Part shown: in pieces, positions 1-64,000 of the stretch
Layout: every line of letters begins with the position of its first letter
Numbering within the stretch: the first letter of the stretch is position 1
NCBI GenBank assembly: GCA_001717545.1
Contig: CP017039.1
Coordinates: 2,480,001 to 2,544,000, forward strand
Length of the DNA: 64,000 nucleotides
Direction of reading: 5' to 3'
Origin: Anaerolineaceae bacterium oral taxon 439
Lineage (GTDB): Bacteria; Chloroflexota; Anaerolineae; Anaerolineales; Anaerolineaceae
The notes under the pieces: generated by a model
The model's database searches: none
What the model saw: the letters and a program-made list of their open reading frames with translations, nothing else
What the model was told of the DNA's origin: nothing
Made by a program: the position numbers and the translations under genes

Positions 1-683
1 AGAGGCTCCATACCATCCGGAACCCCCGTCGGAATATCCGTACAGTGAATCGTTATCCCGGCTTCGCGGGCACGCGGATTCGTTTCAAACCGCTCCTTCA
101 TCTCCCGACAGGGATAATATCCCCCACTTGTACTAACCTTTAATTCACTGAACTCAATCGTAATCGGAGGATCGATCTTTGTTTCCAAATCGAAATTAAA
201 CATATATCTCACACATTTCTCACCGATTTCTTTTCCATCCGCTTTTTTTTCATCCCAATAATTAAATTTTTCTTCCCAGCCCTGTGATGCAATAGAATCC
301 GTTCTCAACATATCCGGCGGACCGTCAAGAAGCCATTCAATTGAATCCGGCGTCGTATAGCAGACATCTACCGATATAACCTGAACGTCTGTTGCCCCGT
401 TCTCGGAATACCCGAACTTTCTTTCAATCGACCGTTTCAGGTTAATAATTCGAACGGTGTACCCATTAACCGTCTGCTCAACCAAGGCTTTATCGCCAGG
501 ATTCGCCAGCGTCAAATCAAGATCAGATTCGCTGGACGTTGCTAATAGCCATTCGCGCATCACTTCACCCTCGGTCGGATCATACTGAAGATCAAGTGAA
601 TCAGCAAAAACTAAGTCTGAAGCTAATATGCTACCACAGCAAATCAATAAATATAAACATATTATTAATTTTGTCTTTTTCAT
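1..683 (-). CDS. Secreted hypothetical protein, truncated by the window edge
   Basis: An open frame of 227 codons runs from ATG at 683 off the left edge without a stop. The first ~28 residues look like a Sec signal peptide: lysines at positions 2, 3 and 5, then a Leu/Ile/Cys-rich core ending near ILASD or VFADS. The Cys pair in the core lacks a good lipobox. The mature part is acidic and aromatic, has scattered Cys, and shows no motif I recognise. The gene is AT-rich compared with genes to the right. It lies 22 bases downstream of another small secreted protein on the same strand, so the two probably form a unit. Function unknown; the C-terminus is missing. Confidence 0.7.
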   Translation of the reverse strand, partial: MKKTKLIICLYLLICCGSILASDLVFADSLDLQYDPTEGEVMREWLLATSSESDLDLTLANPGDKALVEQTVNGYTVRIINLKRSIERKFGYSENGATDVQVISVDVCYTTPDSIEWLLDGPPDMLRTDSIASQGWEEKFNYWDEKKADGKEIGEKCVRYMFNFDLETKIDPPITIEFSELKVSTSGGYYPCREMKERFETNPRAREAGITIHCTDIPTGVPDGMEP

Positions 684-705
684 TTTTTTTAACCTACTTT
701 TAAAA

Positions 706-1179
706 TTATTTAACTGTCCCAACGCAATAATTATCGCCAGAAACCGGAAGACTTACTAATGAATACGGGTCTCCCCTTCCACAAGATTTCACATCTCTGG
801 ATGCATCGCCAACCATATTTGTATAAATACGGTAATCTTTGTCAACCGGACCCGCCGATCGTTCACTAAAGTGAGGTTGATAGCCATTCATTAAAAAGTA
901 AACGGATCCACCAATATACTGGGGAGTAACTTTTTGATTCACGACTGTTGTCCATTTTGCATTACAGAACAACGATTTCCTTGTTGACACCTCTACCTCA
1001 GTAACAGACTTACGTAAATAATAAGTCGCCGCATAATCGCACCCAGTTGAGTGAGGGTTTAAACCATGACACCCCATTCCCTGACAACTCCCCGCATGCA
1101 CGTTTACGACGCCGATTGGCAACGCAATACAGCACAGAACGACAAACAAAACCACAAAATTTATCAGCCGTTTCCTCAT
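706..1179 (-). CDS. Secreted DUF2690-like protein
   Basis: A protein of 157 residues with a clear Sec signal peptide (MRKR, a hydrophobic stretch to about residue 26, then HAG). The mature N-terminus CQGMGCHGLNPHSTGCDYAA, followed by a later CNAKW, matches the Cys/Gly/Asn-Pro pattern I recall for DUF2690 (YjfA-like) secreted proteins, in which paired Cys sit around C-x-G-x-x-C and C-x-A-x-W. The start at 1179 is chosen because AAGGAGAAAATT precedes it; an in-frame ATG 24 bases upstream lacks that site. The gene is AT-rich, as is its downstream neighbour. The role of the family is not established; disulfide-stabilised secretion is an inference from the Cys spacing. Confidence 0.75.
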   Translation of the reverse strand: MRKRLINFVVLFVVLCCIALPIGVVNVHAGSCQGMGCHGLNPHSTGCDYAATYYLRKSVTEVEVSTRKSLFCNAKWTTVVNQKVTPQYIGGSVYFLMNGYQPHFSERSAGPVDKDYRIYTNMVGDASRDVKSCGRGDPYSLVSLPVSGDNYCVGTVK

Positions 1180-1203
1180 AATTTTCTCCTTTTTAATATG
1201 CAA

Positions 1204-1507
1204 TACCTTATACCTTGCGCTCGCCCGATTCTCCCCAGGGCAACGGCGGATGTGCGGCGCCGTTGGCTGATAACAGTGTAATTCAGTTGGAAAGCGTCGT
1301 CAAGATGAATACGATTGAATGATTGAGAAGACGACGTTTCAACGTTGACCGGGAAACGAATTCCGAAAGAGAATCTTTCGAGCTTGCATTCTTGAACTTT
1401 ATCAGTGATAAAATTATTTACGAGCCAGACTTACCGGAAAGCCTTCGCGCGATTGACAGCCTGAATATTTTTTAAATCGTGGGAACGCGGGGAACCCCTC
1501 GCATAAA
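1204..1507. other. Non-coding region upstream of the first importer
   Basis: About 300 bases lie between the divergent secreted-protein gene and the importer operon. The right half holds the promoter/operator described separately at 1392-1420. I see no supported gene, tRNA or riboswitch in the rest. Confidence 0.6.
1392..1420 (+). promoter_or_regulatory. Promoter with operator-like palindrome in the spacer
   Basis: TTGAAC at 1392-1397 and TATTTA at 1415-1420 are separated by 17 bases. The spacer holds TTTATCAGTGATAAA (1398-1412), two perfect 7-base arms around a central G. The core TATCAGTGATA is the same as in the Tn10 tet operator. A dyad in this position would block RNA polymerase when bound. 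The importer start codon is about 105 bases downstream. No TetR-type gene is in the window, so the cognate regulator is unknown. Confidence 0.6.
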
Positions 1508-1525
1508 TTGACCAAGGAGAAAAAC

Positions 1526-2752
1526 ATGAAGAAGAGTATCGCAGTATTCATCGTTATTGCCGTTGCGCTCCTGAGTATCAGCGCAGTTCTCGCCGCCGAC
1601 GTCGAAGTCACCTGGTGGCACAGGTTCACCGAAGGGCAGGAGGCTATCCTTCAGGAAATCATCGCCGAATTCAACGAGGCCAACCCGGGGATCAAGGTCG
1701 TCGCCGAATCGCAGCCGTACGACGGGTTCCTTGCGAAGGTTTACGAAGCCGTTTCAACCGGGACCGGACCGGATATAATCTTCAACTACGCCTCAACCGC
1801 CGCCGACTATATCCCGGACGGGCTGATCGTTGACCAGTCGAAATACATGGAATCCGATTATAAAGCCCGCGTTTCCGAAGGGATTTACGCCGAATCGACC
1901 GGCTTTGAGGACGGCGGTCTCTACGCCGTCGCGGTCCAGTCGACCGGTCCGATCCTCTTCTATAATAAGACGATGTTCGATAAGGTCGGGTTTTCCGCTC
2001 CGAAAACCTGGGACGAGATCGAGGAAGCCGCGAAGGCGATCTACGCCGAATATAAAATTCCCGGGTTCGCGTTCGACTCGCTGACCGACGGAATGCAGGC
2101 GTTCCTTCTCCAGGGCGGCGGCAAATACGTCGATCTCGAAAAGAAGACCGTCCTGTTCAATACGCCTGAATTCGTCGCCAGCGTCGACTGGTACGCGAAG
2201 GGCGTCAGGGAAGGCTACTTCGGATTAGCGCCGACGACGGGGAACTACTTCTCGAACGACATGAGCGCCCGACAACTCGCCGCCTACGCCGGTTCCTCCG
2301 CCGGACTTCCGTACCTCGACCTCGGCGACGACGAGCTCGCCGCCGCGCCGCTCCCGCAGACCGCCGGGGGGACGAACTGGGCTCCGGCCTGGACCCGCTC
2401 CGCGCTCGTTTTCGCCAGCGACGAAGAGACCGAAAGAGCCGCGGTGAAATTCGTCGAGTACTTTACGAATCCCGAAAACGCGGGACGCTGGGCGGAAGCC
2501 GTCGTCGCGTTTACGCCGTATAACGATACCGCGGAGCTCGATTCCTTTAAGGCGTTCGTCTCCGGGAATATCGCGCTGACCGCGCTCAGCGAGCAGGCGC
2601 CGTACGCCTACGCCCTCCCGAGCTTCACCGGCGCGAACACGGTCCGGGACGAGCTGAAAGCGCTGATCGAGAAAGTCGCAACCGACCAGATGAGCGCCGC
2701 GGACGCGGTTTCCGCCGCCGAAGCGACCTCGAACGCCGCGATGCAGGAATAA
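1526..2752 (+). CDS. Extracellular sugar-binding protein (UgpB-like, SBP family 1)
   Basis: A binding protein of 408 residues for an ABC importer. It has a signal peptide (MKKSIAVF..., cleavage near VLAAD) and no lipobox Cys. The mature sequence begins with the typical beta strand and helix of family-1 solute-binding proteins (VTWWHRF, then EFNEANPGIKV), followed by TGPDIIF. Such proteins capture oligosaccharides or glycerol-phosphate compounds outside the membrane. The start at 1526 follows AAGGAGAAAAAC; an upstream in-frame ATG at 1508 would overlap this site. It is the first gene of an operon that continues with a phosphodiesterase, an ATPase and two permeases. The substrate cannot be read from sequence. 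UgpB-like character plus the phosphodiesterase hints at a phosphorylated ligand, but only weakly. Confidence 0.9.
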   Translation: MKKSIAVFIVIAVALLSISAVLAADVEVTWWHRFTEGQEAILQEIIAEFNEANPGIKVVAESQPYDGFLAKVYEAVSTGTGPDIIFNYASTAADYIPDGLIVDQSKYMESDYKARVSEGIYAESTGFEDGGLYAVAVQSTGPILFYNKTMFDKVGFSAPKTWDEIEEAAKAIYAEYKIPGFAFDSLTDGMQAFLLQGGGKYVDLEKKTVLFNTPEFVASVDWYAKGVREGYFGLAPTTGNYFSNDMSARQLAAYAGSSAGLPYLDLGDDELAAAPLPQTAGGTNWAPAWTRSALVFASDEETERAAVKFVEYFTNPENAGRWAEAVVAFTPYNDTAELDSFKAFVSGNIALTALSEQAPYAYALPSFTGANTVRDELKALIEKVATDQMSAADAVSAAEATSNAAMQE

Positions 2753-2767
2753 TTCACGCTGTTCTTC

Positions 2768-2799
2768 ACAGGAAGAGGGCTTTCCAGCCCCCTTCCTGT
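2768..2799 (+). terminator. Intra-operon stem-loop after the binding-protein gene
   Basis: Arms 2768-2781 and 2786-2799 pair over 14 positions with a single A/C mismatch around a TTCC loop. No T-run follows, so full termination is unlikely. Such hairpins often sit 3' of binding-protein genes, where they protect the upstream mRNA and lower expression of distal genes. That role here is an inference from position. Confidence 0.65.
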
Positions 2800-2818
2800 A
2801 AAACGCTCAGGCCCCCAG

Positions 2819-4123
2819 ATGATGAAACCGATTAAACTTGTCGTCTTCATGCTCGACGCGCTTTGCACGCTGGACCTCGATCAGATCCGGACGCTCCCGA
2901 ACATGGGCGCGATCCTGAACCGCGGTTCGTGCGTCCGGCATCTCGAGCCCATCTATCCGAGCCTGACGTACCCCTGCCATGTCGCCGTGATCACCGGCAA
3001 CACCGCCAAAGGCCACGGCATCCCGCACAACGAGAAAGTCGCCGTCGAAAATCCGCGCGCCCCCTGGTACAACCAGCGCTCGGATATCCAGGGCGATACA
3101 GTTTTCGACGCCGCCCGCCGCGCCGGAAAAACGAGCTGCGCGCTGAGCTGGCCCGTAACCGGAAAGGCGGATATCGATTTCAATATGCCGATGATCGTGC
3201 CGATTTCCTACCAGGGCGACGACCCGTACCAGTTCCTCGCCGGGAACGCGTCGCAGTGCCTCCTGGACGCGTATTACTGGAAATACAGCCGCTATTTAAA
3301 AGGAAGGGACCGAAGCCTCGACCTGTTTACCATGGCGCTGGCGCCGGATATCCTTCGCGACTTCGGCCAGCCGGACCTGATGTTCATTAAAATGTGCGAT
3401 CTGGACACGGTTCGGCACCAGAACGGAATCGATAACGATTTCGTTAAAGCGCAGCTGAAAAAACACGACGAGGAATTCGCCGTGATCGTCGAAGCGGTTC
3501 GCCGTCACGGCGAATTCGATCAGACGGCGTTCGTGATCCTCGGCGACCATGGACAGGCCGATATCCGCCGCACGGTCAACATGAACCTGCTCCTCCGCGA
3601 TCATGGCTTCCTGCGGACCGACGCCGGGAACCGCCTGATCGATTATCAGGCCTATTGCCATTCCGCCTCGATGTCCGGATGGATCCAGCTGAAAGATCCG
3701 GGCGACGCAGCGCTCCGGGAAAAGGTATACCGGTTCCTTCTGACGCTGAAGGACGACCCGGAAAACCCGATCGGCGTCGTCCTGACGAAGGAGGAAGCGG
3801 AAAAGAACTACGGACTGACCGGGCCGCTCGACTTCGTCGTTGAAGGCGAGGAACCGACCGCGTTTGACGCGACGCTCGCCGGCGCCGACCTGTTTACGCC
3901 CTACCTGAAGCCCGGACGCTATTACTCCGTCGCCAGCCATGGCTACCTTCCCGAACGGGACGAAACGACGACGCTTTTCGCCGCCGGAGCCGGAATCAGG
4001 CCCGGCGTAACGATCGAACGGACTTCGATTATTAACGTCGGGCCGACGCTCGCCGCGCTGACCGGAATCGAACTCCGCGACGCCGAAGGAAGCGCGCTAA
4101 AAGAGCTTTTATCCGAATCGTAG
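2819..4123 (+). CDS. Alkaline-phosphatase-superfamily phosphodiesterase / nucleotide pyrophosphatase
   Basis: A protein of 434 residues of the type I phosphodiesterase/nucleotide pyrophosphatase branch. Visible metal-site and nucleophile residues are Asp13 in VVFMLDAL, the Thr50 nucleophile in SLTYPCH, Asp and His in CDLDTVRHQNG, the ILGDHGQ pair, and a C-terminal ASHGY. Such enzymes use two metal ions to cleave phosphodiester or pyrophosphate bonds. No signal peptide is visible, so it probably acts in the cytoplasm on imported material. It sits inside an ABC operon between the binding protein and the ATPase, suggesting the importer brings in a phosphodiester compound such as a glycerophosphodiester or sugar-nucleotide fragment. 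A start one codon later (2822) is equally possible. Confidence 0.85.
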   Translation: MMKPIKLVVFMLDALCTLDLDQIRTLPNMGAILNRGSCVRHLEPIYPSLTYPCHVAVITGNTAKGHGIPHNEKVAVENPRAPWYNQRSDIQGDTVFDAARRAGKTSCALSWPVTGKADIDFNMPMIVPISYQGDDPYQFLAGNASQCLLDAYYWKYSRYLKGRDRSLDLFTMALAPDILRDFGQPDLMFIKMCDLDTVRHQNGIDNDFVKAQLKKHDEEFAVIVEAVRRHGEFDQTAFVILGDHGQADIRRTVNMNLLLRDHGFLRTDAGNRLIDYQAYCHSASMSGWIQLKDPGDAALREKVYRFLLTLKDDPENPIGVVLTKEEAEKNYGLTGPLDFVVEGEEPTAFDATLAGADLFTPYLKPGRYYSVASHGYLPERDETTTLFAAGAGIRPGVTIERTSIINVGPTLAALTGIELRDAEGSALKELLSES

Positions 4124-4144
4124 AAAGGGACGAACCTCGGCAAA

Positions 4145-5230
4145 ATGAAGATTACCCTCGATCATATCACAAAAAAATTCGACGAAACGATCGCCGTAAA
4201 CGACTTCACAGCGCAGCTCCCTTCCGGACAGCTGCTTTGCCTGCTCGGGCCGTCCGGCTGCGGAAAGTCGACAATCCTGAACATGCTCTCCGGGATCATC
4301 CCGGTCACGTCCGGAAGAATCTTTTTCGACGACCGCGACGTGACCGAATCAGAACCGGAAAAACGCGGGATCGGCCTCGTTTTCCAAAACTATTCCCTCT
4401 ATCCGCATATGAGCGTTCTGGAAAATATCTGCTTTCCGCTCGAAATTCAGGGCGTCAGGAAATCCGAACGAATTCGCCGGGCGACCGAATTAGCTGAAAT
4501 GGTTTACGTGGACAACCTGCTGAAACGCCGCCCGGCTCAGCTTTCCGGCGGCCAGCAGCAGCGCGTCGCGATCGCCCGCGCGCTCGTCAAAAATCCGCAG
4601 CTCCTTCTTCTTGACGAACCGCTGAGCAACCTGGACGCGCGGCTGAGGATCGAGATGCGCGAGGAGATTCGCCGAATTCAGCAGGAGACCCGCGTCACGA
4701 CCATCTTCGTGACCCATGATCAGGAGGAGGCAATGAGCATTTCGGACCAGATTATCCTGATGAAAGACGGATATTTACAGCAGATCGCCGGGCCGCTCGA
4801 AATTTATCGAAACCCGGCGAACGAATTCACCGCCGACTTCCTCGGCAACCCGGTCATCAACAAACTTGCCGGCGTCGTCCGCGGCGGAAAAATCGCGGTT
4901 CGCGGGGCCGACCGGCCGATCTCCGTTCCCGGCGCGGAAAAAATCGCCGACGGCCGGGAGGTTCACCTGTCCATTCGCGCGGAGAGCTTCGATCCGGCGC
5001 CGGCCGTGGACGCTGGGGCGGACGATCCCGCTAATTTCATTGAAGGCAGCGTCGTCGCGCTTTCCGTGACCGGGAAAGATACGCTCGCGAACGTTCGCGT
5101 CGGCGATTTCGACGCCCGCGTCTTTATCGACAGCGACGAAACGATCCGAGCCGGCGAAACGATCCGGCTGACGCTGAAACCGCGCGGCGTCTTCGTTTTC
5201 GACGCCCAAAGCGGCGACAGGCTGGTATAA
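4145..5230 (+). CDS. Sugar ABC transporter ATP-binding protein (MalK/UgpC/MsmX type)
   Basis: An ATPase of 361 residues that powers sugar import. It shows Walker A GPSGCGKST, Q-loop FQNYSLYPHMSV, signature LSGGQQQR, Walker B LLLLDEPLSNLD and the H-loop THDQEEA in order. A C-terminal TOBE/OB regulatory region of ~120 residues follows (from about residue 240), as in MalK, UgpC and MsmX. It lies 21 bases after the phosphodiesterase gene and two bases before the first permease. It is the only importer ATPase gene in the window, while two other importers lack one. By analogy with MsmX of Bacillus it may serve several permease pairs; this is an inference. Confidence 0.95.
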   Translation: MKITLDHITKKFDETIAVNDFTAQLPSGQLLCLLGPSGCGKSTILNMLSGIIPVTSGRIFFDDRDVTESEPEKRGIGLVFQNYSLYPHMSVLENICFPLEIQGVRKSERIRRATELAEMVYVDNLLKRRPAQLSGGQQQRVAIARALVKNPQLLLLDEPLSNLDARLRIEMREEIRRIQQETRVTTIFVTHDQEEAMSISDQIILMKDGYLQQIAGPLEIYRNPANEFTADFLGNPVINKLAGVVRGGKIAVRGADRPISVPGAEKIADGREVHLSIRAESFDPAPAVDAGADDPANFIEGSVVALSVTGKDTLANVRVGDFDARVFIDSDETIRAGETIRLTLKPRGVFVFDAQSGDRLV

Positions 5231-5232
5231 CG

Positions 5233-6156
5233 ATGAGCTCCGGCGAAACTCCCGTAAAGAACGGTTCCTGGAAAAAGAAAATCGAGCCGTTCCTCTATCT
5301 CCTCCCGTTCGCAGTCGGCGTCTGTATTTTTACGCTGTACCCGATCGTCAACGTTTTCCTCCTCTCGATCAAGGAAAACTATAAGCATCTGACTGGCGCG
5401 TATTCCGGCTTCGGCTTCGCCAACTTCGCGTTTATCCTCAGCGACCCCTACTTTCTTCAGGCGATCCGGATCACGTTTCAGTACGTCCTCGTCGTCATCC
5501 CGATCGCCGTTTCGCTTTCGATTATCTTCGCGTCGCTGCTGAACCAGAATATCCATTTCAACGGAACGTTTCAGACGCTGTATTTCCTGCCGATGATTAC
5601 CTCGGTGACGGCGGTCGGGCTGACCTGGAAATACATGTTCAACTATCGCAGCGGGATTATCAACTTTTTCCTCGGGCTGGCGGGAATTCCGGGCGTCAAC
5701 TGGCTCCAGAATCCGAAAGCGAATTTCTGGGCGCTCTGTATTTACGGAGTCTGGAGCATGCTCCCATTTACGATTATCCTGCTCCTGTCAGGGCTGCAGA
5801 ATATCGATCCGCGCTATTATACGGCGGCGAAGGTCGACGGCGCGTCCCCGATCCGGATTTTCTTCCGGATTACCGTCCCGCTCCTGTCGCCGACGATCTG
5901 GCTCGTCATCATTATCAACACGATCAGCGCGTTCAAAGTCTTCAACGAACTTTTCCCGCTCTTCTCCGGACCGGGAATCGGCCATAACCTGTACACGCTC
6001 GTTTATTATATTTATTATCAGTTCCGCGGACTGACGCCGCCGAAATACGGGCGCGCCGCGGCCGCGGCCGTCGTTTTATTCCTGCTGATCCTGATTTTTA
6101 CCCGGATCCAGTTCCTGATCCGAAAATGGAACAGCCGCATCCAGGGAAAAGAATAA
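5233..6156 (+). CDS. Sugar ABC transporter permease (UgpA/MalF-like)
   Basis: An inner-membrane permease of 307 residues with six predicted membrane segments, the first around residues 19-42. The binding-protein-dependent permease signature (EAA loop) is YYTAAKVDGASPIRIFFRITVP, near residues 195-216, which docks onto the ATPase. It forms the channel with the permease encoded two bases downstream. The tight spacing to the ATPase gene (two bases) supports one transcript. Confidence 0.93.
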   Translation: MSSGETPVKNGSWKKKIEPFLYLLPFAVGVCIFTLYPIVNVFLLSIKENYKHLTGAYSGFGFANFAFILSDPYFLQAIRITFQYVLVVIPIAVSLSIIFASLLNQNIHFNGTFQTLYFLPMITSVTAVGLTWKYMFNYRSGIINFFLGLAGIPGVNWLQNPKANFWALCIYGVWSMLPFTIILLLSGLQNIDPRYYTAAKVDGASPIRIFFRITVPLLSPTIWLVIIINTISAFKVFNELFPLFSGPGIGHNLYTLVYYIYYQFRGLTPPKYGRAAAAAVVLFLLILIFTRIQFLIRKWNSRIQGKE

Positions 6157-6158
6157 CC

Positions 6159-6983
6159 ATGAAAAAATTGAAACTGTCGACGGTTCTCCTTTATCTCTTC
6201 CTGATCCTCGGCGCAATGCTGATGGTTTTCCCGTTTTACTGGATGATCAGCGGATCGCTCAAGACCTCCGAAGGCATCAATACCTTCCCGCCGCAGCTCA
6301 TCCCAACCGAAATCACGCTCAGGAATTATCGCTTCGCGCTCGAAACCGCGCCGTTCGGCCGCTACTTCCTGAACTCGGTCCTCGCCGCCGTATCGAGCGT
6401 AACCCTCTGCACGATGACGACGATCCTGGCGGCATTCGCCTTTTCGAGGCTGCGCTTCGTCGGCCGGGTCCGCGTTTTCGGCTGGCTGCTGGCGATGATG
6501 ATGGTCCCGTTTGAAATGGTCGTGATTACGAATTACCGAACGATTGTGCAGCTGGGCTTGCATAACCGGTTAATCGCGCTGATAATCCCGTTCACGTCGA
6601 GTATTTTCTACACGTATATCTTAAAGAACTTTTTCGACTCGATCCCCGATTCGCTGTATCAGGCGGCCCGGGTCGACGGCTGCTCGAACTGGCGGTTCCT
6701 CTGGCGCGTCATGGTCCCGATCGCGCGCCCGTCGCTCTTCACGATTATCCTGCTGAATACGATCGCCAGCTGGAACTCGTTCATGTGGCCGATGCTGGCG
6801 ACGAATTCGAAAAACGTCCGGACGCTCCCGTTCGGGTTATACACGTTCGTAACCGAAGGCGGCGCGCGGAACGAAATCATGATGGCGGCCTCGACGATCG
6901 TCGTCCTGCCGATGATCCTGCTGTTCCTCGTGACGCGGAAAAATATCGTAAATGGCGTCGCCCGCGGGGGGCTGAAGGGGTAA
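6159..6983 (+). CDS. Sugar ABC transporter permease (UgpE/MalG-like)
   Basis: The second permease of the importer, 274 residues from ATG 6159, two bases after the stop of the first permease. An N-terminal membrane segment (TVLLYLFLILGAMLMVFPFYW) is followed by the family's extracytoplasmic loop (FPPQLIP...NYRFALE). The EAA loop is LYQAARVDGCSNWRFLWRVMVP, and the C-terminus ends in GLKG, usual for this family. An upstream in-frame ATG at 6126 lies inside the previous gene and was not chosen. Last gene of the operon. Confidence 0.93.
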   Translation: MKKLKLSTVLLYLFLILGAMLMVFPFYWMISGSLKTSEGINTFPPQLIPTEITLRNYRFALETAPFGRYFLNSVLAAVSSVTLCTMTTILAAFAFSRLRFVGRVRVFGWLLAMMMVPFEMVVITNYRTIVQLGLHNRLIALIIPFTSSIFYTYILKNFFDSIPDSLYQAARVDGCSNWRFLWRVMVPIARPSLFTIILLNTIASWNSFMWPMLATNSKNVRTLPFGLYTFVTEGGARNEIMMAASTIVVLPMILLFLVTRKNIVNGVARGGLKG

Positions 6984-7036
6984 AAGAATTACAGATTGAC
7001 AACAGAAGGCGGAATGAATCTGCGATGAAGAAATAA

Positions 7037-7086
7037 ATTCATGCGCATTGGCGGGAGGATCATGAAACGCGCCAATGCGCATGAAT
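7037..7086. terminator. Long inverted repeat between convergent genes
   Basis: Perfect 17-base arms (7037-7053 and 7070-7086, sequence ATTCATGCGCATTGGCG and its complement) around a 16-base loop, exactly between two convergent genes. This is a plausible bidirectional transcription barrier. No T-run flanks it, so it is not a classic intrinsic terminator. Confidence 0.65.
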
Positions 7087-7110
7087 CATCAGATATCGCC
7101 GACGAAACGT

Positions 7111-9336
7111 TTATGCCTTGATCACGGCCCGCCTGAGCGCCCGTTTTTTCCAGCCGGCCCGAAGCCCATACGCCGCGCACCCGATCAGGGTCAGCAGCGT
7201 AATCCAGTCGCCCAGCCGCTGTACCAGCGTCGTTTGGTAAAACGCCGTAATCCGTCCTTCTTTTTCGTTCTGGAGATCAACCGCGACAAAACCATGGTCG
7301 CCGAGATAGGGCCGGATCTCGACCGGATCTTTCCCCGGAGCCTCATACTCGACAACATAACCCGTGTAATACAACAGCGGAATTTCAAATCGCAGTCCGT
7401 CCGGAGGCAGCGTTTCAGTTTTGAATTCAAAGCTGAACCTGAGCGGCTTTCGATCGTGAGTCAGAACCTGCAGCGTCGGATCGTTGGACAGGACCGTGTC
7501 CTTATTTTTATCAATGAATTTATAATCCGATCCAACCGGCATGTATTCGCCGCCGCTCACGCGTAAGGATTCCAGATGCAGCGGATTATCCATGACCAAA
7601 CGTAGCTGTATCGCGCTATGGTAAAGAGGAACAACCGAAAGCGCGCTGATCGCAACCAGCAGATAAAGCGCCGGCTTCCTGAACTTCTGCGGAATCAGAA
7701 TTTCGCTGATCAGCCCTGCCGAAAGCGACAACAGGGGAACGGCAATGATCAAAACACGCCAGGCAAATTGAAGCCGGTTCGCGATCCATGAAAACAGGTA
7801 CCACGGGAACCACTCTGTCGAAACGAATACCGCGACTAAACCGCTGATCAGGAAAAAAATTGCGAGCTGCTGATTGCGATTTTTGCTGTTTTTCTTCAGC
7901 GATAGAAATACCAGCGGCAATAACAGCAACGGCAGGCCCATGTTCGGATCATTAAACCGAAGCCAGTCAGGAGCCGCCGCAAAAGGATGCGAACCGGGGA
8001 TAACCGACATTCCAGCCCGCCCACGAATCGATATCGTCGAAACTAAGATATTCGCAGTTGTTTTCGTCGTAAGCAGCTGCTCAGCCATCGCAAAATAAAA
8101 CGACGCGCAGAATCCGATCACGATCAGTCCCGCTTTGATCAGCGCCGCCAGAATTTTTTTATTCTGAAGAATGTCCTTAATCCGGAACAGGAGGAAAATA
8201 GCAACGGCGATAAAAGCGAGAACAAGGCTCAACAGGTGGGACCAGGCTAATCCGATCACGCCAATCGCCAGAATATACCATTTATCTTCATGGTCATTGA
8301 AGATCTCGTACAACCCCAGAATAACGATCGGCGTAAACAGGAAGGACTGCGCTTCGCCCATGCCGCAGCGATAAAGAATTTCGATCAGCCGATGCGATGC
8401 AAACGCGTAAAAGACCGCGCCAATCAGGCCGCTGTACCTGGATTTCGAGATTCTGGAAACCGCCAGATAAAAACAGCCGATTGAAAGGAAATTCAGCAGG
8501 ATGACAAAAATCTTATACGCCGTAATGGGATAAAAGCCCAGGAGACGCAAAACGGCGGGGAAATACATTGTCAGGTTCGGGTAAAACAAACCGTCGCCGT
8601 ACCCGTAGCCTTCTAAGAAAAACGGATTCATCCGAACAGGGAACATGCCATTTTCCAGCCCAACCTTGATCCCTTCGACCCGCAGCAGGTGAAACATGTA
8701 ATCGTCCGTTCGCAAATAGATTTTATTGTAAAAATATGGATAGGTCGTAATCACGGATATCGCCACAAGGAAGATCAATATTCTTTCGTTCGCGGGAGAG
8801 GATAACCTTCCGAATCGATCGAACCAGGAGGCGGAATAGAAAATACGCCAGCCCAGCAGCATAAACAGAATCGCTAAGAACAAAGATACAACAAAATGCC
8901 GCAGGATTGAATCGCGCGAAATGATAAAATCCGACTCAATATATACTTTTTTAAATAGAAAAGTTCCGCCAGCGGGATCGTACGAAACGCCGATTCGAAC
9001 CTGCTTTGAAGTATCCAGGATTTCTAATTGAACGACTTCCTCCTTAACCCTCGGAAGAAACTCGTCCATCAGAATAATTTCATCATTGCTGTCAATCACA
9101 AAATAACCGTTTCCAATCGATTCAGTCACGACGTCAAAGTAAAACGTGTAAAGCCCTTTCTTTAATATCACCTGCGGCGTCAGGATATAATCGCCTTTTG
9201 AGTCTACCGCAGGAGAAAATTCTCTGTTAAATGTATAAATGTCGTAGAAATAAAAAATATCTTCATTGATGCTGTAAATAAACACTAAAGATACCAATAT
9301 ATAGAAGAATATTTTTACACGACGATTGGAAAACAT
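7111..9336 (-). CDS. Large polytopic membrane protein (PTPS-related / GT-C-like)
   Basis: A membrane protein of 741 residues. One N-terminal membrane segment (residues ~8-27) is followed by an extracytoplasmic domain of ~110 residues, about ten more membrane segments, then a C-terminal extracytoplasmic domain and a last segment. The loop TDDYMFHLLRVEG with later FYPNLTMYFPA resembles the membrane domain called 6-pyruvoyl-tetrahydropterin-synthase-related (PF10131), which is GT-C-glycosyltransferase-like. Its reaction is unknown. ATG 9336 is preferred: AGGAAGG lies ten bases upstream, and a TATAAT lies further upstream inside the longer open frame, which argues against starts before 9345. The gene is more AT-rich than its neighbours, a possible sign of transfer. 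Confidence 0.75.
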   Translation of the reverse strand: MFSNRRVKIFFYILVSLVFIYSINEDIFYFYDIYTFNREFSPAVDSKGDYILTPQVILKKGLYTFYFDVVTESIGNGYFVIDSNDEIILMDEFLPRVKEEVVQLEILDTSKQVRIGVSYDPAGGTFLFKKVYIESDFIISRDSILRHFVVSLFLAILFMLLGWRIFYSASWFDRFGRLSSPANERILIFLVAISVITTYPYFYNKIYLRTDDYMFHLLRVEGIKVGLENGMFPVRMNPFFLEGYGYGDGLFYPNLTMYFPAVLRLLGFYPITAYKIFVILLNFLSIGCFYLAVSRISKSRYSGLIGAVFYAFASHRLIEILYRCGMGEAQSFLFTPIVILGLYEIFNDHEDKWYILAIGVIGLAWSHLLSLVLAFIAVAIFLLFRIKDILQNKKILAALIKAGLIVIGFCASFYFAMAEQLLTTKTTANILVSTISIRGRAGMSVIPGSHPFAAAPDWLRFNDPNMGLPLLLLPLVFLSLKKNSKNRNQQLAIFFLISGLVAVFVSTEWFPWYLFSWIANRLQFAWRVLIIAVPLLSLSAGLISEILIPQKFRKPALYLLVAISALSVVPLYHSAIQLRLVMDNPLHLESLRVSGGEYMPVGSDYKFIDKNKDTVLSNDPTLQVLTHDRKPLRFSFEFKTETLPPDGLRFEIPLLYYTGYVVEYEAPGKDPVEIRPYLGDHGFVAVDLQNEKEGRITAFYQTTLVQRLGDWITLLTLIGCAAYGLRAGWKKRALRRAVIKA

Positions 9337-9372
9337 TCGCAGCATACCTTCCTGATAGGAATATAATAGCTT

Positions 9373-9378
9373 ATTATA
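9373..9378 (-). promoter_or_regulatory. -10 element for the membrane-protein gene
   Basis: TATAAT on the minus strand, preceded by TG one base upstream (TGTATAAT). It is 37 bases from ATG 9336. The -35 region is weak. Confidence 0.5.
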
Positions 9379-9425
9379 CAGTCTGATAAGCAAAAATCGA
9401 CTTTTTGGTTATAAAAAAGGGATTC

Positions 9426-9498
9426 CGACGAGGCTGCCCCTCAAATCAGATTTTGGATCAATTCTGGGAAGGCAGTTCATAAAAAGACAGCCTCATCG
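9426..9498 (-). terminator. Imperfect inverted repeat followed by a T-run
   Basis: Arms 9426-9438 and 9486-9498 pair over 13 positions with two mismatches (GAGGCTG core). Read on the minus strand, the stem is soon followed by CCCTTTTTT. It lies downstream of the importer gene ending at 9566 and could end that transcript. The GAGGCTGTC-type ends with a ~70-base span also resemble the ends of a degraded insertion sequence; I cannot decide between the two. Confidence 0.5.
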
Positions 9499-9565
9499 TT
9501 TCGTTCTATACTTCAACCAAACCCATTATGAAAAAAATCGAATCAGCCCATCCCGCTTCCGCTTA

Positions 9566-10432
9566 TTATCCCTTAATTCCTGAGTTCGCGATCCCCTCGA
9601 CGAACTGTCGCTGAAGGATAAAGAACGCGACAATCATCGGCGTCACCGCCATCAGGCTTCCCGCCATGACCTGCGGAAAGTGGGTCGTATGCTCCCCGAT
9701 GAGCAGCGCCAATCCCGCCGACAGCGTATACTTTTCCATTGAGCTGTTCACGATCAGCGGCCAGAGCAAGTCCTTCCAAACGGTCAGGCCCGACAGGATC
9801 GCGACCGAAACCAGCGCCGGACGGATCAGCGGCAATAGAATCCGGAAATAAATCCCGAAGAAGCTGCATCCGTCGATTTTCGCCGCGTCATCCAGATCGC
9901 GCGGAAGTCCGAGGAAAAACTGCCGCAGGAGGAACGTCGAAAAAACGCTGAAGATTCGCGGAAGGATCAACGCTGCGATCGTGTTCGTCAGCCCCGCTTT
10001 AACCATCAGGTCATACTGGGGAATGATAAAAATCTGCCCGGGGACCATCATCAAGCTCAGACAGAACACGAAAATCCCGTTCTTGAACGGAAAATCGAGG
10101 CGCGCGAACGCGTACGCCGCCATCGACGAAATCGCCAGCTCGCCAAGAATAACAAAAATCATGACTGTAAAGGTATTCAGGTAAAAGCGGCCGAACGGGA
10201 ACTTCGACAGGATTACCTGAAAATTAGCGAAATCCCATCGCGCCGGCAGGAACGAAATCGGGATCCGAATACTTTCCTCATAATTTTTAAACGCCGTCAG
10301 GATCATCCAGATAAACGGCGTAACCGAAATCAGGACGGCGAACGATAAGACCGCATGAACCGCGATATCGGACCTTCGCCTCCCTGCCGTTCCCGCCGGC
10401 TGGTCCACAGCCGGATTCGTCGTCGTTTTCAT
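9566..10432 (-). CDS. Sugar ABC transporter permease (MalG/UgpE-like)
   Basis: A permease of 288 residues with six membrane segments starting near residue 25. The EAA loop is LDDAAKIDGCSFFGIYFRILLP and the C-terminus ends in SGIKG, typical of the second permease of sugar importers. It pairs with the permease encoded 19 bases upstream; GGGAGGAGG before the start is a strong ribosome site. It belongs to the LacI-controlled importer, which has no ATPase gene. Confidence 0.93.
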   Translation of the reverse strand: MKTTTNPAVDQPAGTAGRRRSDIAVHAVLSFAVLISVTPFIWMILTAFKNYEESIRIPISFLPARWDFANFQVILSKFPFGRFYLNTFTVMIFVILGELAISSMAAYAFARLDFPFKNGIFVFCLSLMMVPGQIFIIPQYDLMVKAGLTNTIAALILPRIFSVFSTFLLRQFFLGLPRDLDDAAKIDGCSFFGIYFRILLPLIRPALVSVAILSGLTVWKDLLWPLIVNSSMEKYTLSAGLALLIGEHTTHFPQVMAGSLMAVTPMIVAFFILQRQFVEGIANSGIKG

Positions 10433-10451
10433 TGCCAGCGACCTCCTCCCG

Positions 10452-11357
10452 CTACACTTCCTGATAAACCCATTTTTTCTGCAAGGCCAGCTGCAGCCCG
10501 GTAACGATCAGGATAATCAGGAAAAGAACGACTGTAATCGCCGAACCGTAGCCGTGATTCCCACGGATAAACGCCTCGTCGTAAAAATATGATACGAGCG
10601 AGCGCGCTGCCGAAAGACCGGCACTGTTCGGAGAGATCATCAAATAGATAAAATCGAAAATCTGGAACACGCCGATCATCTCCATCAAAGCCGCAAAGAA
10701 AATCGTCGGCGATAAAAGCGGAATCGTGATCCGGAAAAAGCGCGTCGTTTCGTCCGCGCCGTCGATCTCCGCCGCCTCGTAAAGCGATTTCGGAATCGCC
10801 TGAAGCCCTGCTAAGAAAACGATCATGCGCAAACTGACGTCCGCCCAGATCAGGACCGCCGAAATCGCGCAAAGAACGAAATTCTTATCCGACAGCCAGG
10901 CGATCCGCTCGCCGCCGAACGCCCCGATCCCGGCGTTCAGGATCCCGAATTCATAATTGAAAATCCATTTCCAGATCAGCCCGATCGCGGCGGGCATCGT
11001 CACCGCGGGAAGAAAAATCAGAGTCCGGTAAACGCCCGTCCCGCGAACGTTCCGATTCAGCAGCACCGCTAAAATCAGCGAAATAATAATCACGAGCGGA
11101 ACGCAGATCAGGACGTACTTAAAGGTATTCGAAAGCGCGCTCCAGAATTTTTCCGAACCGAATAGCTTTTCGAAATTCCGGAATCCGGTAAAGCGAATCG
11201 CCCCGAACGTTTTCTTATTCGTCATCGAATAATAGATATTAACGAAAAAAGAATACACGAAAAATACGCCCAGCCCGATCAGGAGCGGACTGATCATCAG
11301 GTACCCCGTCAGGATTTCCTTCCGCTTCATCTCGGATCGCTTCCGCATAAAAAACAT
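10452..11357 (-). CDS. Sugar ABC transporter permease (MalF/UgpA-like)
   Basis: A permease of 301 residues. The EAA loop is LYEAAEIDGADETTRFFRITIP and six membrane segments are visible. ATG 11357 is chosen because AAAGGAG lies seven bases upstream; the longer frame to 11474 would cross the intergenic hairpin and has no family-like residues. It docks with the downstream MalG-like partner. It is separated from its binding-protein gene by about 120 bases holding a stem-loop. Confidence 0.92.
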   Translation of the reverse strand: MFFMRKRSEMKRKEILTGYLMISPLLIGLGVFFVYSFFVNIYYSMTNKKTFGAIRFTGFRNFEKLFGSEKFWSALSNTFKYVLICVPLVIIISLILAVLLNRNVRGTGVYRTLIFLPAVTMPAAIGLIWKWIFNYEFGILNAGIGAFGGERIAWLSDKNFVLCAISAVLIWADVSLRMIVFLAGLQAIPKSLYEAAEIDGADETTRFFRITIPLLSPTIFFAALMEMIGVFQIFDFIYLMISPNSAGLSAARSLVSYFYDEAFIRGNHGYGSAITVVLFLIILIVTGLQLALQKKWVYQEV

Positions 11358-11427
11358 CTCAGGACTCCTTTCAAGCTCGGTTCTCCCGATCCTATCCTCT
11401 TCCGCCCGAAAACGGAAAGCGGCGAAA

Positions 11428-11465
11428 AAGACAAGGGGAAGACGCCCGACGAACGCCTTCCCCTT
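11428..11465 (-). terminator. Attenuating stem-loop between binding-protein and permease genes
   Basis: Arms AAGGGGAAG (11433-11441) and its complement (11457-11465) form a nine-base GC-rich stem. On the minus strand it is followed by GTCTTTTTC, which fits an intrinsic terminator or partial attenuator. Its position right after the binding-protein gene would give much more binding protein than permease, as is usual in these operons. Confidence 0.7.
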
Positions 11466-11478
11466 CACGCTCAAACGG

Positions 11479-12756
11479 TTACATGTCGGCGCGATATTCG
11501 GCGACAGCCTCGATAATCGCTTCCGCCATCTCCGCGACGCCTTCCCCGGGGGTCATCTCCTTCGAGAAAATCTTCGCCGCGTAATCGCCCATGATCGAAA
11601 TCGTCGTCGCCAACGGACGATGGCTGGGGAACCGGACCGAGGAGACGCCCTGCTCAATAAAGACCGAGCCGTCGATATGCTTGAACGCGGGAAGGTACGC
11701 TTCCTGAGCCGCGAGATACGCCGGAATTTCGATCCGGGCTTCCGCCTGAATCCGGTTCGATTCCGCCCCGCTCAGGAACTCGATCAGCTTCCATGCCGCG
11801 TCCTTATTTTCGGAAAACGCGCTCATCGAGTACCCCAGCCCGCCGATTGCGCAGGTGTCGATCGTCCGCAGCGGCATCTTGATCAACCCGATTTCGCTCG
11901 CGAACGAAGCCTCGTCCAAAACCGACGATTTCCAGGAACCGACGTAAACCATCCCGGCTTTTTCCGAAAGGAAGAGATCGGTCGCTTTGGTATCGGAAAG
12001 GACCTTGAAATCAGGCATAATTTTCTCATCGATCAGCGAAACGATATCCGCGAACGCGGCGACCGCTTCCGGCGCGTCAAGATCGGTTCCTTTTTCGCTC
12101 TCGTCGAAAATCCTGAGGCCATCCTGTGAAAGAAGCTGAATATACGACGGCTGCGCCGAATCGATCTCCATGACCAACGCGTACTCATCCCCGCCGTTCG
12201 CGGCGATCGCGTCGCGGAGCTCGGCTCCCTTCGCGACGAATTCCGCCCAGCTCCAACCCTCAGCGGGAACGTCGACGCTATATTTTTCAAAAATATTCCG
12301 ATTGAAAGCGACGACAACCGTATCCATTCCCTTCGGCATCGCGTACTGAACGCCCTCGTCGGCATAGGCGTTCATCGTCGTATCCAGCCAGGCCGCGCGA
12401 TTCAATCCCGCCGCGTCGATATATGGATCCAACGGCTCAAGGATGCCCGCGTCCGTGTACTTCGTCATAAACGTATTCATCCAGAAAACGTCCGGCGCTT
12501 CTCCCGCGCCCGCCGCCGCGTCCAGCTTCGTCCAATATTGGCTCCAGGGGGTCAGCTGAATTTCGACATCGATCTCCGGATTGGCTTCCATGAATTCCGC
12601 GACGATCTCGTCAAAAACAGGACGCTGAACCTCGTCCCAGATCATAAACGAAATCCTGACCGGGTCCGCCGCGTTTACCGCGCCCGCGCCAAACGCCAGC
12701 GAAGCGATCGCCGCTAATAAGACCAGCCCATAAACCATTTTCATGCAATTTTTCAT
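11479..12756 (-). CDS. Extracellular sugar-binding protein (SBP family 1)
   Basis: A protein of 425 residues with a signal peptide (MKNCMKMVYGLVLLAA..., cleavage near VNAAD) and typical family-1 features: ISFMIWDE, VAEFMEANPEIDVEIQ, APDVFWMN. It captures a sugar for the two permeases encoded downstream. The ribosome site GGAG is ten bases before ATG 12756. The gene follows lacI with a 77-base gap and is probably co-transcribed with it or has its own promoter there; a perfect dyad (12798-12809) sits in that gap. The substrate is unknown. The divergent catabolic genes suggest a glycoside or a sugar derivative. Confidence 0.92.
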   Translation of the reverse strand: MKNCMKMVYGLVLLAAIASLAFGAGAVNAADPVRISFMIWDEVQRPVFDEIVAEFMEANPEIDVEIQLTPWSQYWTKLDAAAGAGEAPDVFWMNTFMTKYTDAGILEPLDPYIDAAGLNRAAWLDTTMNAYADEGVQYAMPKGMDTVVVAFNRNIFEKYSVDVPAEGWSWAEFVAKGAELRDAIAANGGDEYALVMEIDSAQPSYIQLLSQDGLRIFDESEKGTDLDAPEAVAAFADIVSLIDEKIMPDFKVLSDTKATDLFLSEKAGMVYVGSWKSSVLDEASFASEIGLIKMPLRTIDTCAIGGLGYSMSAFSENKDAAWKLIEFLSGAESNRIQAEARIEIPAYLAAQEAYLPAFKHIDGSVFIEQGVSSVRFPSHRPLATTISIMGDYAAKIFSKEMTPGEGVAEMAEAIIEAVAEYRADM

Positions 12757-12797
12757 ATTCTATTATCTCCTTTTTATTTTCCGTCGGCCCGCTCCCG

Positions 12798-12809
12798 CGA
12801 CGGCCGTCG
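12798..12809. promoter_or_regulatory. Perfect dyad in the lacI to binding-protein gap
   Basis: CGACGGCCGTCG is a 12-base perfect palindrome. It could be an mRNA hairpin or a protein site. It does not match the AGGAAAAC-type LacI operator found upstream of lacI. Confidence 0.35.
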
Positions 12810-12833
12810 TTTCTATCCCCGGCGCCTCGCCGC

Positions 12834-13832
12834 TTACGCCGCCCGGACGCAGCTTTCTCGGATCGTGAGCGAATGCGGCAGGTAAACCTTGCGTTCCATT
12901 CCCTCTTCCCCCTGAATCCGCCGAAGGAGAAGCTCCGCGGCGGCGCTTCCGATCCGCTGAATGGGTTGGCGGACCGTTGTCAGGCGCGGCGTTACGAAAT
13001 CGGAATACGGAATATCGTCAAAGCTCACGATCGATAAATCATCAGGAACCCGAATCCCGAGATCGCGAAACTTTCGGATCGCTCCGATCGCTGCCTCGTC
13101 AGACATGAAGAAAACCGCCGTAGGCGCCGAAGCGCTTCGCCCGATCGTCTCCGCCGCTTCAATCCCCCCCGCCAACGTGCAGCTCGCCGTGATTTCAAGA
13201 ACAGGACCGAGCCCCGCTTCGGATAGCGCCCGACGAAAACCGCGCTTTCGAAGCGTTCCGGCCGAATACGATGCGCTGAAAACCCCCGCGATCCGACGAT
13301 GACCGTTCTCGATAATGACACGGGCCGCGTCGTAAGCCGCCCGCTCGTCGTCGATTGAAACCGAATAATCCGCGTCGGACTCCGTCTGAACGCTCGCCAG
13401 GACAATCGGCGCGTGGAAGGACTGCCGGATCGGCATGAACTCCGCCTCAGTATTTTCATGAAGCAGGATCACGCCGTCCGTCACCCGCTCGCGCATCATC
13501 CGGAACGTTCTGAACTCCTGATCCGGGTCGCCCGAAAAATTCGAAACGATGACGGCGTATCCAGCCAACTCCAAAGCCTTCTCAATCTCGGAAATCAGCG
13601 CCGCATGAAACGAACCGGAAACGTTCGGCGTAACGATACCGATCAGCTTCGTTCGATGATGAACGAGACTGCGCGCGTTGAGGTTCGGCGAATACTGATA
13701 GCGATCGACCGTTTCGAGGACGCGCGCCGCCAGCTCAGGACTGACCTTTTTTGTTCCGTTCATGACGCGCGACACGGTCGCCGGGGAAACGCCTGCTTTT
13801 AATGCAATAAATCGAATATCAATCGCTGCCAT
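12834..13832 (-). CDS. LacI-family transcriptional regulator
   Basis: A protein of 332 residues. The N-terminal helix-turn-helix reads IALKAGVSPATVSRVMNG, followed by the hinge region PNLNARSL. The sugar-binding core (LIGIVTPNVSGSF... to the C-terminus) has the usual length. ATG 13832 is preferred over the in-frame GTG two codons upstream; GGAAG lies just before it. It should bind the repeated AGGAAAACCTTTTC dyads in the divergent promoter region, repress both arms and its own gene, and release on binding the substrate or a derivative. The autoregulatory site overlaps its own promoter. Confidence 0.93.
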   Translation of the reverse strand: MAAIDIRFIALKAGVSPATVSRVMNGTKKVSPELAARVLETVDRYQYSPNLNARSLVHHRTKLIGIVTPNVSGSFHAALISEIEKALELAGYAVIVSNFSGDPDQEFRTFRMMRERVTDGVILLHENTEAEFMPIRQSFHAPIVLASVQTESDADYSVSIDDERAAYDAARVIIENGHRRIAGVFSASYSAGTLRKRGFRRALSEAGLGPVLEITASCTLAGGIEAAETIGRSASAPTAVFFMSDEAAIGAIRKFRDLGIRVPDDLSIVSFDDIPYSDFVTPRLTTVRQPIQRIGSAAAELLLRRIQGEEGMERKVYLPHSLTIRESCVRAA

Positions 13833-13873
13833 TTTCACTTCCGAACCAGATCATTTCGTATATTGTGGTGTGA

Positions 13874-13901
13874 ATTATAGAGGAAAACCTTTTCCTGTCA
13901 A
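13874..13901 (-). promoter_or_regulatory. lacI promoter with LacI-type operator in the spacer
   Basis: On the minus strand TTGACA (13896-13901) and TATAAT (13874-13879) are both perfect consensus with a 16-base spacer. The dyad AGGAAAACCTTTTCCT (13881-13896, 7-base arms) fills the spacer. Strong evidence for autorepression. Confidence 0.85.
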
Positions 13902-13918
13902 GACGGATTCCAGACAAA

Positions 13919-13962
13919 TCGAAAATCGATGACTTTAATCCCGTTTTCGTCATGATTTTCGA
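13919..13962. promoter_or_regulatory. Spaced inverted repeat between the two divergent promoters
   Basis: TCGAAAATCGATGAC (13919-13933) faces GTCATGATTTTCGA (13949-13962); the arms are complementary except for one extra G. It lies midway between the lacI promoter and the catabolic promoter, outside both transcripts. This suggests a second protein-binding site, for example for an activator. Confidence 0.4.
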
Positions 13963-13980
13963 AAAAAACTGCGGTTCCCC

Positions 13981-14009
13981 TTGACAGGAAAACCTTTTCA
14001 CATATTAAT
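13981..14009 (+). promoter_or_regulatory. Promoter of the catabolic operon with LacI-type operator
   Basis: TTGACA at 13981-13986, then TATTAA (13984+19, at 14003-14008) after 16 bases. The spacer holds AGGAAAACCTTTTCA (13986-14000), a close copy of the dyad in the lacI promoter. The amidohydrolase start codon is about 32 bases downstream. Confidence 0.8.
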
Positions 14010-14040
14010 TGGCGGTATCGTATCGAAAGGATGAAAAATC

Positions 14041-15108
14041 ATGTTTTTCCGTTACCCGATCGCAGATTTACATATTCACGCATTTTCGCCAGCCCAGGCG
14101 CAGGACGTTCTGGACATGGCGGACGAATTGCCCTACGCCGCTTTTAATATCCTGAGCGCAGCGTCTCTCGGCGCGCGCTTCGCGGCGAATAATCTCCTGT
14201 CGGCCTGGATCAAGCTGAAATCCGCCGGACGCGGGACCGCTTTCGCCGGTTTTTATTATCCGGAAACGGGTCTCCCGAGCGCCGCCGACTTCCTCGCCCA
14301 GGCGCGCCGATTCTACGCGCTCGGCTTCGACGGGATCAAAATGATGGATGGGAAGCCGGGAATCCGCCGGAAAAATAACGCCCCGCTCGACGACCCCGCT
14401 TATGACCCGATGTTCAGTTATCTTGAAGACGTCGGATTGCCGGTCGTGTATCATGTCAACGATCCGACGGAGTTCTGGGATTGGGATCGAATGCCCGAAT
14501 GGGCGAAAGCGATGGGCGACCGGGTCTTCTATGGAAACGGGCTGTATCCGACGAAGGAGGAAATCGAAGGCGAAGCGCTCCGGATCGCAGAGAAACATCC
14601 GGCGCTCAAGCTCATCTTCGCTCATTTTTTCTTCACCGCCGACGATCTTGAAAAAACGGTCCGGATATTCGAAACCTACCCGAATATCCGGTACGATATT
14701 ACGCCTGGATGGGAAATGTTCGAGGGGTTCGCCGGCCGCCGGGACGACTGGATCGCTTTTTTCGACAAGTACAAATCGCGTATTTTCTTCGGGACCGATA
14801 CGACCTCGGACCACTGGCGCGTAACGATTGAAAACCTGCGCCGCGTTCTTGAAACCGGCGACCGGTTCGTCTCTTTCGAAGAGAGCTGCCATGGGCTGAA
14901 CCTGAGCGAGGAAACGCTGCGAAGGCTGTACCTCGGAAATTTCCGCGACCTCCTTCCCGGTCCGCCGCGAAAGATGAACGTCGACGACTTATCAGAAGAG
15001 ATGAATCGGCTGAAGAAAGGCGGGCTCCGTCCGGAGGTCCGCGCCGAACTGGACGAATACGGCGCAATGCTGGCCGCGCTCCGCGAACCCGAAAGGAGAG
15101 AAGCTTAA
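14041..15108 (+). CDS. Amidohydrolase-superfamily metal-dependent hydrolase
   Basis: A TIM-barrel hydrolase of 355 residues. Likely metal ligands are visible in superfamily order: His11 and His13 in DLHIHAF, Lys100 in GIKMMDGK, His138 in VVYHVND, His195 in LIFAHFF and Asp253 in FFGTDT. This fits the amidohydrolase-2 group (PF04909), which hydrolyses or decarboxylates small ring or amide substrates, including lactones. It is the first gene of an operon with a GH4 glycosidase (one base apart) and a PfkB kinase, under the LacI-type operator. A role in opening a lactone or cleaving a modified sugar is plausible but inferred. No signal peptide; cytoplasmic. Confidence 0.85.
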   Translation: MFFRYPIADLHIHAFSPAQAQDVLDMADELPYAAFNILSAASLGARFAANNLLSAWIKLKSAGRGTAFAGFYYPETGLPSAADFLAQARRFYALGFDGIKMMDGKPGIRRKNNAPLDDPAYDPMFSYLEDVGLPVVYHVNDPTEFWDWDRMPEWAKAMGDRVFYGNGLYPTKEEIEGEALRIAEKHPALKLIFAHFFFTADDLEKTVRIFETYPNIRYDITPGWEMFEGFAGRRDDWIAFFDKYKSRIFFGTDTTSDHWRVTIENLRRVLETGDRFVSFEESCHGLNLSEETLRRLYLGNFRDLLPGPPRKMNVDDLSEEMNRLKKGGLRPEVRAELDEYGAMLAALREPERREA

Positions 15109-15109
15109 G

Positions 15110-16471
15110 ATGAAACTGACGATCATCGGCGGAGGAGGCGTCCGCAGTCTTTTTCTCGCGAAATCTGTCGCGAGTCAGGCCGAAGCTTTGGGAATCGACC
15201 GGCTTGTCCTGATGGATACCGATCCGACAAAGCTGAAAATCTACGGAGGGCTGGCGCGGGATACCGCGAACTTTCTGGAACCGTCGCTGCGGGTTGAGCT
15301 GACGGAAGACGCAAATGAGGCGCTTACCGACGCCGACGCCGTCATCACGACGATCCGCGCCGGCGGGGACGAGCTGCGCGTTGAAGACGAGAAAATCGTT
15401 GAAGAGCTCGACCTCCTTCCGCAGGAAACGACCGGAGCCTGCGGGTTTGCGTTCGCGATGCGTTCGATTCCGGCACTGGTCCGCTACTGCGAGCTGACGC
15501 GGCGGGTGGCCAAAAAGGGCGCGCCGATTTTTAACTTTACCAATCCGGCCGGGCTGGTCACGCAGGCGCTCCAGGATCGCGGCTATGAATCCGCGCTCGG
15601 GATCTGCGACGCGCCGACGTCGCTGTTCGGTCAGATCGCAAAAATGGAAAGTGTTCCGTCCGTTGCGGTCGACGCGGAATGCTTCGGCTTGAATCATCTT
15701 TCCTGGTTCCGTTCGGTAAGGATCCAGGGTGAAGATCGGACGCAGCGGCTCCTTCACGACCCGCGATTGTACCGCGAAACCGACATGAAATTTTTCGAAC
15801 CCGCGCTGGTCCAGCCGTATGGGGCGCTGTTCAACGAGTACCTCTACTACTATTACTACCGGGAACAGGCAGTCGCGAATATCCGGCGGGCGGGAACAAC
15901 GCGCGGACGCCAGATCATGGAAATCAACCGCGCAATGACCGCCGCGTTCCAGGAAAGCGCCGCGCAGTCGCTCGAAGAGCGGCTCGCGATTTTTGAAACG
16001 TATTACGGACAGCGCGAAAACGCATACATGGCGGCGGAAACAGGCAAGAAACGAAATCAGGAATACCGGTTAGACTTAAACGCTGCTGAAGACGGCGGAT
16101 ATGCGGGCGTCGCGCTGCGGTACCTGCGAATTCGCCAGACCGGAAAACCGGGCCGAATGATCTTATCGATCCGAAACCGCGGCGCGATCCCGTTTCTCGA
16201 AGCGAACGACGTCGCCGAATTGAGCTGCACGATCGATCCGGACGGTTCGATTCGGCCCGACCGCCTGATCGAACCGCTCCATCCGGTCGCGGAAGAGCTG
16301 ATACGCCGGATGAAGCTGTATGAACGCTGCGCCGCGTCAGCGATCCTGAACCGCGATCGCGCGCTCGCCCGCGACGCCCTTCAGCTTCATCCGCTCATCG
16401 CGTCCTACAGCCTGGCCTCGCGGCTCGTCGATCGCTTCTGGGAAAAATACGAACGTTCTTTCGAAGGATAA
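15110..16471 (+). CDS. GH4-family NAD-dependent glycosidase
   Basis: A protein of 453 residues with the GH4 layout. An N-terminal Rossmann motif (LTIIGGGGVRS) for NAD is followed by NFTNPAG (Asn142), a GICDAP motif with Cys166-Asp167, and His196 in FGLNHLSW for the catalytic metal. GH4 enzymes cleave alpha- or beta-glycosides by an oxidation/elimination mechanism using NAD+ and Mn2+. The Cys-Asp pair recalls the CDMP motif of 6-phospho-alpha-glucosidases rather than CN or CH motifs of other subgroups. No PTS genes are present, so the substrate may instead be an unphosphorylated glycoside brought in by the neighbouring ABC importer. Same operon as the amidohydrolase and the kinase. Confidence 0.88.
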   Translation: MKLTIIGGGGVRSLFLAKSVASQAEALGIDRLVLMDTDPTKLKIYGGLARDTANFLEPSLRVELTEDANEALTDADAVITTIRAGGDELRVEDEKIVEELDLLPQETTGACGFAFAMRSIPALVRYCELTRRVAKKGAPIFNFTNPAGLVTQALQDRGYESALGICDAPTSLFGQIAKMESVPSVAVDAECFGLNHLSWFRSVRIQGEDRTQRLLHDPRLYRETDMKFFEPALVQPYGALFNEYLYYYYYREQAVANIRRAGTTRGRQIMEINRAMTAAFQESAAQSLEERLAIFETYYGQRENAYMAAETGKKRNQEYRLDLNAAEDGGYAGVALRYLRIRQTGKPGRMILSIRNRGAIPFLEANDVAELSCTIDPDGSIRPDRLIEPLHPVAEELIRRMKLYERCAASAILNRDRALARDALQLHPLIASYSLASRLVDRFWEKYERSFEG

Positions 16472-16479
16472 TCTGAACG

Positions 16480-16494
16480 CCGGAGACTCTCCGG
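16480..16494 (+). other. Small hairpin between GH4 and kinase genes
   Basis: CCGGAG and CTCCGG form a perfect six-base stem around ACT, 9 bases after the GH4 stop. No T-run beyond three bases follows, so it more likely affects mRNA processing than termination. Confidence 0.4.
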
Positions 16495-16508
16495 TTTGAA
16501 AGTGAGAA

Positions 16509-17459
16509 ATGATGGAAGATTTCGTCGCCGCCGTAGCGCGAACCAATGTCGATTTGCTTTTTGATCGGGTTTCCTCGCTTCCGAACGAAGGAGAAGAACG
16601 CTACGCTGAAGGATTCGCAATGGAGCTCGGAGGAGGCCCGATCGCCACGCTGATTCACCTGCAGCGCCTGGGCGTCGCAACCCGTATCGCGAGTTATTTC
16701 GGCGGCGATTCTTTTTCCGCGTTCGCGCTGCGCGAGCTGGAACGCATGGGCGCGGCATCCATTACGAATCTATACGAAGGCAGCGCGATCCCGGTCAATA
16801 TTTCCGCCGCAATCCTGACGCCAACCGACCGAACTTTCGTTTCCTATACCGGTCTCGACGGCGGGAACCGTCATGAAGCCAGCGACGCCGAGCTGGACCG
16901 GGCGTATACTGCCCTGAGGGGCGCGAAGCTTGTCGCCATGCAGCCGGGTTACCTGGAGCTGTACCGAAAACTCAGGCGGGAAGGAACGCGATTCGTCTTC
17001 GATATCGGATGGGAGGAGGATCCCGGCTTCCGAAAGTACGCCGAATATCTGAAGCTTGCCGATATCTTCACGCCCAACGAGAAAGAAGCCGCTCAGATCG
17101 CCGGAACGGACGATCCGAAAAAAGCGCTGGCGTACCTTTCAGAAACGTTCGCGTATCCGATCCTGACGCTGAGCCGGAAAGGGTGCCTTTTCCGGGCGGA
17201 TGGGAAAACGTTCCTTGCCCCGCCGATCGATCAGGGACCCTGCGTCGACGCGACCGGAGCCGGGGACGCCTTCCTCGCCGGGCTGATTTACGGAATCCTG
17301 AGCGACGCTCCACTTTATCGCGCGATTACATACGCGAATATCCTCGGGGGAAACGCAGTGACCGCGCTCGGCTGCCTGACGGCGACGATGACGCGCGAGC
17401 GGCTAACCGCCTTGGCCGACGCGCATGAAGGCGACATTCAGCTATATACTCATTCCTGA
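16509..17459 (+). CDS. PfkB-family carbohydrate kinase
   Basis: A ribokinase-like sugar kinase of 316 residues. The C-terminal PfkB signature DATGAGDAFLAG has its catalytic Asp at about residue 253, and the N-terminal GGGPIATLIHLQRLG is the substrate-side motif. It phosphorylates a free sugar at the end of the catabolic operon, consistent with import of an unphosphorylated sugar by the divergent ABC system. The start could be 16509 or the next ATG at 16512. Its last ten bases overlap tail-to-tail with the convergent membrane-glycosyltransferase gene. Confidence 0.9.
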   Translation: MMEDFVAAVARTNVDLLFDRVSSLPNEGEERYAEGFAMELGGGPIATLIHLQRLGVATRIASYFGGDSFSAFALRELERMGAASITNLYEGSAIPVNISAAILTPTDRTFVSYTGLDGGNRHEASDAELDRAYTALRGAKLVAMQPGYLELYRKLRREGTRFVFDIGWEEDPGFRKYAEYLKLADIFTPNEKEAAQIAGTDDPKKALAYLSETFAYPILTLSRKGCLFRADGKTFLAPPIDQGPCVDATGAGDAFLAGLIYGILSDAPLYRAITYANILGGNAVTALGCLTATMTRERLTALADAHEGDIQLYTHS

Positions 17460-19435
17460 TCCACGCGCTCAAAAACCCCGTACGCGTCGTTCATCCCCGG
17501 ATTCAGGATTTCCCGGAACCGGTACCGCTCGCAAAGGAACGGAAACGCGAGCGCTTCGCCCGGAACCGTCGCTAAATCCGCGGCGCAGAACCCTTCTTCA
17601 TTAAACGGGACCCGCGCCATTCGCTGGTCCGGGATGAAAACGATCCACTTCGGTGGATCGGCGCGCACCTCTGTCAGGAACGTCTCCCATCGTCCCGTTC
17701 CCATCCGCGCCGAAAAATCGTACAGCGATTTCACGATAAAATAGCGCGACGGCGCCCTTCGCCCGCTCAGCAGGTACGGAGCGGCGCTCCCGCCCCAAAT
17801 CAGGACCTTATCCTCAACATCCGTATTTTCTCGCAGGAAATCGCCCGTTTTCGTCATCGCCGACGGGTTCCGCGACGCGTAATTTTCGCCGAGAATCGAG
17901 AAAACCGGCAGGCTCATCAGCAGAAGGAAGAACCCGGTTCCGATCGCCAGACGGCGCGCTGAAAGGAGGAAACGCCCGGAGCTCCAACGCCAGATATCCG
18001 TCATCAACGCAGCGATCAGAACAAGATAAGCGGGAACCATCGGGATAAAATAATGCTGATAATTCATTCCCGACAATCCGGCTGAAACAACCTCGAACGG
18101 CAGCGCTGCGGCGGCCCACACGGTCAGCCATTCTTCCCGGATACAGCGATTGATCTCTCCACGACGTATCGATCGAACGATTTTCGCCAGCGCAGCGAAC
18201 CATCCGATCAGGCCGAAGCCAAAGAACGGCGACAACGCCGGCAAAAACGTCAACGTCGTCCATCCGGTCGCCCAACGCGGCGCGCCGCTGCGCGCGGTGT
18301 AAATAAAATTATACGTATAGCTGCCATACAGATAATCGCGCAGCGCGCCCTGAGTAGCGAAATAGACGATCCAGAACAGATTTATGCAGATAAATCCGGC
18401 CAGGAGACATGATCCACCCTTCGCGATCCGTTTAAGCCGATCTGGGATGCAGGAATCCTCATCCAATCCTATTTCGAAAACGACGGTCAGCCCGATCCCC
18501 AGCCACGCACCGATCAACGACTGCTTTAAAGAGAACGCCAGCCCCATCAGCAAACCGGACGCAAACCAAAGTCCGGCTTTCGAGCGTCGCCCGGGGTCAA
18601 CCGCTAACACGAGCGCCGCAGACTGGAACAGCAGCGCAAATTCTTCCGTATAATTTCCAAAATCAAGAAGACGAGCCAGGTGCAGCGTGCCAAAGAAGAT
18701 CGCCCCCACGGCGATCCAGTCGCCGTACGCCCCGCGGATCAACCGAAACAGCATCAGCAACGCGCCCGTCAGGAATACCGCCTCCAACAGCCAGATACCC
18801 ATCAGATTTCCGCCCGCGAACGTCAGCCCCAACGCGTTCAGATAAAAGATCAGCGGAGGTTTATGGTCCCATGCGTCGACATAGGGCAAGCCGCCCGATC
18901 GGATCCGTTCGCCAATATACGCGAAAATCGAAAAATCATGCGACGGGTAATAATTCCGCCGCAGCGGGAAGTACGCCGCGATCACGATCGCCAGCGCGGA
19001 AAGCGCGATCCAGCGCAGCCAGACGTTCCGCCCCCCGGCCCAGATCGATCGGAGCGTCCGACCATCCCGACGCAGGACCCAGATCACGGACTGAACCAGG
19101 ATCAACGCCATGAAAAGCAAAACGGGAAAAGCCGCCCGTAAGTAAGCGGCCGCGCGATCCAAACCGGGATGATCATAATAAAATGCCGACGCGGCCGCCG
19201 CCCCGATCAGGAGCAGCGCCGCGCCCTGCGCGCGGACGAGCCAGTCCGCCGGAACCCGCCGCAGGCGCAGGGCCGCAGGGACCGCCGACGCTCCGACTCC
19301 GACGACAAGCGCCGCGAACAGGACCCGAAGCGCAGTCACGCGCCCGCCGCCGAGCCAGAACAACGCAAAAACTGCCGCCAATCCTTCAGCCGCGGCGATT
19401 CCGACAAATCGCTTCACATTCCGGCGCCCGCTCAA
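17450..19435 (-). CDS. Polytopic membrane glycosyltransferase (GT39/ArnT-like)
   Basis: A protein of 661 residues with about 12-13 membrane segments and a soluble C-terminal domain (~residues 530-661). The first large loop has NYYPSHDFSIFAYIGERI and YVDAWDHKPP, the latter a hallmark of the GT39/PMT_2 fold, with the acidic residue expected to act in sugar transfer from a lipid-phosphate donor. The likely start is TTG 19435, five bases after the previous gene's stop; a GTG at 19417 is an alternative. Last gene of the polysaccharide cluster. It probably decorates a protein or glycan on the outer face of the membrane. Confidence 0.8.
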   Translation of the reverse strand: MSGRRNVKRFVGIAAAEGLAAVFALFWLGGGRVTALRVLFAALVVGVGASAVPAALRLRRVPADWLVRAQGAALLLIGAAAASAFYYDHPGLDRAAAYLRAAFPVLLFMALILVQSVIWVLRRDGRTLRSIWAGGRNVWLRWIALSALAIVIAAYFPLRRNYYPSHDFSIFAYIGERIRSGGLPYVDAWDHKPPLIFYLNALGLTFAGGNLMGIWLLEAVFLTGALLMLFRLIRGAYGDWIAVGAIFFGTLHLARLLDFGNYTEEFALLFQSAALVLAVDPGRRSKAGLWFASGLLMGLAFSLKQSLIGAWLGIGLTVVFEIGLDEDSCIPDRLKRIAKGGSCLLAGFICINLFWIVYFATQGALRDYLYGSYTYNFIYTARSGAPRWATGWTTLTFLPALSPFFGFGLIGWFAALAKIVRSIRRGEINRCIREEWLTVWAAAALPFEVVSAGLSGMNYQHYFIPMVPAYLVLIAALMTDIWRWSSGRFLLSARRLAIGTGFFLLLMSLPVFSILGENYASRNPSAMTKTGDFLRENTDVEDKVLIWGGSAAPYLLSGRRAPSRYFIVKSLYDFSARMGTGRWETFLTEVRADPPKWIVFIPDQRMARVPFNEEGFCAADLATVPGEALAFPFLCERYRFREILNPGMNDAYGVFERVDQE

Positions 19436-19440
19436 AAACT

Positions 19441-20979
19441 TTACGACGCGTCCGCGTCGATCGGGTCGAACTGATAAATCGGGCGGGAATGCGTCGTCGC
19501 CGCTTCAGCGCGATCCGCGAAATACGACCCCACGCGCCAGCCCGACGTTCCGTCCGTAAAAGCGCATTCCGCTTTAACGAACGCGTCCCGCTCCGCCGCG
19601 TCGGTCTCCGGATCCGACAGATATAAATTCAGCGCCTCGCGCAGCTCCGCTTCGCTGGATGCGACGCGGCCGGCTCTCGCGGCGCGGAATCGTTCGTGCG
19701 TCGGCCATTCGCCAATTTCCGACAGCTTCAAATCAAACTTTCCCGGCGTGTCCCAGCCGTTCGGCGCGTCGATACAGACGGCGATGATCGGCCGGCGATG
19801 AATCGCGGTTTCAACGATCATCGTCGAATACACCGTACAGAAGACATCCGACCAGGCCATCATCGACGCCTTCTCCGGCATGTCCTCGCCGGAATAGAAA
19901 CCCAAATCCCCGCCCAGCGCGACCGGCTCAACGAGATGAACCAGCGGATTATCGGCGATCAGCGCGCGAATCCGGTTCGCTTCTTTTTCGAAAAGCGATC
20001 CGGGAATAAAATGATTCGGATGCAGCCGGATCAGCAGCTGCGTCGGTTCGCTCAGCGATCCATCGCTGACCAGCCGGACCAGCGCTTCAATATCCTGATA
20101 ATTCGGCGAAAAGCTCACGAACGAGCAGGCGAACGAAATCAGTTTCCGCCGCAAGTCCAGCCCATGCAGCGCGAAATATTCCTCGCGACTCATCAGCCAT
20201 TCCTTCCGGAAATAACCGTCATACGTCGGGATCCCGCCGACGTTGACCCGCTCCGGGAGCCAATCCGCCCCATCGGTCAGTTCGGTCTTCTGAATCTCGG
20301 ACCAGGCGTTGGCCCATTGAACCGGAGCGCCGGGGAGCCGGTACGAAGAAGGGTTATCCCAGCCGATCACGGCATACGCGGTTTCAATTCCACGCGCCGC
20401 CGCCTCCCGAAGCAGGTAGCGATCCAGCCGCCAGCCAGCCGTGCCCGCGATCACCAGAGACGGCTCGTATCGGTCGAACAGATCGCCATAGATCGCCGAC
20501 GTATATTTCATCTGCTGCCGGACATGCCGCTTCCGCAGCCAGCCCCATTTCCGCATCAGCGCCACTTTCGCACGGACCGACGGCAGGATCAGTTTCCCCC
20601 CGCGCGACGTCTCGAACGCCATCTGGCGCATGTGACTGTCGATCGCGTTCGTATTGACCCGGTCGGACCCGCCCATCCAGCGGATAAAATGGTTCCAGTA
20701 TTGAATTCGATGATCCTTGTTATGGCTATACGCTTTCGCCTGATCAAGCCGCAGGCCTTCGAAGAACAAATTCTCGTCTTCAAATTTTTCGCGTATCTTG
20801 TCCACAACGCCGTCGTCCGTTAAAATAACGACGCGAAATCCTCTGTCTGAAATCGTCCGCACGACGTCCGTTTGCAGGAAGTATACGATCGCCAGTCCAT
20901 GATCGGCGCAAATAAAAACCGTCCGCTGCAGCGGTCGGGACGTCCCCGGGCCTGATCGCGGTGTGTTAATCGTCGTCAT
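19441..20979 (-). CDS. Putative GT-B glycosyl- or glycerophosphotransferase
   Basis: A protein of 512 residues without membrane segments. The C-terminal half has LLIRLHPNHF, then FCTVYSTMIVETAIHRRPIIAV, a pattern shared by capsule-synthesis and CDP-glycerol transferases in which the second part of the GT-B fold binds the activated donor. The N-terminal part (ICADHGLAIVYFLQTDVVRTI) resembles the start of GT-B transferases acting on surface glycans. The ribosome site GGGGAGG is 12 bases upstream. The donor and acceptor are unknown. It lies between a GT2 gene and the GT39-like gene. Confidence 0.65.
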   Translation of the reverse strand: MTTINTPRSGPGTSRPLQRTVFICADHGLAIVYFLQTDVVRTISDRGFRVVILTDDGVVDKIREKFEDENLFFEGLRLDQAKAYSHNKDHRIQYWNHFIRWMGGSDRVNTNAIDSHMRQMAFETSRGGKLILPSVRAKVALMRKWGWLRKRHVRQQMKYTSAIYGDLFDRYEPSLVIAGTAGWRLDRYLLREAAARGIETAYAVIGWDNPSSYRLPGAPVQWANAWSEIQKTELTDGADWLPERVNVGGIPTYDGYFRKEWLMSREEYFALHGLDLRRKLISFACSFVSFSPNYQDIEALVRLVSDGSLSEPTQLLIRLHPNHFIPGSLFEKEANRIRALIADNPLVHLVEPVALGGDLGFYSGEDMPEKASMMAWSDVFCTVYSTMIVETAIHRRPIIAVCIDAPNGWDTPGKFDLKLSEIGEWPTHERFRAARAGRVASSEAELREALNLYLSDPETDAAERDAFVKAECAFTDGTSGWRVGSYFADRAEAATTHSRPIYQFDPIDADAS

Positions 20980-21007
20980 TTCGTCAAAAAACCTCCCCTG
21001 CCAGGAC

Positions 21008-21955
21008 TCAATCCTGCCCGTAATACAATTTGAAAATCCGGTTGTAGACCGCCAGAAGCAATTTCCTGACCGGCGTCCATTCCTTCCACCGGAACGGCGT
21101 TTTGCGCTCCGGCGCGGGAGACTTCTCGCGCGCCGACAGCGTATTGCTCAGGTTCATCGCATACGGTTCGAGCGGCATCAGGCGTAAATATCCCGCCTCG
21201 TTCATGCGCTGGTCCAGCTGCTTAACCTGTCCCATCGGCCGCGACATCTCGAACGGCAGGAACTCGCGCAGGACCGATTTATACGCTGTGAATTGCCAGT
21301 GCGACGCGCCAGCGAGCGCGGTCAGTCCGTTATACGTAAGCTTCTGGTCGGTCGAACGCTCGTAATGCGCCCGGATTTCGTCCTCCGACTGACCCAGGCT
21401 CAGGTCGAATTCGCGGAACGTCGAATACGCGATAAAATCGCCCGATTCAAGCGCCGCGCCCTCCGTCTCCCGCGCCCAGACTTCCGTCCGATCGTAATAC
21501 GACGGGTTGGTTCGGAACGGCCGTGCGGTAACCATTCCAACGTTCGGGAACCCTTCTAAGAGCCGGAGCGACTCCCGAAGCCATCCCGCCGAAAACAGCG
21601 CGTCGTTATCCGTGTACGCGATAATTTCCCCCGGCGCGGCGCTGAAAATAACGTTCCAGGCGCCGCCTTTCCCGAGATTCTTTTCCGACAGGATCAAATA
21701 CTGAATTCTGCCTGCGTTCCGCTCCTCCGTCAGGTACGCAACCACCTCGGGACAGCTCCCGTTATCGAAGACCATCAGGTCATAGTCAACATCCGCCGCG
21801 CCCTCGCGAATCGACCGCAGGCATACGTCCAGAACCTTTGGCAGCTGCTCATAATAACCGCTCACGAACGGGATATAGTTCAGGACCGCGACCGTGACCC
21901 GCGCCGGATGCGCGACGGTTTTGACGAACTTCGCCGGATTCTGCCCGAGACGCAT
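21008..21955 (-). CDS. Family 2 glycosyltransferase
   Basis: A GT-A fold transferase of 315 residues. It starts with VTVAVLNYIPF, and has LMVFDNGSC, the LGKGGAWN donor-site loop and a DxD-type motif in IIAYTDNDALFSAGW. ATG 21955 is chosen because it lies two bases after the stop of the preceding gene; the longer frame to 22147 overlaps that gene and lacks family residues. Inverting transfer of a nucleotide-activated sugar to the growing surface glycan is expected. The acceptor is unknown. Confidence 0.85.
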   Translation of the reverse strand: MRLGQNPAKFVKTVAHPARVTVAVLNYIPFVSGYYEQLPKVLDVCLRSIREGAADVDYDLMVFDNGSCPEVVAYLTEERNAGRIQYLILSEKNLGKGGAWNVIFSAAPGEIIAYTDNDALFSAGWLRESLRLLEGFPNVGMVTARPFRTNPSYYDRTEVWARETEGAALESGDFIAYSTFREFDLSLGQSEDEIRAHYERSTDQKLTYNGLTALAGASHWQFTAYKSVLREFLPFEMSRPMGQVKQLDQRMNEAGYLRLMPLEPYAMNLSNTLSAREKSPAPERKTPFRWKEWTPVRKLLLAVYNRIFKLYYGQD

Positions 21956-21957
21956 CT

Positions 21958-22899
21958 TTATTTCCGTTCCTTTCCAGACCGAAGCGCGCGGCCGATTTTC
22001 AGCCGCAGCTCCCGATACGCTTTGATCGGATGGAAAACCGCGAAAAAAACGTTCCCGAGCGCTCTTGAATTCAACCGAATCAACGGAAAAATTTCGATCT
22101 CGCGAAAGAGCTTTTGCCAGCTGAACGGAAACGGTACAGGAACACACCCGTTCGTCAGCACATAATCGCAGTCGTTCAACGAGAAAATCGTGCGTTTTCC
22201 GCCGCCAATCTCAACGTTTTTTTCCGATTCCGGAAGGCGGTAATGCGACTGGCCGTTGGGAAGATGACCATAGTCGTGGTCCTGATGAATAATATCGATC
22301 GTCTCGGAGCAGTTAATCAATTTCCAACCGCTCCGCCGCGCCTCGTAAAACATCCAGTTATCCCAACCGGAACGCCCGATCGCAAAATCAGGAATGCGCT
22401 CGAAACAGGCGCGCGGGTAGATAAAATAATCGCTCCCACCGATCGGATGACGCCGGGCGCGCGTCCGGATCTCTTCCTTCAGCCGCGCTTCCCATCCCTC
22501 GGAAAACTCGATCGGCTCGCGCTGGTCAAGGTCCCATCGCTGACCCACAAGCAGGAATTTTTCCTCACGTTCGGCGACCCGCTTCGCGACGTCGACGAAT
22601 TCAGGGAAAAGGATAATATCGGCGTTCACGTAAGCCAGAAGCGGCGCGTCCGACGTTCGCCGCGCGATATCGAAAATATCGCTCAGGAGCGGCGTCCCCG
22701 ATTCGTTGCGCCTGACCTCCCCAACATAGCGGACGCCCAGCCTGTCCGCCGCCTCGCCGACGCCCGGATCGTCGCCGATCAGGACGATATCGACGTCGCG
22801 GCCCAGCGCTTTCCAGGAACGGATCGCGTTCGTCTGGATCAGCGCGATATGCGCCCGGTCGAATCCCTTCGGAGAAATAAAAATCGTCATCTCGCTCAT
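21958..22899 (-). CDS. GT-A-like glycosyltransferase
   Basis: A protein of 313 residues. The N-terminal part (ALGRDVDIVLIGDDPG, then LLAYVNADIILFPEF with an NAD metal-site triad) looks like a GT-A nucleotide-sugar domain. A central part has GGSDYFIYPRACFERI and GWDNWMFYEARRSGW, which I have seen in glycosyltransferases of surface-glycan loci. Its start overlaps the stop of the cytidylyltransferase gene (ATGA), indicating translational coupling. The sugar is unknown. Confidence 0.7.
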   Translation of the reverse strand: MSEMTIFISPKGFDRAHIALIQTNAIRSWKALGRDVDIVLIGDDPGVGEAADRLGVRYVGEVRRNESGTPLLSDIFDIARRTSDAPLLAYVNADIILFPEFVDVAKRVAEREEKFLLVGQRWDLDQREPIEFSEGWEARLKEEIRTRARRHPIGGSDYFIYPRACFERIPDFAIGRSGWDNWMFYEARRSGWKLINCSETIDIIHQDHDYGHLPNGQSHYRLPESEKNVEIGGGKRTIFSLNDCDYVLTNGCVPVPFPFSWQKLFREIEIFPLIRLNSRALGNVFFAVFHPIKAYRELRLKIGRALRSGKERK

Positions 22900-23663
22900 A
22901 CGTTTTCCCGGCCCCGCTCGTCGACCGCGTCGACGTTCTTCGCCTTCGTCAGGCGGTTCAGCTTCTCAATTTCAGGATGCGCCTCGACGAGCTTCAAAAC
23001 GTCGAGCCAGCCGATCGTCAACGGATCGGGGATCAGGCGGAACAGCGCCCGCATCATCGCCAGATCCTCCGGCGTATCGACCGTCCAGCGATGACGACCA
23101 TAGTCGGGGTCATGATCCATAATGCGCACCCTGCATCTTCCCTCGGTATTATAAAACCAGGGCATCACATGCTCCCGTTCATACAGCGCCTCCGCTTCCC
23201 GAAACGCCCGCGTCAGCCACGCCATCGAAACGATTTCCTCGTCCAGCCCGATCGGATATGTCCGCCGCCAGGGAGGGGGCAGGCGGTTCGCGGCAAAATC
23301 CGCGCCCTCATCCTCGTAAAAGCGGATCAGCGCGTCGATCAGCTCCGGATCAATCAGCGGACAATCGCCGGTCACGCGCACAACCCGATCCGCGCCGGAT
23401 CCCAGCGCCGCATGATAAAACCGATCCAAAACGTCGTAAACCGAACCTCGGTAAATCCTGACCTGATTCGCGCGCGCCCAGTCGACAATCGGCTTGTCCG
23501 CGTCGTCCGTCGTCGTCGCGACGATCAGCTCGTCGATCAGCCGCGCCCGTTTTCCGCGCTGAACCGCCCAATCGAGCATCGGCCGTCCCGCGATCTCTTC
23601 CAGGACCTTCCCGGGAAGCCGGCTCGACCCCATGCGCGCCTGAATAATCAGCGTAGTTTTCAT
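22896..23663 (-). CDS. Cytidylyltransferase, SpsF/NeuA-like
   Basis: An enzyme of 255 residues that activates a 2-keto-3-deoxy sugar acid with CMP. It has the N-terminal nucleotide motif IIQARMGSSRLPGK, the CTP/metal motif VVRVTGDCPLIDPE, and RHRWTVDTPEDLAMM near residue 215. These are typical of SpsF and of acylneuraminate/KDO cytidylyltransferases. Together with the NeuB-like synthase two genes upstream it supports synthesis of a CMP-nonulosonic acid. The next gene is coupled by a four-base overlap. Confidence 0.87.
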   Translation of the reverse strand: MKTTLIIQARMGSSRLPGKVLEEIAGRPMLDWAVQRGKRARLIDELIVATTTDDADKPIVDWARANQVRIYRGSVYDVLDRFYHAALGSGADRVVRVTGDCPLIDPELIDALIRFYEDEGADFAANRLPPPWRRTYPIGLDEEIVSMAWLTRAFREAEALYEREHVMPWFYNTEGRCRVRIMDHDPDYGRHRWTVDTPEDLAMMRALFRLIPDPLTIGWLDVLKLVEAHPEIEKLNRLTKAKNVDAVDERGRENV

Positions 23664-23711
23664 TTAAATCCGCTTATCCTCACCCTTTTCTGTTTTCGCC
23701 CGGACGCCGTT

Positions 23712-24851
23712 TCAGCCGGCGTTCCCAGCGGACAGCCCCGCAGCATGACGGATCGCGCTCGCATACGCCTCGGTAATCTTTCGAATATTCCGGCTCCAGT
23801 CCGCCTCGCTCTCAATCCGCAGCCGCGCCGAAGCGCCGATCGGGCGCAGCGTCGTCCGCCGCCGTGACAAAAAGAGCATGCGCTCCGCCATCGCGTCGCT
23901 GTCGCCGACCGGAAAAAGAAAACCGCTTTTCCCATCGTCGACCCATTCCAGATTTCCCGGTATATCCGAAACCAGAACCGGCAGCCCGCAGCCCATCGCC
24001 TCCAGCAGCGAAACCGACGATCCGTCGGTAATCGACGAGCTCAGGTACAAATCGGCGGCGCGGTAATAATCGACGAGTTCGTCGTACGGTTTCCGTCCAA
24101 GCCAATGGATCCGGCGCCGGACGTCCGCCGGAGCGGTCTCCGCCAACGCTTTCAACGCCGCGCGCTCCGACCCGTCCGCGAGAACCATCAACTGAATCGC
24201 CGCGTCCTCCGCCCCTGCCTTCAGGAACGCGCGGATCGTCGTATCGACGCGATAATTCGGTTCGAGCGATCGCAGGCTCAGCATCAGAAAATCCTCCGGC
24301 GGCGCGATCCCGCCGCGGACCGCGCTCGGTCCCGGCGAGAACCGTTTCGGATCGATTCCCCAGGGAAAGATCGTCGCCCGATCCTCCGGATAGCCCAGTG
24401 CCACCGCGCTTTCCAACTCCGTATAGCAGTCGCCCAAGAACCAGTCTGCGTTTTCCAACGCAAAAACCGCGCGCTCGCGCTGCCTCGGGTCGACGTAAAT
24501 ATCATGATTCAGGTCAAAACCCCAGGACATCGCGACATGCGGCCGCAGTTCCGCCAGCGCCGCAATATACGAAACGTCCGGAAGCGGACCGCTATGCAGA
24601 ACGTCAGGCCGAAGCTCCGCCGCAACCGCTTTCAGGTCTGCCGCGACGCGCGGGTAATCGGCGGGTGATACGATCGACGTCCCCCAGCGCCAGTCCACAG
24701 CGCGAATCCCGCCGGGAAGCCCGCGCCCGTCCAGTCCGCGTTTCTCGTCGCATAACCGTAAAAAATAACCTTCGTGCCCCAGCGCGGCGATCGCGCTAAG
24801 AAAACGCACGTCGTGCGGCGTGTAATCGCGGGTAAAATATAAAACCTTCAT
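23712..24851 (-). CDS. Family 4 glycosyltransferase
   Basis: A GT-B transferase of 379 residues. The N-terminal acceptor half begins MKVLYFTRDYTPHDVRF; the donor half has LMLSLRSLEPNYRVD, then YLSSSITDGSSVSLLEAMGCGLPVLVSDIPGNLEWV with the usual E-x7-E-like donor-binding region. It retains the configuration of the sugar donor. ATG 24851 overlaps the stop of the NeuB-like gene by four bases, so the two are coupled. Possibly it adds the sugar preceding or following the acidic sugar. Confidence 0.87.
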   Translation of the reverse strand: MKVLYFTRDYTPHDVRFLSAIAALGHEGYFLRLCDEKRGLDGRGLPGGIRAVDWRWGTSIVSPADYPRVAADLKAVAAELRPDVLHSGPLPDVSYIAALAELRPHVAMSWGFDLNHDIYVDPRQRERAVFALENADWFLGDCYTELESAVALGYPEDRATIFPWGIDPKRFSPGPSAVRGGIAPPEDFLMLSLRSLEPNYRVDTTIRAFLKAGAEDAAIQLMVLADGSERAALKALAETAPADVRRRIHWLGRKPYDELVDYYRAADLYLSSSITDGSSVSLLEAMGCGLPVLVSDIPGNLEWVDDGKSGFLFPVGDSDAMAERMLFLSRRRTTLRPIGASARLRIESEADWSRNIRKITEAYASAIRHAAGLSAGNAG

Positions 24852-25948
24852 GCGCCCGGTTCCGTCGGCGCCGCACACGGTCCGCCGGTTAAATCCGAAT
24901 AGCGGATTTCCTTCCCAAACGGAAGATCCGTTTTCAGCTTCAGCCCGATCAACGCTTCGATTTCATTCGGTTTAACCGCGCCGGGAATCGCGGGGCGCAG
25001 CACATCCAGCATCTCGCGCGTAATCGTCTCGCCCGCGCTCAGGTCCCGCGCAGCGCGGACGCAGCGGCGCTGGATCACCCGCGTTTCCGATTCGTTCGGG
25101 TTGACCCGCTTGATTTCCGAACCTAACGCCCGTTCCAGCCGCCGCGTATTAACGACCATCTCCTCCCACGTCCGCGGGTTCATCGCGAACTTATGATCCG
25201 GGCCTTCGCGGGTATTATCGTCTGTAAAATGCTTCTCAATTACGCGCGCGCCGAGCGCGACCGCGCCGAGTACGGTCGCGTGTCCCGGCGTATGATCCGA
25301 GAGCCCGAGGATCAGGTCCGGCCAGCGCCGCGCATAATCCTTCAGCACGTTCAGATGAATATGATCAAAATTTTCGAGCGACGCCGTGTAATTCGTGTTG
25401 CACTGCATCAGAACCAGCCGCGGATTAATCGCGGTAATCGTTTCAACCGCGCGGGTAACGTCTTCGAGCGTTGACGCGCCGGTCGCGAGGAGGACCGGCT
25501 TTCCCTTCTTCGCGACCCGTTCAAGCGCTTCGAGCCAGTCGATATCGCCGGAGCCGATTTTATAAATCGGAATATAGCGGTCGAGATAATCGATCGACTC
25601 GAAATCGTACGCCGCCGAACAGTACAGAATCCCAACCTTGTCACATTCCTCCTGCAGCTCGCTCGACCAGGCGTCCGGGACGGAAACGTCCCGATACGTT
25701 TCGAAAACCGACTTGCGCCAGCTTGCCTGGTGCGACTGCTGACCGCCCATATTCCGGAAGCCATAGTCTGAAACGATCTTTTCGGCTTTAAAATTCTGGA
25801 ACTTGGCGGCGTCCGCTCCTGCCTCCTTCGCCAGCCGGACAAGGGCTTTCGCCCGATTTAAATCACCGTCATGATTCGCGGCGATATCGGCAATAAAATA
25901 AACCGGACTCGCCGCCCCAACGGTCCGTTCTCCAAATTTCAATTCCAT
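24848..25948 (-). CDS. NeuB/SpsE-like nonulosonate synthase
   Basis: A protein of 366 residues with two parts. The first is a TIM barrel that condenses phosphoenolpyruvate with a hexosamine (IADIAANHDGDLNRAK, AAKFQNFKA, YKIGSGDI, LATGAS, GLSDHTPG). The second is a C-terminal SAF/antifreeze-like domain (residues ~300-355, AARDLSAGETITREMLDVLRP). It is of the NeuB/PseI/LegI class. Its neighbours (PseB-like dehydratase, reductase, SpsF-like cytidylyltransferase) define the sugar. No PseG-type UDP-hydrolase or GNE/NeuC-type epimerase-hydrolase is seen in the window. Confidence 0.88.
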   Translation of the reverse strand: MELKFGERTVGAASPVYFIADIAANHDGDLNRAKALVRLAKEAGADAAKFQNFKAEKIVSDYGFRNMGGQQSHQASWRKSVFETYRDVSVPDAWSSELQEECDKVGILYCSAAYDFESIDYLDRYIPIYKIGSGDIDWLEALERVAKKGKPVLLATGASTLEDVTRAVETITAINPRLVLMQCNTNYTASLENFDHIHLNVLKDYARRWPDLILGLSDHTPGHATVLGAVALGARVIEKHFTDDNTREGPDHKFAMNPRTWEEMVVNTRRLERALGSEIKRVNPNESETRVIQRRCVRAARDLSAGETITREMLDVLRPAIPGAVKPNEIEALIGLKLKTDLPFGKEIRYSDLTGGPCAAPTEPGA

Positions 25949-26880
25949 CGGTACTCCCAGAGTTTCATCGGAAATCCAGCCTTAAAATCGTCGCGGAACC
26001 CGGCGACGCCGGCGATCGGGTCCGGAACGTTCCCATCTAAAAATTTCGTCAGCCGATCGATATTCATCGCCAGGTTCGGCGACCGCACCGCGGCCAGACC
26101 GCTGTCGCGCCAGCTCGTCGGGCGGACGTTCTCCGGATTGAAGCCGAAGGCCTTCGCGATCTCGACCCCGAAATCATATTTACTCAGCGTTTTCGCCCCG
26201 AAGACATGAAAAACGCCGCGCTCGGACGATTCCAGGAGACGAACTAAAATCCGAGACAAATCGCGAACGTAGAGCGGGCTGAAAAAGACGTCCGTAAAAC
26301 CGGAAACGACGCGCCCGGCCTTCAGGTTCGTATAAAAAAACTCGCTCAGGCTCCGACGGCCGCTTATCGACCAGCCGAAAAAGTTAACCCGCGCAACGAT
26401 CGCGTCCGGATTCGCGCTGAGAACGTTCCGTTCGCCGAGCGCTTTACTTTCCGCGTATGAATTGATCGGACGGACCGGATCCGTTTCAGAATACCCGTTC
26501 GGGCCTGAAGCCTGACCGTCGAAAACCGCGTCGGTCGAAATATGTACGATCGGGATCGACCGTTTTCCCGCCGCCTCCGCGAAAAATCCGGGAACCATCC
26601 CATTTATCCAGCGCGCATCCTCAGGATTCTGTTCACAGGAATCAATATTTGCCATCGCCGCGCAATTCAGAATTGCGTCGGGTCGGATCTCGTCTACCAG
26701 CGCCGCCGCCGTGCCCGGAACAAAAAAATCCCTTTGAACAATAGCAAAGGGCAGCTCCTGCAGCAAGTTCCGGTTAACAACCCCGACAATTTCGTACGCT
26801 TCGCAGCTATGCAGCGCAAAATTCAATCCCAGGAGACCGGACGCGCCGGTCACCAATATTTTTTTCTTCGGTCCGCTCAA
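25939..26880 (-). CDS. RmlD-like SDR reductase (4-ketosugar reductase)
   Basis: A short-chain dehydrogenase of 313 residues: NAD(P) motif ILVTGASGLLGLNF, ISTDAVFDG with the active Ser/Thr, and a YAESKALGE catalytic Tyr-x3-Lys. It is closest in pattern to RmlD/FnlB-type reductases of 4-keto-6-deoxy sugars. It begins with TTG in a TTGA overlap with the PseB-like gene, so the two act as a translationally coupled pair. It has no C-terminal cupin, unlike FnlB/CapF. In Pse and Leg pathways this step would be an aminotransferase, so this gene changes the expected product. Confidence 0.8.
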   Translation of the reverse strand: MSGPKKKILVTGASGLLGLNFALHSCEAYEIVGVVNRNLLQELPFAIVQRDFFVPGTAAALVDEIRPDAILNCAAMANIDSCEQNPEDARWINGMVPGFFAEAAGKRSIPIVHISTDAVFDGQASGPNGYSETDPVRPINSYAESKALGERNVLSANPDAIVARVNFFGWSISGRRSLSEFFYTNLKAGRVVSGFTDVFFSPLYVRDLSRILVRLLESSERGVFHVFGAKTLSKYDFGVEIAKAFGFNPENVRPTSWRDSGLAAVRSPNLAMNIDRLTKFLDGNVPDPIAGVAGFRDDFKAGFPMKLWEYRWN

Positions 26881-27881
26881 TCGCCGCCTCCTGATATCTC
26901 CGCCTCAACCTGGGCGACCATTTTACGAATCCCGGGGATATCCAGCCAGGCTTGATTGTTGTCGCTTGAATACCGGTACCCGTCGGGACAGGGTTTCCCG
27001 ACTTTTTCCCATTCGCGCCCGAACCAGGTCACGCCGGAAGGCTGAACGACGAACATGTCGTCCATTTCGATCGTATTCCGCGCTTCGTCGTCGGAAATCA
27101 GGACTTCATGCAGCTTTTCGCCCGGGCGAATACCCGTGTAGACAATTTCAGCATCCGGCGAGATCGCCATCGCCAGATCCTTAACCGCCATGCTCGGGAT
27201 CTTCGGAACGAATACCTCCCCGCCGCGCATTTGCTCGATGCAGCGGATAACGAAACGAACGCCATCCTCAAGCGAAATCCAGAACCGCGTCATGCGCTCG
27301 TCGGTCACGGTCAGCTTGCCGTTGCCCCGCTGCCTCAGGAAGATCGGAACGACCGAACCGCGGCTCCCGACGACGTTCCCATAGCGGACGCAGCTCAGGC
27401 GCGTTTCCCGTCCGCCGGAATAGGCGTTGCTCTGAACAACCAATTTCTCGGCGGCGGCCTTCGTCGCGCCGTAAAGGTTGACCGGGTTGACCGCCTTATC
27501 GGTACTCAGCGCGAAAACCTTTTTGACGCTGGCGTCGAGCGCGGCGTCGATGACGTTCTGCGTCCCGAGAATATTCGTCTTAACGGCCTCGAACGGATTA
27601 TATTCGCAGGCCGGAACCTGTTTCAGCGCGGCGGCATGAACGACGATATCGACGCCCTGGAACGCCCGGCGAAGCCGCTCCAAATCACGGATATCGCCGA
27701 TAAAATAGCGCAGGCTCTCATGATTCTTCCCGGAAATCTGCATCTCATACTGCTTCAGCTCGTCGCGGCTCAGGACAATGATCTTCGCCGGATGATACTC
27801 GCGAAGCATGATATCGATAAATTTCTTCCCGAAAGAACCGGTTCCTCCTGTCACTAAGACGACTTTATTGTTCCATTCCAT
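26877..27881 (-). CDS. pseB: UDP-GlcNAc 4,6-dehydratase (inverting), PseB/FlaA1-like
   Basis: A protein of 334 residues, the same length as PseB/FlaA1. It shows VVLVTGGTGSFGKKF for NADP, DIRDLERLRRAF, the catalytic region LSTDKAVNPVNLYGATKAAAE (Thr/Asp/Lys triad with Tyr-x3-Lys) and the C-terminal GIRPGEKLHEVLI. It removes water from UDP-GlcNAc and inverts C5 to give the 4-keto-6-deoxy L-arabino sugar. It is the first gene of the nonulosonate section, after a 131-base gap with its own regulatory elements. FnlA/CapE (L-FucNAc pathway) is the main alternative identity. Confidence 0.87.
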   Translation of the reverse strand: MEWNNKVVLVTGGTGSFGKKFIDIMLREYHPAKIIVLSRDELKQYEMQISGKNHESLRYFIGDIRDLERLRRAFQGVDIVVHAAALKQVPACEYNPFEAVKTNILGTQNVIDAALDASVKKVFALSTDKAVNPVNLYGATKAAAEKLVVQSNAYSGGRETRLSCVRYGNVVGSRGSVVPIFLRQRGNGKLTVTDERMTRFWISLEDGVRFVIRCIEQMRGGEVFVPKIPSMAVKDLAMAISPDAEIVYTGIRPGEKLHEVLISDDEARNTIEMDDMFVVQPSGVTWFGREWEKVGKPCPDGYRYSSDNNQAWLDIPGIRKMVAQVEAEISGGGD

Positions 27882-27945
27882 GAATCGACCTCCGTCGGGG
27901 CGCGTCTTTCCGCCGGTTCCCCGTAATTCGTGTTTTTAAGATACC

Positions 27946-27980
27946 TGAGCGGTCAAAACGCGCCGATCCGCTCAATTTTT
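27946..27980 (+). terminator. Intrinsic terminator pointing against the operon
   Basis: TGAGCGG (27946-27952) and CCGCTCA (27968-27974) form a seven-base stem that is followed on the plus strand by ATTTTTT. It would stop plus-strand transcripts, although all neighbouring genes are on the minus strand. It may block antisense transcription of the cluster. Confidence 0.5.
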
Positions 27981-27984
27981 TCAG

Positions 27985-27995
27985 ATATTATAATC
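27985..27995 (-). promoter_or_regulatory. Possible internal -10 element upstream of the PseB-like gene
   Basis: ATTATAAT on the minus strand lies about 105 bases before the start at 27881, just after the methyltransferase gene. No good -35 element is seen, so an internal promoter is only possible. Confidence 0.35.
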
Positions 27996-28012
27996 GGAAT
28001 ACCCCGCCCGCG

Positions 28013-28891
28013 TCAGGGTTTTTCGAGGAGGATCAGCGGATACTGGCCCGCTTCGCCGTATACCTCCGGCGCTTCGTTTTCAATCCGGAATAACCGACGC
28101 AGCGCCGCCTTCCCGTAAGGCGCATGAATCAGCGCCCGAAGCCAGCGAACCGAAACCGACCGCCAGCAACGGATCGAAATTTTCGCGTCCGGCGCGACTT
28201 TCGGCAATTCGCTCCGGATCCAGCCGGCGTCCAGCTTCCGAACGAAGGTACCGGTCGCTTCCGCGGCGGGCTTCGCGGGGCACGGCGCTTTCGCGCCCGG
28301 ATCGTTTTTCTTCCCTACCGGAGCCGCCCTTCCGCGAAGCCTGGCGATCCAGCCGCCGGCCCGTTCCGCCGCGCGGACGAACGGAAGCCACCGTTTCATC
28401 ATCTCCGACTCCGTCCAGCCGTTGACGACGGCGGCAATCCCGCCGGGCTTCAGAACGCGATAAATCTCGCCCCAGGCCTTACGCTGATCGGGAAGCTCCA
28501 GATGATGCAGCGTATGCAGCGAGACGACCCCGTCAACCGTCTCCGGCGCAAACGGCAGATTCGCCGCGTCGCCGACGACAAAAAGCCCGTGATCGCCGAT
28601 TCGCTTCCGCGCTTCGAGAAGCGCCGTCAGCGATATATCGCAGCAGAGCCGATATCTAAACTTTTCGGAATACGTCAGGTACTCGGGATACTGGATCGGA
28701 CCGCAGCCCAAATCCATCAGGATCCTCCCGCCGACCTTGAAATACGGCGTAATTCGCAAATGACAGGCATGGATATAGTCCGCCGAGACTGGGCGCAGGT
28801 CCTCATAACGCGCGTTCTGATAAAAGCCGTCAGATTCGAGTCGCCAGCCGATCCGATCGTAAAAAGCGCGGACGTTTTCTTTCGATTCCAT
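28013..28891 (-). CDS. Class I SAM-dependent methyltransferase
   Basis: A protein of 292 residues. The SAM site is MDLGCGPIQYPEYL, then CDISLTALLEARKR, VGDAANLPF and VVSLHTLHHL, the standard Methyltransf_11 order. It probably methylates a sugar of the surface glycan, such as a terminal residue that caps the chain and is read by the exporter's C-terminal domain; this is an inference from location. It lies four bases after the capsule-type transferase gene. An Ala/Lys/Pro-rich insert at residues ~195-215 is unusual. Confidence 0.85.
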   Translation of the reverse strand: MESKENVRAFYDRIGWRLESDGFYQNARYEDLRPVSADYIHACHLRITPYFKVGGRILMDLGCGPIQYPEYLTYSEKFRYRLCCDISLTALLEARKRIGDHGLFVVGDAANLPFAPETVDGVVSLHTLHHLELPDQRKAWGEIYRVLKPGGIAAVVNGWTESEMMKRWLPFVRAAERAGGWIARLRGRAAPVGKKNDPGAKAPCPAKPAAEATGTFVRKLDAGWIRSELPKVAPDAKISIRCWRSVSVRWLRALIHAPYGKAALRRLFRIENEAPEVYGEAGQYPLILLEKP

Positions 28892-28895
28892 CGCG

Positions 28896-30521
28896 TTACG
28901 CCGCTTTCCCGGATTCGAGCGTTAAAATCTTTGCCCAATCCATCGGCTCGCCGAGCAGGTAATTAAACGATGCGCCGTATTCCGCCTGCCCCTCGTCGCT
29001 CAGGACGGACGCGAACGGGCGTTTATCGTAATCGTCCCACATGCGGACGAGATGCCACGGGAAGGGGCGCGGATATTCGAAGAAGAACGAATAAGCGTAA
29101 GCCCAGGCTAAATAGACCTGTTCGCTGGTAAGGGCGGACTTCTCCGGATCGTCGAGGATCGAGCTGACCATTTTATAATACGTGACCCAGCTGGTTGGAT
29201 CGTAAGTAAATCCGCGGTTCCGGTAATGCGTCTGACCGGCGACGACGACCGGGACCCCGCTCATCGCCATTTCCAGACCCATCGTCGTCGTATAAACCAG
29301 CCCGACGGTCGCGATATCGACAAGATCGTAGGAATTGGTTTTATCGGTCGGCGTGATCAGGTGAATATGCGACGGGAGATTCGGGCTCAGCGCTTCAACG
29401 ACGTCGACCATCGACGTTCCATGGGTAAACTGCTCGCCCGGATGAACGCGGATAACGAGCTGCGCGTCGGTTCGTTCGAGGAAATACTGAATCGTCCGTT
29501 CGATCCATTCCGCCATATTGCGAGAAAACGTCTGCCGCCCCAGCGTCAGCGAATCTCCCAGAACGTTCGTCGCCAGAAAGACGACCGGACGATCGTCCAA
29601 CCCCAGCGCCTCCCGGATTTTCTCCTGCCCGACGCGATCGGACCCCTGCCAACGACGCGAAAAATTTTCCCAGAGATCGGCTTTCTGCCGCGCGTTGAAC
29701 ATCGATCGCACCTTCTCCAAATCGCCGTCGGTCGCGAGCGCGTCCTTCCGAACGGCCCATAAATCGTCCGTCTCCTGGCGCATGACTTCGCGATTCTGCG
29801 CGATCCAGATCCGTTTGCGCTGTTCCCCGAATTCATACGTGGTAACCGGGATCCCGAGCCATTTCGCAACGCGGTACGCAACGCCCATTTCCTGAATCGT
29901 CCCGTTCGGAACGATGACCTGGTCCGGGTGGTTTGCCTGAATCCAGTTGTACAGCAGTTTCGCGAACGTTTCGTTCCGCTCGCGGCGCATTTTATAGAGC
30001 GCGTTGTCCTTGTCGAAATCCTCGACCTGAAGGGTATACTGCGTATCGTAGGTCGCGACTTCGTCGGCGATCGCGCTGATCTCTTCCGGGAAGGCCTTAT
30101 AACTCGGGAACGACGGCATGAACGAATGCAGCTTCATGTACTTCTGCGTCGAATCGAGTACGCTCCTGGTATACAGGTCCTGCTTCCGGACGTCGAACTT
30201 ATTGACGGGATTCTGCCAGTCCGCGTATGGAAGATAGCCGAACGTAACGTCATGGCCCGTCGCCGCAAAATACAGCGCCAGCGTCGCCGCCTCCTCGATC
30301 CAGTAGTGAAGCGAGGTAAAAACGAGGATTTTTTTCGGATTCTCCGTCGTCCGCCGGCCGGCTTCAATCTCGGGAAGCATCTTCGGCAGCCGGGCTTTCA
30401 GGTTCTTCAATGAGTACCGGGTTCCCGGCTCGTTATTTTTCTTAAACTGAAAATAAAATTCGGCCGTAAGCGGAATTTCGCCCAGGAACCGCGTGATAAG
30501 CTGTTTATATCCTATTGACAT
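28896..30521 (-). CDS. Capsule-type (KpsS/GT-B-like) polysaccharide transferase
   Basis: A protein of 541 residues. The C-terminal region reads LVIRVHPGEQ, then ATVGLVYTTTMGLEMAMSGV PVVVAG (split here by a space) and HYRNRGFTYDP, close to the capsule-synthesis family (PF05159) and related GT-B transferases. The N-terminal region (KILVFTSLHYWIEEAATLAL) fits the acceptor half. Its start overlaps the stop of the Wzt-like gene by ten bases. It probably builds the linker or repeat of the exported glycan; the sugar is unknown. Confidence 0.75.
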   Translation of the reverse strand: MSIGYKQLITRFLGEIPLTAEFYFQFKKNNEPGTRYSLKNLKARLPKMLPEIEAGRRTTENPKKILVFTSLHYWIEEAATLALYFAATGHDVTFGYLPYADWQNPVNKFDVRKQDLYTRSVLDSTQKYMKLHSFMPSFPSYKAFPEEISAIADEVATYDTQYTLQVEDFDKDNALYKMRRERNETFAKLLYNWIQANHPDQVIVPNGTIQEMGVAYRVAKWLGIPVTTYEFGEQRKRIWIAQNREVMRQETDDLWAVRKDALATDGDLEKVRSMFNARQKADLWENFSRRWQGSDRVGQEKIREALGLDDRPVVFLATNVLGDSLTLGRQTFSRNMAEWIERTIQYFLERTDAQLVIRVHPGEQFTHGTSMVDVVEALSPNLPSHIHLITPTDKTNSYDLVDIATVGLVYTTTMGLEMAMSGVPVVVAGQTHYRNRGFTYDPTSWVTYYKMVSSILDDPEKSALTSEQVYLAWAYAYSFFFEYPRPFPWHLVRMWDDYDKRPFASVLSDEGQAEYGASFNYLLGEPMDWAKILTLESGKAA

Positions 30522-31786
30522 GATTCAACCTCTATTTCCCAGTCCAGTTTCGGCCGGATCAGTCCGGTCCGCGACTCGGCCCATTGGCTTCCCGGCGCGC
30601 CGGTCCCATCAACGTTGAACGTCAGCGCCTGTTCGTCATGAAAATAGCGCTTGATCCGAAACGAGCTGGCGTTTACTCCGACGACGAAACGTCCGTCGTT
30701 CAGCAGGTCCGCCGGAACCGTACAGCGGCTCCGGTACGTCCCCGCCCCCCGCGTCCCGAAAGTTTCGAATTTCTCCGGATCGTCCGAATCGAACGAGGTA
30801 AATACGAATTCGCCGCGCGTCGAAATCAGGTAGAACCCAACGCGCAGCCCGGTAATCGCCCCGTCCAGCCGGTAGGTAAATTCGATCTGGAACGGTTCCG
30901 TCGAGCGGACCGTATCGGAAACGATTCCCTGCGGGTTCAGGATTTTCAGAGAGGCGGGAACGAACGGCGCGGCGTCGGACGGGACCTCGTCCGCGCGCCA
31001 GCTCCGCTCCCCGCCCTGCGAAAATCCATGCGACAGGTAATAATCGACTGCTTCCGGCGTCGGCGACTGCATCACCAGCCTGCCCTTCTCGAGAACGACC
31101 GTCTCCGACGTCAGCCGCAGGATCGCCGACATGTTATGCGAAACGAAAAGGACGGTCCGGCCCGCGTTCGCCACGTCGGTCATCTTCCCTAAACATTTGC
31201 GCTGAAACTCGGCGTCGCCAACCGCCAGGACTTCGTCGACAACGAGAACCTCGGGTTCGAGATGCGCCGCGACCGCGAACGCCAGCCGCAGGTACATGCC
31301 GCTGGAATAACGCTTGACCGGCGTATCGATAAACCGTTCGACTTCGGAAAACGCGATAATCTCGTCGAGCTTCGACGAGATCTCCTGATTTTTCATTCCC
31401 AAAATCGCGCCGTTGAGGAAGATATTTTCGCGCCCGGTCAGCTCCGGATGGAACCCGGTCCCGACTTCAAGAAGCGAGCCGACGCGGCCATGAATTTTCG
31501 CGCTTCCGACGGTCGGATCGGTAACGCGGGAAAGAATCTTGAGGAGCGTCGATTTTCCCGCGCCGTTTCGCCCGATAATCCCGAGCGCTTGGCCTTCCTT
31601 CACCTTAAAAGAAATATCGTCGAGCGCCCAGAAGGTTTCCGCCTGATTTTCGCCTGACTGCGGATTGCGGAAGCGTTTGAGCCTGTCGGCGAGCGTTTCC
31701 CGGAACGTCCGGTACATCGTCGGCATCGAACCGATTTTATACCGCTTCCCGATATGACTGACCTCGACGGAATATCGATCGCTCAT
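30512..31786 (-). CDS. wzt: Polysaccharide ABC exporter ATPase with C-terminal glycan-recognition domain
   Basis: A protein of 424 residues. The N-terminal ~245 residues are an ABC ATPase (Walker A GIIGRNGAGKSTLL, signature RYSSGMYLRLAFAVA, Walker B VLVVDEVLAVGDAEF, LFVSHNM). The remaining ~180 residues form a beta-rich domain like Wzt-C, which in O-antigen systems binds the modified chain end before export. With the permease encoded just upstream it moves an undecaprenyl-linked glycan across the membrane. Confidence 0.92.
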   Translation of the reverse strand: MSDRYSVEVSHIGKRYKIGSMPTMYRTFRETLADRLKRFRNPQSGENQAETFWALDDISFKVKEGQALGIIGRNGAGKSTLLKILSRVTDPTVGSAKIHGRVGSLLEVGTGFHPELTGRENIFLNGAILGMKNQEISSKLDEIIAFSEVERFIDTPVKRYSSGMYLRLAFAVAAHLEPEVLVVDEVLAVGDAEFQRKCLGKMTDVANAGRTVLFVSHNMSAILRLTSETVVLEKGRLVMQSPTPEAVDYYLSHGFSQGGERSWRADEVPSDAAPFVPASLKILNPQGIVSDTVRSTEPFQIEFTYRLDGAITGLRVGFYLISTRGEFVFTSFDSDDPEKFETFGTRGAGTYRSRCTVPADLLNDGRFVVGVNASSFRIKRYFHDEQALTFNVDGTGAPGSQWAESRTGLIRPKLDWEIEVESCQ

Positions 31787-31798
31787 GGGCTCCTCCGT

Positions 31799-32653
31799 TC
31801 AGATGACGTCCGCGAAATCGCGTTCCATCCGGCGGAAATAAACCAGGCCGGTTATCAGGATCACCAACGAAATCAGCGACGAAAACAGCAGGCTCTGCCA
31901 GGGGAGCTGCGTATACGTGCCCAGCAAAGCGCGACGGAACCCGTTGACGACGCCGACCATGGGGTTCAGGTTATAAACCATCCGCCATCTCGGCGCGCGG
32001 ATCAGCTCCGAGCCGTACGCAATCGGCGTCAGGTACATCCACAGCTGCGAAATAAACGGGATAATATACCCGATATCCCGATATAAAACGTCGAGCGCCG
32101 AAAACCATAAACTGACTCCAAACGAGGTCACAACCGTCAGCAGGAGGTAAAACGGGATCAGCAAAACATACCCGTTCGGCGTATACCCATAATAAATCAT
32201 CACCCCGATCAGGATCGGCAGCGCGACGAAAAAATCGACGACGCTCGACAGTACGCTCGACATCGGCAGCACGACGCGCGGAAAATAAATCTTGGTAATC
32301 ATGTTGCGGTTGCTGACGAGCGATTTGCTGCCGTTCCGAAACGCGTTCTCGAAGAGCTGCCACGGGAGAAGGCCGGCCAGCGAAAAAAGCGGGTACGGGA
32401 TCCCGTCCGAGGGGACCGACGCGAGGTTCCCGAAGAAAATCGAGAACACGACCATCGTCATCACCGGCTGGATCACGGCCCAGGCGACGCCTAAAAGCGT
32501 CTGCTTATAGCGGACCTTCAGGTCGCGCCAGCTCAGAAAAAAAATCAGTTCGCGAAAACGGCCGAGCTCCCTTAAATCAATCAACCGCCAGCTGCTCGCT
32601 GGCTGAATCGTGATTTCCGGAATGATATCACCGCGCCTCGTCTCCAAAATCAA
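31799..32653 (-). CDS. wzm: Polysaccharide ABC exporter permease
   Basis: An ABC-2-type permease of 284 residues with six membrane segments (about residues 53-280). The N-terminal amphipathic stretch LRELGRFRELIFFLSWRDLKVRYKQ is typical of Wzm/TagG. The only in-frame start that keeps the family N-terminus is TTG at 32653, directly after the stop of the epimerase gene. It forms the export channel with the Wzt-like ATPase. Confidence 0.9.
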   Translation of the reverse strand: MILETRRGDIIPEITIQPASSWRLIDLRELGRFRELIFFLSWRDLKVRYKQTLLGVAWAVIQPVMTMVVFSIFFGNLASVPSDGIPYPLFSLAGLLPWQLFENAFRNGSKSLVSNRNMITKIYFPRVVLPMSSVLSSVVDFFVALPILIGVMIYYGYTPNGYVLLIPFYLLLTVVTSFGVSLWFSALDVLYRDIGYIIPFISQLWMYLTPIAYGSELIRAPRWRMVYNLNPMVGVVNGFRRALLGTYTQLPWQSLLFSSLISLVILITGLVYFRRMERDFADVI

Positions 32654-33631
32654 TCAGCCTTTCGCCAGAATCATGTCGCGGTTCTCGACGTAATAGCGGA
32701 TCGTTTCCCTGAGCCCGGTTTTGAAATCGGTTGTCGCGCGGAAGCCGAACGCTTTTTCGGCGCGGCTGACGTCAAGCGCGCGGCGCGGCTGACCGTTGGG
32801 CCTGGCGGCGTCGTAAGTTAACGCGCCGCCGTACCCGACTTCGCGCGCGATCAGCGCGGCCAGATCGCGGATCGAAATTTCCATTCCCGATCCGATATTA
32901 ACCGGATCGGCGCCATCGTAACGCTCCGTCGCTAAGACGATTCCTTCCGCCGCGTCGTCGGCGTAAATAAATTCGCGCGTCGGCGTTCCGTCGCCCCAGA
33001 TTTCAACCGAAGGCGCCGAAGCTAACTTCGCTTCGTAGAACTTTTGAATCAGCGCCGGAATAACATGCGACGATTTTGGGCTGAAATTATCGCGCGGGCC
33101 GTACAGGTTCACCGGGAGAAGGTAAATTGCGTTGAATCCGTACTGTTCCCGGTAGGCTTGCGCCTGAACCAGGAGCATCTTTTTCGCGAGGCCGTACGGC
33201 GCGTTCGTTTCCTCCGGATAGCCGTTCCAGAGATCGTCTTCTTTGAACGGGATCGGCGTAAATTTCGGATATGCGCAAATCGTTCCGATAGCGACGAACT
33301 TTTCGACGCCGCTCCGGTACGCCTCGTGCATCAGCTGAACGCCCATCATCAGGTTTTCATAGAAAAATTCAGCGCCGTGAAGCTGGTTCGCACCGATCCC
33401 GCCGACGTTGGCGGCGAGATGCAGAATGATTTCCGGGCGAGCGTCCCGGATTAAGCGCTTCACGCCATCCGGATCGACTAAATCATAATCGCGATGCGCC
33501 GGGATGAAGAGTTCGTCTACGCCGCGCGCCCTGAGCCGGTCCACGACGAACGAACCTAAAAAACCAGCTCCGCCGGTAACGCAGATCCGTTTCCCGATCA
33601 GCGGTGAGTGATCCCTGGATACATTCGTCAT
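32654..33631 (-). CDS. GDP-L-fucose synthase-like NAD-dependent epimerase
   Basis: An extended SDR of 325 residues: [16 protein letters not shown] for [25 protein letters not shown] and the catalytic Tyr-x3-Lys in YGLAKK, the order seen in Fcl/WcaG. Fcl converts GDP-4-keto-6-deoxymannose to GDP-L-fucose. No GDP-mannose dehydratase is in the window, so its substrate must come from elsewhere, or it acts on a related 4-keto sugar. It is the first gene of the 14-gene cluster and follows a strong promoter and a structured leader; AGGAG lies ten bases before the start. Confidence 0.8.
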
Positions 33632-33644
33632 TTACGTTTTCTCC

Positions 33645-33669
33645 TAAAAACCTGGCATAAAAAAGCCAG
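33645..33669 (-). terminator. Attenuator-like hairpin before the cluster's first gene
   Basis: On the minus strand CTGGC, an eight-base T-rich loop and GCCAG are followed by GTTTTTAG, immediately before the AGGAG ribosome site. The stem is short (five pairs, 33652-33669). It could be a weak terminator or could limit ribosome access. Confidence 0.4.
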
Positions 33670-33831
33670 AAATATAAAACGGTCCGATTGATTCGCGCTG
33701 CCGCAGGATCAAATCGTGGGACCGGCCGGGAGGTCGGACTTCCAGTTCATAAACGAAGCGTTTTTTCCCAATCCCGCCGGTAAAAAAGCCACCCGGAATA
33801 AAAAACGCTTTTCCAAGAACCCGATTGTACT

Positions 33832-33859
33832 ATTATAATCGATTATGGAACAGGGTCAA
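33832..33859 (-). promoter_or_regulatory. Promoter of the polysaccharide cluster
   Basis: On the minus strand TTGACC (33854-33859) and a perfect TATAAT (33832-33837) are 16 bases apart. A 12-base perfect dyad, ATAATCGATTAT (33835-33846), overlaps the -10 element. The predicted leader to the start at 33631 is about 190 bases. Confidence 0.7.
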
Positions 33860-33912
33860 GATTCGCCTTATACCAATAGAACGGCGCGGGGGGAGGCCAT
33901 GCTCCTTCCTGC

Positions 33913-34002
33913 TTTTTGTCAGACTGATTGCAACTTCTTCTTTGTCAGAGTAAATGCAACCCTACTCGCCACAAACTGTTGTATTTACTTTCTCAACTGA
34001 CA
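33913..34002. repeat. Direct and inverted terminal-type repeats, possible IS21-like remnant
   Basis: TGTCAGACTGATTGCAAC (33917-33934) and TGTCAGAGTAAATGCAAC (33943-33960) are imperfect direct repeats 26 bases apart. An inverted copy lies at 33978-34002 (TGTCAG, a seven-base insert, AGTAAATACAAC). Repeated ~20-base terminal sequences of this kind are known for IS21-family elements. No transposase remnant is visible. Confidence 0.45.
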
Positions 34003-34037
34003 CGCGAAAAATATCTGTAATAAAATGAGGCGGCGCG

Positions 34038-34066
34038 CGTTGAGGCGGACTAAAATACCCTATAAT
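34038..34066 (+). promoter_or_regulatory. Promoter of the peptide-type importer
   Basis: A perfect TATAAT lies at 34061-34066; a -35 element near 34038-34045 (CGTTGAGG) is weak. The binding-protein start is about 255 bases downstream, so the leader is unusually long. Confidence 0.5.
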
Positions 34067-34328
34067 TAATTTTATGAGGAATGAAGTTTTTGTTTGTTTG
34101 AATAGCTGTATGTGTATCCTGCGAGAGATTCCCGTTTCGTCCAGCTTTGGTTAACGGTTCGACCGAAGCGACGGCGGACGAACGGAATTTCTCGCGTGTG
34201 CAGTTTAACGGCAGGGTGGTCCCGTTCGTTTTTCATTTAATACGATTGAATCAAAACGCCGCGCTGCGTGGCGTCATTCCTCTGCCGCCCCGTCCGGATC
34301 CTTTTGTCAAATTTAGGAGAATATCGTC

Positions 34329-35894
34329 ATGAAAAGCAAAGTTTCCTTCCTTTTTATCCTCTTGATCCTCGCCGTTTTCGCCGTTTCCGCCTCCGCCGGC
34401 GCGGAAAGCGAAGGCGGTACGCTGACGATCGGCTTAAGCGTCGAACCGTTCACGATCGACCCCGCCGGCGGGGTTTATATTTCCGAAGCGCTCCTGATCC
34501 AGCAGATTTACGATCCGCTTATTTTCTCCGATCCGGAAGGCGAGCTCTATCCGGGTCTGGCGACCGAATGGTCGGCGAACGACGACGGGACCGAATACAG
34601 CCTCAAGCTCCGCGACGACGTCAGATTTCACGACGGAACGCCGTTCACCGCCGAAGCGGTTAAAGCCGCGCTGGACCGCGCGAAAGACGGGCTGACGCCG
34701 ATCGCGGCGTCTCCGGCGCTCCTGACGACGTACGCTGGAACGGAAATTGTCGATGACACGACCGTTATCGTCCGGTTCAGCGAAACTAACGCGACTTTTT
34801 TACAGGATCTTTCGCGCGCATGGCTGATGATTCCCGCGCCAACGGCAGGAGAGAACGAATATATTGGGACCGGTCCGTTCGTTTTCGAATCCTGGGCGCA
34901 GCAGGACAGCGTCACGCTCAGAAAAAACACGGCATATAACGTTGCGCCTGAATTCATGACGCATAGCGGACCGGCATATCTCGACGAAATTATTTTCCGC
35001 TTCCTCCCGGAGCAGGCGACCCGCGCAATCGCGCTCCAGACCGGCGAAGCCCAGATCGTTCAGGATCCCTCGCCGGTCGACGCCTTGGCGATGATCGACG
35101 ATCCAGATTATCAGGTCTTTACGTTTGCCGCTCCCGGCGTCCCTGCGCACCAGATGATCAACACGGAGAAATTCCCGACCGACGACCTGAACGTTCGAAA
35201 AGCGATGAATTACGCGGTCGATCAGGACGCGATCATGGAAGCCGGAACGATGGGGCTGACGCCCGCGGCGCATGGCATTATCACGCCAACGACCTGGGGG
35301 TATAACGCCGACGCGGACAATCTTTACCCGTTCGATCTTGAAAAAGCGAAATCGATTTTAGAAGAAGCCGGGTGGATCGACGAAAACGGCGACGGCGTCC
35401 GTGAAAAGGACGGGCGGAAGCTGACGATCGATTACCCCGCGCTCCCCGCTTACGAGGAACAGTTCATGGAGCTCCTCGCCTACGCGCTTCAGGACGCCGG
35501 TTTTGAAGTGAACCTGATGACGATGGACGACGCCGGTATTTCCGCCGCGGGCGGAGCCGGAGAGCATAATATCCTGAATATGGGCTGGCTCAGCCGCGAT
35601 CCCTCTGTCCTGGCTTACATGTTCCTGTCGTCGAATATCGAAGGCGGTTCGGCGTACAGCCGCTTCCGAAGCGACCGCCTGGACGAAATCCTGACGCTCG
35701 CGCCGAAGACCGTCGACGCCGACGAACGAAAAGCGCTGTACGAAGAGGCGCAGTCGATTATCATGGAAAACGCGCTCGTTATCCCGATCCATGCGTACAG
35801 CAGCCTGTACATCGCGGATACAGCGGTCGAAAACTTTACGTTCGACGCGGAAGGATACCCGATCTTCTATAACGTTTCGCTCGCCGCTGAATAG
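34329..35894 (+). CDS. Oligopeptide/dipeptide-type solute-binding protein (SBP family 5)
   Basis: A protein of 521 residues with a signal peptide (MKSKVSFLFILLILAVFAVSASA). The family-5 opening is GGTLTIGLSVEPFTIDP, then YDPLIFSDPEGELYPGLATEW and VRFHDGTPFTAEAVKAALDRA. Such proteins bind peptides, nickel or sugars such as glutathione and cellobiose for Dpp/Opp importers. The ribosome site AGGAG is before ATG 34329. The operon continues with two permeases and an amidohydrolase; DppD/DppF-type ATPases are absent. Confidence 0.93.
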   Translation: MKSKVSFLFILLILAVFAVSASAGAESEGGTLTIGLSVEPFTIDPAGGVYISEALLIQQIYDPLIFSDPEGELYPGLATEWSANDDGTEYSLKLRDDVRFHDGTPFTAEAVKAALDRAKDGLTPIAASPALLTTYAGTEIVDDTTVIVRFSETNATFLQDLSRAWLMIPAPTAGENEYIGTGPFVFESWAQQDSVTLRKNTAYNVAPEFMTHSGPAYLDEIIFRFLPEQATRAIALQTGEAQIVQDPSPVDALAMIDDPDYQVFTFAAPGVPAHQMINTEKFPTDDLNVRKAMNYAVDQDAIMEAGTMGLTPAAHGIITPTTWGYNADADNLYPFDLEKAKSILEEAGWIDENGDGVREKDGRKLTIDYPALPAYEEQFMELLAYALQDAGFEVNLMTMDDAGISAAGGAGEHNILNMGWLSRDPSVLAYMFLSSNIEGGSAYSRFRSDRLDEILTLAPKTVDADERKALYEEAQSIIMENALVIPIHAYSSLYIADTAVENFTFDAEGYPIFYNVSLAAE

Positions 35895-35940
35895 GCCTCG
35901 GAACGATTCAGGAAAAACGGAGAAAATAACGTATTAAACG

Positions 35941-36867
35941 ATGTGGAATTACTTAGGGCGACGGCTCCTGACCTCTCTCTCGATCCTGATCGGCGTGTCG
36001 GTTCTGACATTCCTGATGATCCACGTGATGCCGGGAGATCCTGTTAAAGTGATGACAGGGCGGCTTACGACGTCGCCCGAAAGAATTGAACAGCTGCGCG
36101 AGGAATTGGGATTCAACGCTCCGATTCCCGTTCAATACCTGAAATACGTCGAGCGCTTCCTGCGCGGCGATATGGGGACGAGTATCCGCAATAACCGCCC
36201 CGTCTTCGGCCAGATCAGGGAACAGCTCCCGAGCACGGTCAAACTGGCCCTGCTGACGATTACGATCTCGACGATCCTCGGCATCTTTGTCGGGCTTATT
36301 TCCGCCGCGACGAAATATTCGGTTCTCGATCGCGTCCTGTCGTTCGTCAGCCTGACCGTGATTTCGATTCCGACGTACTTCCTGGCGCTGCTGCTGATCC
36401 TCCTGTTCTCAGTTCGACTGAAATGGGTCCCCGCCGTCGCCCGGGCCGACGATCCGCGCGGGATTATCCTGCCCTCGATTTCGCTGGCGCTGGGGGAAGC
36501 GTTCTGGCTCGGACGAATCGTCCGGAACTCGGTTATCGAGGAAGCGAATAAAGCTTACCCAAACCTGGCGAAATCGAAAGGCGTCAGTCGCGTTGGAATC
36601 CTGGTACGGCATATCCTGCCGAACGTCCTGATCCCGATCGCGACCGCAATCAGTATCCAGCTCGTTTATATTCTCGCGGGGTCGGTCGTTATCGAATCGA
36701 TCTTCGCCCGGCAGGGAATCGGAAGCCTCGCGGTCCTGGGGATCAAGAATCAGGATTTCCCGCTTATCCAGGGGACGGTAACGATCATGGCGGCGATTTA
36801 TGTCGTCGTTAATACCATAACCGATCTTTTCTACGCGGTTGTCGATCCGCGCGTGAGGCTTGGATGA
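35941..36867 (+). CDS. Dipeptide-type ABC permease (DppB-like)
   Basis: A permease of 308 residues with the DppB/OppB N-terminus (YLGRRLLTSLSILIGVSVLTFL, then VMPGDPV) and six membrane segments. The docking loop is AYPNLAKSKGVSRVGILVRHILPN. The last four bases overlap the start of the DppC-like gene (ATGA). Confidence 0.93.
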   Translation: MWNYLGRRLLTSLSILIGVSVLTFLMIHVMPGDPVKVMTGRLTTSPERIEQLREELGFNAPIPVQYLKYVERFLRGDMGTSIRNNRPVFGQIREQLPSTVKLALLTITISTILGIFVGLISAATKYSVLDRVLSFVSLTVISIPTYFLALLLILLFSVRLKWVPAVARADDPRGIILPSISLALGEAFWLGRIVRNSVIEEANKAYPNLAKSKGVSRVGILVRHILPNVLIPIATAISIQLVYILAGSVVIESIFARQGIGSLAVLGIKNQDFPLIQGTVTIMAAIYVVVNTITDLFYAVVDPRVRLG

Positions 36868-37733
36868 ACGAGATTAATAAGCTTTACCGTGATAAACCGA
36901 TGCCGCAGCAGAAATGCGTCAACCGGTTGCTTTGTAATTTCAATTTTGTTGCTGGCGCCTTGCTGCTGCTGGCGACGATTTTCTGCGCCGTGTTCGCCCC
37001 GCTGATCGCTACGCACGACGTCAACCAGGCGAACGCGCGCGAATCGTTCGTCGCGCCGAACGCGGATCACTGGATGGGGACCGATAAGCTGGGGCGGGAT
37101 ATCTGGTCACGGTTCGTCTTCGGCGGACGCGTTTCGCTCGTTATCGGGCTTACGGCGATGATTATCGGGATGTTCATCGGGACGACGCTGGGAATCCTCG
37201 CCGGTTTTTATGGCGGTTGGATCGATTCGGTGATCAGCTGGATGACAGAGGTCCTGATGGCTTTCCCGGGGATCCTGTTGGCGCTGACGATCATGGCGGT
37301 TCTCGGCTCCGGCGTTGTGAACGTTATTCTCGCCGTCGGGATCGGAACAATCCCGCAGTTCATGCGCATGGCAAGAAGCGCGGTCTTCAAGACGCGGGAG
37401 ATGGATTTCGTCGACGCGGCGCGGACGATCGGCTGCAGCGACAGGCGGATCCTGTTTCGCCATATCCTCCCCAACATCCTGCAATCGGTGATCGTCCTGG
37501 CGACGCTCGGAATCGGCGGCGCGATTCTCGAAGGCTCGTCGCTGAGTTACCTTGGTCTCGGCGCACAGCCGCTTACGCCAGAATGGGGCGCGATGATCAA
37601 CAATGGGCGAACGTTTCTTCAGAACGCCTGGTGGGTCAGCGTTTTTCCAGGGATGGGGATCCTGACCGCGATTCTCAGTATCAATATGCTGGGCGAAGGA
37701 CTGAGCCAGGTTTTCGACCCGGTCAACCGATAA
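36864..37733 (+). CDS. Dipeptide-type ABC permease (DppC-like)
   Basis: A permease of 289 residues, coupled to the DppB-like gene by a four-base overlap. It has the DppC hallmarks FAPLIATHD, HWMGTDKLGRDIWSRFVFG and the docking loop FVDAARTIGCSDRRILFRHILPN. It makes the second half of the channel. The ATPases that should drive it are not encoded nearby. Confidence 0.93.
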   Translation: MNEINKLYRDKPMPQQKCVNRLLCNFNFVAGALLLLATIFCAVFAPLIATHDVNQANARESFVAPNADHWMGTDKLGRDIWSRFVFGGRVSLVIGLTAMIIGMFIGTTLGILAGFYGGWIDSVISWMTEVLMAFPGILLALTIMAVLGSGVVNVILAVGIGTIPQFMRMARSAVFKTREMDFVDAARTIGCSDRRILFRHILPNILQSVIVLATLGIGGAILEGSSLSYLGLGAQPLTPEWGAMINNGRTFLQNAWWVSVFPGMGILTAILSINMLGEGLSQVFDPVNR

Positions 37734-37741
37734 GAAGCGCT

Positions 37742-39304
37742 ATGGGACGAAATAAACTGATTTTGAACGGGCGGCTGAAGCGGTTCGACCCGATGGTCCG
37801 CGCGGGCTGCGAAACGGTCCACGCGGCGATCCTGATCGAAAACGGACGGATTCGCGCGATCGGCGATCCGAACTCGCTGTCGGGAGAGACGGTTTCCGGA
37901 CTGGAAACGATCGACGCGAAAGGCGCGGTCATTGTTCCCGGATTCGTCGACGCGCACACGCATTTTACCGAAATGGGGATGCAAAAATTTCAGCTCGACC
38001 TGAGCGGTCTTAAAACGAAACAGGAAATCCTGAACGCGGTTTCGCTCGAAAACGGTCGAACCGGAAGCGGGAAACCGCTTCTCGCGTTCAACTATGAATA
38101 CGACCTGATCGATCCATCGGAACGAATCGGCGGGGACGATCTGGATCGGATTGCGGCGAACCGCCCGATCCAGATCACCGATCGGACGGGGCATATGTCA
38201 GTTACGACAAAGGCAACGCTCCAGGCGGCGGGGATCCGGATTAAAAACGCCGATTGTCTGAACTGCGAATTAGACTGCGATCTCGAACCGCGGCCGTTCA
38301 ACGGCGAAATCTGCGGCACGGCAAACGGGCGGCTGTTTACGTTCATGAAAAGCGGCTTCCGCCGGCGGGCGAACCTGGAGATGGCTTGGAAAGAGGCGGC
38401 GGAAATCGCGGCTGCAAACGGCGTAACGACGATTCATGCGATGATTCCTGAAGACGAGATGGAAAGCCTCGTCGATTTCAGCGCGCAGCTTCCAATTCAT
38501 TTAAATATTTTCACCGAAACGCATAACGTCCAGAAGGTTAAACAGGCCGGTCTCCGGCAGATTGGCGGATGCGGGAAGGTTCTCCTGGACGGCGATACCG
38601 GCCCGCACACCGCCGCCATGCTCGAACCGTACAGCGATCGGCCAAACGGGAGCGGTTTTTTATATTTCAGCGATGAGGAACTGGAAGCGTTCATGAGCGA
38701 AGCGCACGCGGAAGGGCTGCAAATCGGGCTCCACTGCGTCGGAGACGCCGCCAGCCAGCAATTCCTGCGCATCATTGGGAAGGTTATCGCTCGAAATCCG
38801 GAGAAACGTCTCCGCCACCGTATCGAGCATTTTTCATTCGGCACACCCGATCAGGTTCAGCAGGCCAGGCGGTTGGGCGTCGGCGTTTCGGCGCAGCCTG
38901 GATTTAATCATTTCTGGAACCATGAGACGTATATCGAGATTCTCGGCGAAGCGCGCGCGGGGCGCGTCGATCCGATCGCGTCGGTCATGAACGAAAACGT
39001 CGCGATCGCGTTCGGTTCCGACTGCACGGTGACGCCCTGTAATCCGCTGCTGGGGATCCATGCCGCGGTGAATCACAGCCTGGAAAAGGAGCGCGTCAGC
39101 GCGGATCGCGCGCTCATCGCGCATACGTTCGGCGGCGCGTATCTGGGGCAGGACGAGACCGATCGCGGAACGATCGCTGTCGGGAAGGTCGCCGATCTCG
39201 TTTTTCTGGAGGCCGATCCTGCGGAGGTACCCGCGAGCGAAATTAAAGAGATCCCGGTACTGCGGACCCTCTGCGGCGGAGAGACGGCGTTCCTGCGGAA
39301 GTAA
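37742..39304 (+). CDS. Amidohydrolase family 3 (YtcJ-like)
   Basis: A hydrolase of 520 residues with the YtcJ layout: N-terminal beta domain, VIVPGFVDAHTHFTEMG (HxH), HCVGDA, RLRHRIEHFSFG, and AFGSDCTVTPCNPLLG near the end, with the metal Asp. These enzymes remove N-acyl or N-formyl groups or cleave cyclic amides. ATG 37742 is chosen because the family N-terminus begins there and it is eight bases after the DppC stop; the open frame extends further upstream but only as an overlap of dppC. It probably acts in the cytoplasm on the compound imported by the preceding genes, perhaps an N-acylated peptide or amino acid. Confidence 0.85.
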   Translation: MGRNKLILNGRLKRFDPMVRAGCETVHAAILIENGRIRAIGDPNSLSGETVSGLETIDAKGAVIVPGFVDAHTHFTEMGMQKFQLDLSGLKTKQEILNAVSLENGRTGSGKPLLAFNYEYDLIDPSERIGGDDLDRIAANRPIQITDRTGHMSVTTKATLQAAGIRIKNADCLNCELDCDLEPRPFNGEICGTANGRLFTFMKSGFRRRANLEMAWKEAAEIAAANGVTTIHAMIPEDEMESLVDFSAQLPIHLNIFTETHNVQKVKQAGLRQIGGCGKVLLDGDTGPHTAAMLEPYSDRPNGSGFLYFSDEELEAFMSEAHAEGLQIGLHCVGDAASQQFLRIIGKVIARNPEKRLRHRIEHFSFGTPDQVQQARRLGVGVSAQPGFNHFWNHETYIEILGEARAGRVDPIASVMNENVAIAFGSDCTVTPCNPLLGIHAAVNHSLEKERVSADRALIAHTFGGAYLGQDETDRGTIAVGKVADLVFLEADPAEVPASEIKEIPVLRTLCGGETAFLRK

Positions 39305-39405
39305 GCGTGGTTGAACGGCAGTGGATTCTTGATTTACAGGTTGAAAACTCTTTTTGCATTTCCTCCCATAATTTTCTGATTTATTTTTTTGCCCGACCAT
39401 TGGGA

Positions 39406-40335
39406 TTAGTTCGCTTCCCTCCTTTTCTGAAATACGACATCATTATTCATCAAGAATTTATCCAACTGGATCTTAAGATCAGCGACTTCAGCGGCGGAAA
39501 GGTCCAGCAAAGGCCTTCGCACCGCACCCCCTGGGACGCCTCTCAGCGTTAAGATATTTTTAAAAATTGAAAGATCCCCTCCATATTTCAGAAATTGACA
39601 ATGCTGATTCGTAATAAACTGAGCCCTCCGGGCACGATCGTAATCCCCCTTCAGGAAATACTTATATACAGCGACGAAAGCCTCCGGCATCGGACCCGAA
39701 CAGCCTGAAACCGTCCCGTCGCAGCCCATCACCAAAGCCGGGAAAAAGAAATCATCGGCGCCAACCACAACGGAAAAATCACCGTCGCGGACAGTCAGAT
39801 ACTGTGAAATCCGCCTGAAATCAGGGGAACTATACTTTACCCCAACAACCTGAGGACAGGCGCCCGCGATTTTCTCCATCAGGGAGACAGAAATATCATT
39901 CTTCGCTAACTGTGGAATAACATAAGTGTAAACAGAAAAATCGTCCGGAAGAGCGCCGCAGATTTCAACATAATAGCGAAAAAGAACTTCATCCGAGCAT
40001 CCAAAATAAGAAGGCGTTACAACGCCGATTCCATCAGCGCCAATCTTGTACGCGTGCCGACTCAGGCGGATAACGCTATCCAAACTCATAGCGCCCGTAT
40101 GAATAAAAACGGTCACTCGTTTCGCAGCTTGCCGAACGACAGTTTCTGCGATCCGCTCCCTTTCTTCATCAGAAAGAAAATACATCTCCCCTGTTGTACC
40201 GCATGGATACAAACAGTTAACGCCCTTGGATATCAGGAACTCAACCTGTTCTTTAATTGCTTCATAATCCACTCGATGCTCAGAATCAAATGGAGTTGTC
40301 ATAGCCGTAATTACTCCGAATAATTTCTTCATCAT
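39406..40335 (-). CDS. DapA/NanA-superfamily aldolase or synthase
   Basis: A TIM-barrel protein of 309 residues. It shows the pyruvate-binding motif YPCGTTGEMYFLS, a VYTYVIP Tyr that corresponds to the DapA proton relay, and the Schiff-base Lys in VVGVKYSSPD. DHDPS, N-acetylneuraminate lyase and sugar-acid aldolases share this fold, and sequence alone does not choose among them. The divergent IclR-type regulator and lack of lysine genes favour a catabolic aldolase. It is AT-richer than the surroundings, as is the iclR gene. Its promoter and a 19-base dyad lie directly upstream. Confidence 0.85.
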   Translation of the reverse strand: MMKKLFGVITAMTTPFDSEHRVDYEAIKEQVEFLISKGVNCLYPCGTTGEMYFLSDEERERIAETVVRQAAKRVTVFIHTGAMSLDSVIRLSRHAYKIGADGIGVVTPSYFGCSDEVLFRYYVEICGALPDDFSVYTYVIPQLAKNDISVSLMEKIAGACPQVVGVKYSSPDFRRISQYLTVRDGDFSVVVGADDFFFPALVMGCDGTVSGCSGPMPEAFVAVYKYFLKGDYDRARRAQFITNQHCQFLKYGGDLSIFKNILTLRGVPGGAVRRPLLDLSAAEVADLKIQLDKFLMNNDVVFQKRREAN

Positions 40336-40351
40336 AATCCTTTCATCAGAT

Positions 40352-40370
40352 AATTCAGCATTGCTGAATT
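40352..40370. promoter_or_regulatory. Perfect 19-base dyad upstream of the aldolase gene
   Basis: AATTCAGCATTGCTGAATT has 9-base arms around one T. It lies between the aldolase promoter and its start codon, a place where a bound repressor would block transcription. The divergent IclR-type protein is the obvious candidate. Confidence 0.6.
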
Positions 40371-40397
40371 TATTTCAGTTTATCAGAACTCATTTCA

Positions 40398-40426
40398 ATA
40401 ATAACGATCTCTCCTTAAGCTGTCAA
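40398..40426 (-). promoter_or_regulatory. Promoter of the aldolase gene
   Basis: On the minus strand TTGACA (40421-40426), 17 bases, TATTAT (40398-40403). A near-consensus promoter about 65 bases from the start codon. Confidence 0.75.
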
Positions 40427-40512
40427 TAGCTATTTAATAACGACTGTACCCATGACATTTATCATATCATATATTAACAACAAAATAGCAAGATATCGTC
40501 ATTTGAGGCTTC

Positions 40513-40543
40513 TTTAAACAAGAGACCTTATTTATCATATAAT
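40513..40543 (+). promoter_or_regulatory. Probable promoter of the iclR gene
   Basis: Perfect TATAAT at 40538-40543, with a weak TTTAAA at 40513-40518 (19-base spacer). The start codon is 43 bases downstream. Confidence 0.5.
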
Positions 40544-40585
40544 TAATTCCGTGAAGTTTTTTCAGCAAAAGAAGGATAAACCAAA

Positions 40586-41389
40586 ATGCCGTTAGATAAC
40601 GCTGTTGAACATAAAAATTTAGTCAGTTCCGTAATAAAAGCAGGACAAATATTAGACTGCTTTACGCCTGATAATCATCAACTGAATCTGACTCAGATAA
40701 GCAATAAACTTAATTTTCCAAAAAGTACGACGCTGAACTTATTGCAGACTTTAGAATTTGGAGGGTTCATCATTCGTGTTAAAGATTCCAATAATTACCA
40801 ACTGGGATATAAAAATATGGAATTAGGCTATCGAACGATGACAAGCCTGGCAATTCTTCCCTACGCCATACCGCTGATAGAAGAACTCCAGGACAGGACA
40901 AACGAAATAATCTACCTGACGACGCACATAGAAGGAAAAGTCTTTTATCTACATTGCTCATATCCTAATAAGCCGACGGTCAGTTATTCCGTAATGGGAA
41001 AAATGCTCCCGATGCACTGTACGGGCTGCGGGAAGGCTATGCTCTCATACCTGGATATCGATTATATCGATAGAATTATCAAAACCTATGGATTAGCGCA
41101 ATTTACGCCGAATACAATCACCACAAAAGAAGCGCTGCTGGAGAACTTAGAGCAGAGCAGAAATCGAGGTTACGCGATCGATAACCAGGAAGAAACTTCA
41201 GGGGTAAAATGCGTTGCGGTAGCGATCCGGAACGCATCCGGAAACTCGGTAGGAGCGATCAGTATTTCCGGCTCCGCACTTTCCATGTCGCAAGATAAAT
41301 TTGACAACTACGCAGCGCTTTTATCAACATCCTGCACGATTCTTTCGCAGCAGGCAAAATTGTTCCCCGCGAGCATGATTTACTCATGA
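40586..41389 (+). CDS. IclR-family transcriptional regulator
   Basis: A protein of 267 residues. An N-terminal winged helix-turn-helix (LTQISNKLNFPKSTTLNLLQTL) is followed by the IclR effector domain, which contains MLPMHCTGCGKAMLSYL, SRNRGYAIDNQEETSGVKCVAVAIRN and VGAISISG. Such regulators sense small organic acids or aromatic or sugar-acid compounds. It is divergent from the aldolase gene and likely controls it through the dyad at 40352-40370. Its codons are AT-richer than nearby genes, suggesting joint transfer of the pair. Confidence 0.93.
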   Translation: MPLDNAVEHKNLVSSVIKAGQILDCFTPDNHQLNLTQISNKLNFPKSTTLNLLQTLEFGGFIIRVKDSNNYQLGYKNMELGYRTMTSLAILPYAIPLIEELQDRTNEIIYLTTHIEGKVFYLHCSYPNKPTVSYSVMGKMLPMHCTGCGKAMLSYLDIDYIDRIIKTYGLAQFTPNTITTKEALLENLEQSRNRGYAIDNQEETSGVKCVAVAIRNASGNSVGAISISGSALSMSQDKFDNYAALLSTSCTILSQQAKLFPASMIYS

Positions 41390-41400
41390 AGCGCTTATTA

Positions 41401-42135
41401 TCACCTTCGATGCGCCATCACCGACAAATAAATCACCACCGACCCGGCTACGGCCGCATTCAGCGACTCGATCTCTCCCGCCATCGGCAGCCGCGCCAGC
41501 TCATCGCAGGCCTCCCGCGTTAACCGCCGCAGCCCTTCGCCCTCGCCGCCGACGACGATCCCGAGCTTCCCGCCCAGTCGCTTCAGCTCGATATCGGGCG
41601 CGTCCGGGCCGCCTTCCAACCCAACGACCCACCCCCCGACGTCATGCATCAGTTGAATTCCCTGCGCGAGATTCATCTGCACGATCGGAATATGCTCCGT
41701 CGCGCCGACTGAAGCGTGCGCCACCGCCGGCGTAACCCCCGCGGACCGCGCCGTCGGAATCACAACCCCATGCATCCCCGCCGCGGCAGCCGTCCGGATC
41801 AGCGAACCGAAATTCTGAGGATTCTGAATCAGGTCCAGAAACAGGACGAACAACGGCCGCCCGGACGCGGCGCAGCGCGCTTCAATATCCTGCCAGTCAG
41901 AATAGTGGAACCCGCTGACCTCAAGCGCCAGCCCCTGATGATTTTCGTCGATCCGATCCAACCGAGCGCGGTCCACGTACACAGGGGCAAGCTTCCGCTT
42001 CGCCGCCAGCTTCAAAATCTCCGCCATCCGCCCCTTAACTTCAGCGGTCCGAGAAACGTAAAACTGATATGTTTCCCGGCTTCGCGCCGAAAGGATTTCG
42101 TAAACCGCGTTCCGCCCCGTAATCCATTCTTTCAT
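41401..42135 (-). CDS. rlmB: 23S rRNA 2'-O-ribose methyltransferase (RlmB-like, SpoU family)
   Basis: A protein of 244 residues. The N-terminal substrate-binding part (ITGRNAVYEIL) leads into the SpoU/TrmH knot: FLDLIQNPQNFGSLIRTA, GIVVGGEGEGL and LPMAGEIESLNAAVAGSVVIY (motifs 1-3). In RlmB this methylates a guanosine of 23S rRNA. It is the last gene of a metG-cysS-rlmB run, a pairing with cysS that is common in bacteria. Confidence 0.9.
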   Translation of the reverse strand: MKEWITGRNAVYEILSARSRETYQFYVSRTAEVKGRMAEILKLAAKRKLAPVYVDRARLDRIDENHQGLALEVSGFHYSDWQDIEARCAASGRPLFVLFLDLIQNPQNFGSLIRTAAAAGMHGVVIPTARSAGVTPAVAHASVGATEHIPIVQMNLAQGIQLMHDVGGWVVGLEGGPDAPDIELKRLGGKLGIVVGGEGEGLRRLTREACDELARLPMAGEIESLNAAVAGSVVIYLSVMAHRR

Positions 42136-42144
42136 CCGCCGTCC

Positions 42145-43551
42145 TTACGATAGCCAGCGCCAGGACGTCCCGTCCCGCGAATCTTCGAGGACGACGCCGT
42201 TTTCCTTCAGCCGGTCGCGGACGAGATCGGATAATTCCCAGTTCTTCTCTGCGCGCAGCCGCAGCCGCAAATCAATCAACAGCTGAATAAACGGGTCGGC
42301 GCCCTGGGCCCCCTTCGCTTCGGCCTCCTCAAGCGTCAATCCGAGAACGGAGGTCAATTCTTTCAGCGTCGCCCGCGCTTCGGCGAGTTCGGCGCCGGTC
42401 GCTCCGGCGTCGCGGGTCGCGTTCATGACGCGGACCAATTCGAACAGCGCCGCCAGCGCCGCCGCCGAATTAAAATCGTCATCCATCGCGGCGATAAATT
42501 CGTCTTTCGCAGCCTGAACCTGATTTTTCAGCGCCTCGATCGAACCGGAAGGCGCCCCGCTCGCCGAGCCCGCCGCAGATTTCAGCGCGTTCCGAAGCCG
42601 CTCGATCGCTTTTTCCGCCTGATTCAGGACTTCTTCGTTAAAAATAACCGGATTCCGGTACCCTGAATTCAGGATCAGGTAGCGAAACGCGTCGGCGCTA
42701 TGCGCTTCGAGAAGCTCGTCGATCGAAATAATATTCCCGACCGACTTCGACATCTTCTCGCCCTTGAGCTGAAGCATGCCGTTATGAATCCAATACGTCG
42801 CGAAACGCTTTCCCGTAAAACTCTCGCTTTGCGCGATTTCGTTTTCATGATGAGGAAAGATCAGGTCGTTTCCGCCGCCATGAATATCGATCGAATCGCC
42901 GAAAAGATGATAATTCATCGCGGAACATTCAATATGCCAGCCCGGACGCCCGGGGCCCCAGGGACTCTCCCAGGCCGGTTCGCCCGGCTTCGCGCCCTTC
43001 CAGAGCGCGAAATCCATCGGGTCCTCCTTCCGATCGTCGGCTTCCTTCCGGACCCCGACGCGCATGTCGTCCAGGCGGCGTCCCGACAATTTCCCATAAT
43101 CCGCCTTTTCACGAACGCGGTAATAAACGTCCCCGTCAAGCGGATACGCGGCCCCCTTATCGATCAGCCCCCGAACCATCGCGATAATCTGACCGATTTC
43201 CTCGGTCGCGCGCGGATGATACGTTGCCGGAAGAACGTTCAGCGCCTCAAGGTTGCCGCGGAAATCGTTGATATACCCCTCCGCTAATTTAAACGGATCG
43301 ACGTTCATTTCATGCGCCCGACGGATAATCTTATCGTCGACGTCGGTAAAATTCATCGCGAACCGGACGTCATATCCGCGATACATCATATACCGGCGGA
43401 TAATATCGAAAACGACCGCCGACATCGCGTGTCCGATATGAGCCTTGTTGTAAACCGTCGGGCCGCAGACGTACATCTTAACCACGCCCGGTTCCAACGT
43501 TTCCAGCGATTCCTTCGTTCGTGTCAGCGTATTATACAGTTGAATCCCCAT
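42145..43551 (-). CDS. cysS: Cysteinyl-tRNA synthetase
   Basis: A class I synthetase of 468 residues. It has the HIGH motif in [11 protein letters not shown], the zinc-site Cys in [37 protein letters not shown] and the KMSKS motif in [11 protein letters not shown]. It charges tRNA-Cys. It lies 9 bases before rlmB and about 30 bases after metG. Confidence 0.96.
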
Positions 43552-43582
43552 CTTTATTCCTCCGGTTCACCGCGCGGCGCGG

Positions 43583-45364
43583 TCAGCCAATCCGCGCACG
43601 CTCCTCCGCGATAATCGACGGGTCCAGCTTCCGGAACAGCGGCGAAATCTCGCCAAACCTCCGCCCCGCCGGGAGCTCCTGCCACGCCCATTTTCCAGCC
43701 GCCGGATCCGGATCATAGCGCAGCACGTTCCGCTCCCCCAACGCGTCCGAAACCGATTGGATATACGAATTTCCGAACAGCTGGTCGTCAAATCCCAGAA
43801 TCTTATTCAGTTTTTCCGAACTGAACGGGAGCACCGGCGCGAACAGGATTTTCAGATTATTAATCGCCTGAAGCGCGTAGTAAACGCGCGTCCCCGCCGC
43901 TTCTTTATCCGTCTTAACCAGCGTCCACGGCGAAGTCACGTCCAGATAGCGATTCACCTCGCTCGACAGCCGCATCATCTCAGCTGCCGCGCTGCGGAAA
44001 CGCGCCTTTTGAAGCTCGTCGCCGACCGCCCGGAATCCCAGCCGGATCGTATCGATCAGGTTCTCGTCCTCAGCGTCCGCCGCGGCCGGTTCCGGAACGC
44101 AGCCCCAGTGCTTATTCGCGAATGAAATAACCCGATTCGCAAGGTTCCCCCAGTTGGCAACCAGCTCGTTATTGTTGCGTTTCAGGAAATCCTCCCAATC
44201 CCAGTCCGAATCCTGCGACTCGGGCATCGTAACCGTCAGATAATATCGAAGCGGATCGGGATCATAGCGCGTCAGGAAGTCGTTCACGTAAACCGCCCAG
44301 TTCCGGGACCCGGAAATCTTCTGTCCTTCGAGGTTCATGAACTCATTCGCAGGAACGTCGTACGGTAAATTCAGCGGTCGATTCGAGTTCCCGTCGTAGA
44401 ACGTCCCGAATTCAGTCCCGGTACCGATCAGCTGCGCCGGCCAGATAATCGCGTGAAACGGAATATTATCCTTCCCGATAAAATAATACGTCTTGCAGTC
44501 GTCATTTTCCCAGAACGTCTTCCACCGGCTCGGATCGCCCGTCAATCTCGCGTATTCGATCGTCGCCGACAGGTACCCGATCACCGCCTCAAACCAGACG
44601 TACAGGCATTTCCCTTCCTCGCCCTCGATCGGAACCGGAACGCCCCAGTCCAGATCGCGGGTAATCGCCCGTCCATGCAGGTCGTTCGCCTGAATCGATC
44701 CCAGCGACTGCCGGATGACGTTCGGGCGCCAGCTGTCCTCACGCGATTTCAGGAACGAGACAATCGCCCCCTGAAGCTTCCCCAGATCCAGATAGAAATG
44801 CTCCGTGTCGCGGAGCTCCGGAACGCTCCCATCCGTCTTCGTTCTCGGGTTCAGGATCTTTTCCGGCTCCAGCAGATTACCGCACTGGTCGCACTGATCC
44901 CCGCGGGCGTTCTCATAGCCGCAGATATAGCAAGTCCCTTCAACGTACCGGTCCGGAAGGAACTTCCCCTGCGAAACCGAATACCACTGCTTTTCCGTCG
45001 ACCGGTACAGATAACCGTTTTTCCGAAGCGCCAGAAAAACGTCCTGCGAAACCTTAAAGTGGTTCTCCGTATGCGTACTGGTAAAAAGATCATACGAAAT
45101 CCCGACATGAATCAGCATATCCAGAAAACTCTGATGGAAATGCTGGTAAACCTCGGTCGGCGTCGTCCCCTCGTTCTCGGCGCGAACCGTAATCGGCGTC
45201 CCATGCGCGTCGGTCCCGGTCAGAACGACCGTATCATAGCCCATCAGGCGATGCGTCCGACCGAAAATATCCGCCGGCAGGTGCGACCCCGTCAGATTCC
45301 CGACATGAATATAAGCGTTAGCGTACGGCCAGGCCGACGTCACCAAAACAGGTTGTTTTTTCAT
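43583..45364 (-). CDS. metG: Methionyl-tRNA synthetase
   Basis: A class I synthetase of 593 residues. The HIGH-like motif is AYIHVGNLTGSHLPAD. The zinc knuckle is formed by CYICGYENARGDQCDQCG. The second signature reads KISGSRNWAV, the variant of KMSKS found in the archaeal/Bacteroides-type MetG. No C-terminal tRNA-binding domain is present. ATG 45364 is chosen: GGAGGCG lies upstream, and the longer open frame upstream runs through the promoter. A TAGAAT -10 element with an upstream TG lies at 45421-45426. Confidence 0.95.
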   Translation of the reverse strand: MKKQPVLVTSAWPYANAYIHVGNLTGSHLPADIFGRTHRLMGYDTVVLTGTDAHGTPITVRAENEGTTPTEVYQHFHQSFLDMLIHVGISYDLFTSTHTENHFKVSQDVFLALRKNGYLYRSTEKQWYSVSQGKFLPDRYVEGTCYICGYENARGDQCDQCGNLLEPEKILNPRTKTDGSVPELRDTEHFYLDLGKLQGAIVSFLKSREDSWRPNVIRQSLGSIQANDLHGRAITRDLDWGVPVPIEGEEGKCLYVWFEAVIGYLSATIEYARLTGDPSRWKTFWENDDCKTYYFIGKDNIPFHAIIWPAQLIGTGTEFGTFYDGNSNRPLNLPYDVPANEFMNLEGQKISGSRNWAVYVNDFLTRYDPDPLRYYLTVTMPESQDSDWDWEDFLKRNNNELVANWGNLANRVISFANKHWGCVPEPAAADAEDENLIDTIRLGFRAVGDELQKARFRSAAAEMMRLSSEVNRYLDVTSPWTLVKTDKEAAGTRVYYALQAINNLKILFAPVLPFSSEKLNKILGFDDQLFGNSYIQSVSDALGERNVLRYDPDPAAGKWAWQELPAGRRFGEISPLFRKLDPSIIAEERARIG

Positions 45365-45420
45365 AACCACAAACGCCTCCGAATGAAGAAGGTACCTGAA
45401 ACAGCAAAAAATCCAGTAAA

Positions 45421-45429
45421 ATTCTATCA
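45421..45429 (-). promoter_or_regulatory. Extended -10 element of metG
   Basis: On the minus strand TGATAGAAT: TAGAAT preceded by TG with one base between. This is an extended -10 pattern, about 57 bases before the start codon. No good -35 element. Confidence 0.45.
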
Positions 45430-45572
45430 CAACCTGTTCCCGGCGACGATTTTCCGCGTCAGAAGCGGACGGCGAGCGGGGAAGCGGTTCCTCCCGCGCC
45501 GCGATCCGGCGGAATTGGGCCGGATCAACGGAGCGGATAAAGAACCCGTCGGGCGGCGATTTTCGAAAGGGG

Positions 45573-45578
45573 TATGAT
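45573..45578 (+). promoter_or_regulatory. -10 element placed for a leaderless transcript
   Basis: TATGAT ends only six bases before the ATG at 45585, so transcription would start at or next to the start codon. No Shine-Dalgarno-like sequence fits between them except GG at 45582-45583. Confidence 0.5.
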
Positions 45579-45584
45579 TCAGGT

Positions 45585-46871
45585 ATGTCGACGCGCAAGA
45601 TGAACCAGCAGCAAATCGCCGCAATCCAGCGGTATCCCTATTGGGCTCGGAAACTCATCTATTTCTTCAACCGATTCCCGCTCCAGCTCTGGCTCGTTTT
45701 CCTCGGCAATTTCATCATCTCCGTCGCGTCATCGATGAGCTGGCCGTTCCTGAATATCTACCTGCGTCAGCGGCTCGGCCTCCCGCTCCATTTATCGACA
45801 CTCCTCGCTTCCACGCGCGCCGTAACCGGAATCGTCGCATCGCTGACGATCGGATCCGTCTCGGACCGGTTCGGACGGCGCGGGATCATGCTGGCGTCCG
45901 TTATCGGCGGCGTCCTGTTCCATGGATGCATGGCCTGGGCGAATCAGGTCTGGGAATTTCTTCTCCTCCTCGCGGCCTGGGGCGCGCTCGACAATTTCTA
46001 TTCGATCGGCTGCAACGCCATGGTCGTCGACACCGCCGACAAAGACAGCCAGCTTGAAGCGTTCTCGCTCAACCGCATGGCGCACAATACCGGAATCGCG
46101 ATCGGCCCGATTATCGGCGGGATGATCGTGACCTATTCTTATCAGCTGAACTACCAATTCGCCGCCGCGATTTACGCCGTTCCCGCGCTGATGATCCTGT
46201 TCCTCGTTAAAGAGAGCCTGAAGAAACCGACGCCGGCGGCTCTCGCGGAAACGGGCCCCGGAAAATCGGGCGAAGCCATATGCCGCGAAACGAGCATGAT
46301 CGACGTTTTTCGCGATCGGATCTTCATGGCGTCGATCGGCTTCCTGATCCTGATTACCGTTGGAACGTCGACCGTCTTCAACCTCCTGCCGCTCTACGCG
46401 AACGAGGTTTACCGGATTCCCGAAAGCCATATCAGTATCGTTTTCAGCGTCAACGCGATCCTCTGCGTCGCGCTGCAATTAGGCGCAGCGCGCGCCGCCG
46501 CCCGGCTTCACCCGTTTTCAGGCATGGTCCTCAGCGCGGGGTTATACATGATTGGGATTACCAGCTACGCCTTCTTCCCGTCCGTCGCCTGGTACTGCGC
46601 GTGCATGACGGTCATGACCGTCGGCGAAGTCATCCTCGCGCCGACGATGCTGGCGCTGACCGCGCGCCGCGCGCCGGAGGACGCCCGCGGACGGTACATG
46701 GGGATCTTCAATCTGGCTTATCCGTTCGGCTATGCAATCGGCCCTGCGATCGGCGGAAATATTTTCGAATATGTCTCGCCGCAGGGGATCTGGTATAACG
46801 GCGGGCTCTTCTGCCTGATCGCCATGATCGGATATAGCGTCCTCTACCGGAAAAATAAGAAGGAACAATGA
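45585..46871 (+). CDS. MFS transporter
   Basis: A major facilitator protein of 428 residues with 12 membrane segments. The motif-A loop between segments 2 and 3 is GSVSDRFGRRGIM. The central cytoplasmic loop (~residues 212-236) is followed by the second half. The pattern is like drug/sugar exporters of the YajR/TetA type, but the substrate cannot be read. It is divergent from metG and appears to have a leaderless promoter. Confidence 0.88.
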   Translation: MSTRKMNQQQIAAIQRYPYWARKLIYFFNRFPLQLWLVFLGNFIISVASSMSWPFLNIYLRQRLGLPLHLSTLLASTRAVTGIVASLTIGSVSDRFGRRGIMLASVIGGVLFHGCMAWANQVWEFLLLLAAWGALDNFYSIGCNAMVVDTADKDSQLEAFSLNRMAHNTGIAIGPIIGGMIVTYSYQLNYQFAAAIYAVPALMILFLVKESLKKPTPAALAETGPGKSGEAICRETSMIDVFRDRIFMASIGFLILITVGTSTVFNLLPLYANEVYRIPESHISIVFSVNAILCVALQLGAARAAARLHPFSGMVLSAGLYMIGITSYAFFPSVAWYCACMTVMTVGEVILAPTMLALTARRAPEDARGRYMGIFNLAYPFGYAIGPAIGGNIFEYVSPQGIWYNGGLFCLIAMIGYSVLYRKNKKEQ

Positions 46872-46943
46872 AAATTATTCTTGAAAAGACCGCCGAAAAA
46901 GACAAACTATTCCCCAACGCTTTGCGCGCCTGAGCGGAGGGTC

Positions 46944-47105
46944 ATGACGATCGGAAGAGAAGAGTTTTTAATCGGGAAAGCCGGAACCATGGGGAAACAG
47001 CGGCTGGACGAGGTTCTTCCCATACGGAAACGCGGCGAAGGCTTGACGCTCGAAACGTATCCGGAAAACCTGAAGAAGAAGAAGAAGAAGAAGAATGAGA
47101 AGTGA
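46944..47105 (+). CDS. Possible small Lys-rich protein, uncertain
   Basis: A 53-codon open frame that starts just after GGAGGGTC. The C-terminus is KKKKKKK-NEK, encoded by eight tandem GAA/AAG triplets (47072-47095). The N-terminal part (MTIGREEFLIGKAGTMGKQR) has no match I know. It may be real, a decayed gene fragment or chance. Kept because the ribosome site is good and the region is otherwise empty. Confidence 0.3.
   Translation: MTIGREEFLIGKAGTMGKQRLDEVLPIRKRGEGLTLETYPENLKKKKKKKNEK
47072..47095 (+). repeat. (GAA)8 simple repeat
   Basis: Eight perfect GAA triplets in a row, the only such tract I see in the window. It lies inside the possible small frame and can expand or contract without frameshift. 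Confidence 0.9.
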
Positions 47106-47182
47106 AGTGGAATCAACGTCTCAACCATTCTTCAATCCGGGCTGGAAAAAGAATTGAGCCGAATCGGAATCGAGGGCCCGCT

Positions 47183-48349
47183 TCAGCGGTACAGCTCCGG
47201 ATAAGGATCCTCCTCACGGAGCTTCGCCAGCGCATACTCCATCGCAACCTTCACCATCCCCAGCAGCGGCGCCGCCAGCAGCGCGCCCAGAACGCCCAGC
47301 TTTCCGCTCAGGACCAAAATCCCGACAATCAGAAGAACCGGATGAATCCCGACCGCTTCGCTCATGATCCGTGGGACGACAATCGCGTTTTCAAGCTGCT
47401 GGATCAGGATATACCCCAGAACCGTGATCAGGGCCACGACCCAGGAACCAAACGGCAGGTAACTTGATCCGAAGACCACCGCTGAAAGAATCGCCGGGAT
47501 CGCTGATAAGATCGGGCCGATATTCGGAATAATTTCCAGCGCCCCGGCGAGAACACCCAGCAGGATCGCCCCTTTCAGCCCCACCGCTGAGCAGAAGACC
47601 GCCGTCATGACCCCGATAATCAGCATCAGCTTCAGCTCACCGACAAAAAACTTCGTCCAAACATGGCTCAGCCGCGTCAGCAGCTCGCGAATTTCCGGCT
47701 GATACTGCTTCTTGAAAAAGCCGACGAGCTTCCCTTGAAGCTTATCGCCGTCGTTCGCGACATGAATCGAAATCATCAGCGCGGTTACAAACGACAGGAT
47801 CGTCGAAAAAACGTTGCGCCCGATCGAAAACGCGGAGCTCAGGATCGTCGACCATTCGTTCAGAATCTGCGTCAGATCGATCTTCGACGCTTCCAGCGAA
47901 TTCAGCCAGCGCCGCGCTTCGACAAGCGGCACGGATAAATCGATCGTTTCCGACCCGATTTTGAGACTGTTCACCTCCAGCTGCCGGATTGTATCCGCGA
48001 GCCACTTATCAACATTCTCAAAAATCGCCGGCAGGTACTGCGTCGCGAAATCGGTAACCCGCTCGATCAGGACCGGTAAAATCAGCGTCATCAGAACGAC
48101 CAGAATCGCCAGCCCCAGTATGTAAGACGTGAGAACGGCGAGGCTGCGCGGGAAATGGAGCCGTTTTTGGAAGAAACCAATAAAAGGCATCAGCAGGAAC
48201 GAAATACTCAGCGAAATAAAAAACAGCGTTAGATTATCCTGAACCAGGCGAACCGCCAGGACCCCAAGAATCATCATCGTCACCAGCGTAATATAACGGA
48301 GCTGCTGGCTCCATTTCCGATCCTCGGCGGAATACTTCGTTTCTTCCAT
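47183..48349 (-). CDS. AI-2E family transporter (PerM/YdbI-like)
   Basis: A membrane protein of 388 residues with about eight membrane segments. It has the family's central amphipathic region (LVGFFKKQYQPEIRELLTRLSHVWTKFFVGELKLMLIIGVM) and the C-terminal LGALLAAPLLGMVKVAMEY. The family includes TqsA-type and Na+/H+-type exporters; the substrate is unassigned. It lies 65 bases downstream of the M23 peptidase gene on the same strand, so the two may share a transcript. Confidence 0.9.
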   Translation of the reverse strand: MEETKYSAEDRKWSQQLRYITLVTMMILGVLAVRLVQDNLTLFFISLSISFLLMPFIGFFQKRLHFPRSLAVLTSYILGLAILVVLMTLILPVLIERVTDFATQYLPAIFENVDKWLADTIRQLEVNSLKIGSETIDLSVPLVEARRWLNSLEASKIDLTQILNEWSTILSSAFSIGRNVFSTILSFVTALMISIHVANDGDKLQGKLVGFFKKQYQPEIRELLTRLSHVWTKFFVGELKLMLIIGVMTAVFCSAVGLKGAILLGVLAGALEIIPNIGPILSAIPAILSAVVFGSSYLPFGSWVVALITVLGYILIQQLENAIVVPRIMSEAVGIHPVLLIVGILVLSGKLGVLGALLAAPLLGMVKVAMEYALAKLREEDPYPELYR

Positions 48350-48414
48350 CTTCCCTTCCCTTCAAAGCGTTCCCTTCGGCTCCCTGAAAACCGCGCGGGG
48401 CAGCTGTTTTCATC

Positions 48415-49593
48415 CTAATAGAAATTATGCGGGTTCTGCGGAACGCCGTTATACCGCATTTCATAATGCAGATGCGGTCCCGAAGAGTTCCCCGTCGACC
48501 CCATCGCGCCGATAATATCCCCCGGTCCAACGTAGTATCCACACTGTACATTATAGGACTCAAGATGAGCGTAGAGCGTCTGCCAGCCGTTGCCATGATC
48601 GACCATCAGAACGTTGCCGTACCCCCAATCGTTCCACCCGGCGTAGACGATAACGCCAGCGTCGGCGGAATAAATCGGATTCCCCATCTTCCCGCCGATA
48701 TCGATCGCGCGATGATTGCTCGCTTCGCTGTAATCGTAACCAGAAATATACCGTTCCGAAGTCGGCCAGAGGAACGTACCGCTCCCGACCGGCCCGTCCA
48801 TCACCGATTCACAGGCCCCCGGACCATAAATCGAAGCCACGGCCGGATTCTCCCGCGTCACGAACGGCGCGGACCAGGTCAGAAGCGAACGCGTCCCGCC
48901 CGGTACGACGAGCCACTTTCCCGCCGGAATATTCGGGTTTGAAAAATCGCCGATCGTCTCCAGACTCAATCCATTTGCCGGAAATTCGATAATCGACTCG
49001 GGCGTCACGCCGTAAACCTCGGCGACCGTATTCAGCCCGTCGCCCTCGTGCCATTCCGTATAAACGCCGTCGACCGGAAGAATATTAATATCCATTCCTT
49101 CCAGGAGCGCGTGCGGATCGTCATGCAGCGTGTACGGATTCCCCCAGAAAATCGTACTCGGTTTCAGGTTGAATTTTTCCGCAATCCCGATCACTGTATC
49201 GCCCCTGACGACATGATACGTCCGCACTTCATAGCGCGGCTTCATCGGCAGATCCGTATGCGACGTGCTCCTCCGCGTCAGTCCGGCGTTCAGCGGCAGC
49301 GTCTCGTTCATCGGATACGAAGGATCATAATAAGGAAGAACCGCGTCCATGTAATATGGTGCGGCGGAAGTTCCGCCGCTCGGACCGCCAATCCGTTCCG
49401 ACCGAAGCACGAAAAAGGAATTCATCAGCCAGACGACAATAAAAAACAGAACGGCGGTCACGATCGCCGAAGCCGCGGTCAGGAGACGTTCCCCGAGCCC
49501 GGCGCGAACGATCGCGGACCAGATCGCCAGCCAATCCCGCTTCGGCGGCTCGTTCCCGTCCGGGCGCGACGGTTCGGACATACTTTGATTCAT
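48415..49593 (-). CDS. LysM-domain M23 peptidoglycan endopeptidase
   Basis: A protein of 392 residues. One membrane segment (~residues 37-60) anchors it. Two LysM-type repeats follow (YHVVRGDTVIGIAEKFNLK, then EGDGLNTVAEVYGVTPESI). The M23/LytM domain occupies about residues 275-390, with zinc ligands in NHRAIDIGG (H-x3-D) and GPHLHYE (HxH) and the YAHLES strand. It cuts peptidoglycan cross-links outside the cell. ATG 49593 is preferred: TATAAT ends seven bases upstream, which would exclude the longer frame and give a leaderless mRNA. Confidence 0.9.
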   Translation of the reverse strand: MNQSMSEPSRPDGNEPPKRDWLAIWSAIVRAGLGERLLTAASAIVTAVLFFIVVWLMNSFFVLRSERIGGPSGGTSAAPYYMDAVLPYYDPSYPMNETLPLNAGLTRRSTSHTDLPMKPRYEVRTYHVVRGDTVIGIAEKFNLKPSTIFWGNPYTLHDDPHALLEGMDINILPVDGVYTEWHEGDGLNTVAEVYGVTPESIIEFPANGLSLETIGDFSNPNIPAGKWLVVPGGTRSLLTWSAPFVTRENPAVASIYGPGACESVMDGPVGSGTFLWPTSERYISGYDYSEASNHRAIDIGGKMGNPIYSADAGVIVYAGWNDWGYGNVLMVDHGNGWQTLYAHLESYNVQCGYYVGPGDIIGAMGSTGNSSGPHLHYEMRYNGVPQNPHNFY

Positions 49594-49600
49594 GCGTAAG

Positions 49601-49606
49601 ATTATA
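49601..49606 (-). promoter_or_regulatory. -10 element of the M23 gene, leaderless spacing
   Basis: Perfect TATAAT on the minus strand, seven bases from the ATG at 49593. Transcription would begin at or near the start codon. Confidence 0.6.
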
Positions 49607-49662
49607 CCCCGTGAGTCCAACCAAAAAGTACCGTCGCCATTCGGTTCCGCCGCCCGCGCCGT

Positions 49663-49668
49663 TATAAT
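49663..49668 (+). promoter_or_regulatory. -10 element of the ChlI-like gene, leaderless spacing
   Basis: Perfect TATAAT, seven bases from the ATG at 49676; the same geometry as the divergent promoter 60 bases away. Confidence 0.6.
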
Positions 49669-49675
49669 TACCGCC

Positions 49676-50785
49676 ATGCCAACGATTTATCCATTCACAG
49701 CTATCATCGGACAGCGGCGCATGAAACGCGCGCTGATCCTGAACGCGATTGACCCCAGAATCGGCGGCGTCCTGATCCGCGGCGAACGTGGAACGGCGAA
49801 ATCGACCGCCGCCCGCGCGCTCGCGGAAATCCTCCCGGACGTCGAAACCTTCGCCGAATGCCGCTTCGGCTGCGCCCCGGACGACCCGACGCGCTGGTGC
49901 GGAGAATGCGCGATGCGGGCGGCGAACGGATCGCCGGGGACGCCGCGCGTCCGGAACACGCCGTTTATTAACCTGCCCGTTTCCGCAACCGAAGACCGCG
50001 TCGTCGGAACGATCGATATCGAAAAAGCGATTACGACCGGCGTCAGGTCGTTCGAACCGGGAATCTTAGCCGAAGCCAACCGTGGGATCCTTTATATCGA
50101 CGAAGTCAACCTTCTCGAGGACCATGTCGTCGACCTGCTTCTCGACGCCGCCGCGATGGGGGTAAATCGCGTCGAACGCGAAGGGATCTCATTTGAGCAT
50201 CCGGCCCGCTTTATCCTGATCGGGACGATGAACCCTGAGGAAGGCGACCTCCGGCCGCAGCTCCTCGACCGCTTCGCGCTCTCCGTCGATATCGTCGGGA
50301 TTACCGATCCGCAGGAACGCGTCGAAATCATGAAACGGACGATCGGTTTCGAAACCGATCCGGAGGGGTTTCTCCGCGATTTTGCCGCGAGCGAAAACGA
50401 GCTCCGGAATAAAATCGTCGGGGCGAGGAACCGGATCGCCAGCGTCCGTTATACCTCGCGCGACCTGATCGCGATCGCGTCGCTGACCAGCGCTTTAAAC
50501 GTCGAAGGTCATCGCGCCGATCTCGTGATCTTAAAAACCGCGCGGGCTCAGGCCGCGTTCGACGGCCGCGACCGTATCAACGAAACCGATATCGCCCTCG
50601 CCGCTGAACTCGCCCTTCCGCATCGGCTCCAAAAGGGCCCGCTCAACGAGCAGTCCGTCTCAGCGGACGAACTCAAAGTCCGGATCGACGGCCTCGTCGG
50701 CTCATTCAGCGAAGCCGAAGGCTTCAAAAACGCCGACGAGGTCGAAGAAGAAGCGGAAAAAAAAACCTCGTTCGCGCCCCGATAA
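49676..50785 (+). CDS. ChlI/BchI-like AAA+ ATPase
   Basis: A protein of 369 residues of the Mg-chelatase ATPase type: Walker A in LIRGERGTAKST, Walker B in GILYIDEVNLLED, sensor 1 in LIGTMNPEEG, and RPQLLDRFALSV with the arginine finger. In chlorophyll synthesis ChlI works with ChlD and the large ChlH; here only a VWA partner follows and no CobN/ChlH-type large subunit is in the window. Metal insertion or chaperone-like remodelling are both possible. ATG 49676 matches the leaderless promoter; the longer upstream frame covers the intergenic region. Confidence 0.87.
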   Translation: MPTIYPFTAIIGQRRMKRALILNAIDPRIGGVLIRGERGTAKSTAARALAEILPDVETFAECRFGCAPDDPTRWCGECAMRAANGSPGTPRVRNTPFINLPVSATEDRVVGTIDIEKAITTGVRSFEPGILAEANRGILYIDEVNLLEDHVVDLLLDAAAMGVNRVEREGISFEHPARFILIGTMNPEEGDLRPQLLDRFALSVDIVGITDPQERVEIMKRTIGFETDPEGFLRDFAASENELRNKIVGARNRIASVRYTSRDLIAIASLTSALNVEGHRADLVILKTARAQAAFDGRDRINETDIALAAELALPHRLQKGPLNEQSVSADELKVRIDGLVGSFSEAEGFKNADEVEEEAEKKTSFAPR

Positions 50786-50817
50786 CCCTCCCCCAGGGCG
50801 TTGTTCCCAGCGGCGCA

Positions 50818-51714
50818 ATGTATTCACATTCCGGCGACCAGATCTTTAACGACGTGGAGCTCAACTGGTGGGGGTATACCGACGTCGTTAAATTCGATAA
50901 CGCCGACCTCCCCAGCGAAGATCATCGTCCCAAAACGCAGAAACGTTCCAACGGGAAACGCGCGAAAATCCGCTCCAGGACGCGCCGCGGAACGTACCTT
51001 TACGCGCGGCCGGCGCGGAACGACCCGACGGACTTAGCCCTGGACGCGACCCTCCGCGCCGCCGCCCCGTATCAGGCGCAGCGACGGACCGACAACGGCG
51101 ACCGCCGGATGCAGATCCGCCGCGCCGACCTGATGCGCAAGGTGCGGTATCAGAAAACCTCCTCGCTTCTCATATTCCTCCTCGACCTGTCCTGGTCCAT
51201 GGCGGTTCAGCAGCGCGTCAAAGCGACGCGCGGCGCGATCCTCTCGCTCCTGACCGACGCCTATCAGCACCGCGACCGGGTCGCGCTCATCACGTTTCAG
51301 AAAGACCGCGCCCGCCTCGCGCTCCCGCCAACCGGATCGATCATGCTGGCGGAACGGACGCTCCGAAAGGTCCGCGTCGGCGGAAAAACGCCGCTCTCCG
51401 CCGGCCTGTTAAAGGCGCACGAGGTTTTAGCGCGCGACCGCCGCTTCTATCCGGATTCAAACGCGCTCCTGGTCGTTTTAACCGACGGCGACGGGAACGT
51501 CTCGATCGGCGATGCGGCGCCGCTCGAAGAATCGAAGGCCATCGCCGAACGGATCGCCGCCGACCGCTTCCGCTCGATCGTAATCGACATGGACCCGAAC
51601 GCGTTCGCCGAAGGCCTCGCGAATACCCTCGCGAAACAGCTCCGCGCACCGTATTATCAGCTCGCCGGCCTCGACGCCGACCAGCTCACGCGGATTATCC
51701 GCCGGGAAATATAA
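50818..51714 (+). CDS. VWA-domain protein (ChlD C-terminal-like)
   Basis: A protein of 298 residues. The N-terminal ~85 residues are basic and polar. The rest is a von Willebrand A domain with the MIDAS motif DLSWSM near residue 122, TPLSAGL and LTDGDGN, close to the C-terminal part of ChlD. It lacks ChlD's own AAA+ half, which the preceding ATPase gene may supply. The two genes are 32 bases apart. The basic linker before the VWA domain may bind the partner. Confidence 0.85.
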   Translation: MYSHSGDQIFNDVELNWWGYTDVVKFDNADLPSEDHRPKTQKRSNGKRAKIRSRTRRGTYLYARPARNDPTDLALDATLRAAAPYQAQRRTDNGDRRMQIRRADLMRKVRYQKTSSLLIFLLDLSWSMAVQQRVKATRGAILSLLTDAYQHRDRVALITFQKDRARLALPPTGSIMLAERTLRKVRVGGKTPLSAGLLKAHEVLARDRRFYPDSNALLVVLTDGDGNVSIGDAAPLEESKAIAERIAADRFRSIVIDMDPNAFAEGLANTLAKQLRAPYYQLAGLDADQLTRIIRREI

Positions 51715-51793
51715 CGGGATTACAGCCGGATTCAAAAACGTCCGGATAAACCGCGGCCGCAAAGAACCGCGTCCCCGCGCGGAACGGCGATAG

Positions 51794-51799
51794 TATAAT
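51794..51799 (+). promoter_or_regulatory. -10 element of the M42 peptidase operon
   Basis: Perfect TATAAT, 66 bases before the first peptidase start. The -35 region is unclear. The leader carries the hairpin at 51822-51846. Confidence 0.55.
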
Positions 51800-51821
51800 A
51801 AGATCAATAACAAATCATTCG

Positions 51822-51846
51822 GCGCGCTGAACGCGGTTCAGCGCGC
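51822..51846 (+). promoter_or_regulatory. Perfect 11-base-pair hairpin in the M42 operon leader
   Basis: GCGCGCTGAAC and its complement surround a GCG loop. It falls within the predicted 5' leader, eight to twenty bases before the ribosome site. It could be an mRNA structure or a protein-binding dyad. Confidence 0.6.
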
Positions 51847-51865
51847 AGTGAACGAAGGAAAACTT

Positions 51866-52963
51866 ATGGATCAAAAATATAATCTGAAAAACTCGCTCAA
51901 ATCGATGATTTCGCTGCCGGGCGTCTCCGGGCATGAGAAACCGATTCGGGACGCCGTCCGGGAGATCTGGGCACCCTACGTCGACCGGTTCGAAGTCTCC
52001 CCGCTCGGGAACCTCTACGGAATCCAGGAAGGCGACGGCGGCGGCGCGGGAACGCCGCGGCGGAAAATCGCCTTAGCGACGCATATGGACGGGATCGGCA
52101 TGGTCGTCGAGCGGATTTCCGGCGAGATGATCTACTTTGCGCCGATCGGCGGCTTCGACCCACGGATCCTTCCCGGCCAGGAAGTCCTTATTCATAGCGA
52201 AAGCGGCCCGGTCCCGGGCGTCATCGTTCAGCTCGCGCCGCACCTTCTTTCCCAGCCGTATCTCGATAAAGCGGTCCCGCTCGCGGACCTGGTCATCGAT
52301 ACCGGGCTGGGCGTCGACGGCGTCCGAGCTCAGATTCAGGTCGGAGACATCATCTCATACGCCAACTTACCGGTTGAAATGGGGAAAGACCACGTCGCCG
52401 GACACAGCCTCGATAACCGAACGTCGATCGCCGCCGTAACCGAATGCCTGCGGACGCTGCGGCGCATGCGCCACGCGTTCGACGTTATCGCCGTCGGAAC
52501 GATTCAGGAAGAGGTCGCGCATTATTCAGATACGCTGATTAACGACCTGAACCCCGATATCGCGATTGCGATCGACGTTACCTTCGCTTCGGGCCCCGGA
52601 GCGGACGATTACCGGACGCGACCGCTCGGAAGCGGACCCTCGATCGGCTTCGGCGCGAATATTCATCCGGCGCTGGCGAAGAGCTTCTGCGACCTTGCCG
52701 AAGAAATCGACATGCCGTTTACCAGGGATCCGCTCCCGAACATGTCGGGAACGGACGCGGTCGCGATCCAGAACGCGCTCGGCGGCGTCATGACCGGCGT
52801 CATCAGTATTCCGCTGCGCTACATGCATACGCCGGTCGAGGTGATTACGATGAAAGACGTTCGGCGCGCGGGCCGTCTCATAGCCGAATATATTTCGCGG
52901 CTGACGGAAGAATCGTTCGCCGAATTAAAATGGGAGGATGAACTCGATGGTAAAAACCTTTAG
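51866..52963 (+). CDS. M42-family metallo-aminopeptidase, divergent member
   Basis: A protein of 365 residues. The M42 metal ligands are in place: LATHMDGIG (His, Asp), HSLDNRTS (bridging Asp), TIQEEVAH (catalytic Glu pair), AIDVTFA (Asp) and RYMHTPVEV (His). The QEEV motif is followed by AHYSDT instead of the usual GLRGA, marking it as a distinct subgroup. The family forms tetrahedral 12-mers that trim peptides in the cytoplasm. ATG 51866 has GAAGGAAA upstream; a GTG at 51848 is the alternative. First of three adjacent M42 genes. Confidence 0.87.
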   Translation: MDQKYNLKNSLKSMISLPGVSGHEKPIRDAVREIWAPYVDRFEVSPLGNLYGIQEGDGGGAGTPRRKIALATHMDGIGMVVERISGEMIYFAPIGGFDPRILPGQEVLIHSESGPVPGVIVQLAPHLLSQPYLDKAVPLADLVIDTGLGVDGVRAQIQVGDIISYANLPVEMGKDHVAGHSLDNRTSIAAVTECLRTLRRMRHAFDVIAVGTIQEEVAHYSDTLINDLNPDIAIAIDVTFASGPGADDYRTRPLGSGPSIGFGANIHPALAKSFCDLAEEIDMPFTRDPLPNMSGTDAVAIQNALGGVMTGVISIPLRYMHTPVEVITMKDVRRAGRLIAEYISRLTEESFAELKWEDELDGKNL

Positions 52964-54038
52964 CCCCAAAACAGAACTGCCGAAAATAACCGACGAACGC
53001 ATCGACCTCCTCGAAAAACTATCAAACGCGAGCGGCGTTTCCGGCGACGAAGGCGCGATCCGCCGAATTATCCGCGAGGAAATCGCCGCGTCCGCCGACG
53101 AGCTCCGAACCGACGTTTTAGGGAACCTGATCGCCGTGAAAAAAGCGAAAAAGGCCGGCGCGCCGCGCGTCATGGTCGCCGCGCATATGGACGAAGTCGG
53201 ATTCATGCTGAACGATAAAGAGTCGGACGGGATCTTCCGCTTCGCGACCGTCGGCGGGATCGACCCGCGTTCGCTCGCCGGGAAAGCCGTCCGGATCGGG
53301 AAAGACGCGGTTCCGGGTGTGATCGGCGCCTGCCCGATCCATCTTTCGCCCCGGAACGAGCTTCAGAACATATTGACGCTGAACAGCCTTCGGATCGACG
53401 TTTCGCCCGAAGTTACGAGCGTCGACGTCGGAAATTACGCCGTCTTCGCGACCCGGTTCAAGCGCCTCGGCAAAATCAGCCTCCTCGGAAAAGCGCTCGA
53501 CGACCGGATCGGCGTCGCGACGCTGATCGAGCTCTTCAAAAACGCGCCGGAATCGATCGAACTGATCGCCGCGTTTACCGTTCAGGAGGAGGTCGGGCTG
53601 CGCGGGGCGAAAGCGGCCGCGCACGCGATGAACCCCGACGCGGCGTTCGTTATCGACTGCACCCCCGCGAACGACCAGCCAGCCCGTAATGGTTCAGAAA
53701 ACGTCGAATACAAGACAAAATTAGACGAGGGCCCCGCGATTTACGTCATGGACGGGCGGACGCTCTACGACCGGCGCCTGGTCCGATACCTGTCCGACCT
53801 CGGCGACAGTTATAGCATTCGCTATCAGTACCGCCAGCCGCAGCCAGGCGGAACCGACGCCGGGCCGGTCCACCTCAGCAGGGAGGGCATCCCAACGATC
53901 AGCCTCTCCGTCCCCGGCCGCTACGCGCATACTGCCGCGATGATCGTCCGGATCGCCGACTGGGAAGCGTATTTGCAGCTGCTGACCGTCGCGCTGAGTC
54001 ATTTCTCAGCCGACGTTCTTTCCGGCGAGCGGGAATAA
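52947..54038 (+). CDS. M42-family metallo-aminopeptidase (second copy)
   Basis: A protein of 363 residues with AAHMDEVGFM, KALDDRIGVA, VQEEVGLRGAKAAAH, VIDCTPANDQP, GGTDAGPVH and GRYAHTA, a complete two-metal site. GGGAGG lies nine bases before ATG 52947; a nearer ATG at 52938 would touch the site. The start lies inside the end of the first M42 gene (17-base overlap), so translation is coupled. Confidence 0.92.
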   Translation: MVKTFSPKTELPKITDERIDLLEKLSNASGVSGDEGAIRRIIREEIAASADELRTDVLGNLIAVKKAKKAGAPRVMVAAHMDEVGFMLNDKESDGIFRFATVGGIDPRSLAGKAVRIGKDAVPGVIGACPIHLSPRNELQNILTLNSLRIDVSPEVTSVDVGNYAVFATRFKRLGKISLLGKALDDRIGVATLIELFKNAPESIELIAAFTVQEEVGLRGAKAAAHAMNPDAAFVIDCTPANDQPARNGSENVEYKTKLDEGPAIYVMDGRTLYDRRLVRYLSDLGDSYSIRYQYRQPQPGGTDAGPVHLSREGIPTISLSVPGRYAHTAAMIVRIADWEAYLQLLTVALSHFSADVLSGERE

Positions 54039-54095
54039 TTCGGATATCGATCAGCGAAAATCAAGGAACGAGAAAAGGAATTCGGAGGAATTCGC

Positions 54096-55100
54096 ATGAA
54101 AAAAACTTTGGAAACTTTAACCCAGTGCTTCGGGCCGTCCGGAGCTGAGAACCGCGTCCGCGAAACGATCCGCGAAATGATCGCGCCGTTCGTCGACGAG
54201 CTGAAAACCGACGTCATGGGCAACCTGATCACTCGTGTCGGAACGAAAAAAGAAGGCGGGAAACGCGTCATGGTCTCGGCTCACATGGACGAAATCGGAG
54301 TCATGGTTTCGCATGTCAACGATCAGGGCTTCGCTTACGTCGCGATGGTCGGCGGCGTCAATCCGCTGACCTGCTTCGGGAGCCGCGTCCAATTCGCGAA
54401 CGGCGCGCGCGGCGTCCTCTACGCCGAGACGGAAAAAATGAGCGGCGCGCCGAAAACGAACGAACTGTTTATCGATTTCGGCGTCAGCTCGAAGGCGGAC
54501 TGTCCCGTCGGGATCGGCGACGTCGCGAATTTCGAACGGCCGTTTATTGACCTCGGCGGCCGCGTCGTCTCGAAAGCGCTCGACGATCGGAGCGGCTGCG
54601 CGCTGGCGGTGGAAACGATCCGGGCGCTGAAAGAAAAGAAAATCGACGGACCAAACGAAATTTATTTCGTCTTCTCGACGCAGGAAGAGGTCGGACTTCG
54701 CGGCGCGAAAACGTCCGCTTACGCGGTCGATCCTGATGTCGGCGTTGCGATCGACGTCACTCTCGCCGCGGACCAGCCGAACGGGCCGCAGGGCAACATG
54801 GTCCTCGGCGGCGGACCTTGTATCAAGGTTCGCGACGGCTCGCTCATCGCGCATCCCGCCGTCAACGCCGCCTTCAGGGACGCGGCGAAACGCGTCGATA
54901 TCCCGATCCAGATGGAAGTCCTGCGCTTCGCGGGAACGGACGCCGGCGCAATCGCCGGGACCCGGTCGGGCGTCCCGTCAACCTGCCTCTCGCTCGCCTG
55001 CCGCTATGTGCATTCGCCTTCTGAAATGATCGACATGACCGACTTCGCGCAGGGCGTCCAGCTCCTCACCGAGTTCTTAGCGAAAGAAATCCGTCTTTAA
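54096..55100 (+). CDS. M42-family metallo-aminopeptidase (third copy)
   Basis: A protein of 334 residues with SAHMDEIGVM, KALDDRSGCA, STQEEVGLRGAKTSA, AIDVTLAADQP, AGTDAGAIA and RYVHSPSEM. It is the shortest of the three and closest in pattern to the second copy. GGAGG lies before the start, 57 bases after the previous stop. The three peptidases probably have different specificities or mix in one shell, as reported for archaeal TET peptidases. Confidence 0.92.
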   Translation: MKKTLETLTQCFGPSGAENRVRETIREMIAPFVDELKTDVMGNLITRVGTKKEGGKRVMVSAHMDEIGVMVSHVNDQGFAYVAMVGGVNPLTCFGSRVQFANGARGVLYAETEKMSGAPKTNELFIDFGVSSKADCPVGIGDVANFERPFIDLGGRVVSKALDDRSGCALAVETIRALKEKKIDGPNEIYFVFSTQEEVGLRGAKTSAYAVDPDVGVAIDVTLAADQPNGPQGNMVLGGGPCIKVRDGSLIAHPAVNAAFRDAAKRVDIPIQMEVLRFAGTDAGAIAGTRSGVPSTCLSLACRYVHSPSEMIDMTDFAQGVQLLTEFLAKEIRL

Positions 55101-55103
55101 TGC

Positions 55104-55153
55104 CTGTCATGCATGACAGCGGCGGGGACGCATTGCCGCTCCCGCCGCTGTCA
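55104..55153 (+). promoter_or_regulatory. Two mutually exclusive hairpins (attenuator-like)
   Basis: The perfect 16-base dyad CTGTCATGCATGACAG (55104-55119) competes with a larger stem in which TGACAGCGGCGGG (55114-55126) pairs with its complement at 55141-55153. The segment TGACAG is shared, so only one can form at a time. No T-run follows. It lies between the last M42 gene and the orphan lipoprotein gene. Confidence 0.6.
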
Positions 55154-55172
55154 AAACTGTAAGGAACTGTTT

Positions 55173-56549
55173 ATGATCATCACCCGGTCTTACCTGAACC
55201 GACGGCGCGGCATAGCCGCGATCGTGATCGCCGCGCTCGTCCTGCTGCTGAGCGGCTGCCGAACGGACGGGACCCCGGAACCCGGCGCCGGAACCGCGAC
55301 GCCGTCGCGAACGGCCGCTTCGACGGCAACCGTCGCGCCCTCCGCCTCTCCCACGGCCGACGTTAACGCGACCGCGACCGCGATCCAGCTGGAAGAAAAC
55401 GAACAGGCGCTTTTCGAGAACGCGGAAGCGGAAATCAGGGAAGTCCTGATGTGGCTCCCGCCCCAGTTCGACCCATCGCTGACCGACGCTTCCGGGACCG
55501 CGCTGGCCGGGCTCTTCGCCGAAATCATCGAAAATCATCCGAAAATCAAAATCGCGCATCGAATCAAGGACACCTCCGGAAACGCCTCGCTGATCAACAT
55601 GCTGACGGTCGCGGCCTCCGCCGCGCCAAGCGCGCTCCCGGCGCTGATGATCCTCGATCGGAACAATATGATGACCGCCGTTCAGAAAGGCCTGATCTTT
55701 CCGATCGAGACAAAACTGTTTGCCGAAGCCGATTCCTGGTTCCGCTACGCGCGCGAATCTGCCGTCGTCGATAACGTCCGCTACGGGATTCCGGTCGCCG
55801 GCGATCCGCTCGTTTTAGTCTACCGGCCGGCGTTGACCGGCCCTGACATGAATAACTGGGAGGAGATCCTGACGCGCGGCCTTCCGATCGGATTCGAACC
55901 GAATAACGTAACCGACCTGTTCGGAATGTTTATCTATTTATCATTGGGCGGAAAAACGAAAGACGAGCAGGGAAAACCCTGGATCGACCAGGAGATCCTG
56001 ACGCAGACGCTGAATTTCTTCCTGAACGGCGGGCAGAAAGGCGCTTTCCCGCCAGCGATCGCCAAGGACACGAACGTCGGCCAAAGCTGGCAGCAATTCA
56101 CTGATGGAACGATGCAAATTACGGTCGCGAAGCTTTCCCAGTACCGGCATAACCAGCGCGCCGATTTTACGGCGATCCCGATCCCGCTGACCGACGAGAA
56201 TGGCCCGTATCCGCTCGTCAATACCTGGAACGTCGTCGTCACGACGAAGGATCCGGAGCTCATGGCGATTGCTGTAGAAATCGCCGAAGCCATGGCGTCG
56301 CCGGAATTTAACGATCAATGGACCCACGCCAGCGGTTATCTCCCGGTCCGGAGCGGCGACCTGACCGATTGGAAAAGCGACATGGCTTACGACGATATTT
56401 ACCGAATGAGCGCGTCCGCATCGCTCCTTCCAGGCAGCAATATTCTCAGCAAGCTGGTCCCGATCCTGAACAGCGCAATTTCAAAAGTTATTCTGACGGC
56501 GGCTTCGCCCGAGGCAGCCGCGCGCGAAGCGATCGAAGCTTTAAAATAA
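55173..56549 (+). CDS. Orphan solute-binding lipoprotein (SBP family 1-like)
   Basis: A protein of 458 residues. It has a lipoprotein signal peptide (lipobox LLLSGC, Cys near residue 29), followed by a Thr/Ala/Ser-rich linker to about residue 75. A family-1 solute-binding fold follows (LMWLPPQFDPS, VRYGIPVAGDPLVLVYRP, WNVVVTTKDPE, SGYLPVR). ATG 55173 is preceded by AAGGAACTG. No permease or ATPase genes are adjacent; instead three envelope-protein genes of unknown role follow. It may sense or present a ligand rather than feed a transporter. An alternative is that it uses permeases encoded elsewhere. Confidence 0.82.
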   Translation: MIITRSYLNRRRGIAAIVIAALVLLLSGCRTDGTPEPGAGTATPSRTAASTATVAPSASPTADVNATATAIQLEENEQALFENAEAEIREVLMWLPPQFDPSLTDASGTALAGLFAEIIENHPKIKIAHRIKDTSGNASLINMLTVAASAAPSALPALMILDRNNMMTAVQKGLIFPIETKLFAEADSWFRYARESAVVDNVRYGIPVAGDPLVLVYRPALTGPDMNNWEEILTRGLPIGFEPNNVTDLFGMFIYLSLGGKTKDEQGKPWIDQEILTQTLNFFLNGGQKGAFPPAIAKDTNVGQSWQQFTDGTMQITVAKLSQYRHNQRADFTAIPIPLTDENGPYPLVNTWNVVVTTKDPELMAIAVEIAEAMASPEFNDQWTHASGYLPVRSGDLTDWKSDMAYDDIYRMSASASLLPGSNILSKLVPILNSAISKVILTAASPEAAAREAIEALK

Positions 56550-56610
56550 ACGGAGCCGCCCGAGCGAAAAGCCAGTTCGGAAATCGAAGGAGGACGCGAA
56601 GAAAAAGATC

Positions 56611-57048
56611 ATGAAAAACGAACAGAAAAAAGCAAACCTGAACTTTACCTGGATCCTGACGTTAGCCGCTATCGCCTGCGTCCTGATTATCTTTTCGACA
56701 ATTATCGTTCGTCCGGCGAAAAACCCGCCGATTCAAAGCGCAGGTCCGGATGATTCCGGAAACGCACCGGAAGCCGCAGCGGAATGGGAAGCGCCGGTCG
56801 TTGAGAGCGGGAAGCGTTCGCTGGGAATCTTTATCGAGATTCCGGACGAGGTCCTCGACGAAATAGAGCCAACGTCCGCGTCCGTTCCCGAACGCCTGGC
56901 GTACCTGGATCCGGAATATTTTGAAAACCAGACCGAGACGAACGGAATTATATACGGCGGAACGGTTATCGCGCTCCTGATCTTCCTTTCAACGCTGGCG
57001 CTGCTGATCCTGGAGCGAATCCGCGACAGCGAAAGTCATGAGAAATAA
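56611..57048 (+). CDS. Small two-TM membrane protein, unknown function
   Basis: A protein of 145 residues. One membrane segment lies near residues 13-33 and another near 110-133. Between them is an acidic, Pro/Ala-rich extracytoplasmic loop of about 75 residues with SLGIFIEIPDEVLDEIEP. The C-terminus is charged and cytoplasmic. I recognise no family. Its last 11 bases overlap the next gene, so the two proteins are made together and may interact. Confidence 0.75.
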   Translation: MKNEQKKANLNFTWILTLAAIACVLIIFSTIIVRPAKNPPIQSAGPDDSGNAPEAAAEWEAPVVESGKRSLGIFIEIPDEVLDEIEPTSASVPERLAYLDPEYFENQTETNGIIYGGTVIALLIFLSTLALLILERIRDSESHEK

Positions 57049-58465
57049 AAGGAAACCGTTCTTCTATAAAGAAGAAAAGAAAAGAGGCGGCGCGATCGGG
57101 ATCGTCCTGATCGTTATCGCGGTTTTCTTTATTTGGGCATCGGCGGTTCCGATCGTCCGGCAGCTCATTTTTCCGCCGCTTTATCCGCTGCTGACTTACG
57201 TTAAAAGCTGGGTCATTCCCGTCGTCCCCCCGATCAGCAAGGATTTCCTGAGCCAGACGATCTACGAAGTTCCCGACCTCCCTCCCGCGGAAGTCATTTT
57301 CGCCGAGAGTCTTGAAGAGCTTCAATCAGCGCAGGAAGCGCAGGCCGAAGGCGAAGCGTTCGGCAGTCACACGGACGAAGACGGTTCAGCCGCGATCAGC
57401 GCGTTGGATTCCCTGACGACGACCCCGACCGCGGCGATCCAATGGGTCTTCGTCAAGCCGACTTCCGATCCGTCGGACGCAGCCGCGAGCGCAGGCGGCG
57501 ACCGGGACCTGTCCGCGGCGTACTTAACGCTGCCGACGGTCGAGCGCGCCGATTTATTCAACGATGGTCCGACCGCGCTTTCCGCCGTCCTCCGCTATTT
57601 GGGTCATACGACGAATCAGTACGCGATCCAACGGTCTCTCCGCCCCAGATACGCCGAACCGCCGGTCAGCCTCGATGAGCTTGTCGCTTACGCCGCGGAA
57701 AATCATCCTGAACTGACCGCGATCCGCCGCGTGAACGGAACCGTCGATCAGCTCGCGGCGCTCCTGGAAGCGGAGATTCCCGTCGTCGTTCCGATCCTCT
57801 TCGAAGCGCCGTTCCCAGCCCGGAGAGGAGACGATCGGCTGACGCGCCGGTTCGCCGTCCTGTACGGCTATGACGCCGCCGCGGGAACGGTCGCCGTCCG
57901 CGACGGAAGCGGCGCCGACCGGACGAACGTTCCGATCGCTGAATTCATGGAAAAATGGTACGCGTTCAGCCGGGAATACGCGGTCCTCTTCCACAGCGAA
58001 AAAACCGACGCGATCGCCGCGGCGCTCGGCGAAGATTGGGAACCCGAACGGAACCTCGAACGCGCGATCGAAAAATTCAGGACCGACGTCGCCAATCTGC
58101 CGAAAAATATCTATACGCAGCTGAATCTCATGCGGGCCATTGAGGAGAAAGGCGACGACCGCGAGGCGGCCGTTGTCTTTCGCGCCGCCGCAAACTTCCC
58201 GCTTCCGCAGCGGATCACCGAATTCGTCCCGTCGTTTTATAAAATCCTGTTTAACGCCGGGTTCGCCGATGAATTGATCGCCTGGACAGAGTATGGACTG
58301 AAATTAAATACGGAAGACGTTCGCGCGCTGATCTGGAAAGGATGGGGAGCTCTTTTGAAAAACGATACCGAGACGGCGAAGAGCCTCTTTGAGAAAGCCC
58401 TCGATCATGCGCCCGGGAACGAAGACGTTCTCTACGCGCTGAAATATGTTACCGATTATCGCTGA
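57038..58465 (+). CDS. Membrane-anchored C39-like pseudopeptidase with C-terminal helical repeats
   Basis: A protein of 475 residues. A basic N-terminus and one membrane segment (~residues 19-43) are followed by an acidic linker. A C39/papain-like domain runs from about residue 165 to 310. The motif that should read NCGPxxLxxxLRYxG is NDGPTALSAVLRYLG, with Asp176 in place of the catalytic Cys. The His of the usual HFVVxxGYD is Arg271 in RRFAVLYGYD. Both catalytic residues are thus lost. A C-terminal part (~330-475) looks like TPR-type helices (VRALIWKGWGALLKNDTETA). It probably binds peptides or proteins outside the cell without cutting them. Confidence 0.75.
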   Translation: MRNKRKPFFYKEEKKRGGAIGIVLIVIAVFFIWASAVPIVRQLIFPPLYPLLTYVKSWVIPVVPPISKDFLSQTIYEVPDLPPAEVIFAESLEELQSAQEAQAEGEAFGSHTDEDGSAAISALDSLTTTPTAAIQWVFVKPTSDPSDAAASAGGDRDLSAAYLTLPTVERADLFNDGPTALSAVLRYLGHTTNQYAIQRSLRPRYAEPPVSLDELVAYAAENHPELTAIRRVNGTVDQLAALLEAEIPVVVPILFEAPFPARRGDDRLTRRFAVLYGYDAAAGTVAVRDGSGADRTNVPIAEFMEKWYAFSREYAVLFHSEKTDAIAAALGEDWEPERNLERAIEKFRTDVANLPKNIYTQLNLMRAIEEKGDDREAAVVFRAAANFPLPQRITEFVPSFYKILFNAGFADELIAWTEYGLKLNTEDVRALIWKGWGALLKNDTETAKSLFEKALDHAPGNEDVLYALKYVTDYR

Positions 58466-58494
58466 AACCGATACGGATAAGGAGATCAAAATCC

Positions 58495-60081
58495 ATGAAC
58501 CAACAGAAAAACAGAACTTTCATATATTGGCTGATCGCGCTCGGCGCTTTCTGCTTCGCCGCCGCCTGCGCCTTCGGGTACGTTATCTTCAACACGATCC
58601 TGCGCGGCAGCGAGGATCAGCGTTCGACGGTTGAAATCGTCAGCCACAGCGAACCAGCGTACCAACCTGAAACGGAAACGGCCCCAGACGCCGAAAGCGA
58701 AACGAACGCGAACGTCGAAACTCCCCCCCTCGGGACCGGCGACGACGCGGCGCAGCTCCCGACCGTGGAGCCAGCCGGCGGCGCGGACAGACCCACGGTC
58801 ACAGCGGGAACCAGGACCGCCGAAACGGAAGGAACCGAGGACGAGGACGAGGACACGACGAAAAGCAGTGAAACGAACGCCCCTACCGGCGAAGAACTCA
58901 GCGAAGCGCAGCAAAAGGTGATTTCCAAAGTAGAGGAAATTCGCGGGCTGACCGCCGCCGAACCACTGACCGTCGTTTTCAAAAGTCGCGAGGAATTGCA
59001 CGAAGATATCGTCAGAAACTTCAAATCTGCTCTGACCGATCAGGATTTCCAGGATGAGCGCGAATTATTAACGCTGCTCGGATTTATTCACGCGGATTTT
59101 GACGTCGAGGGCCTGTACGAAGCGCTGTACACCGAACAAATCGCCGGCTACTACGATCATGATCAGAATGTCATGATGCTGATCAAGGAGGCCGATCCGA
59201 GCGAAACGCTGCGGACGCTGGCGCATGAATACACGCATTTTCTCCAATTCAGCAGCTTCCCGACGCTTCGGCAGTACTATGACGCCGAATTCTGTGATGT
59301 GCACGGCGACGACTGTATCGTTGCGCGTTCAATTATCGAAGGCGACGCCGTGCTGACCGAATCGTTAGCGGTTCAGGATCCGCTCGTCATGCGCCTGCTG
59401 AATAAAAATCGAGCGACGGGAAATAACGATAATTCAACGTTCAGAAACGCGCCGCCGTATTATCAGGAATCCGTCCTGATCGAATACGTGTATGGGTTCC
59501 CGTTCGTGTACACGTACTTCTTAAACGACGGATTCGAATCGATCAACGATCTCCTCAGCGCGCCTCCCGCCTCCGTCGAGCAGCTTATCCATCCGGAAAA
59601 GTACGGAACCGACGAACCGGCGAGAGTTTCGATCGGGCTCTTCGATAAAGTCTTCGCCGACGCGGGCTGCGAATTCGTTCGATCCAGCGTTTTCAACGAA
59701 CTGGATACCCGCTGGATGCTGACGCTGGGGATCGAGCCGGACTGGCGGATCAATGAACGTTCCGCCGCGCGCGCGGCGGAAGGCTGGAGCGGCGGGACGT
59801 TCTCGTTCGGACGCTGCGACGGGAAGGCGTATGTATTCAGCGAAACCCAATGGGACACGCGTCGGGACAGCGACGAATTCAGCGACGGGATGGAAATGTA
59901 TTTTGACGCGCGCTTCGGCGCGGCGGAATCGGCGGGAAGCTGGCTCGGCGACGGACAAAAAATCCGGCTCCTCGAAGCCGATAATTCCGTCTTCTTCATG
60001 ATCGTTCCCGAAGAATTCGAGCTGACAAAGATCGAGGGTATCATCGAAAAAATCGAATATTCCGAAGAAGTCGCGCTGTAA
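58495..60081 (+). CDS. Membrane-anchored HEYTH zinc metalloprotease-like protein
   Basis: A protein of 528 residues. A membrane segment (~residues 10-33) is followed by a long Thr/Glu/Asp-rich low-complexity linker (~37-130). A globular domain has a zinc signature at residues 244-248 (LRTLAHEYTHFLQ) and a likely third ligand in IIEGDA (Glu282) or a little after, the gluzincin pattern. A C-terminal beta-rich part (~390-528) follows. I cannot place it in a named peptidase family. It acts outside the membrane; its partner may be the C39-like protein encoded 29 bases upstream. Last gene of the block before a strong terminator. Confidence 0.75.
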   Translation: MNQQKNRTFIYWLIALGAFCFAAACAFGYVIFNTILRGSEDQRSTVEIVSHSEPAYQPETETAPDAESETNANVETPPLGTGDDAAQLPTVEPAGGADRPTVTAGTRTAETEGTEDEDEDTTKSSETNAPTGEELSEAQQKVISKVEEIRGLTAAEPLTVVFKSREELHEDIVRNFKSALTDQDFQDERELLTLLGFIHADFDVEGLYEALYTEQIAGYYDHDQNVMMLIKEADPSETLRTLAHEYTHFLQFSSFPTLRQYYDAEFCDVHGDDCIVARSIIEGDAVLTESLAVQDPLVMRLLNKNRATGNNDNSTFRNAPPYYQESVLIEYVYGFPFVYTYFLNDGFESINDLLSAPPASVEQLIHPEKYGTDEPARVSIGLFDKVFADAGCEFVRSSVFNELDTRWMLTLGIEPDWRINERSAARAAEGWSGGTFSFGRCDGKAYVFSETQWDTRRDSDEFSDGMEMYFDARFGAAESAGSWLGDGQKIRLLEADNSVFFMIVPEEFELTKIEGIIEKIEYSEEVAL

Positions 60082-60100
60082 ACCGGCTTTCGCTATCTAA

Positions 60101-60141
60101 ACGGAGGAGGTCCGGACGATTATCGGCCCCTCCGTTCTTTT
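60101..60141 (+). terminator. Intrinsic terminator of the envelope-protein block
   Basis: ACGGAGG (60101-60107) pairs with CCTCCGT (60129-60135). Further GG/CC and CCG/CGG pairs lie inside, with small bulges. TCTTTT follows directly. It lies 20 bases after the metalloprotease stop. Confidence 0.85.
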
Positions 60142-60144
60142 CCG

Positions 60145-61494
60145 TCAATGATCCGGGGTTCCCGGGCGGGGCGCCTCGAACGCACGGCCGGTCAGGCCCT
60201 CGATCCACTCCCGGACCTTTTTTTCATATCCGAGCTGACCCGGACGGTAGAAACCGCCGGCGACCCCGGACGGAAGATACTGCTGTTCGACGTAATGATT
60301 CGGGAAGTCATGCGGATAGCGGTATCCGGCGCCATGGCCAAAGCCTTTCGCGTCGCGCGACGGGTCCATCAGGTGAACCGGGACGGCGCCGGCCCCGTCT
60401 TGCTGAATCCGGTTCATCGCATCGAAAATCGCCATCGTCGAATTCGATTTCGGAGCGGTCGCGACGTAAAGAATCGCTTCCGCGATCGGGTAATACCCCT
60501 CCGGCATGCCGACGAATTCAAACGCCTGGATCGCCGCGGTCACGACGACGAGCGCGTTCGGATCCGCCAGTCCGACGTCTTCGCAGGCCGAAATCGCCAG
60601 CCGCCGCAGGATAAAACGCGGTTCCTCGCCGGCAATCAGCATCTTCGCCGCCCAATACAGCGCGGCGTCAGGGTCCGATCCGCGCAGCGACTTGATAAAC
60701 GCGGAAATCGTATCGTAATGATAATCGCCGGCTTTATCGTAGCTGACCGCGCGTTTCTGAATCGATTCTTCCGCGATCCCGCGGGTAACGACGATCCCGC
60801 CCCGTCCGTCGGGTTCAGTACTTTCGACGGCTAACTCGATCCCGTTCAACAGGCTGCGCGCGTCGCCATTGCACAAATCGAGAAAAATCCGCCGCGCCGC
60901 TTCGTCCAGGACGATCTCCCGCCCGCCATAACCTCGTTCCGGATCGGTCAGGACTCGATCGATAATCGCGTTCAGCGATTCCTCCGAAAGCGGCTTCAGC
61001 TCAAAAATCCGGGACCGCGATAACAGCGCGCGGTTCACTTCGAAATACGGATTCTCCGTCGTCGCCCCGATCAGCGTAATCAGCCCCGATTCGACATGAG
61101 GAAGGAGAGCGTCCTGCTGCGACTTGTTCCAGCGATGAACCTCGTCTACGAATAAGATCGTCCGCTCGCGGTAAAGCCGCCTTCGCTCCTCCGCCCCGGA
61201 AATAACCTTCCGAAGCTCGGCAACGCCGGCTAAAACGGCGGAAACCGCTTCAAAGCGCGCTTTCGACTGCGCCGCGATCAGCCGCGCCAGCGTCGTTTTT
61301 CCGGTTCCGGGCGGCCCATACAGGAGAATCGAGGAAAAAAGGCGGTCGCTTTCGATCGCGCGGCGAAGTAATTTGCCCTTACCGAGGATATGCTCCTGTC
61401 CGGCGAATTCGTCGAACGTCCGCGGGCGCATTCGCGCCGCTAACGGCGCGCTGCGTTCCGAGGCTTCCTGCGCGCTGAATTCAAAAATATCCAT
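60145..61494 (-). CDS. rarA: Replication-associated recombination protein RarA/MgsA
   Basis: A clamp-loader-like AAA+ ATPase of 449 residues: RPRTFDEFAGQEHILG, Walker A LLYGPPGTGKTTLARL, Walker B ILFVDEVHRWNK, sensor 1 LIGATTENPYFEVN and the C-terminal MgsA domain (SAFIKSLRGSDPDAALYWAAKML, then QQYLPSGVAG). It acts at stalled replication forks with SSB. ATG 61494 is chosen over a GTG 21 bases upstream. The following aldo/keto reductase gene lies upstream on the same strand, about 30 bases away. Confidence 0.95.
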   Translation of the reverse strand: MDIFEFSAQEASERSAPLAARMRPRTFDEFAGQEHILGKGKLLRRAIESDRLFSSILLYGPPGTGKTTLARLIAAQSKARFEAVSAVLAGVAELRKVISGAEERRRLYRERTILFVDEVHRWNKSQQDALLPHVESGLITLIGATTENPYFEVNRALLSRSRIFELKPLSEESLNAIIDRVLTDPERGYGGREIVLDEAARRIFLDLCNGDARSLLNGIELAVESTEPDGRGGIVVTRGIAEESIQKRAVSYDKAGDYHYDTISAFIKSLRGSDPDAALYWAAKMLIAGEEPRFILRRLAISACEDVGLADPNALVVVTAAIQAFEFVGMPEGYYPIAEAILYVATAPKSNSTMAIFDAMNRIQQDGAGAVPVHLMDPSRDAKGFGHGAGYRYPHDFPNHYVEQQYLPSGVAGGFYRPGQLGYEKKVREWIEGLTGRAFEAPRPGTPDH

Positions 61495-61525
61495 AAATTC
61501 CGCTTTTAAGCCCACCGCCGCCCGG

Positions 61526-62368
61526 TTACCAGGTCATCGCGGTTTCGACTTTTTCCGGGCTTCCCGGGTTCCCGATCAGCGCTTTCCCAGTATCGAGCGA
61601 CGCTAACCGTTCCATCTCGTTATCCGAAAGCGCGAAATCGAAGATGCGGATATTCGCTTGAATCCGGTCCGGGTGAACCGATTTGGGGATCACGGAGATG
61701 CCGGACTGAACCAGGAAACGAAGGAGGATCTGACCTGCCGTCTTTCCATGCGCCGCGGCAATCGTTCGAACGATGGGCTCCTCGAACATCTGGTTCGCGC
61801 GTCCCTGCCCCAACGGCGAATACGCCTGAGGCGCGACGCCGTATTTCGCGAGCCACCGACGCGCCGTTTTCCGCTGGCAGTACAGATGCGTTTCGATCTG
61901 ATTCACCGCAGGACAGACCTTATTAAAAGTAATCAGGTCGATCAGCCGGTCGGGGTCCATATTCGAAACGCCGATCGCGCGGATCTTTCCCGCGGCATAG
62001 TATTCTTCAAGGACCCGCCAGGCCGCGTACACGTTGCCAAACGGCCAATGCAGCAGGACAAGATCCAGATAATCCATCCCCAGCTTCCGCAGCGACCCGT
62101 CCAGGCTCGCGCGGCAATCCTCCGTTTCGAAACTCCGGAACCAGACCTTCGTCGTAACGAACAGCTCCTCGCGGGCGACGCCGCAATTCTTAATCGCCGC
62201 GCCCACCGCCGCTTCGTTATCATAAAATTGCGCCGTGTCGATCAGGCGGTACCCGGCCCCGATCGCAGTCGTCACGCTCCGTTCGCATTCGGCCGGGTCT
62301 TTCACTTTATACGTTCCAAATCCAAAAACCGGCATCTCTACGCCGTTATTCAATTTAATTTTTTCCAT
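61526..62368 (-). CDS. Aldo/keto reductase
   Basis: An NADPH-dependent reductase of 280 residues with a TIM barrel: VPVFGFGTYKV-like start (MPVFGFGTYKV), the tetrad residues Asp in YRLIDTAQFYDNE (Asp and Tyr), Lys in LFVTTKVWF and His in LVLLHWPFG. The cofactor-binding IPKSVHPDRIQAN is near residue 240. It reduces small aldehydes or ketones, such as methylglyoxal or 2,5-diketogluconate. The start at 62368 follows AAGGAG by about 12 bases; a TTG 24 bases upstream is an alternative. Confidence 0.93.
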   Translation of the reverse strand: MEKIKLNNGVEMPVFGFGTYKVKDPAECERSVTTAIGAGYRLIDTAQFYDNEAAVGAAIKNCGVAREELFVTTKVWFRSFETEDCRASLDGSLRKLGMDYLDLVLLHWPFGNVYAAWRVLEEYYAAGKIRAIGVSNMDPDRLIDLITFNKVCPAVNQIETHLYCQRKTARRWLAKYGVAPQAYSPLGQGRANQMFEEPIVRTIAAAHGKTAGQILLRFLVQSGISVIPKSVHPDRIQANIRIFDFALSDNEMERLASLDTGKALIGNPGSPEKVETAMTW

Positions 62369-62535
62369 CCTGTAAATATTCTCCTTTTTCAAAATCCGCG
62401 CGGTCGTAAGCTGATTATACCCTCCGCGCGCCGCTAAACGCCGAACCGGACCAAATCGGCAGAACGGGACCTGAGATTCGTCTATACTTTACGTGACTTT
62501 CATTAGGGAATGCGGATTTTTGACGCAATCTTAGC

Positions 62536-62541
62536 TATAAT
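62536..62541 (+). promoter_or_regulatory. -10 element of the 5'-nucleotidase gene
   Basis: Perfect TATAAT 49 bases before the start codon; no convincing -35 element at the right distance. Confidence 0.45.
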
Positions 62542-62590
62542 TAAGCTGAAAGCACGGCCAATCACTATTTCAGACCAGAAAGGAAATCTT

Positions 62591-64000
62591 ATGAAAAATC
62601 GAATACTCTCTATTGTTCTCGTCGTTGTTCTTCTCGCCGCGACAGTCCTGACCGTCAGCGCACAGGACCTTGAACCGATTACGCTCACGATCATAGGGAC
62701 CAACGACATACACGCCAACTATGCTGAAACGCCGGATCGGGTCGACGAAGGCCAGGTCGCCACGACCGGGAAGATCGGCTACGCAAAAATCAGCGCCTAT
62801 AAGAAAGCGCTTGAGGAAAACGGGCCGGTCCTTCTCCTCGACGGCGGCGATACGACGCATGGACAGGTCTTCGCGACGCTCATGCAGGGCGAATCGATTA
62901 TCATGCTCATGAACGAAGCCGGATACGACGCGATGGTTCCCGGGAATCATGACTTCAATTATGGCTATGAGCAGCTGCGCGAGCTCGAATACATGGCGGA
63001 GTTCCCGATCCTGGCGGCGAACGTTGTTTTCGCCGATACCGGGATGAGCCTGCTCCCCGAATATTCGATCCTGGCGATCGACGGGATCAAAGTCGGCGTC
63101 TTCGGTATCGCCACGCCGGAAACGCTGTATAAGAGCTCGCCGATTAATACGAAAGGCCTCGAATTCCTCGACCCGGCTGAAACCGCCGCGAAAATGGCCG
63201 AATTCCTCGATCCGCATGTCGACGTCGTCGTCTGCCTGACGCATATGGGGATCGACGAAGGAAGCGAATTCGTCAGCACCGATATCGCGGAAGCGACCGA
63301 TAAAATTGACGTTATTATCGACGGCCATAGCCACACGAAGCTTGAAAAACCGATTATGATCGGAGACACCATGATCGTTCAGGCGGGCGAACACGGCCGT
63401 TTCCTGGATCAGGTTGAAATCGAGCTCCAGCCGGCGTCCGAGCGAACCGGACGCATGGAAATCCTGAATAAAAGCGCCAGGCTGGTCTCGTTTGAAGACC
63501 TGCTCGATCTTGAGCCCGATCCGGAGATCGTCGAAACGATCGCGGCGATCGATAAATTGATCGACGAGGTCGCGAGCGTCGTCGTCGGAGAATCGGCGAT
63601 CGATCTCGACGGAGAACGCGAAACGAACCGGGCGAGCGAAACCAATTTAGGAGACCTGACGACCGACGCCATGCTCGAAGCGACCGGCGCCGACGTCGCG
63701 ATTACGAACGGCGGCGGTATCCGCGCGTCGATCCCCGCCGGCGATATCACGGTCGGTCAGATTATTACGACCTTCCCGTTCGGGAATTACGTCGTAACCC
63801 TCGAAACGACGGGGCAGGATCTCCTCGACGCCATGGAACATGGGCTAAGGGTTTATCCTGAACCGAACGGCGGCTTCCCACAGATCGCCGGAATGACCGT
63901 CAAGTTTGATCCCGCCAGGGAACCCGGCTCCCGTGTCGTTGAACTCCTCGTCAACGGCGAACCGGTCGATCCGGAAAAGACCTATATCATGGCGACAAAT
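62591..64000 (+). CDS. Secreted 5'-nucleotidase / cyclic phosphodiesterase (UshA-like), truncated by window edge
   Basis: An open frame of 470 codons runs off the right edge. A signal peptide (MKNRILSIVLVVVLLAATVLTVSAQ) is followed by the metallophosphoesterase domain: TIIGTNDIHANY, LLDGGDTTHG, VPGNHDFNYG, CLTHMGIDEG and IDGHSHT, the full two-metal site. The C-terminal nucleotidase domain starts near residue 335 with ETNLGDLTTDAMLEATGADV and NGGGIRASIPAGDIT. It removes phosphate from extracellular nucleotides. AAAGGAAA lies before ATG 62591. The end of the protein is missing, so a cell-wall anchor or membrane tail cannot be judged. Confidence 0.93.
   Translation, partial: MKNRILSIVLVVVLLAATVLTVSAQDLEPITLTIIGTNDIHANYAETPDRVDEGQVATTGKIGYAKISAYKKALEENGPVLLLDGGDTTHGQVFATLMQGESIIMLMNEAGYDAMVPGNHDFNYGYEQLRELEYMAEFPILAANVVFADTGMSLLPEYSILAIDGIKVGVFGIATPETLYKSSPINTKGLEFLDPAETAAKMAEFLDPHVDVVVCLTHMGIDEGSEFVSTDIAEATDKIDVIIDGHSHTKLEKPIMIGDTMIVQAGEHGRFLDQVEIELQPASERTGRMEILNKSARLVSFEDLLDLEPDPEIVETIAAIDKLIDEVASVVVGESAIDLDGERETNRASETNLGDLTTDAMLEATGADVAITNGGGIRASIPAGDITVGQIITTFPFGNYVVTLETTGQDLLDAMEHGLRVYPEPNGGFPQIAGMTVKFDPAREPGSRVVELLVNGEPVDPEKTYIMATN

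Follow-up and report, generated by a model that had tools for sequence, protein, structure and literature searches.

A putative reductive nonulosonic acid pathway in Anaerolineaceae bacterium oral taxon 439

Gene organisation of the cluster

The window analysed here is a stretch of 64,000 nt from Anaerolineaceae bacterium oral taxon 439 (CP017039.1, positions 2,480,001 to 2,544,000), and all coordinates refer to it (Table 1). A cassette encoding, in this order, a PseB, an RmlD-like reductase, a NeuB-family synthase, a GT4-family glycosyltransferase and an SpsF-like protein was found entirely on the minus strand. Profile matches recovered all four genes that an earlier note on this DNA had claimed (PseB-like, RmlD-like, NeuB-like and SpsF-like), and its remark that the neighbours include no PseC, PseH or PseG agreed with the profile scans of the operon genes, in which none was found. 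The same note had described the four genes as coupled by overlaps of four to ten bases. This was correct for PseB/RmlD (4 nt) and RmlD/NeuB (10 nt), but the GT4 gene, which the note does not mention, separates NeuB from SpsF, overlapping the former by 4 nt when its ATG start is used and leaving a 48-nt gap before the latter, which in turn overlaps the next gene by 4 nt. The longest ORF of the GT4 gene (23712-24878) begins at a GTG, and the ATG at 24851 gives the ATGA overlap with the NeuB stop. This gene was present in 29/29 profiled loci of relatives.

Table 1. Genes of the cluster and evidence for their predicted products
Predicted product	Position	Strand	Evidence
GDP-L-fucose-synthase-like SDR	32654..33631	-	NF047922 306.8 bits, below cut-off 500
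Wzm-like ABC exporter permease	31799..32653	-	recognised by sequence alone; place conserved in relatives
Wzt-like ABC exporter ATPase	30512..31786	-	recognised by sequence alone; place conserved in relatives
Capsule-synthesis-like protein, candidate ulosonate transferase	28896..30521	-	PF05159 Capsule_synth 22.2 bits, cut-off 20
Class I SAM methyltransferase-like, upstream in same gene run	28013..28891	-	weak methyltransferase family matches, all below cut-off; place conserved in relatives
PseB, UDP-GlcNAc 4,6-dehydratase, predicted C5-inverting	26877..27881	-	TIGR03589 479.2 bits, cut-off 407.75
RmlD-like SDR, predicted UDP-4-keto-6-deoxy-HexNAc 4-reductase	25939..26880	-	PF04321 168.8 bits; TIGR01214 170.2 bits, cut-off 224.05
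NeuB-family nonulosonate synthase, distinct clade, SAF domain	24848..25948	-	PF03102 240.8 bits, PF08666 37.6 bits
GT4-family glycosyltransferase, between NeuB and SpsF	23712..24851	-	PF00534 92.8 bits
SpsF-like CMP-sugar (nonulosonate) cytidylyltransferase, predicted	22896..23663	-	PF02348 106.9 bits
Hypothetical, glycosyltransferase-like at most	21958..22899	-	sole match PF13579 E 0.082; conserved in relatives
GT2 glycosyltransferase, start uncertain	21008..22147	-	PF00535 47.1 bits; ORF overlaps neighbour by 190 nt
Hypothetical, possible glycosyltransferase	19441..20979	-	NF046086 27.7 bits (cut-off 200); PF04464 19.8 bits (cut-off 22.1)

The best PDB match of the SpsF-like protein was 6oew (E 6.6e-33), which is named as a cytidylyltransferase. 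The AF2 model of the capsule-synthesis-like protein, built from 5 sequences, had a pLDDT of 71, and Foldseek returned weak GT-B-type matches for it, with KpsC at rank 43 and TM below 0.3 of the query. The grouping of the locus exceeds chance, because the gene order recurs in relatives and the association of PseB, reductase and NeuB recurs across phyla.

Dehydratase, reductase and synthase of the module

For a comparison of the module, 80 loci were selected by the similarity of their NeuB and nothing else; being the best of at least 569, they form a non-random sample with many metagenome bins. PseB of this locus carries the motif STDK...YGATK, and STDK...YxxxK is listed for the inverting dehydratase class (PMC8987622). 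All 61 readable PseB-like proteins of the 80 loci had [ST]DK, 57 of them together with YxxxK, and the STDK/YxxxK combination was found in 23/23 PseB proteins from relatives. MxxxK, which is listed for PglF-type enzymes (PMC8987622), occurs in three module PseBs (L097, L102 and L134), and Pdeg of Bacillus cereus is reported as 46% identical to PseB, yet retaining (PMC4514872), so that C5 inversion by the PseB described here is only predicted. As reported for B. cereus, Pdeg and Preq are a dehydratase and 4-reductase pair with a 4 nt overlap that makes UDP-D-QuiNAc; the pair differs from the cassette in its retaining dehydratase, in a Preq that is 33% identical to a GDP-sugar 4-reductase, and in working without a nonulosonate step (PMC4514872).

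The catalytic residues of the reductase (S115, Y142 and K146) were invariant in 90/90 aligned module reductases. Its AF2 model (pLDDT 95.7) gave MAT2B and RmlD as top Foldseek matches, suggesting an RmlD-type fold. The protein resembles RmlD of the dTDP-rhamnose pathway in its SDR fold and catalytic residues. In contrast, it scored below the RmlD equivalog cut-off, had no recognised rml neighbours and belongs to a separate clade, 70 module reductases forming a group apart from 7 RmlDs of rhamnose operons.

The synthase has both the NeuB and the SAF domain and so belongs to the NeuB superfamily, with scores that fell short of the NeuB equivalog (TIGR03569, 276.8 bits vs cut-off 399.65) and of the PseI equivalog (233.1 bits vs 340.25). 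The 89 members of its clade split from 16 reference Pse, Leg, Neu and other synthases with 100/100 support; the clade has its own active-site strings, and within the part of NeuB assigned to C4-C6 binding one stretch is unlike that of the reference synthases. At the C2-specificity residue aligned here with NmeNeuB 132, in the KIxSx motif, 87/89 clade members have Gly and 4/4 Pse references have Phe. Gly at this position is reported for Neu and Leg synthases (PMC7371886, section 7), which argues against C2 being configured as in Pse. The residue is not fixed within a class, since SpsE of Bacillus has Tyr there and is a Leg synthase.

Distribution of the module and pathway genes elsewhere in the genome

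An RmlD-like reductase was detected within 6 kb in 72 of the 80 loci and within 200 bp in 67; PseB was found in 65 and a CMP-transferase, either SpsF or NeuA, in 66. PseB and the reductase occurred together in 60 loci from 14 named phyla and 2 more that are unassigned, the hosts being bacteria and archaea. Among the 8 loci with no RmlD match, 4 carry another SDR query match and a fifth (L114) has a reductase that only protein clustering revealed. Neither PseB nor RmlD was found at 20 other NeuB loci of relatives, and no other aldose-supplying gene family reached a comparable frequency in the 80 loci. The clade NeuB was present in 136/201 sampled genomes of the host's order and in 25/25 genomes examined of its family; Fusobacterium was not represented among the 80 loci, the best of at least 569. 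The two Bacillales loci tested had the module near Maf-type transferases and flagellar genes, a neighbourhood that fits a CMP-nonulosonate product. DegT aminotransferases were encoded within 1 kb in 2/80 loci and within 6 kb in 28/80, and a GNAT directly followed NeuB in 30/75 (three of these scored 57-63 bits on PseH, cut-off 93.1), so that amine chemistry may still take place in some lineages. Scores above cut-off were obtained for PseC in 4/49 clade genomes, for PseG in 5/49 and for NeuC in 9/49.

Profile searches covered the complete 2.95 Mb host genome, except for PseH, which was scanned for in the operon genes alone. PseG gave one match in the whole genome, with 20.6 bits against a cut-off of 153.55. 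No hydrolysing UDP-HexNAc 2-epimerase (NeuC/LegG) was recognised either, the sole PF02350 protein being WecB (455.6 bits; 86.7 on the NeuC model vs 235.9). There were 8 DegT matches, 4 of them short and weak; the 4 full-length ones were all below the PseC (423.5) and LegC (420) cut-offs, the best PseC score being 289.9 bits. One full-length DegT lies near an acetyltransferase of the NeuD/PglB/VioB type. The earlier note had named PseC, PseH and PseG as genes to look for elsewhere, and an aminotransferase or hydrolase set belonging to this pathway as evidence against its reading; PseC, LegC, PseG and NeuC all proved to be below cut-off. Its central claim, that a ketoreductase stands in the place of the aminotransferase, is supported by this result for PseC/LegC and by the conservation of the module across phyla, a breadth of distribution that the note does not mention. 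The note also calls the host a non-pathogen, which can be inferred from its probable family.

A complete rmlABCD operon with its own RmlD (281.2 bits) was located elsewhere in the genome, and no rmlA, rmlB or rmlC was recognised among the operon genes scanned. This separate operon speaks against the cassette reductase serving in rhamnose synthesis, the other outcome by which the note could have failed. That this reductase is a dTDP-rhamnose enzyme that merely neighbours the nonulosonate genes is hardly credible: its family fold and motifs would allow it, while its low equivalog score, the bona fide RmlD elsewhere and the missing rml neighbours speak against it.

Proposed pathway and alternative explanations

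Taken together, the operon probably encodes a reductive nonulosonic acid pathway for an exported surface glycan. PseB, as its family and motif suggest, would convert UDP-GlcNAc to UDP-2-acetamido-2,6-dideoxy-L-arabino-hexos-4-ulose, and the RmlD-like SDR would reduce the 4-ketone, replacing the PseC/PseH steps and giving a UDP-6-deoxy-HexNAc, most simply 6-deoxy-L-AltNAc. UDP would be removed before the NeuB step, in which the synthase, whose reaction type is given by its family, would form a 5-acetamido-3,5,9-trideoxynonulosonate with OH at C7 by condensing PEP with the released HexNAc. SpsF may then form the CMP-sugar, the operon glycosyltransferases may insert it into a glycan, and the Wzm/Wzt-type ABC transporter may export the product. 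The stereochemistry behind the predicted product, the 9-deoxy, 7-hydroxy nonulosonate of the earlier note, is consistent: inversion at C5 together with reduction at C4 can yield 6-deoxy-L-AltNAc, which would lead to a nonulosonate of either the L-glycero-L-manno or the L-glycero-L-gluco configuration. Searches of the genome for PseG and NeuC, the hydrolase families covered, found no UDP-removing enzyme of known nonulosonate pathways.

The cassette shares with the pseudaminic acid pathway (PseB-C-H-G-I-F) the PseB first step, a NeuB-family synthase with SAF domain and CMP activation. It differs in having a reductase in the place of PseC/PseH, no PseG, an SpsF-like enzyme instead of PseF, and a synthase that falls into a clade of its own and has Gly in place of Phe in the KIxSx motif. 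The legionaminic pathway described for the sps genes of Bacillus subtilis (SpsM, C, D, G, E, F; PMC7439481) likewise uses UDP-linked precursors and condensing and activating enzymes of the SpsE/SpsF type, but no counterpart of its SpsC, SpsD or SpsG was recognised here, where a reductase is found instead. By chemical logic only, the predicted product resembles fusaminic acid of Fusobacterium nucleatum 25586, a 5-amino-3,5,9-trideoxynonulosonate with OH at C7 whose configuration is tentatively given as L-glycero-L-gluco (PMC13014188), one of the two derived above. The O-chain of this strain is also described as containing 6-deoxy-L-AltNAc, the expected product of the cassette reductase (PMC13014188). 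Unlike the sugar predicted here, Fusobacterium fusaminic acid bears an acetimidoyl group. The literature searched, as far as its text was accessible, gave no biosynthetic genes for a fusaminic-type sugar.

The presence of both sugars in the F. nucleatum O-chain (PMC13014188) would also suit a division of the cassette, with PseB and the reductase making a UDP-6-deoxy-HexNAc as a glycan building block and NeuB and SpsF serving another sugar of the same glycan. We consider this unlikely. In its favour, no known hydrolase connects the UDP-sugar to NeuB and the Gly aligned with NmeNeuB 132 is not Pse-like; against it, the reductase lies at most 200 bp from the clade NeuB in 67/80 loci of many phyla, beside 0/20 other NeuBs of relatives, and the loci offer no alternative aldose-supplying family at comparable frequency. 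It is distinctly unlikely that the reductase acts later, on a 7-keto nonulosonate formed by condensation of the 4-keto sugar or another precursor, or that it also epimerises, as CapF/WbjC-type enzymes do, giving a product of another configuration. The steps need not run in the order of the genes, and NeuB differs from the reference synthases in the part assigned to C4-C6 binding; on the other side, RmlD-type reductases use nucleotide-bound 4-keto sugars, Pdeg/Preq being a reported parallel.

A standard pseudaminic or legionaminic pathway with its aminotransferase, acetyltransferase and hydrolase encoded elsewhere is very unlikely. The four full-length DegTs, one with an acetyltransferase nearby, would be its candidates, and Shewanella oneidensis reportedly makes a flagellar nonulosonate with no clear PseH, PseG, PseI or PseF orthologs (PMC3765264), indicating that weak homologs can escape detection. 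However, all four DegTs scored below the PseC and LegC cut-offs, there was no PseG or NeuC, PseC above cut-off was absent in 45/49 clade genomes and PseG in 44/49, and the conserved reductase would be left with no role.

Returning to the reductive pathway, we see about even chances for a broader proposal: that Neu, Leg, Pse and Kdn are joined by another major nonulosonic acid class, which the module defines. Its sugar would be 9-deoxy with a 7-hydroxyl, made by reduction and served by a separate synthase clade; it would occur in at least 14 phyla including archaea and be near-universal in the host's family, and its precursor would be freed of UDP by a novel enzyme or by an activity of the synthase. 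The UDP-removing step is a concrete and testable biochemical question. If the reductive pathway is right, a sugar type known from structure could be recognised by its genes, and genomes in which NeuB homology alone led to annotation of sialic or pseudaminic acid synthesis may make another sugar. A granular sludge survey names only Pse/Leg, KDN and NeuAc, and its accessible text is silent on any 293 Da search (PMC10483923). The computed mass of the predicted nonulosonate is 293.11 as the free acid and 275.10 as the residue, and under this reading the host's family would have a conserved surface sugar open to detection by mass.

Operon, dehydratase, reductase and synthase

The earlier note had read one locus as a reductive branch of nonulosonate synthesis; the locus is real and the direction of that reading was largely right, but the spread is wider than noted, and the module reaches beyond the single locus then observed. 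The find is a recurring, phylogenetically distinct and probably reductive nonulosonate module. The host genome, a single contig of 2,945,494 bases (99.89% complete), holds the window (2480001-2544000), and the gene order of the run (see the table) was read from the sequence and from family searches, the Wzm/Wzt-type exporter pair from sequence reading alone. All four genes previously named for the locus were correct, but the GT4 gene between NeuB and SpsF had been overlooked. The PseB/RmlD-like, RmlD-like/NeuB and NeuB/GT4 joints are overlaps of 4, 10 and 4 nt, respectively, followed by a 48-nt gap between GT4 and SpsF and a 4-nt overlap of SpsF with the next gene.

Coordinates of the features discussed
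Feature	Sequence	Position	Strand	Remarks
Glycan gene run	window	33631 to 17450	minus	
Run, start	window		minus	GDP-fucose-synthase-like SDR, Wzm/Wzt-type ABC exporter, 541-aa capsule-synthesis-like protein, methyltransferase-like protein
Run, continued	window		minus	PseB, RmlD-like reductase, NeuB, GT4 glycosyltransferase, SpsF-like cytidylyltransferase
Run, beyond SpsF	window		minus	additional genes, part of them glycosyltransferase-like
541-aa protein	window	28896	minus	
Oligopeptide-ABC-transporter-like genes	window	34329-37733	plus	adjoin the glycan locus; judged from the first two translations only
rmlA, B, C, D	host genome	~264-268 kb		complete set
Second nonulosonate locus	G000:C1 (host)	~2890-2896 kb		L004:10771-16125; outside the window
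Outside-order NeuB match	G472:C61	35476-36462		
PseB with MxxxK	L097	5081-6106		
PseB with MxxxK	L102	5099-6142		
PseB with MxxxK	L134	9052-10107		
DUF4910-type variant	L075 (Maritalea plasmid)	746-11523		

The window PseB scored over the equivalog cut-off. Its STDK...YxxxK motif is the one that PMC8987622 assigns to the C5-inverting class, the retaining class having DE at that place. The reductase reached 170.2 bits with the RmlD model, under the cut-off of 224.05. Its Ser115, Tyr142 and Lys146 were invariant in all 90 aligned module reductases (those retained after clustering and length filtering), and its structure model, built with 34 sequences (pLDDT 95.7), matched MAT2B and RmlD structures with a TM of ~0.8.

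The window NeuB scored under both the NeuB and the PseI cut-offs. Maximum-likelihood analysis of 105 synthases placed the 89 members of its clade and 16 references (whose Pse, Leg, Neu or other labels came from annotation or neighbours) on opposite sides of a branch with 100/100 support, the bootstrap being not fully settled and the separation partly expected because members were picked by similarity. The NeuB of L149 has one internal stop, which was masked in the alignment; this NeuB was left out of the trees. Active-site strings appear to support the distinctness of the clade further: they are mostly of the KIGSGD and QCNTNYT types, against KIASFE and C[TV]SxYP in the Pse references. A clade-conserved GF...HQ..W.KSV stretch sits in the region to which PMC7371886 (section 7) assigns specificity at C4-C6. 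The same paper reports Gly at NmeNeuB position 132 for Neu and Leg synthases and not for Pse ones. The aligned residue is Gly in 87 of the 89 clade members, a point against the reading proposed here; the position is Tyr in SpsE, the Leg synthase of Bacillus.

Spread in relatives and across phyla

Among 29 loci of 28 relatives with orthologous NeuBs (L037, too short, was left out of this profile), the reductase was present in 26, PseB in 25, SpsF in 28 and GT4, there the gene 3' of NeuB, in all 29. In two of the three loci lacking the reductase the contig stops at NeuB; the third shows 1.9 kb upstream without it. Neither PseB nor RmlD was found around 20 other NeuB loci of relatives, taken as a control with flanks of ~4 kb per side unless the contig ended sooner. 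A NeuB ortholog was present in all 25 genomes examined of the host genus and family (E <= 5.1e-142). At E <= 1e-100, NeuB was found in 136 of 201 order-sample genomes (86/108 among those of good quality) and in 24 of 301 phylum-sample genomes, namely the host, 22 further members of the order and a single genome from outside. In our judgement such constancy in the host's relatives is unusual for a surface-sugar gene. The outside-order match, in genome G472 (60% identity), is possibly the result of horizontal transfer.

A genome collection was scanned with ten such NeuBs, aligned, as the query and with confirmation against a Maritalea NeuB (53% identical to that of the window). At least 569 loci matched, and the best 80 were kept, a sample biased to likeness with one sequence and containing many metagenome bins. 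Neighbours were counted by tblastn, and part of the misses are contig ends. Within 6 kb of NeuB in these best 80 loci, RmlD-like genes were found in 72 (67 within 200 bp), PseB in 65, PseB together with RmlD-like in 60, a CMP-transferase (SpsF or NeuA) in 66 and all three partners in 52; DegT was found in 28 (two within 1 kb) and NeuC/WecB-like genes in two. The 60 loci with PseB and RmlD-like came from 14 named phyla, one of them archaeal, plus two unassigned records. Eight of the best 80 had no RmlD match: L079, L093, L128 and L140 matched another SDR query, in L114 a reductase was detected by protein clustering alone, and in L082, L110 and L134 no RmlD, other SDR match or clustered reductase was seen. 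Searches of an identical set of 49 clade genomes, drawn from 50 of the best 80 loci with L111 left out, gave PseG over the cut-off in five, PseC in four and NeuC in nine. The sole NeuB of >50% identity among the 40 listed of 102 plasmid records was on a Maritalea plasmid. No description of a PseB-reductase-NeuB module was found in searches of CC-licensed PubMed Central papers.

Predicted route and competing explanations

In the proposed route, PseB would act on UDP-GlcNAc, NeuB would carry out the condensation and SpsF the CMP activation, as their family membership suggests; reduction of the 4-ketone by the reductase is suggested by the conserved replacement at this step and by the Pdeg/Preq precedent in PMC4514872. 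Fischer-projection bookkeeping showed that inverting GlcNAc at C5 and reducing it at C4 leads to L-ido or L-altro, and that L-altro after condensation gives L-glycero-L-manno (the Pse configuration, but with a 7-OH) or L-glycero-L-gluco. The original paper on fusaminic acid is reportedly that of Vinogradov et al. According to PMC13014188, L-glycero-L-gluco is the tentative configuration of fusaminic acid, which occurs beside 6-deoxy-L-AltNAc in F. nucleatum 25586. No Fusobacterium locus was among the 80 best matches kept out of at least 569 in the scan.

A Pse/Leg set hidden elsewhere in the host genome was rejected: no protein exceeded the PseG cut-off (20.6 bits vs 153.55), the single PF02350 protein is WecB, and none of the four full-length DegT aminotransferases reached the PseC or LegC cut-off, one passing WecE-type cut-offs and one lying near a NeuD/PglB/VioB-type acetyltransferase; the surroundings of two of them were included in this check. 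A rhamnose role of the reductase was rejected in view of the separate rmlABCD set, whose RmlD scored 281.2 bits; in a quick tree, 70 module reductases split from seven rhamnose-operon RmlDs (SH-aLRT 96). Since PseG was lacking, PF02350 was WecB, the DegTs fell under their cut-offs and rmlABCD was separate, neither of the findings that the earlier note had set against its own reading, an aminotransferase or hydrolase set elsewhere or a rhamnose function, was obtained in the host genome.

For the removal of UDP, the gene directly 3' of NeuB was unsupported as the missing hydrolase. In the 75 of the best 80 loci with an ORF-called NeuB (five had none), this gene encoded a PseH-like GNAT in 30, GT2 in 28, GT4 in four and other proteins in seven, and was uncalled in six; GNAT, GT2 and GT4 substitute for each other among loci L079-L158, so that no single family fits. 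Three of these GNATs gave 57-63 bits with the PseH model (cut-off 93.1). The 541-aa protein is likelier a transferase than the hydrolase, because it has a paralogue near the second NeuB of the genome and a weak capsule-synthesis match. Neither its structure model (pLDDT 71) nor its Foldseek matches, which stay below a TM of 0.3 of the query and include UDP-GlcNAc 2-epimerases among the top ones, are strong enough to choose between transferase and hydrolase.

Second host locus and module variants

The second nonulosonate locus of the host looks Kdn-like. It encodes an SDR, a NeuA with a KdsC/KDN-9-phosphatase-like domain fused to it, a short NeuB, a 557-aa protein resembling the 541-aa protein (25% over 311 aa) and another PseF-like protein. 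Of the 20 other NeuB loci of relatives, 17 share the SDR-NeuA-NeuB part, and an 18th is cut by a contig end.

PseB motifs were counted in proteins past the clustering step and length filter; the 61 PseB-like proteins include one, a second L126 copy, from an adjacent locus, and the L135 fragment stops short of the motif. MxxxK replaces YxxxK in the module PseBs of L097, L102 and L134, and a fourth such PseB, in L126, is that of the adjacent locus. MxxxK is listed for PglF-type retaining enzymes in PMC8987622, and the three module PseBs may make a different stereoisomer.

Variants L075, L061, L068 and L070 (the last judged by eye) have a DUF4910 protein and an aminoglycoside-3-N-acetyltransferase-like protein, which suggests N-deacylation and then re-acylation of the sugar; L075 additionally has a part annotated as HAD-IIIC and a MaoC-SDR protein. 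An SpsF-like domain fused to a class III (glutamate-1-semialdehyde-aminomutase-like) aminotransferase adjoins the module in L093, L099, L115, L120, L123, L124, L134 and L156, as called from protein lengths and, for L115, a family scan. L079 has a fusion of SpsF with an aldo-keto reductase. Genes for Maf-type transferases and for FliD/FliS, or flagellin, are close to the module in one locus each of Paenibacillus and Oceanobacillus, and in other Bacillales loci a Maf/flagellar neighbourhood was indicated by the gene cluster only.
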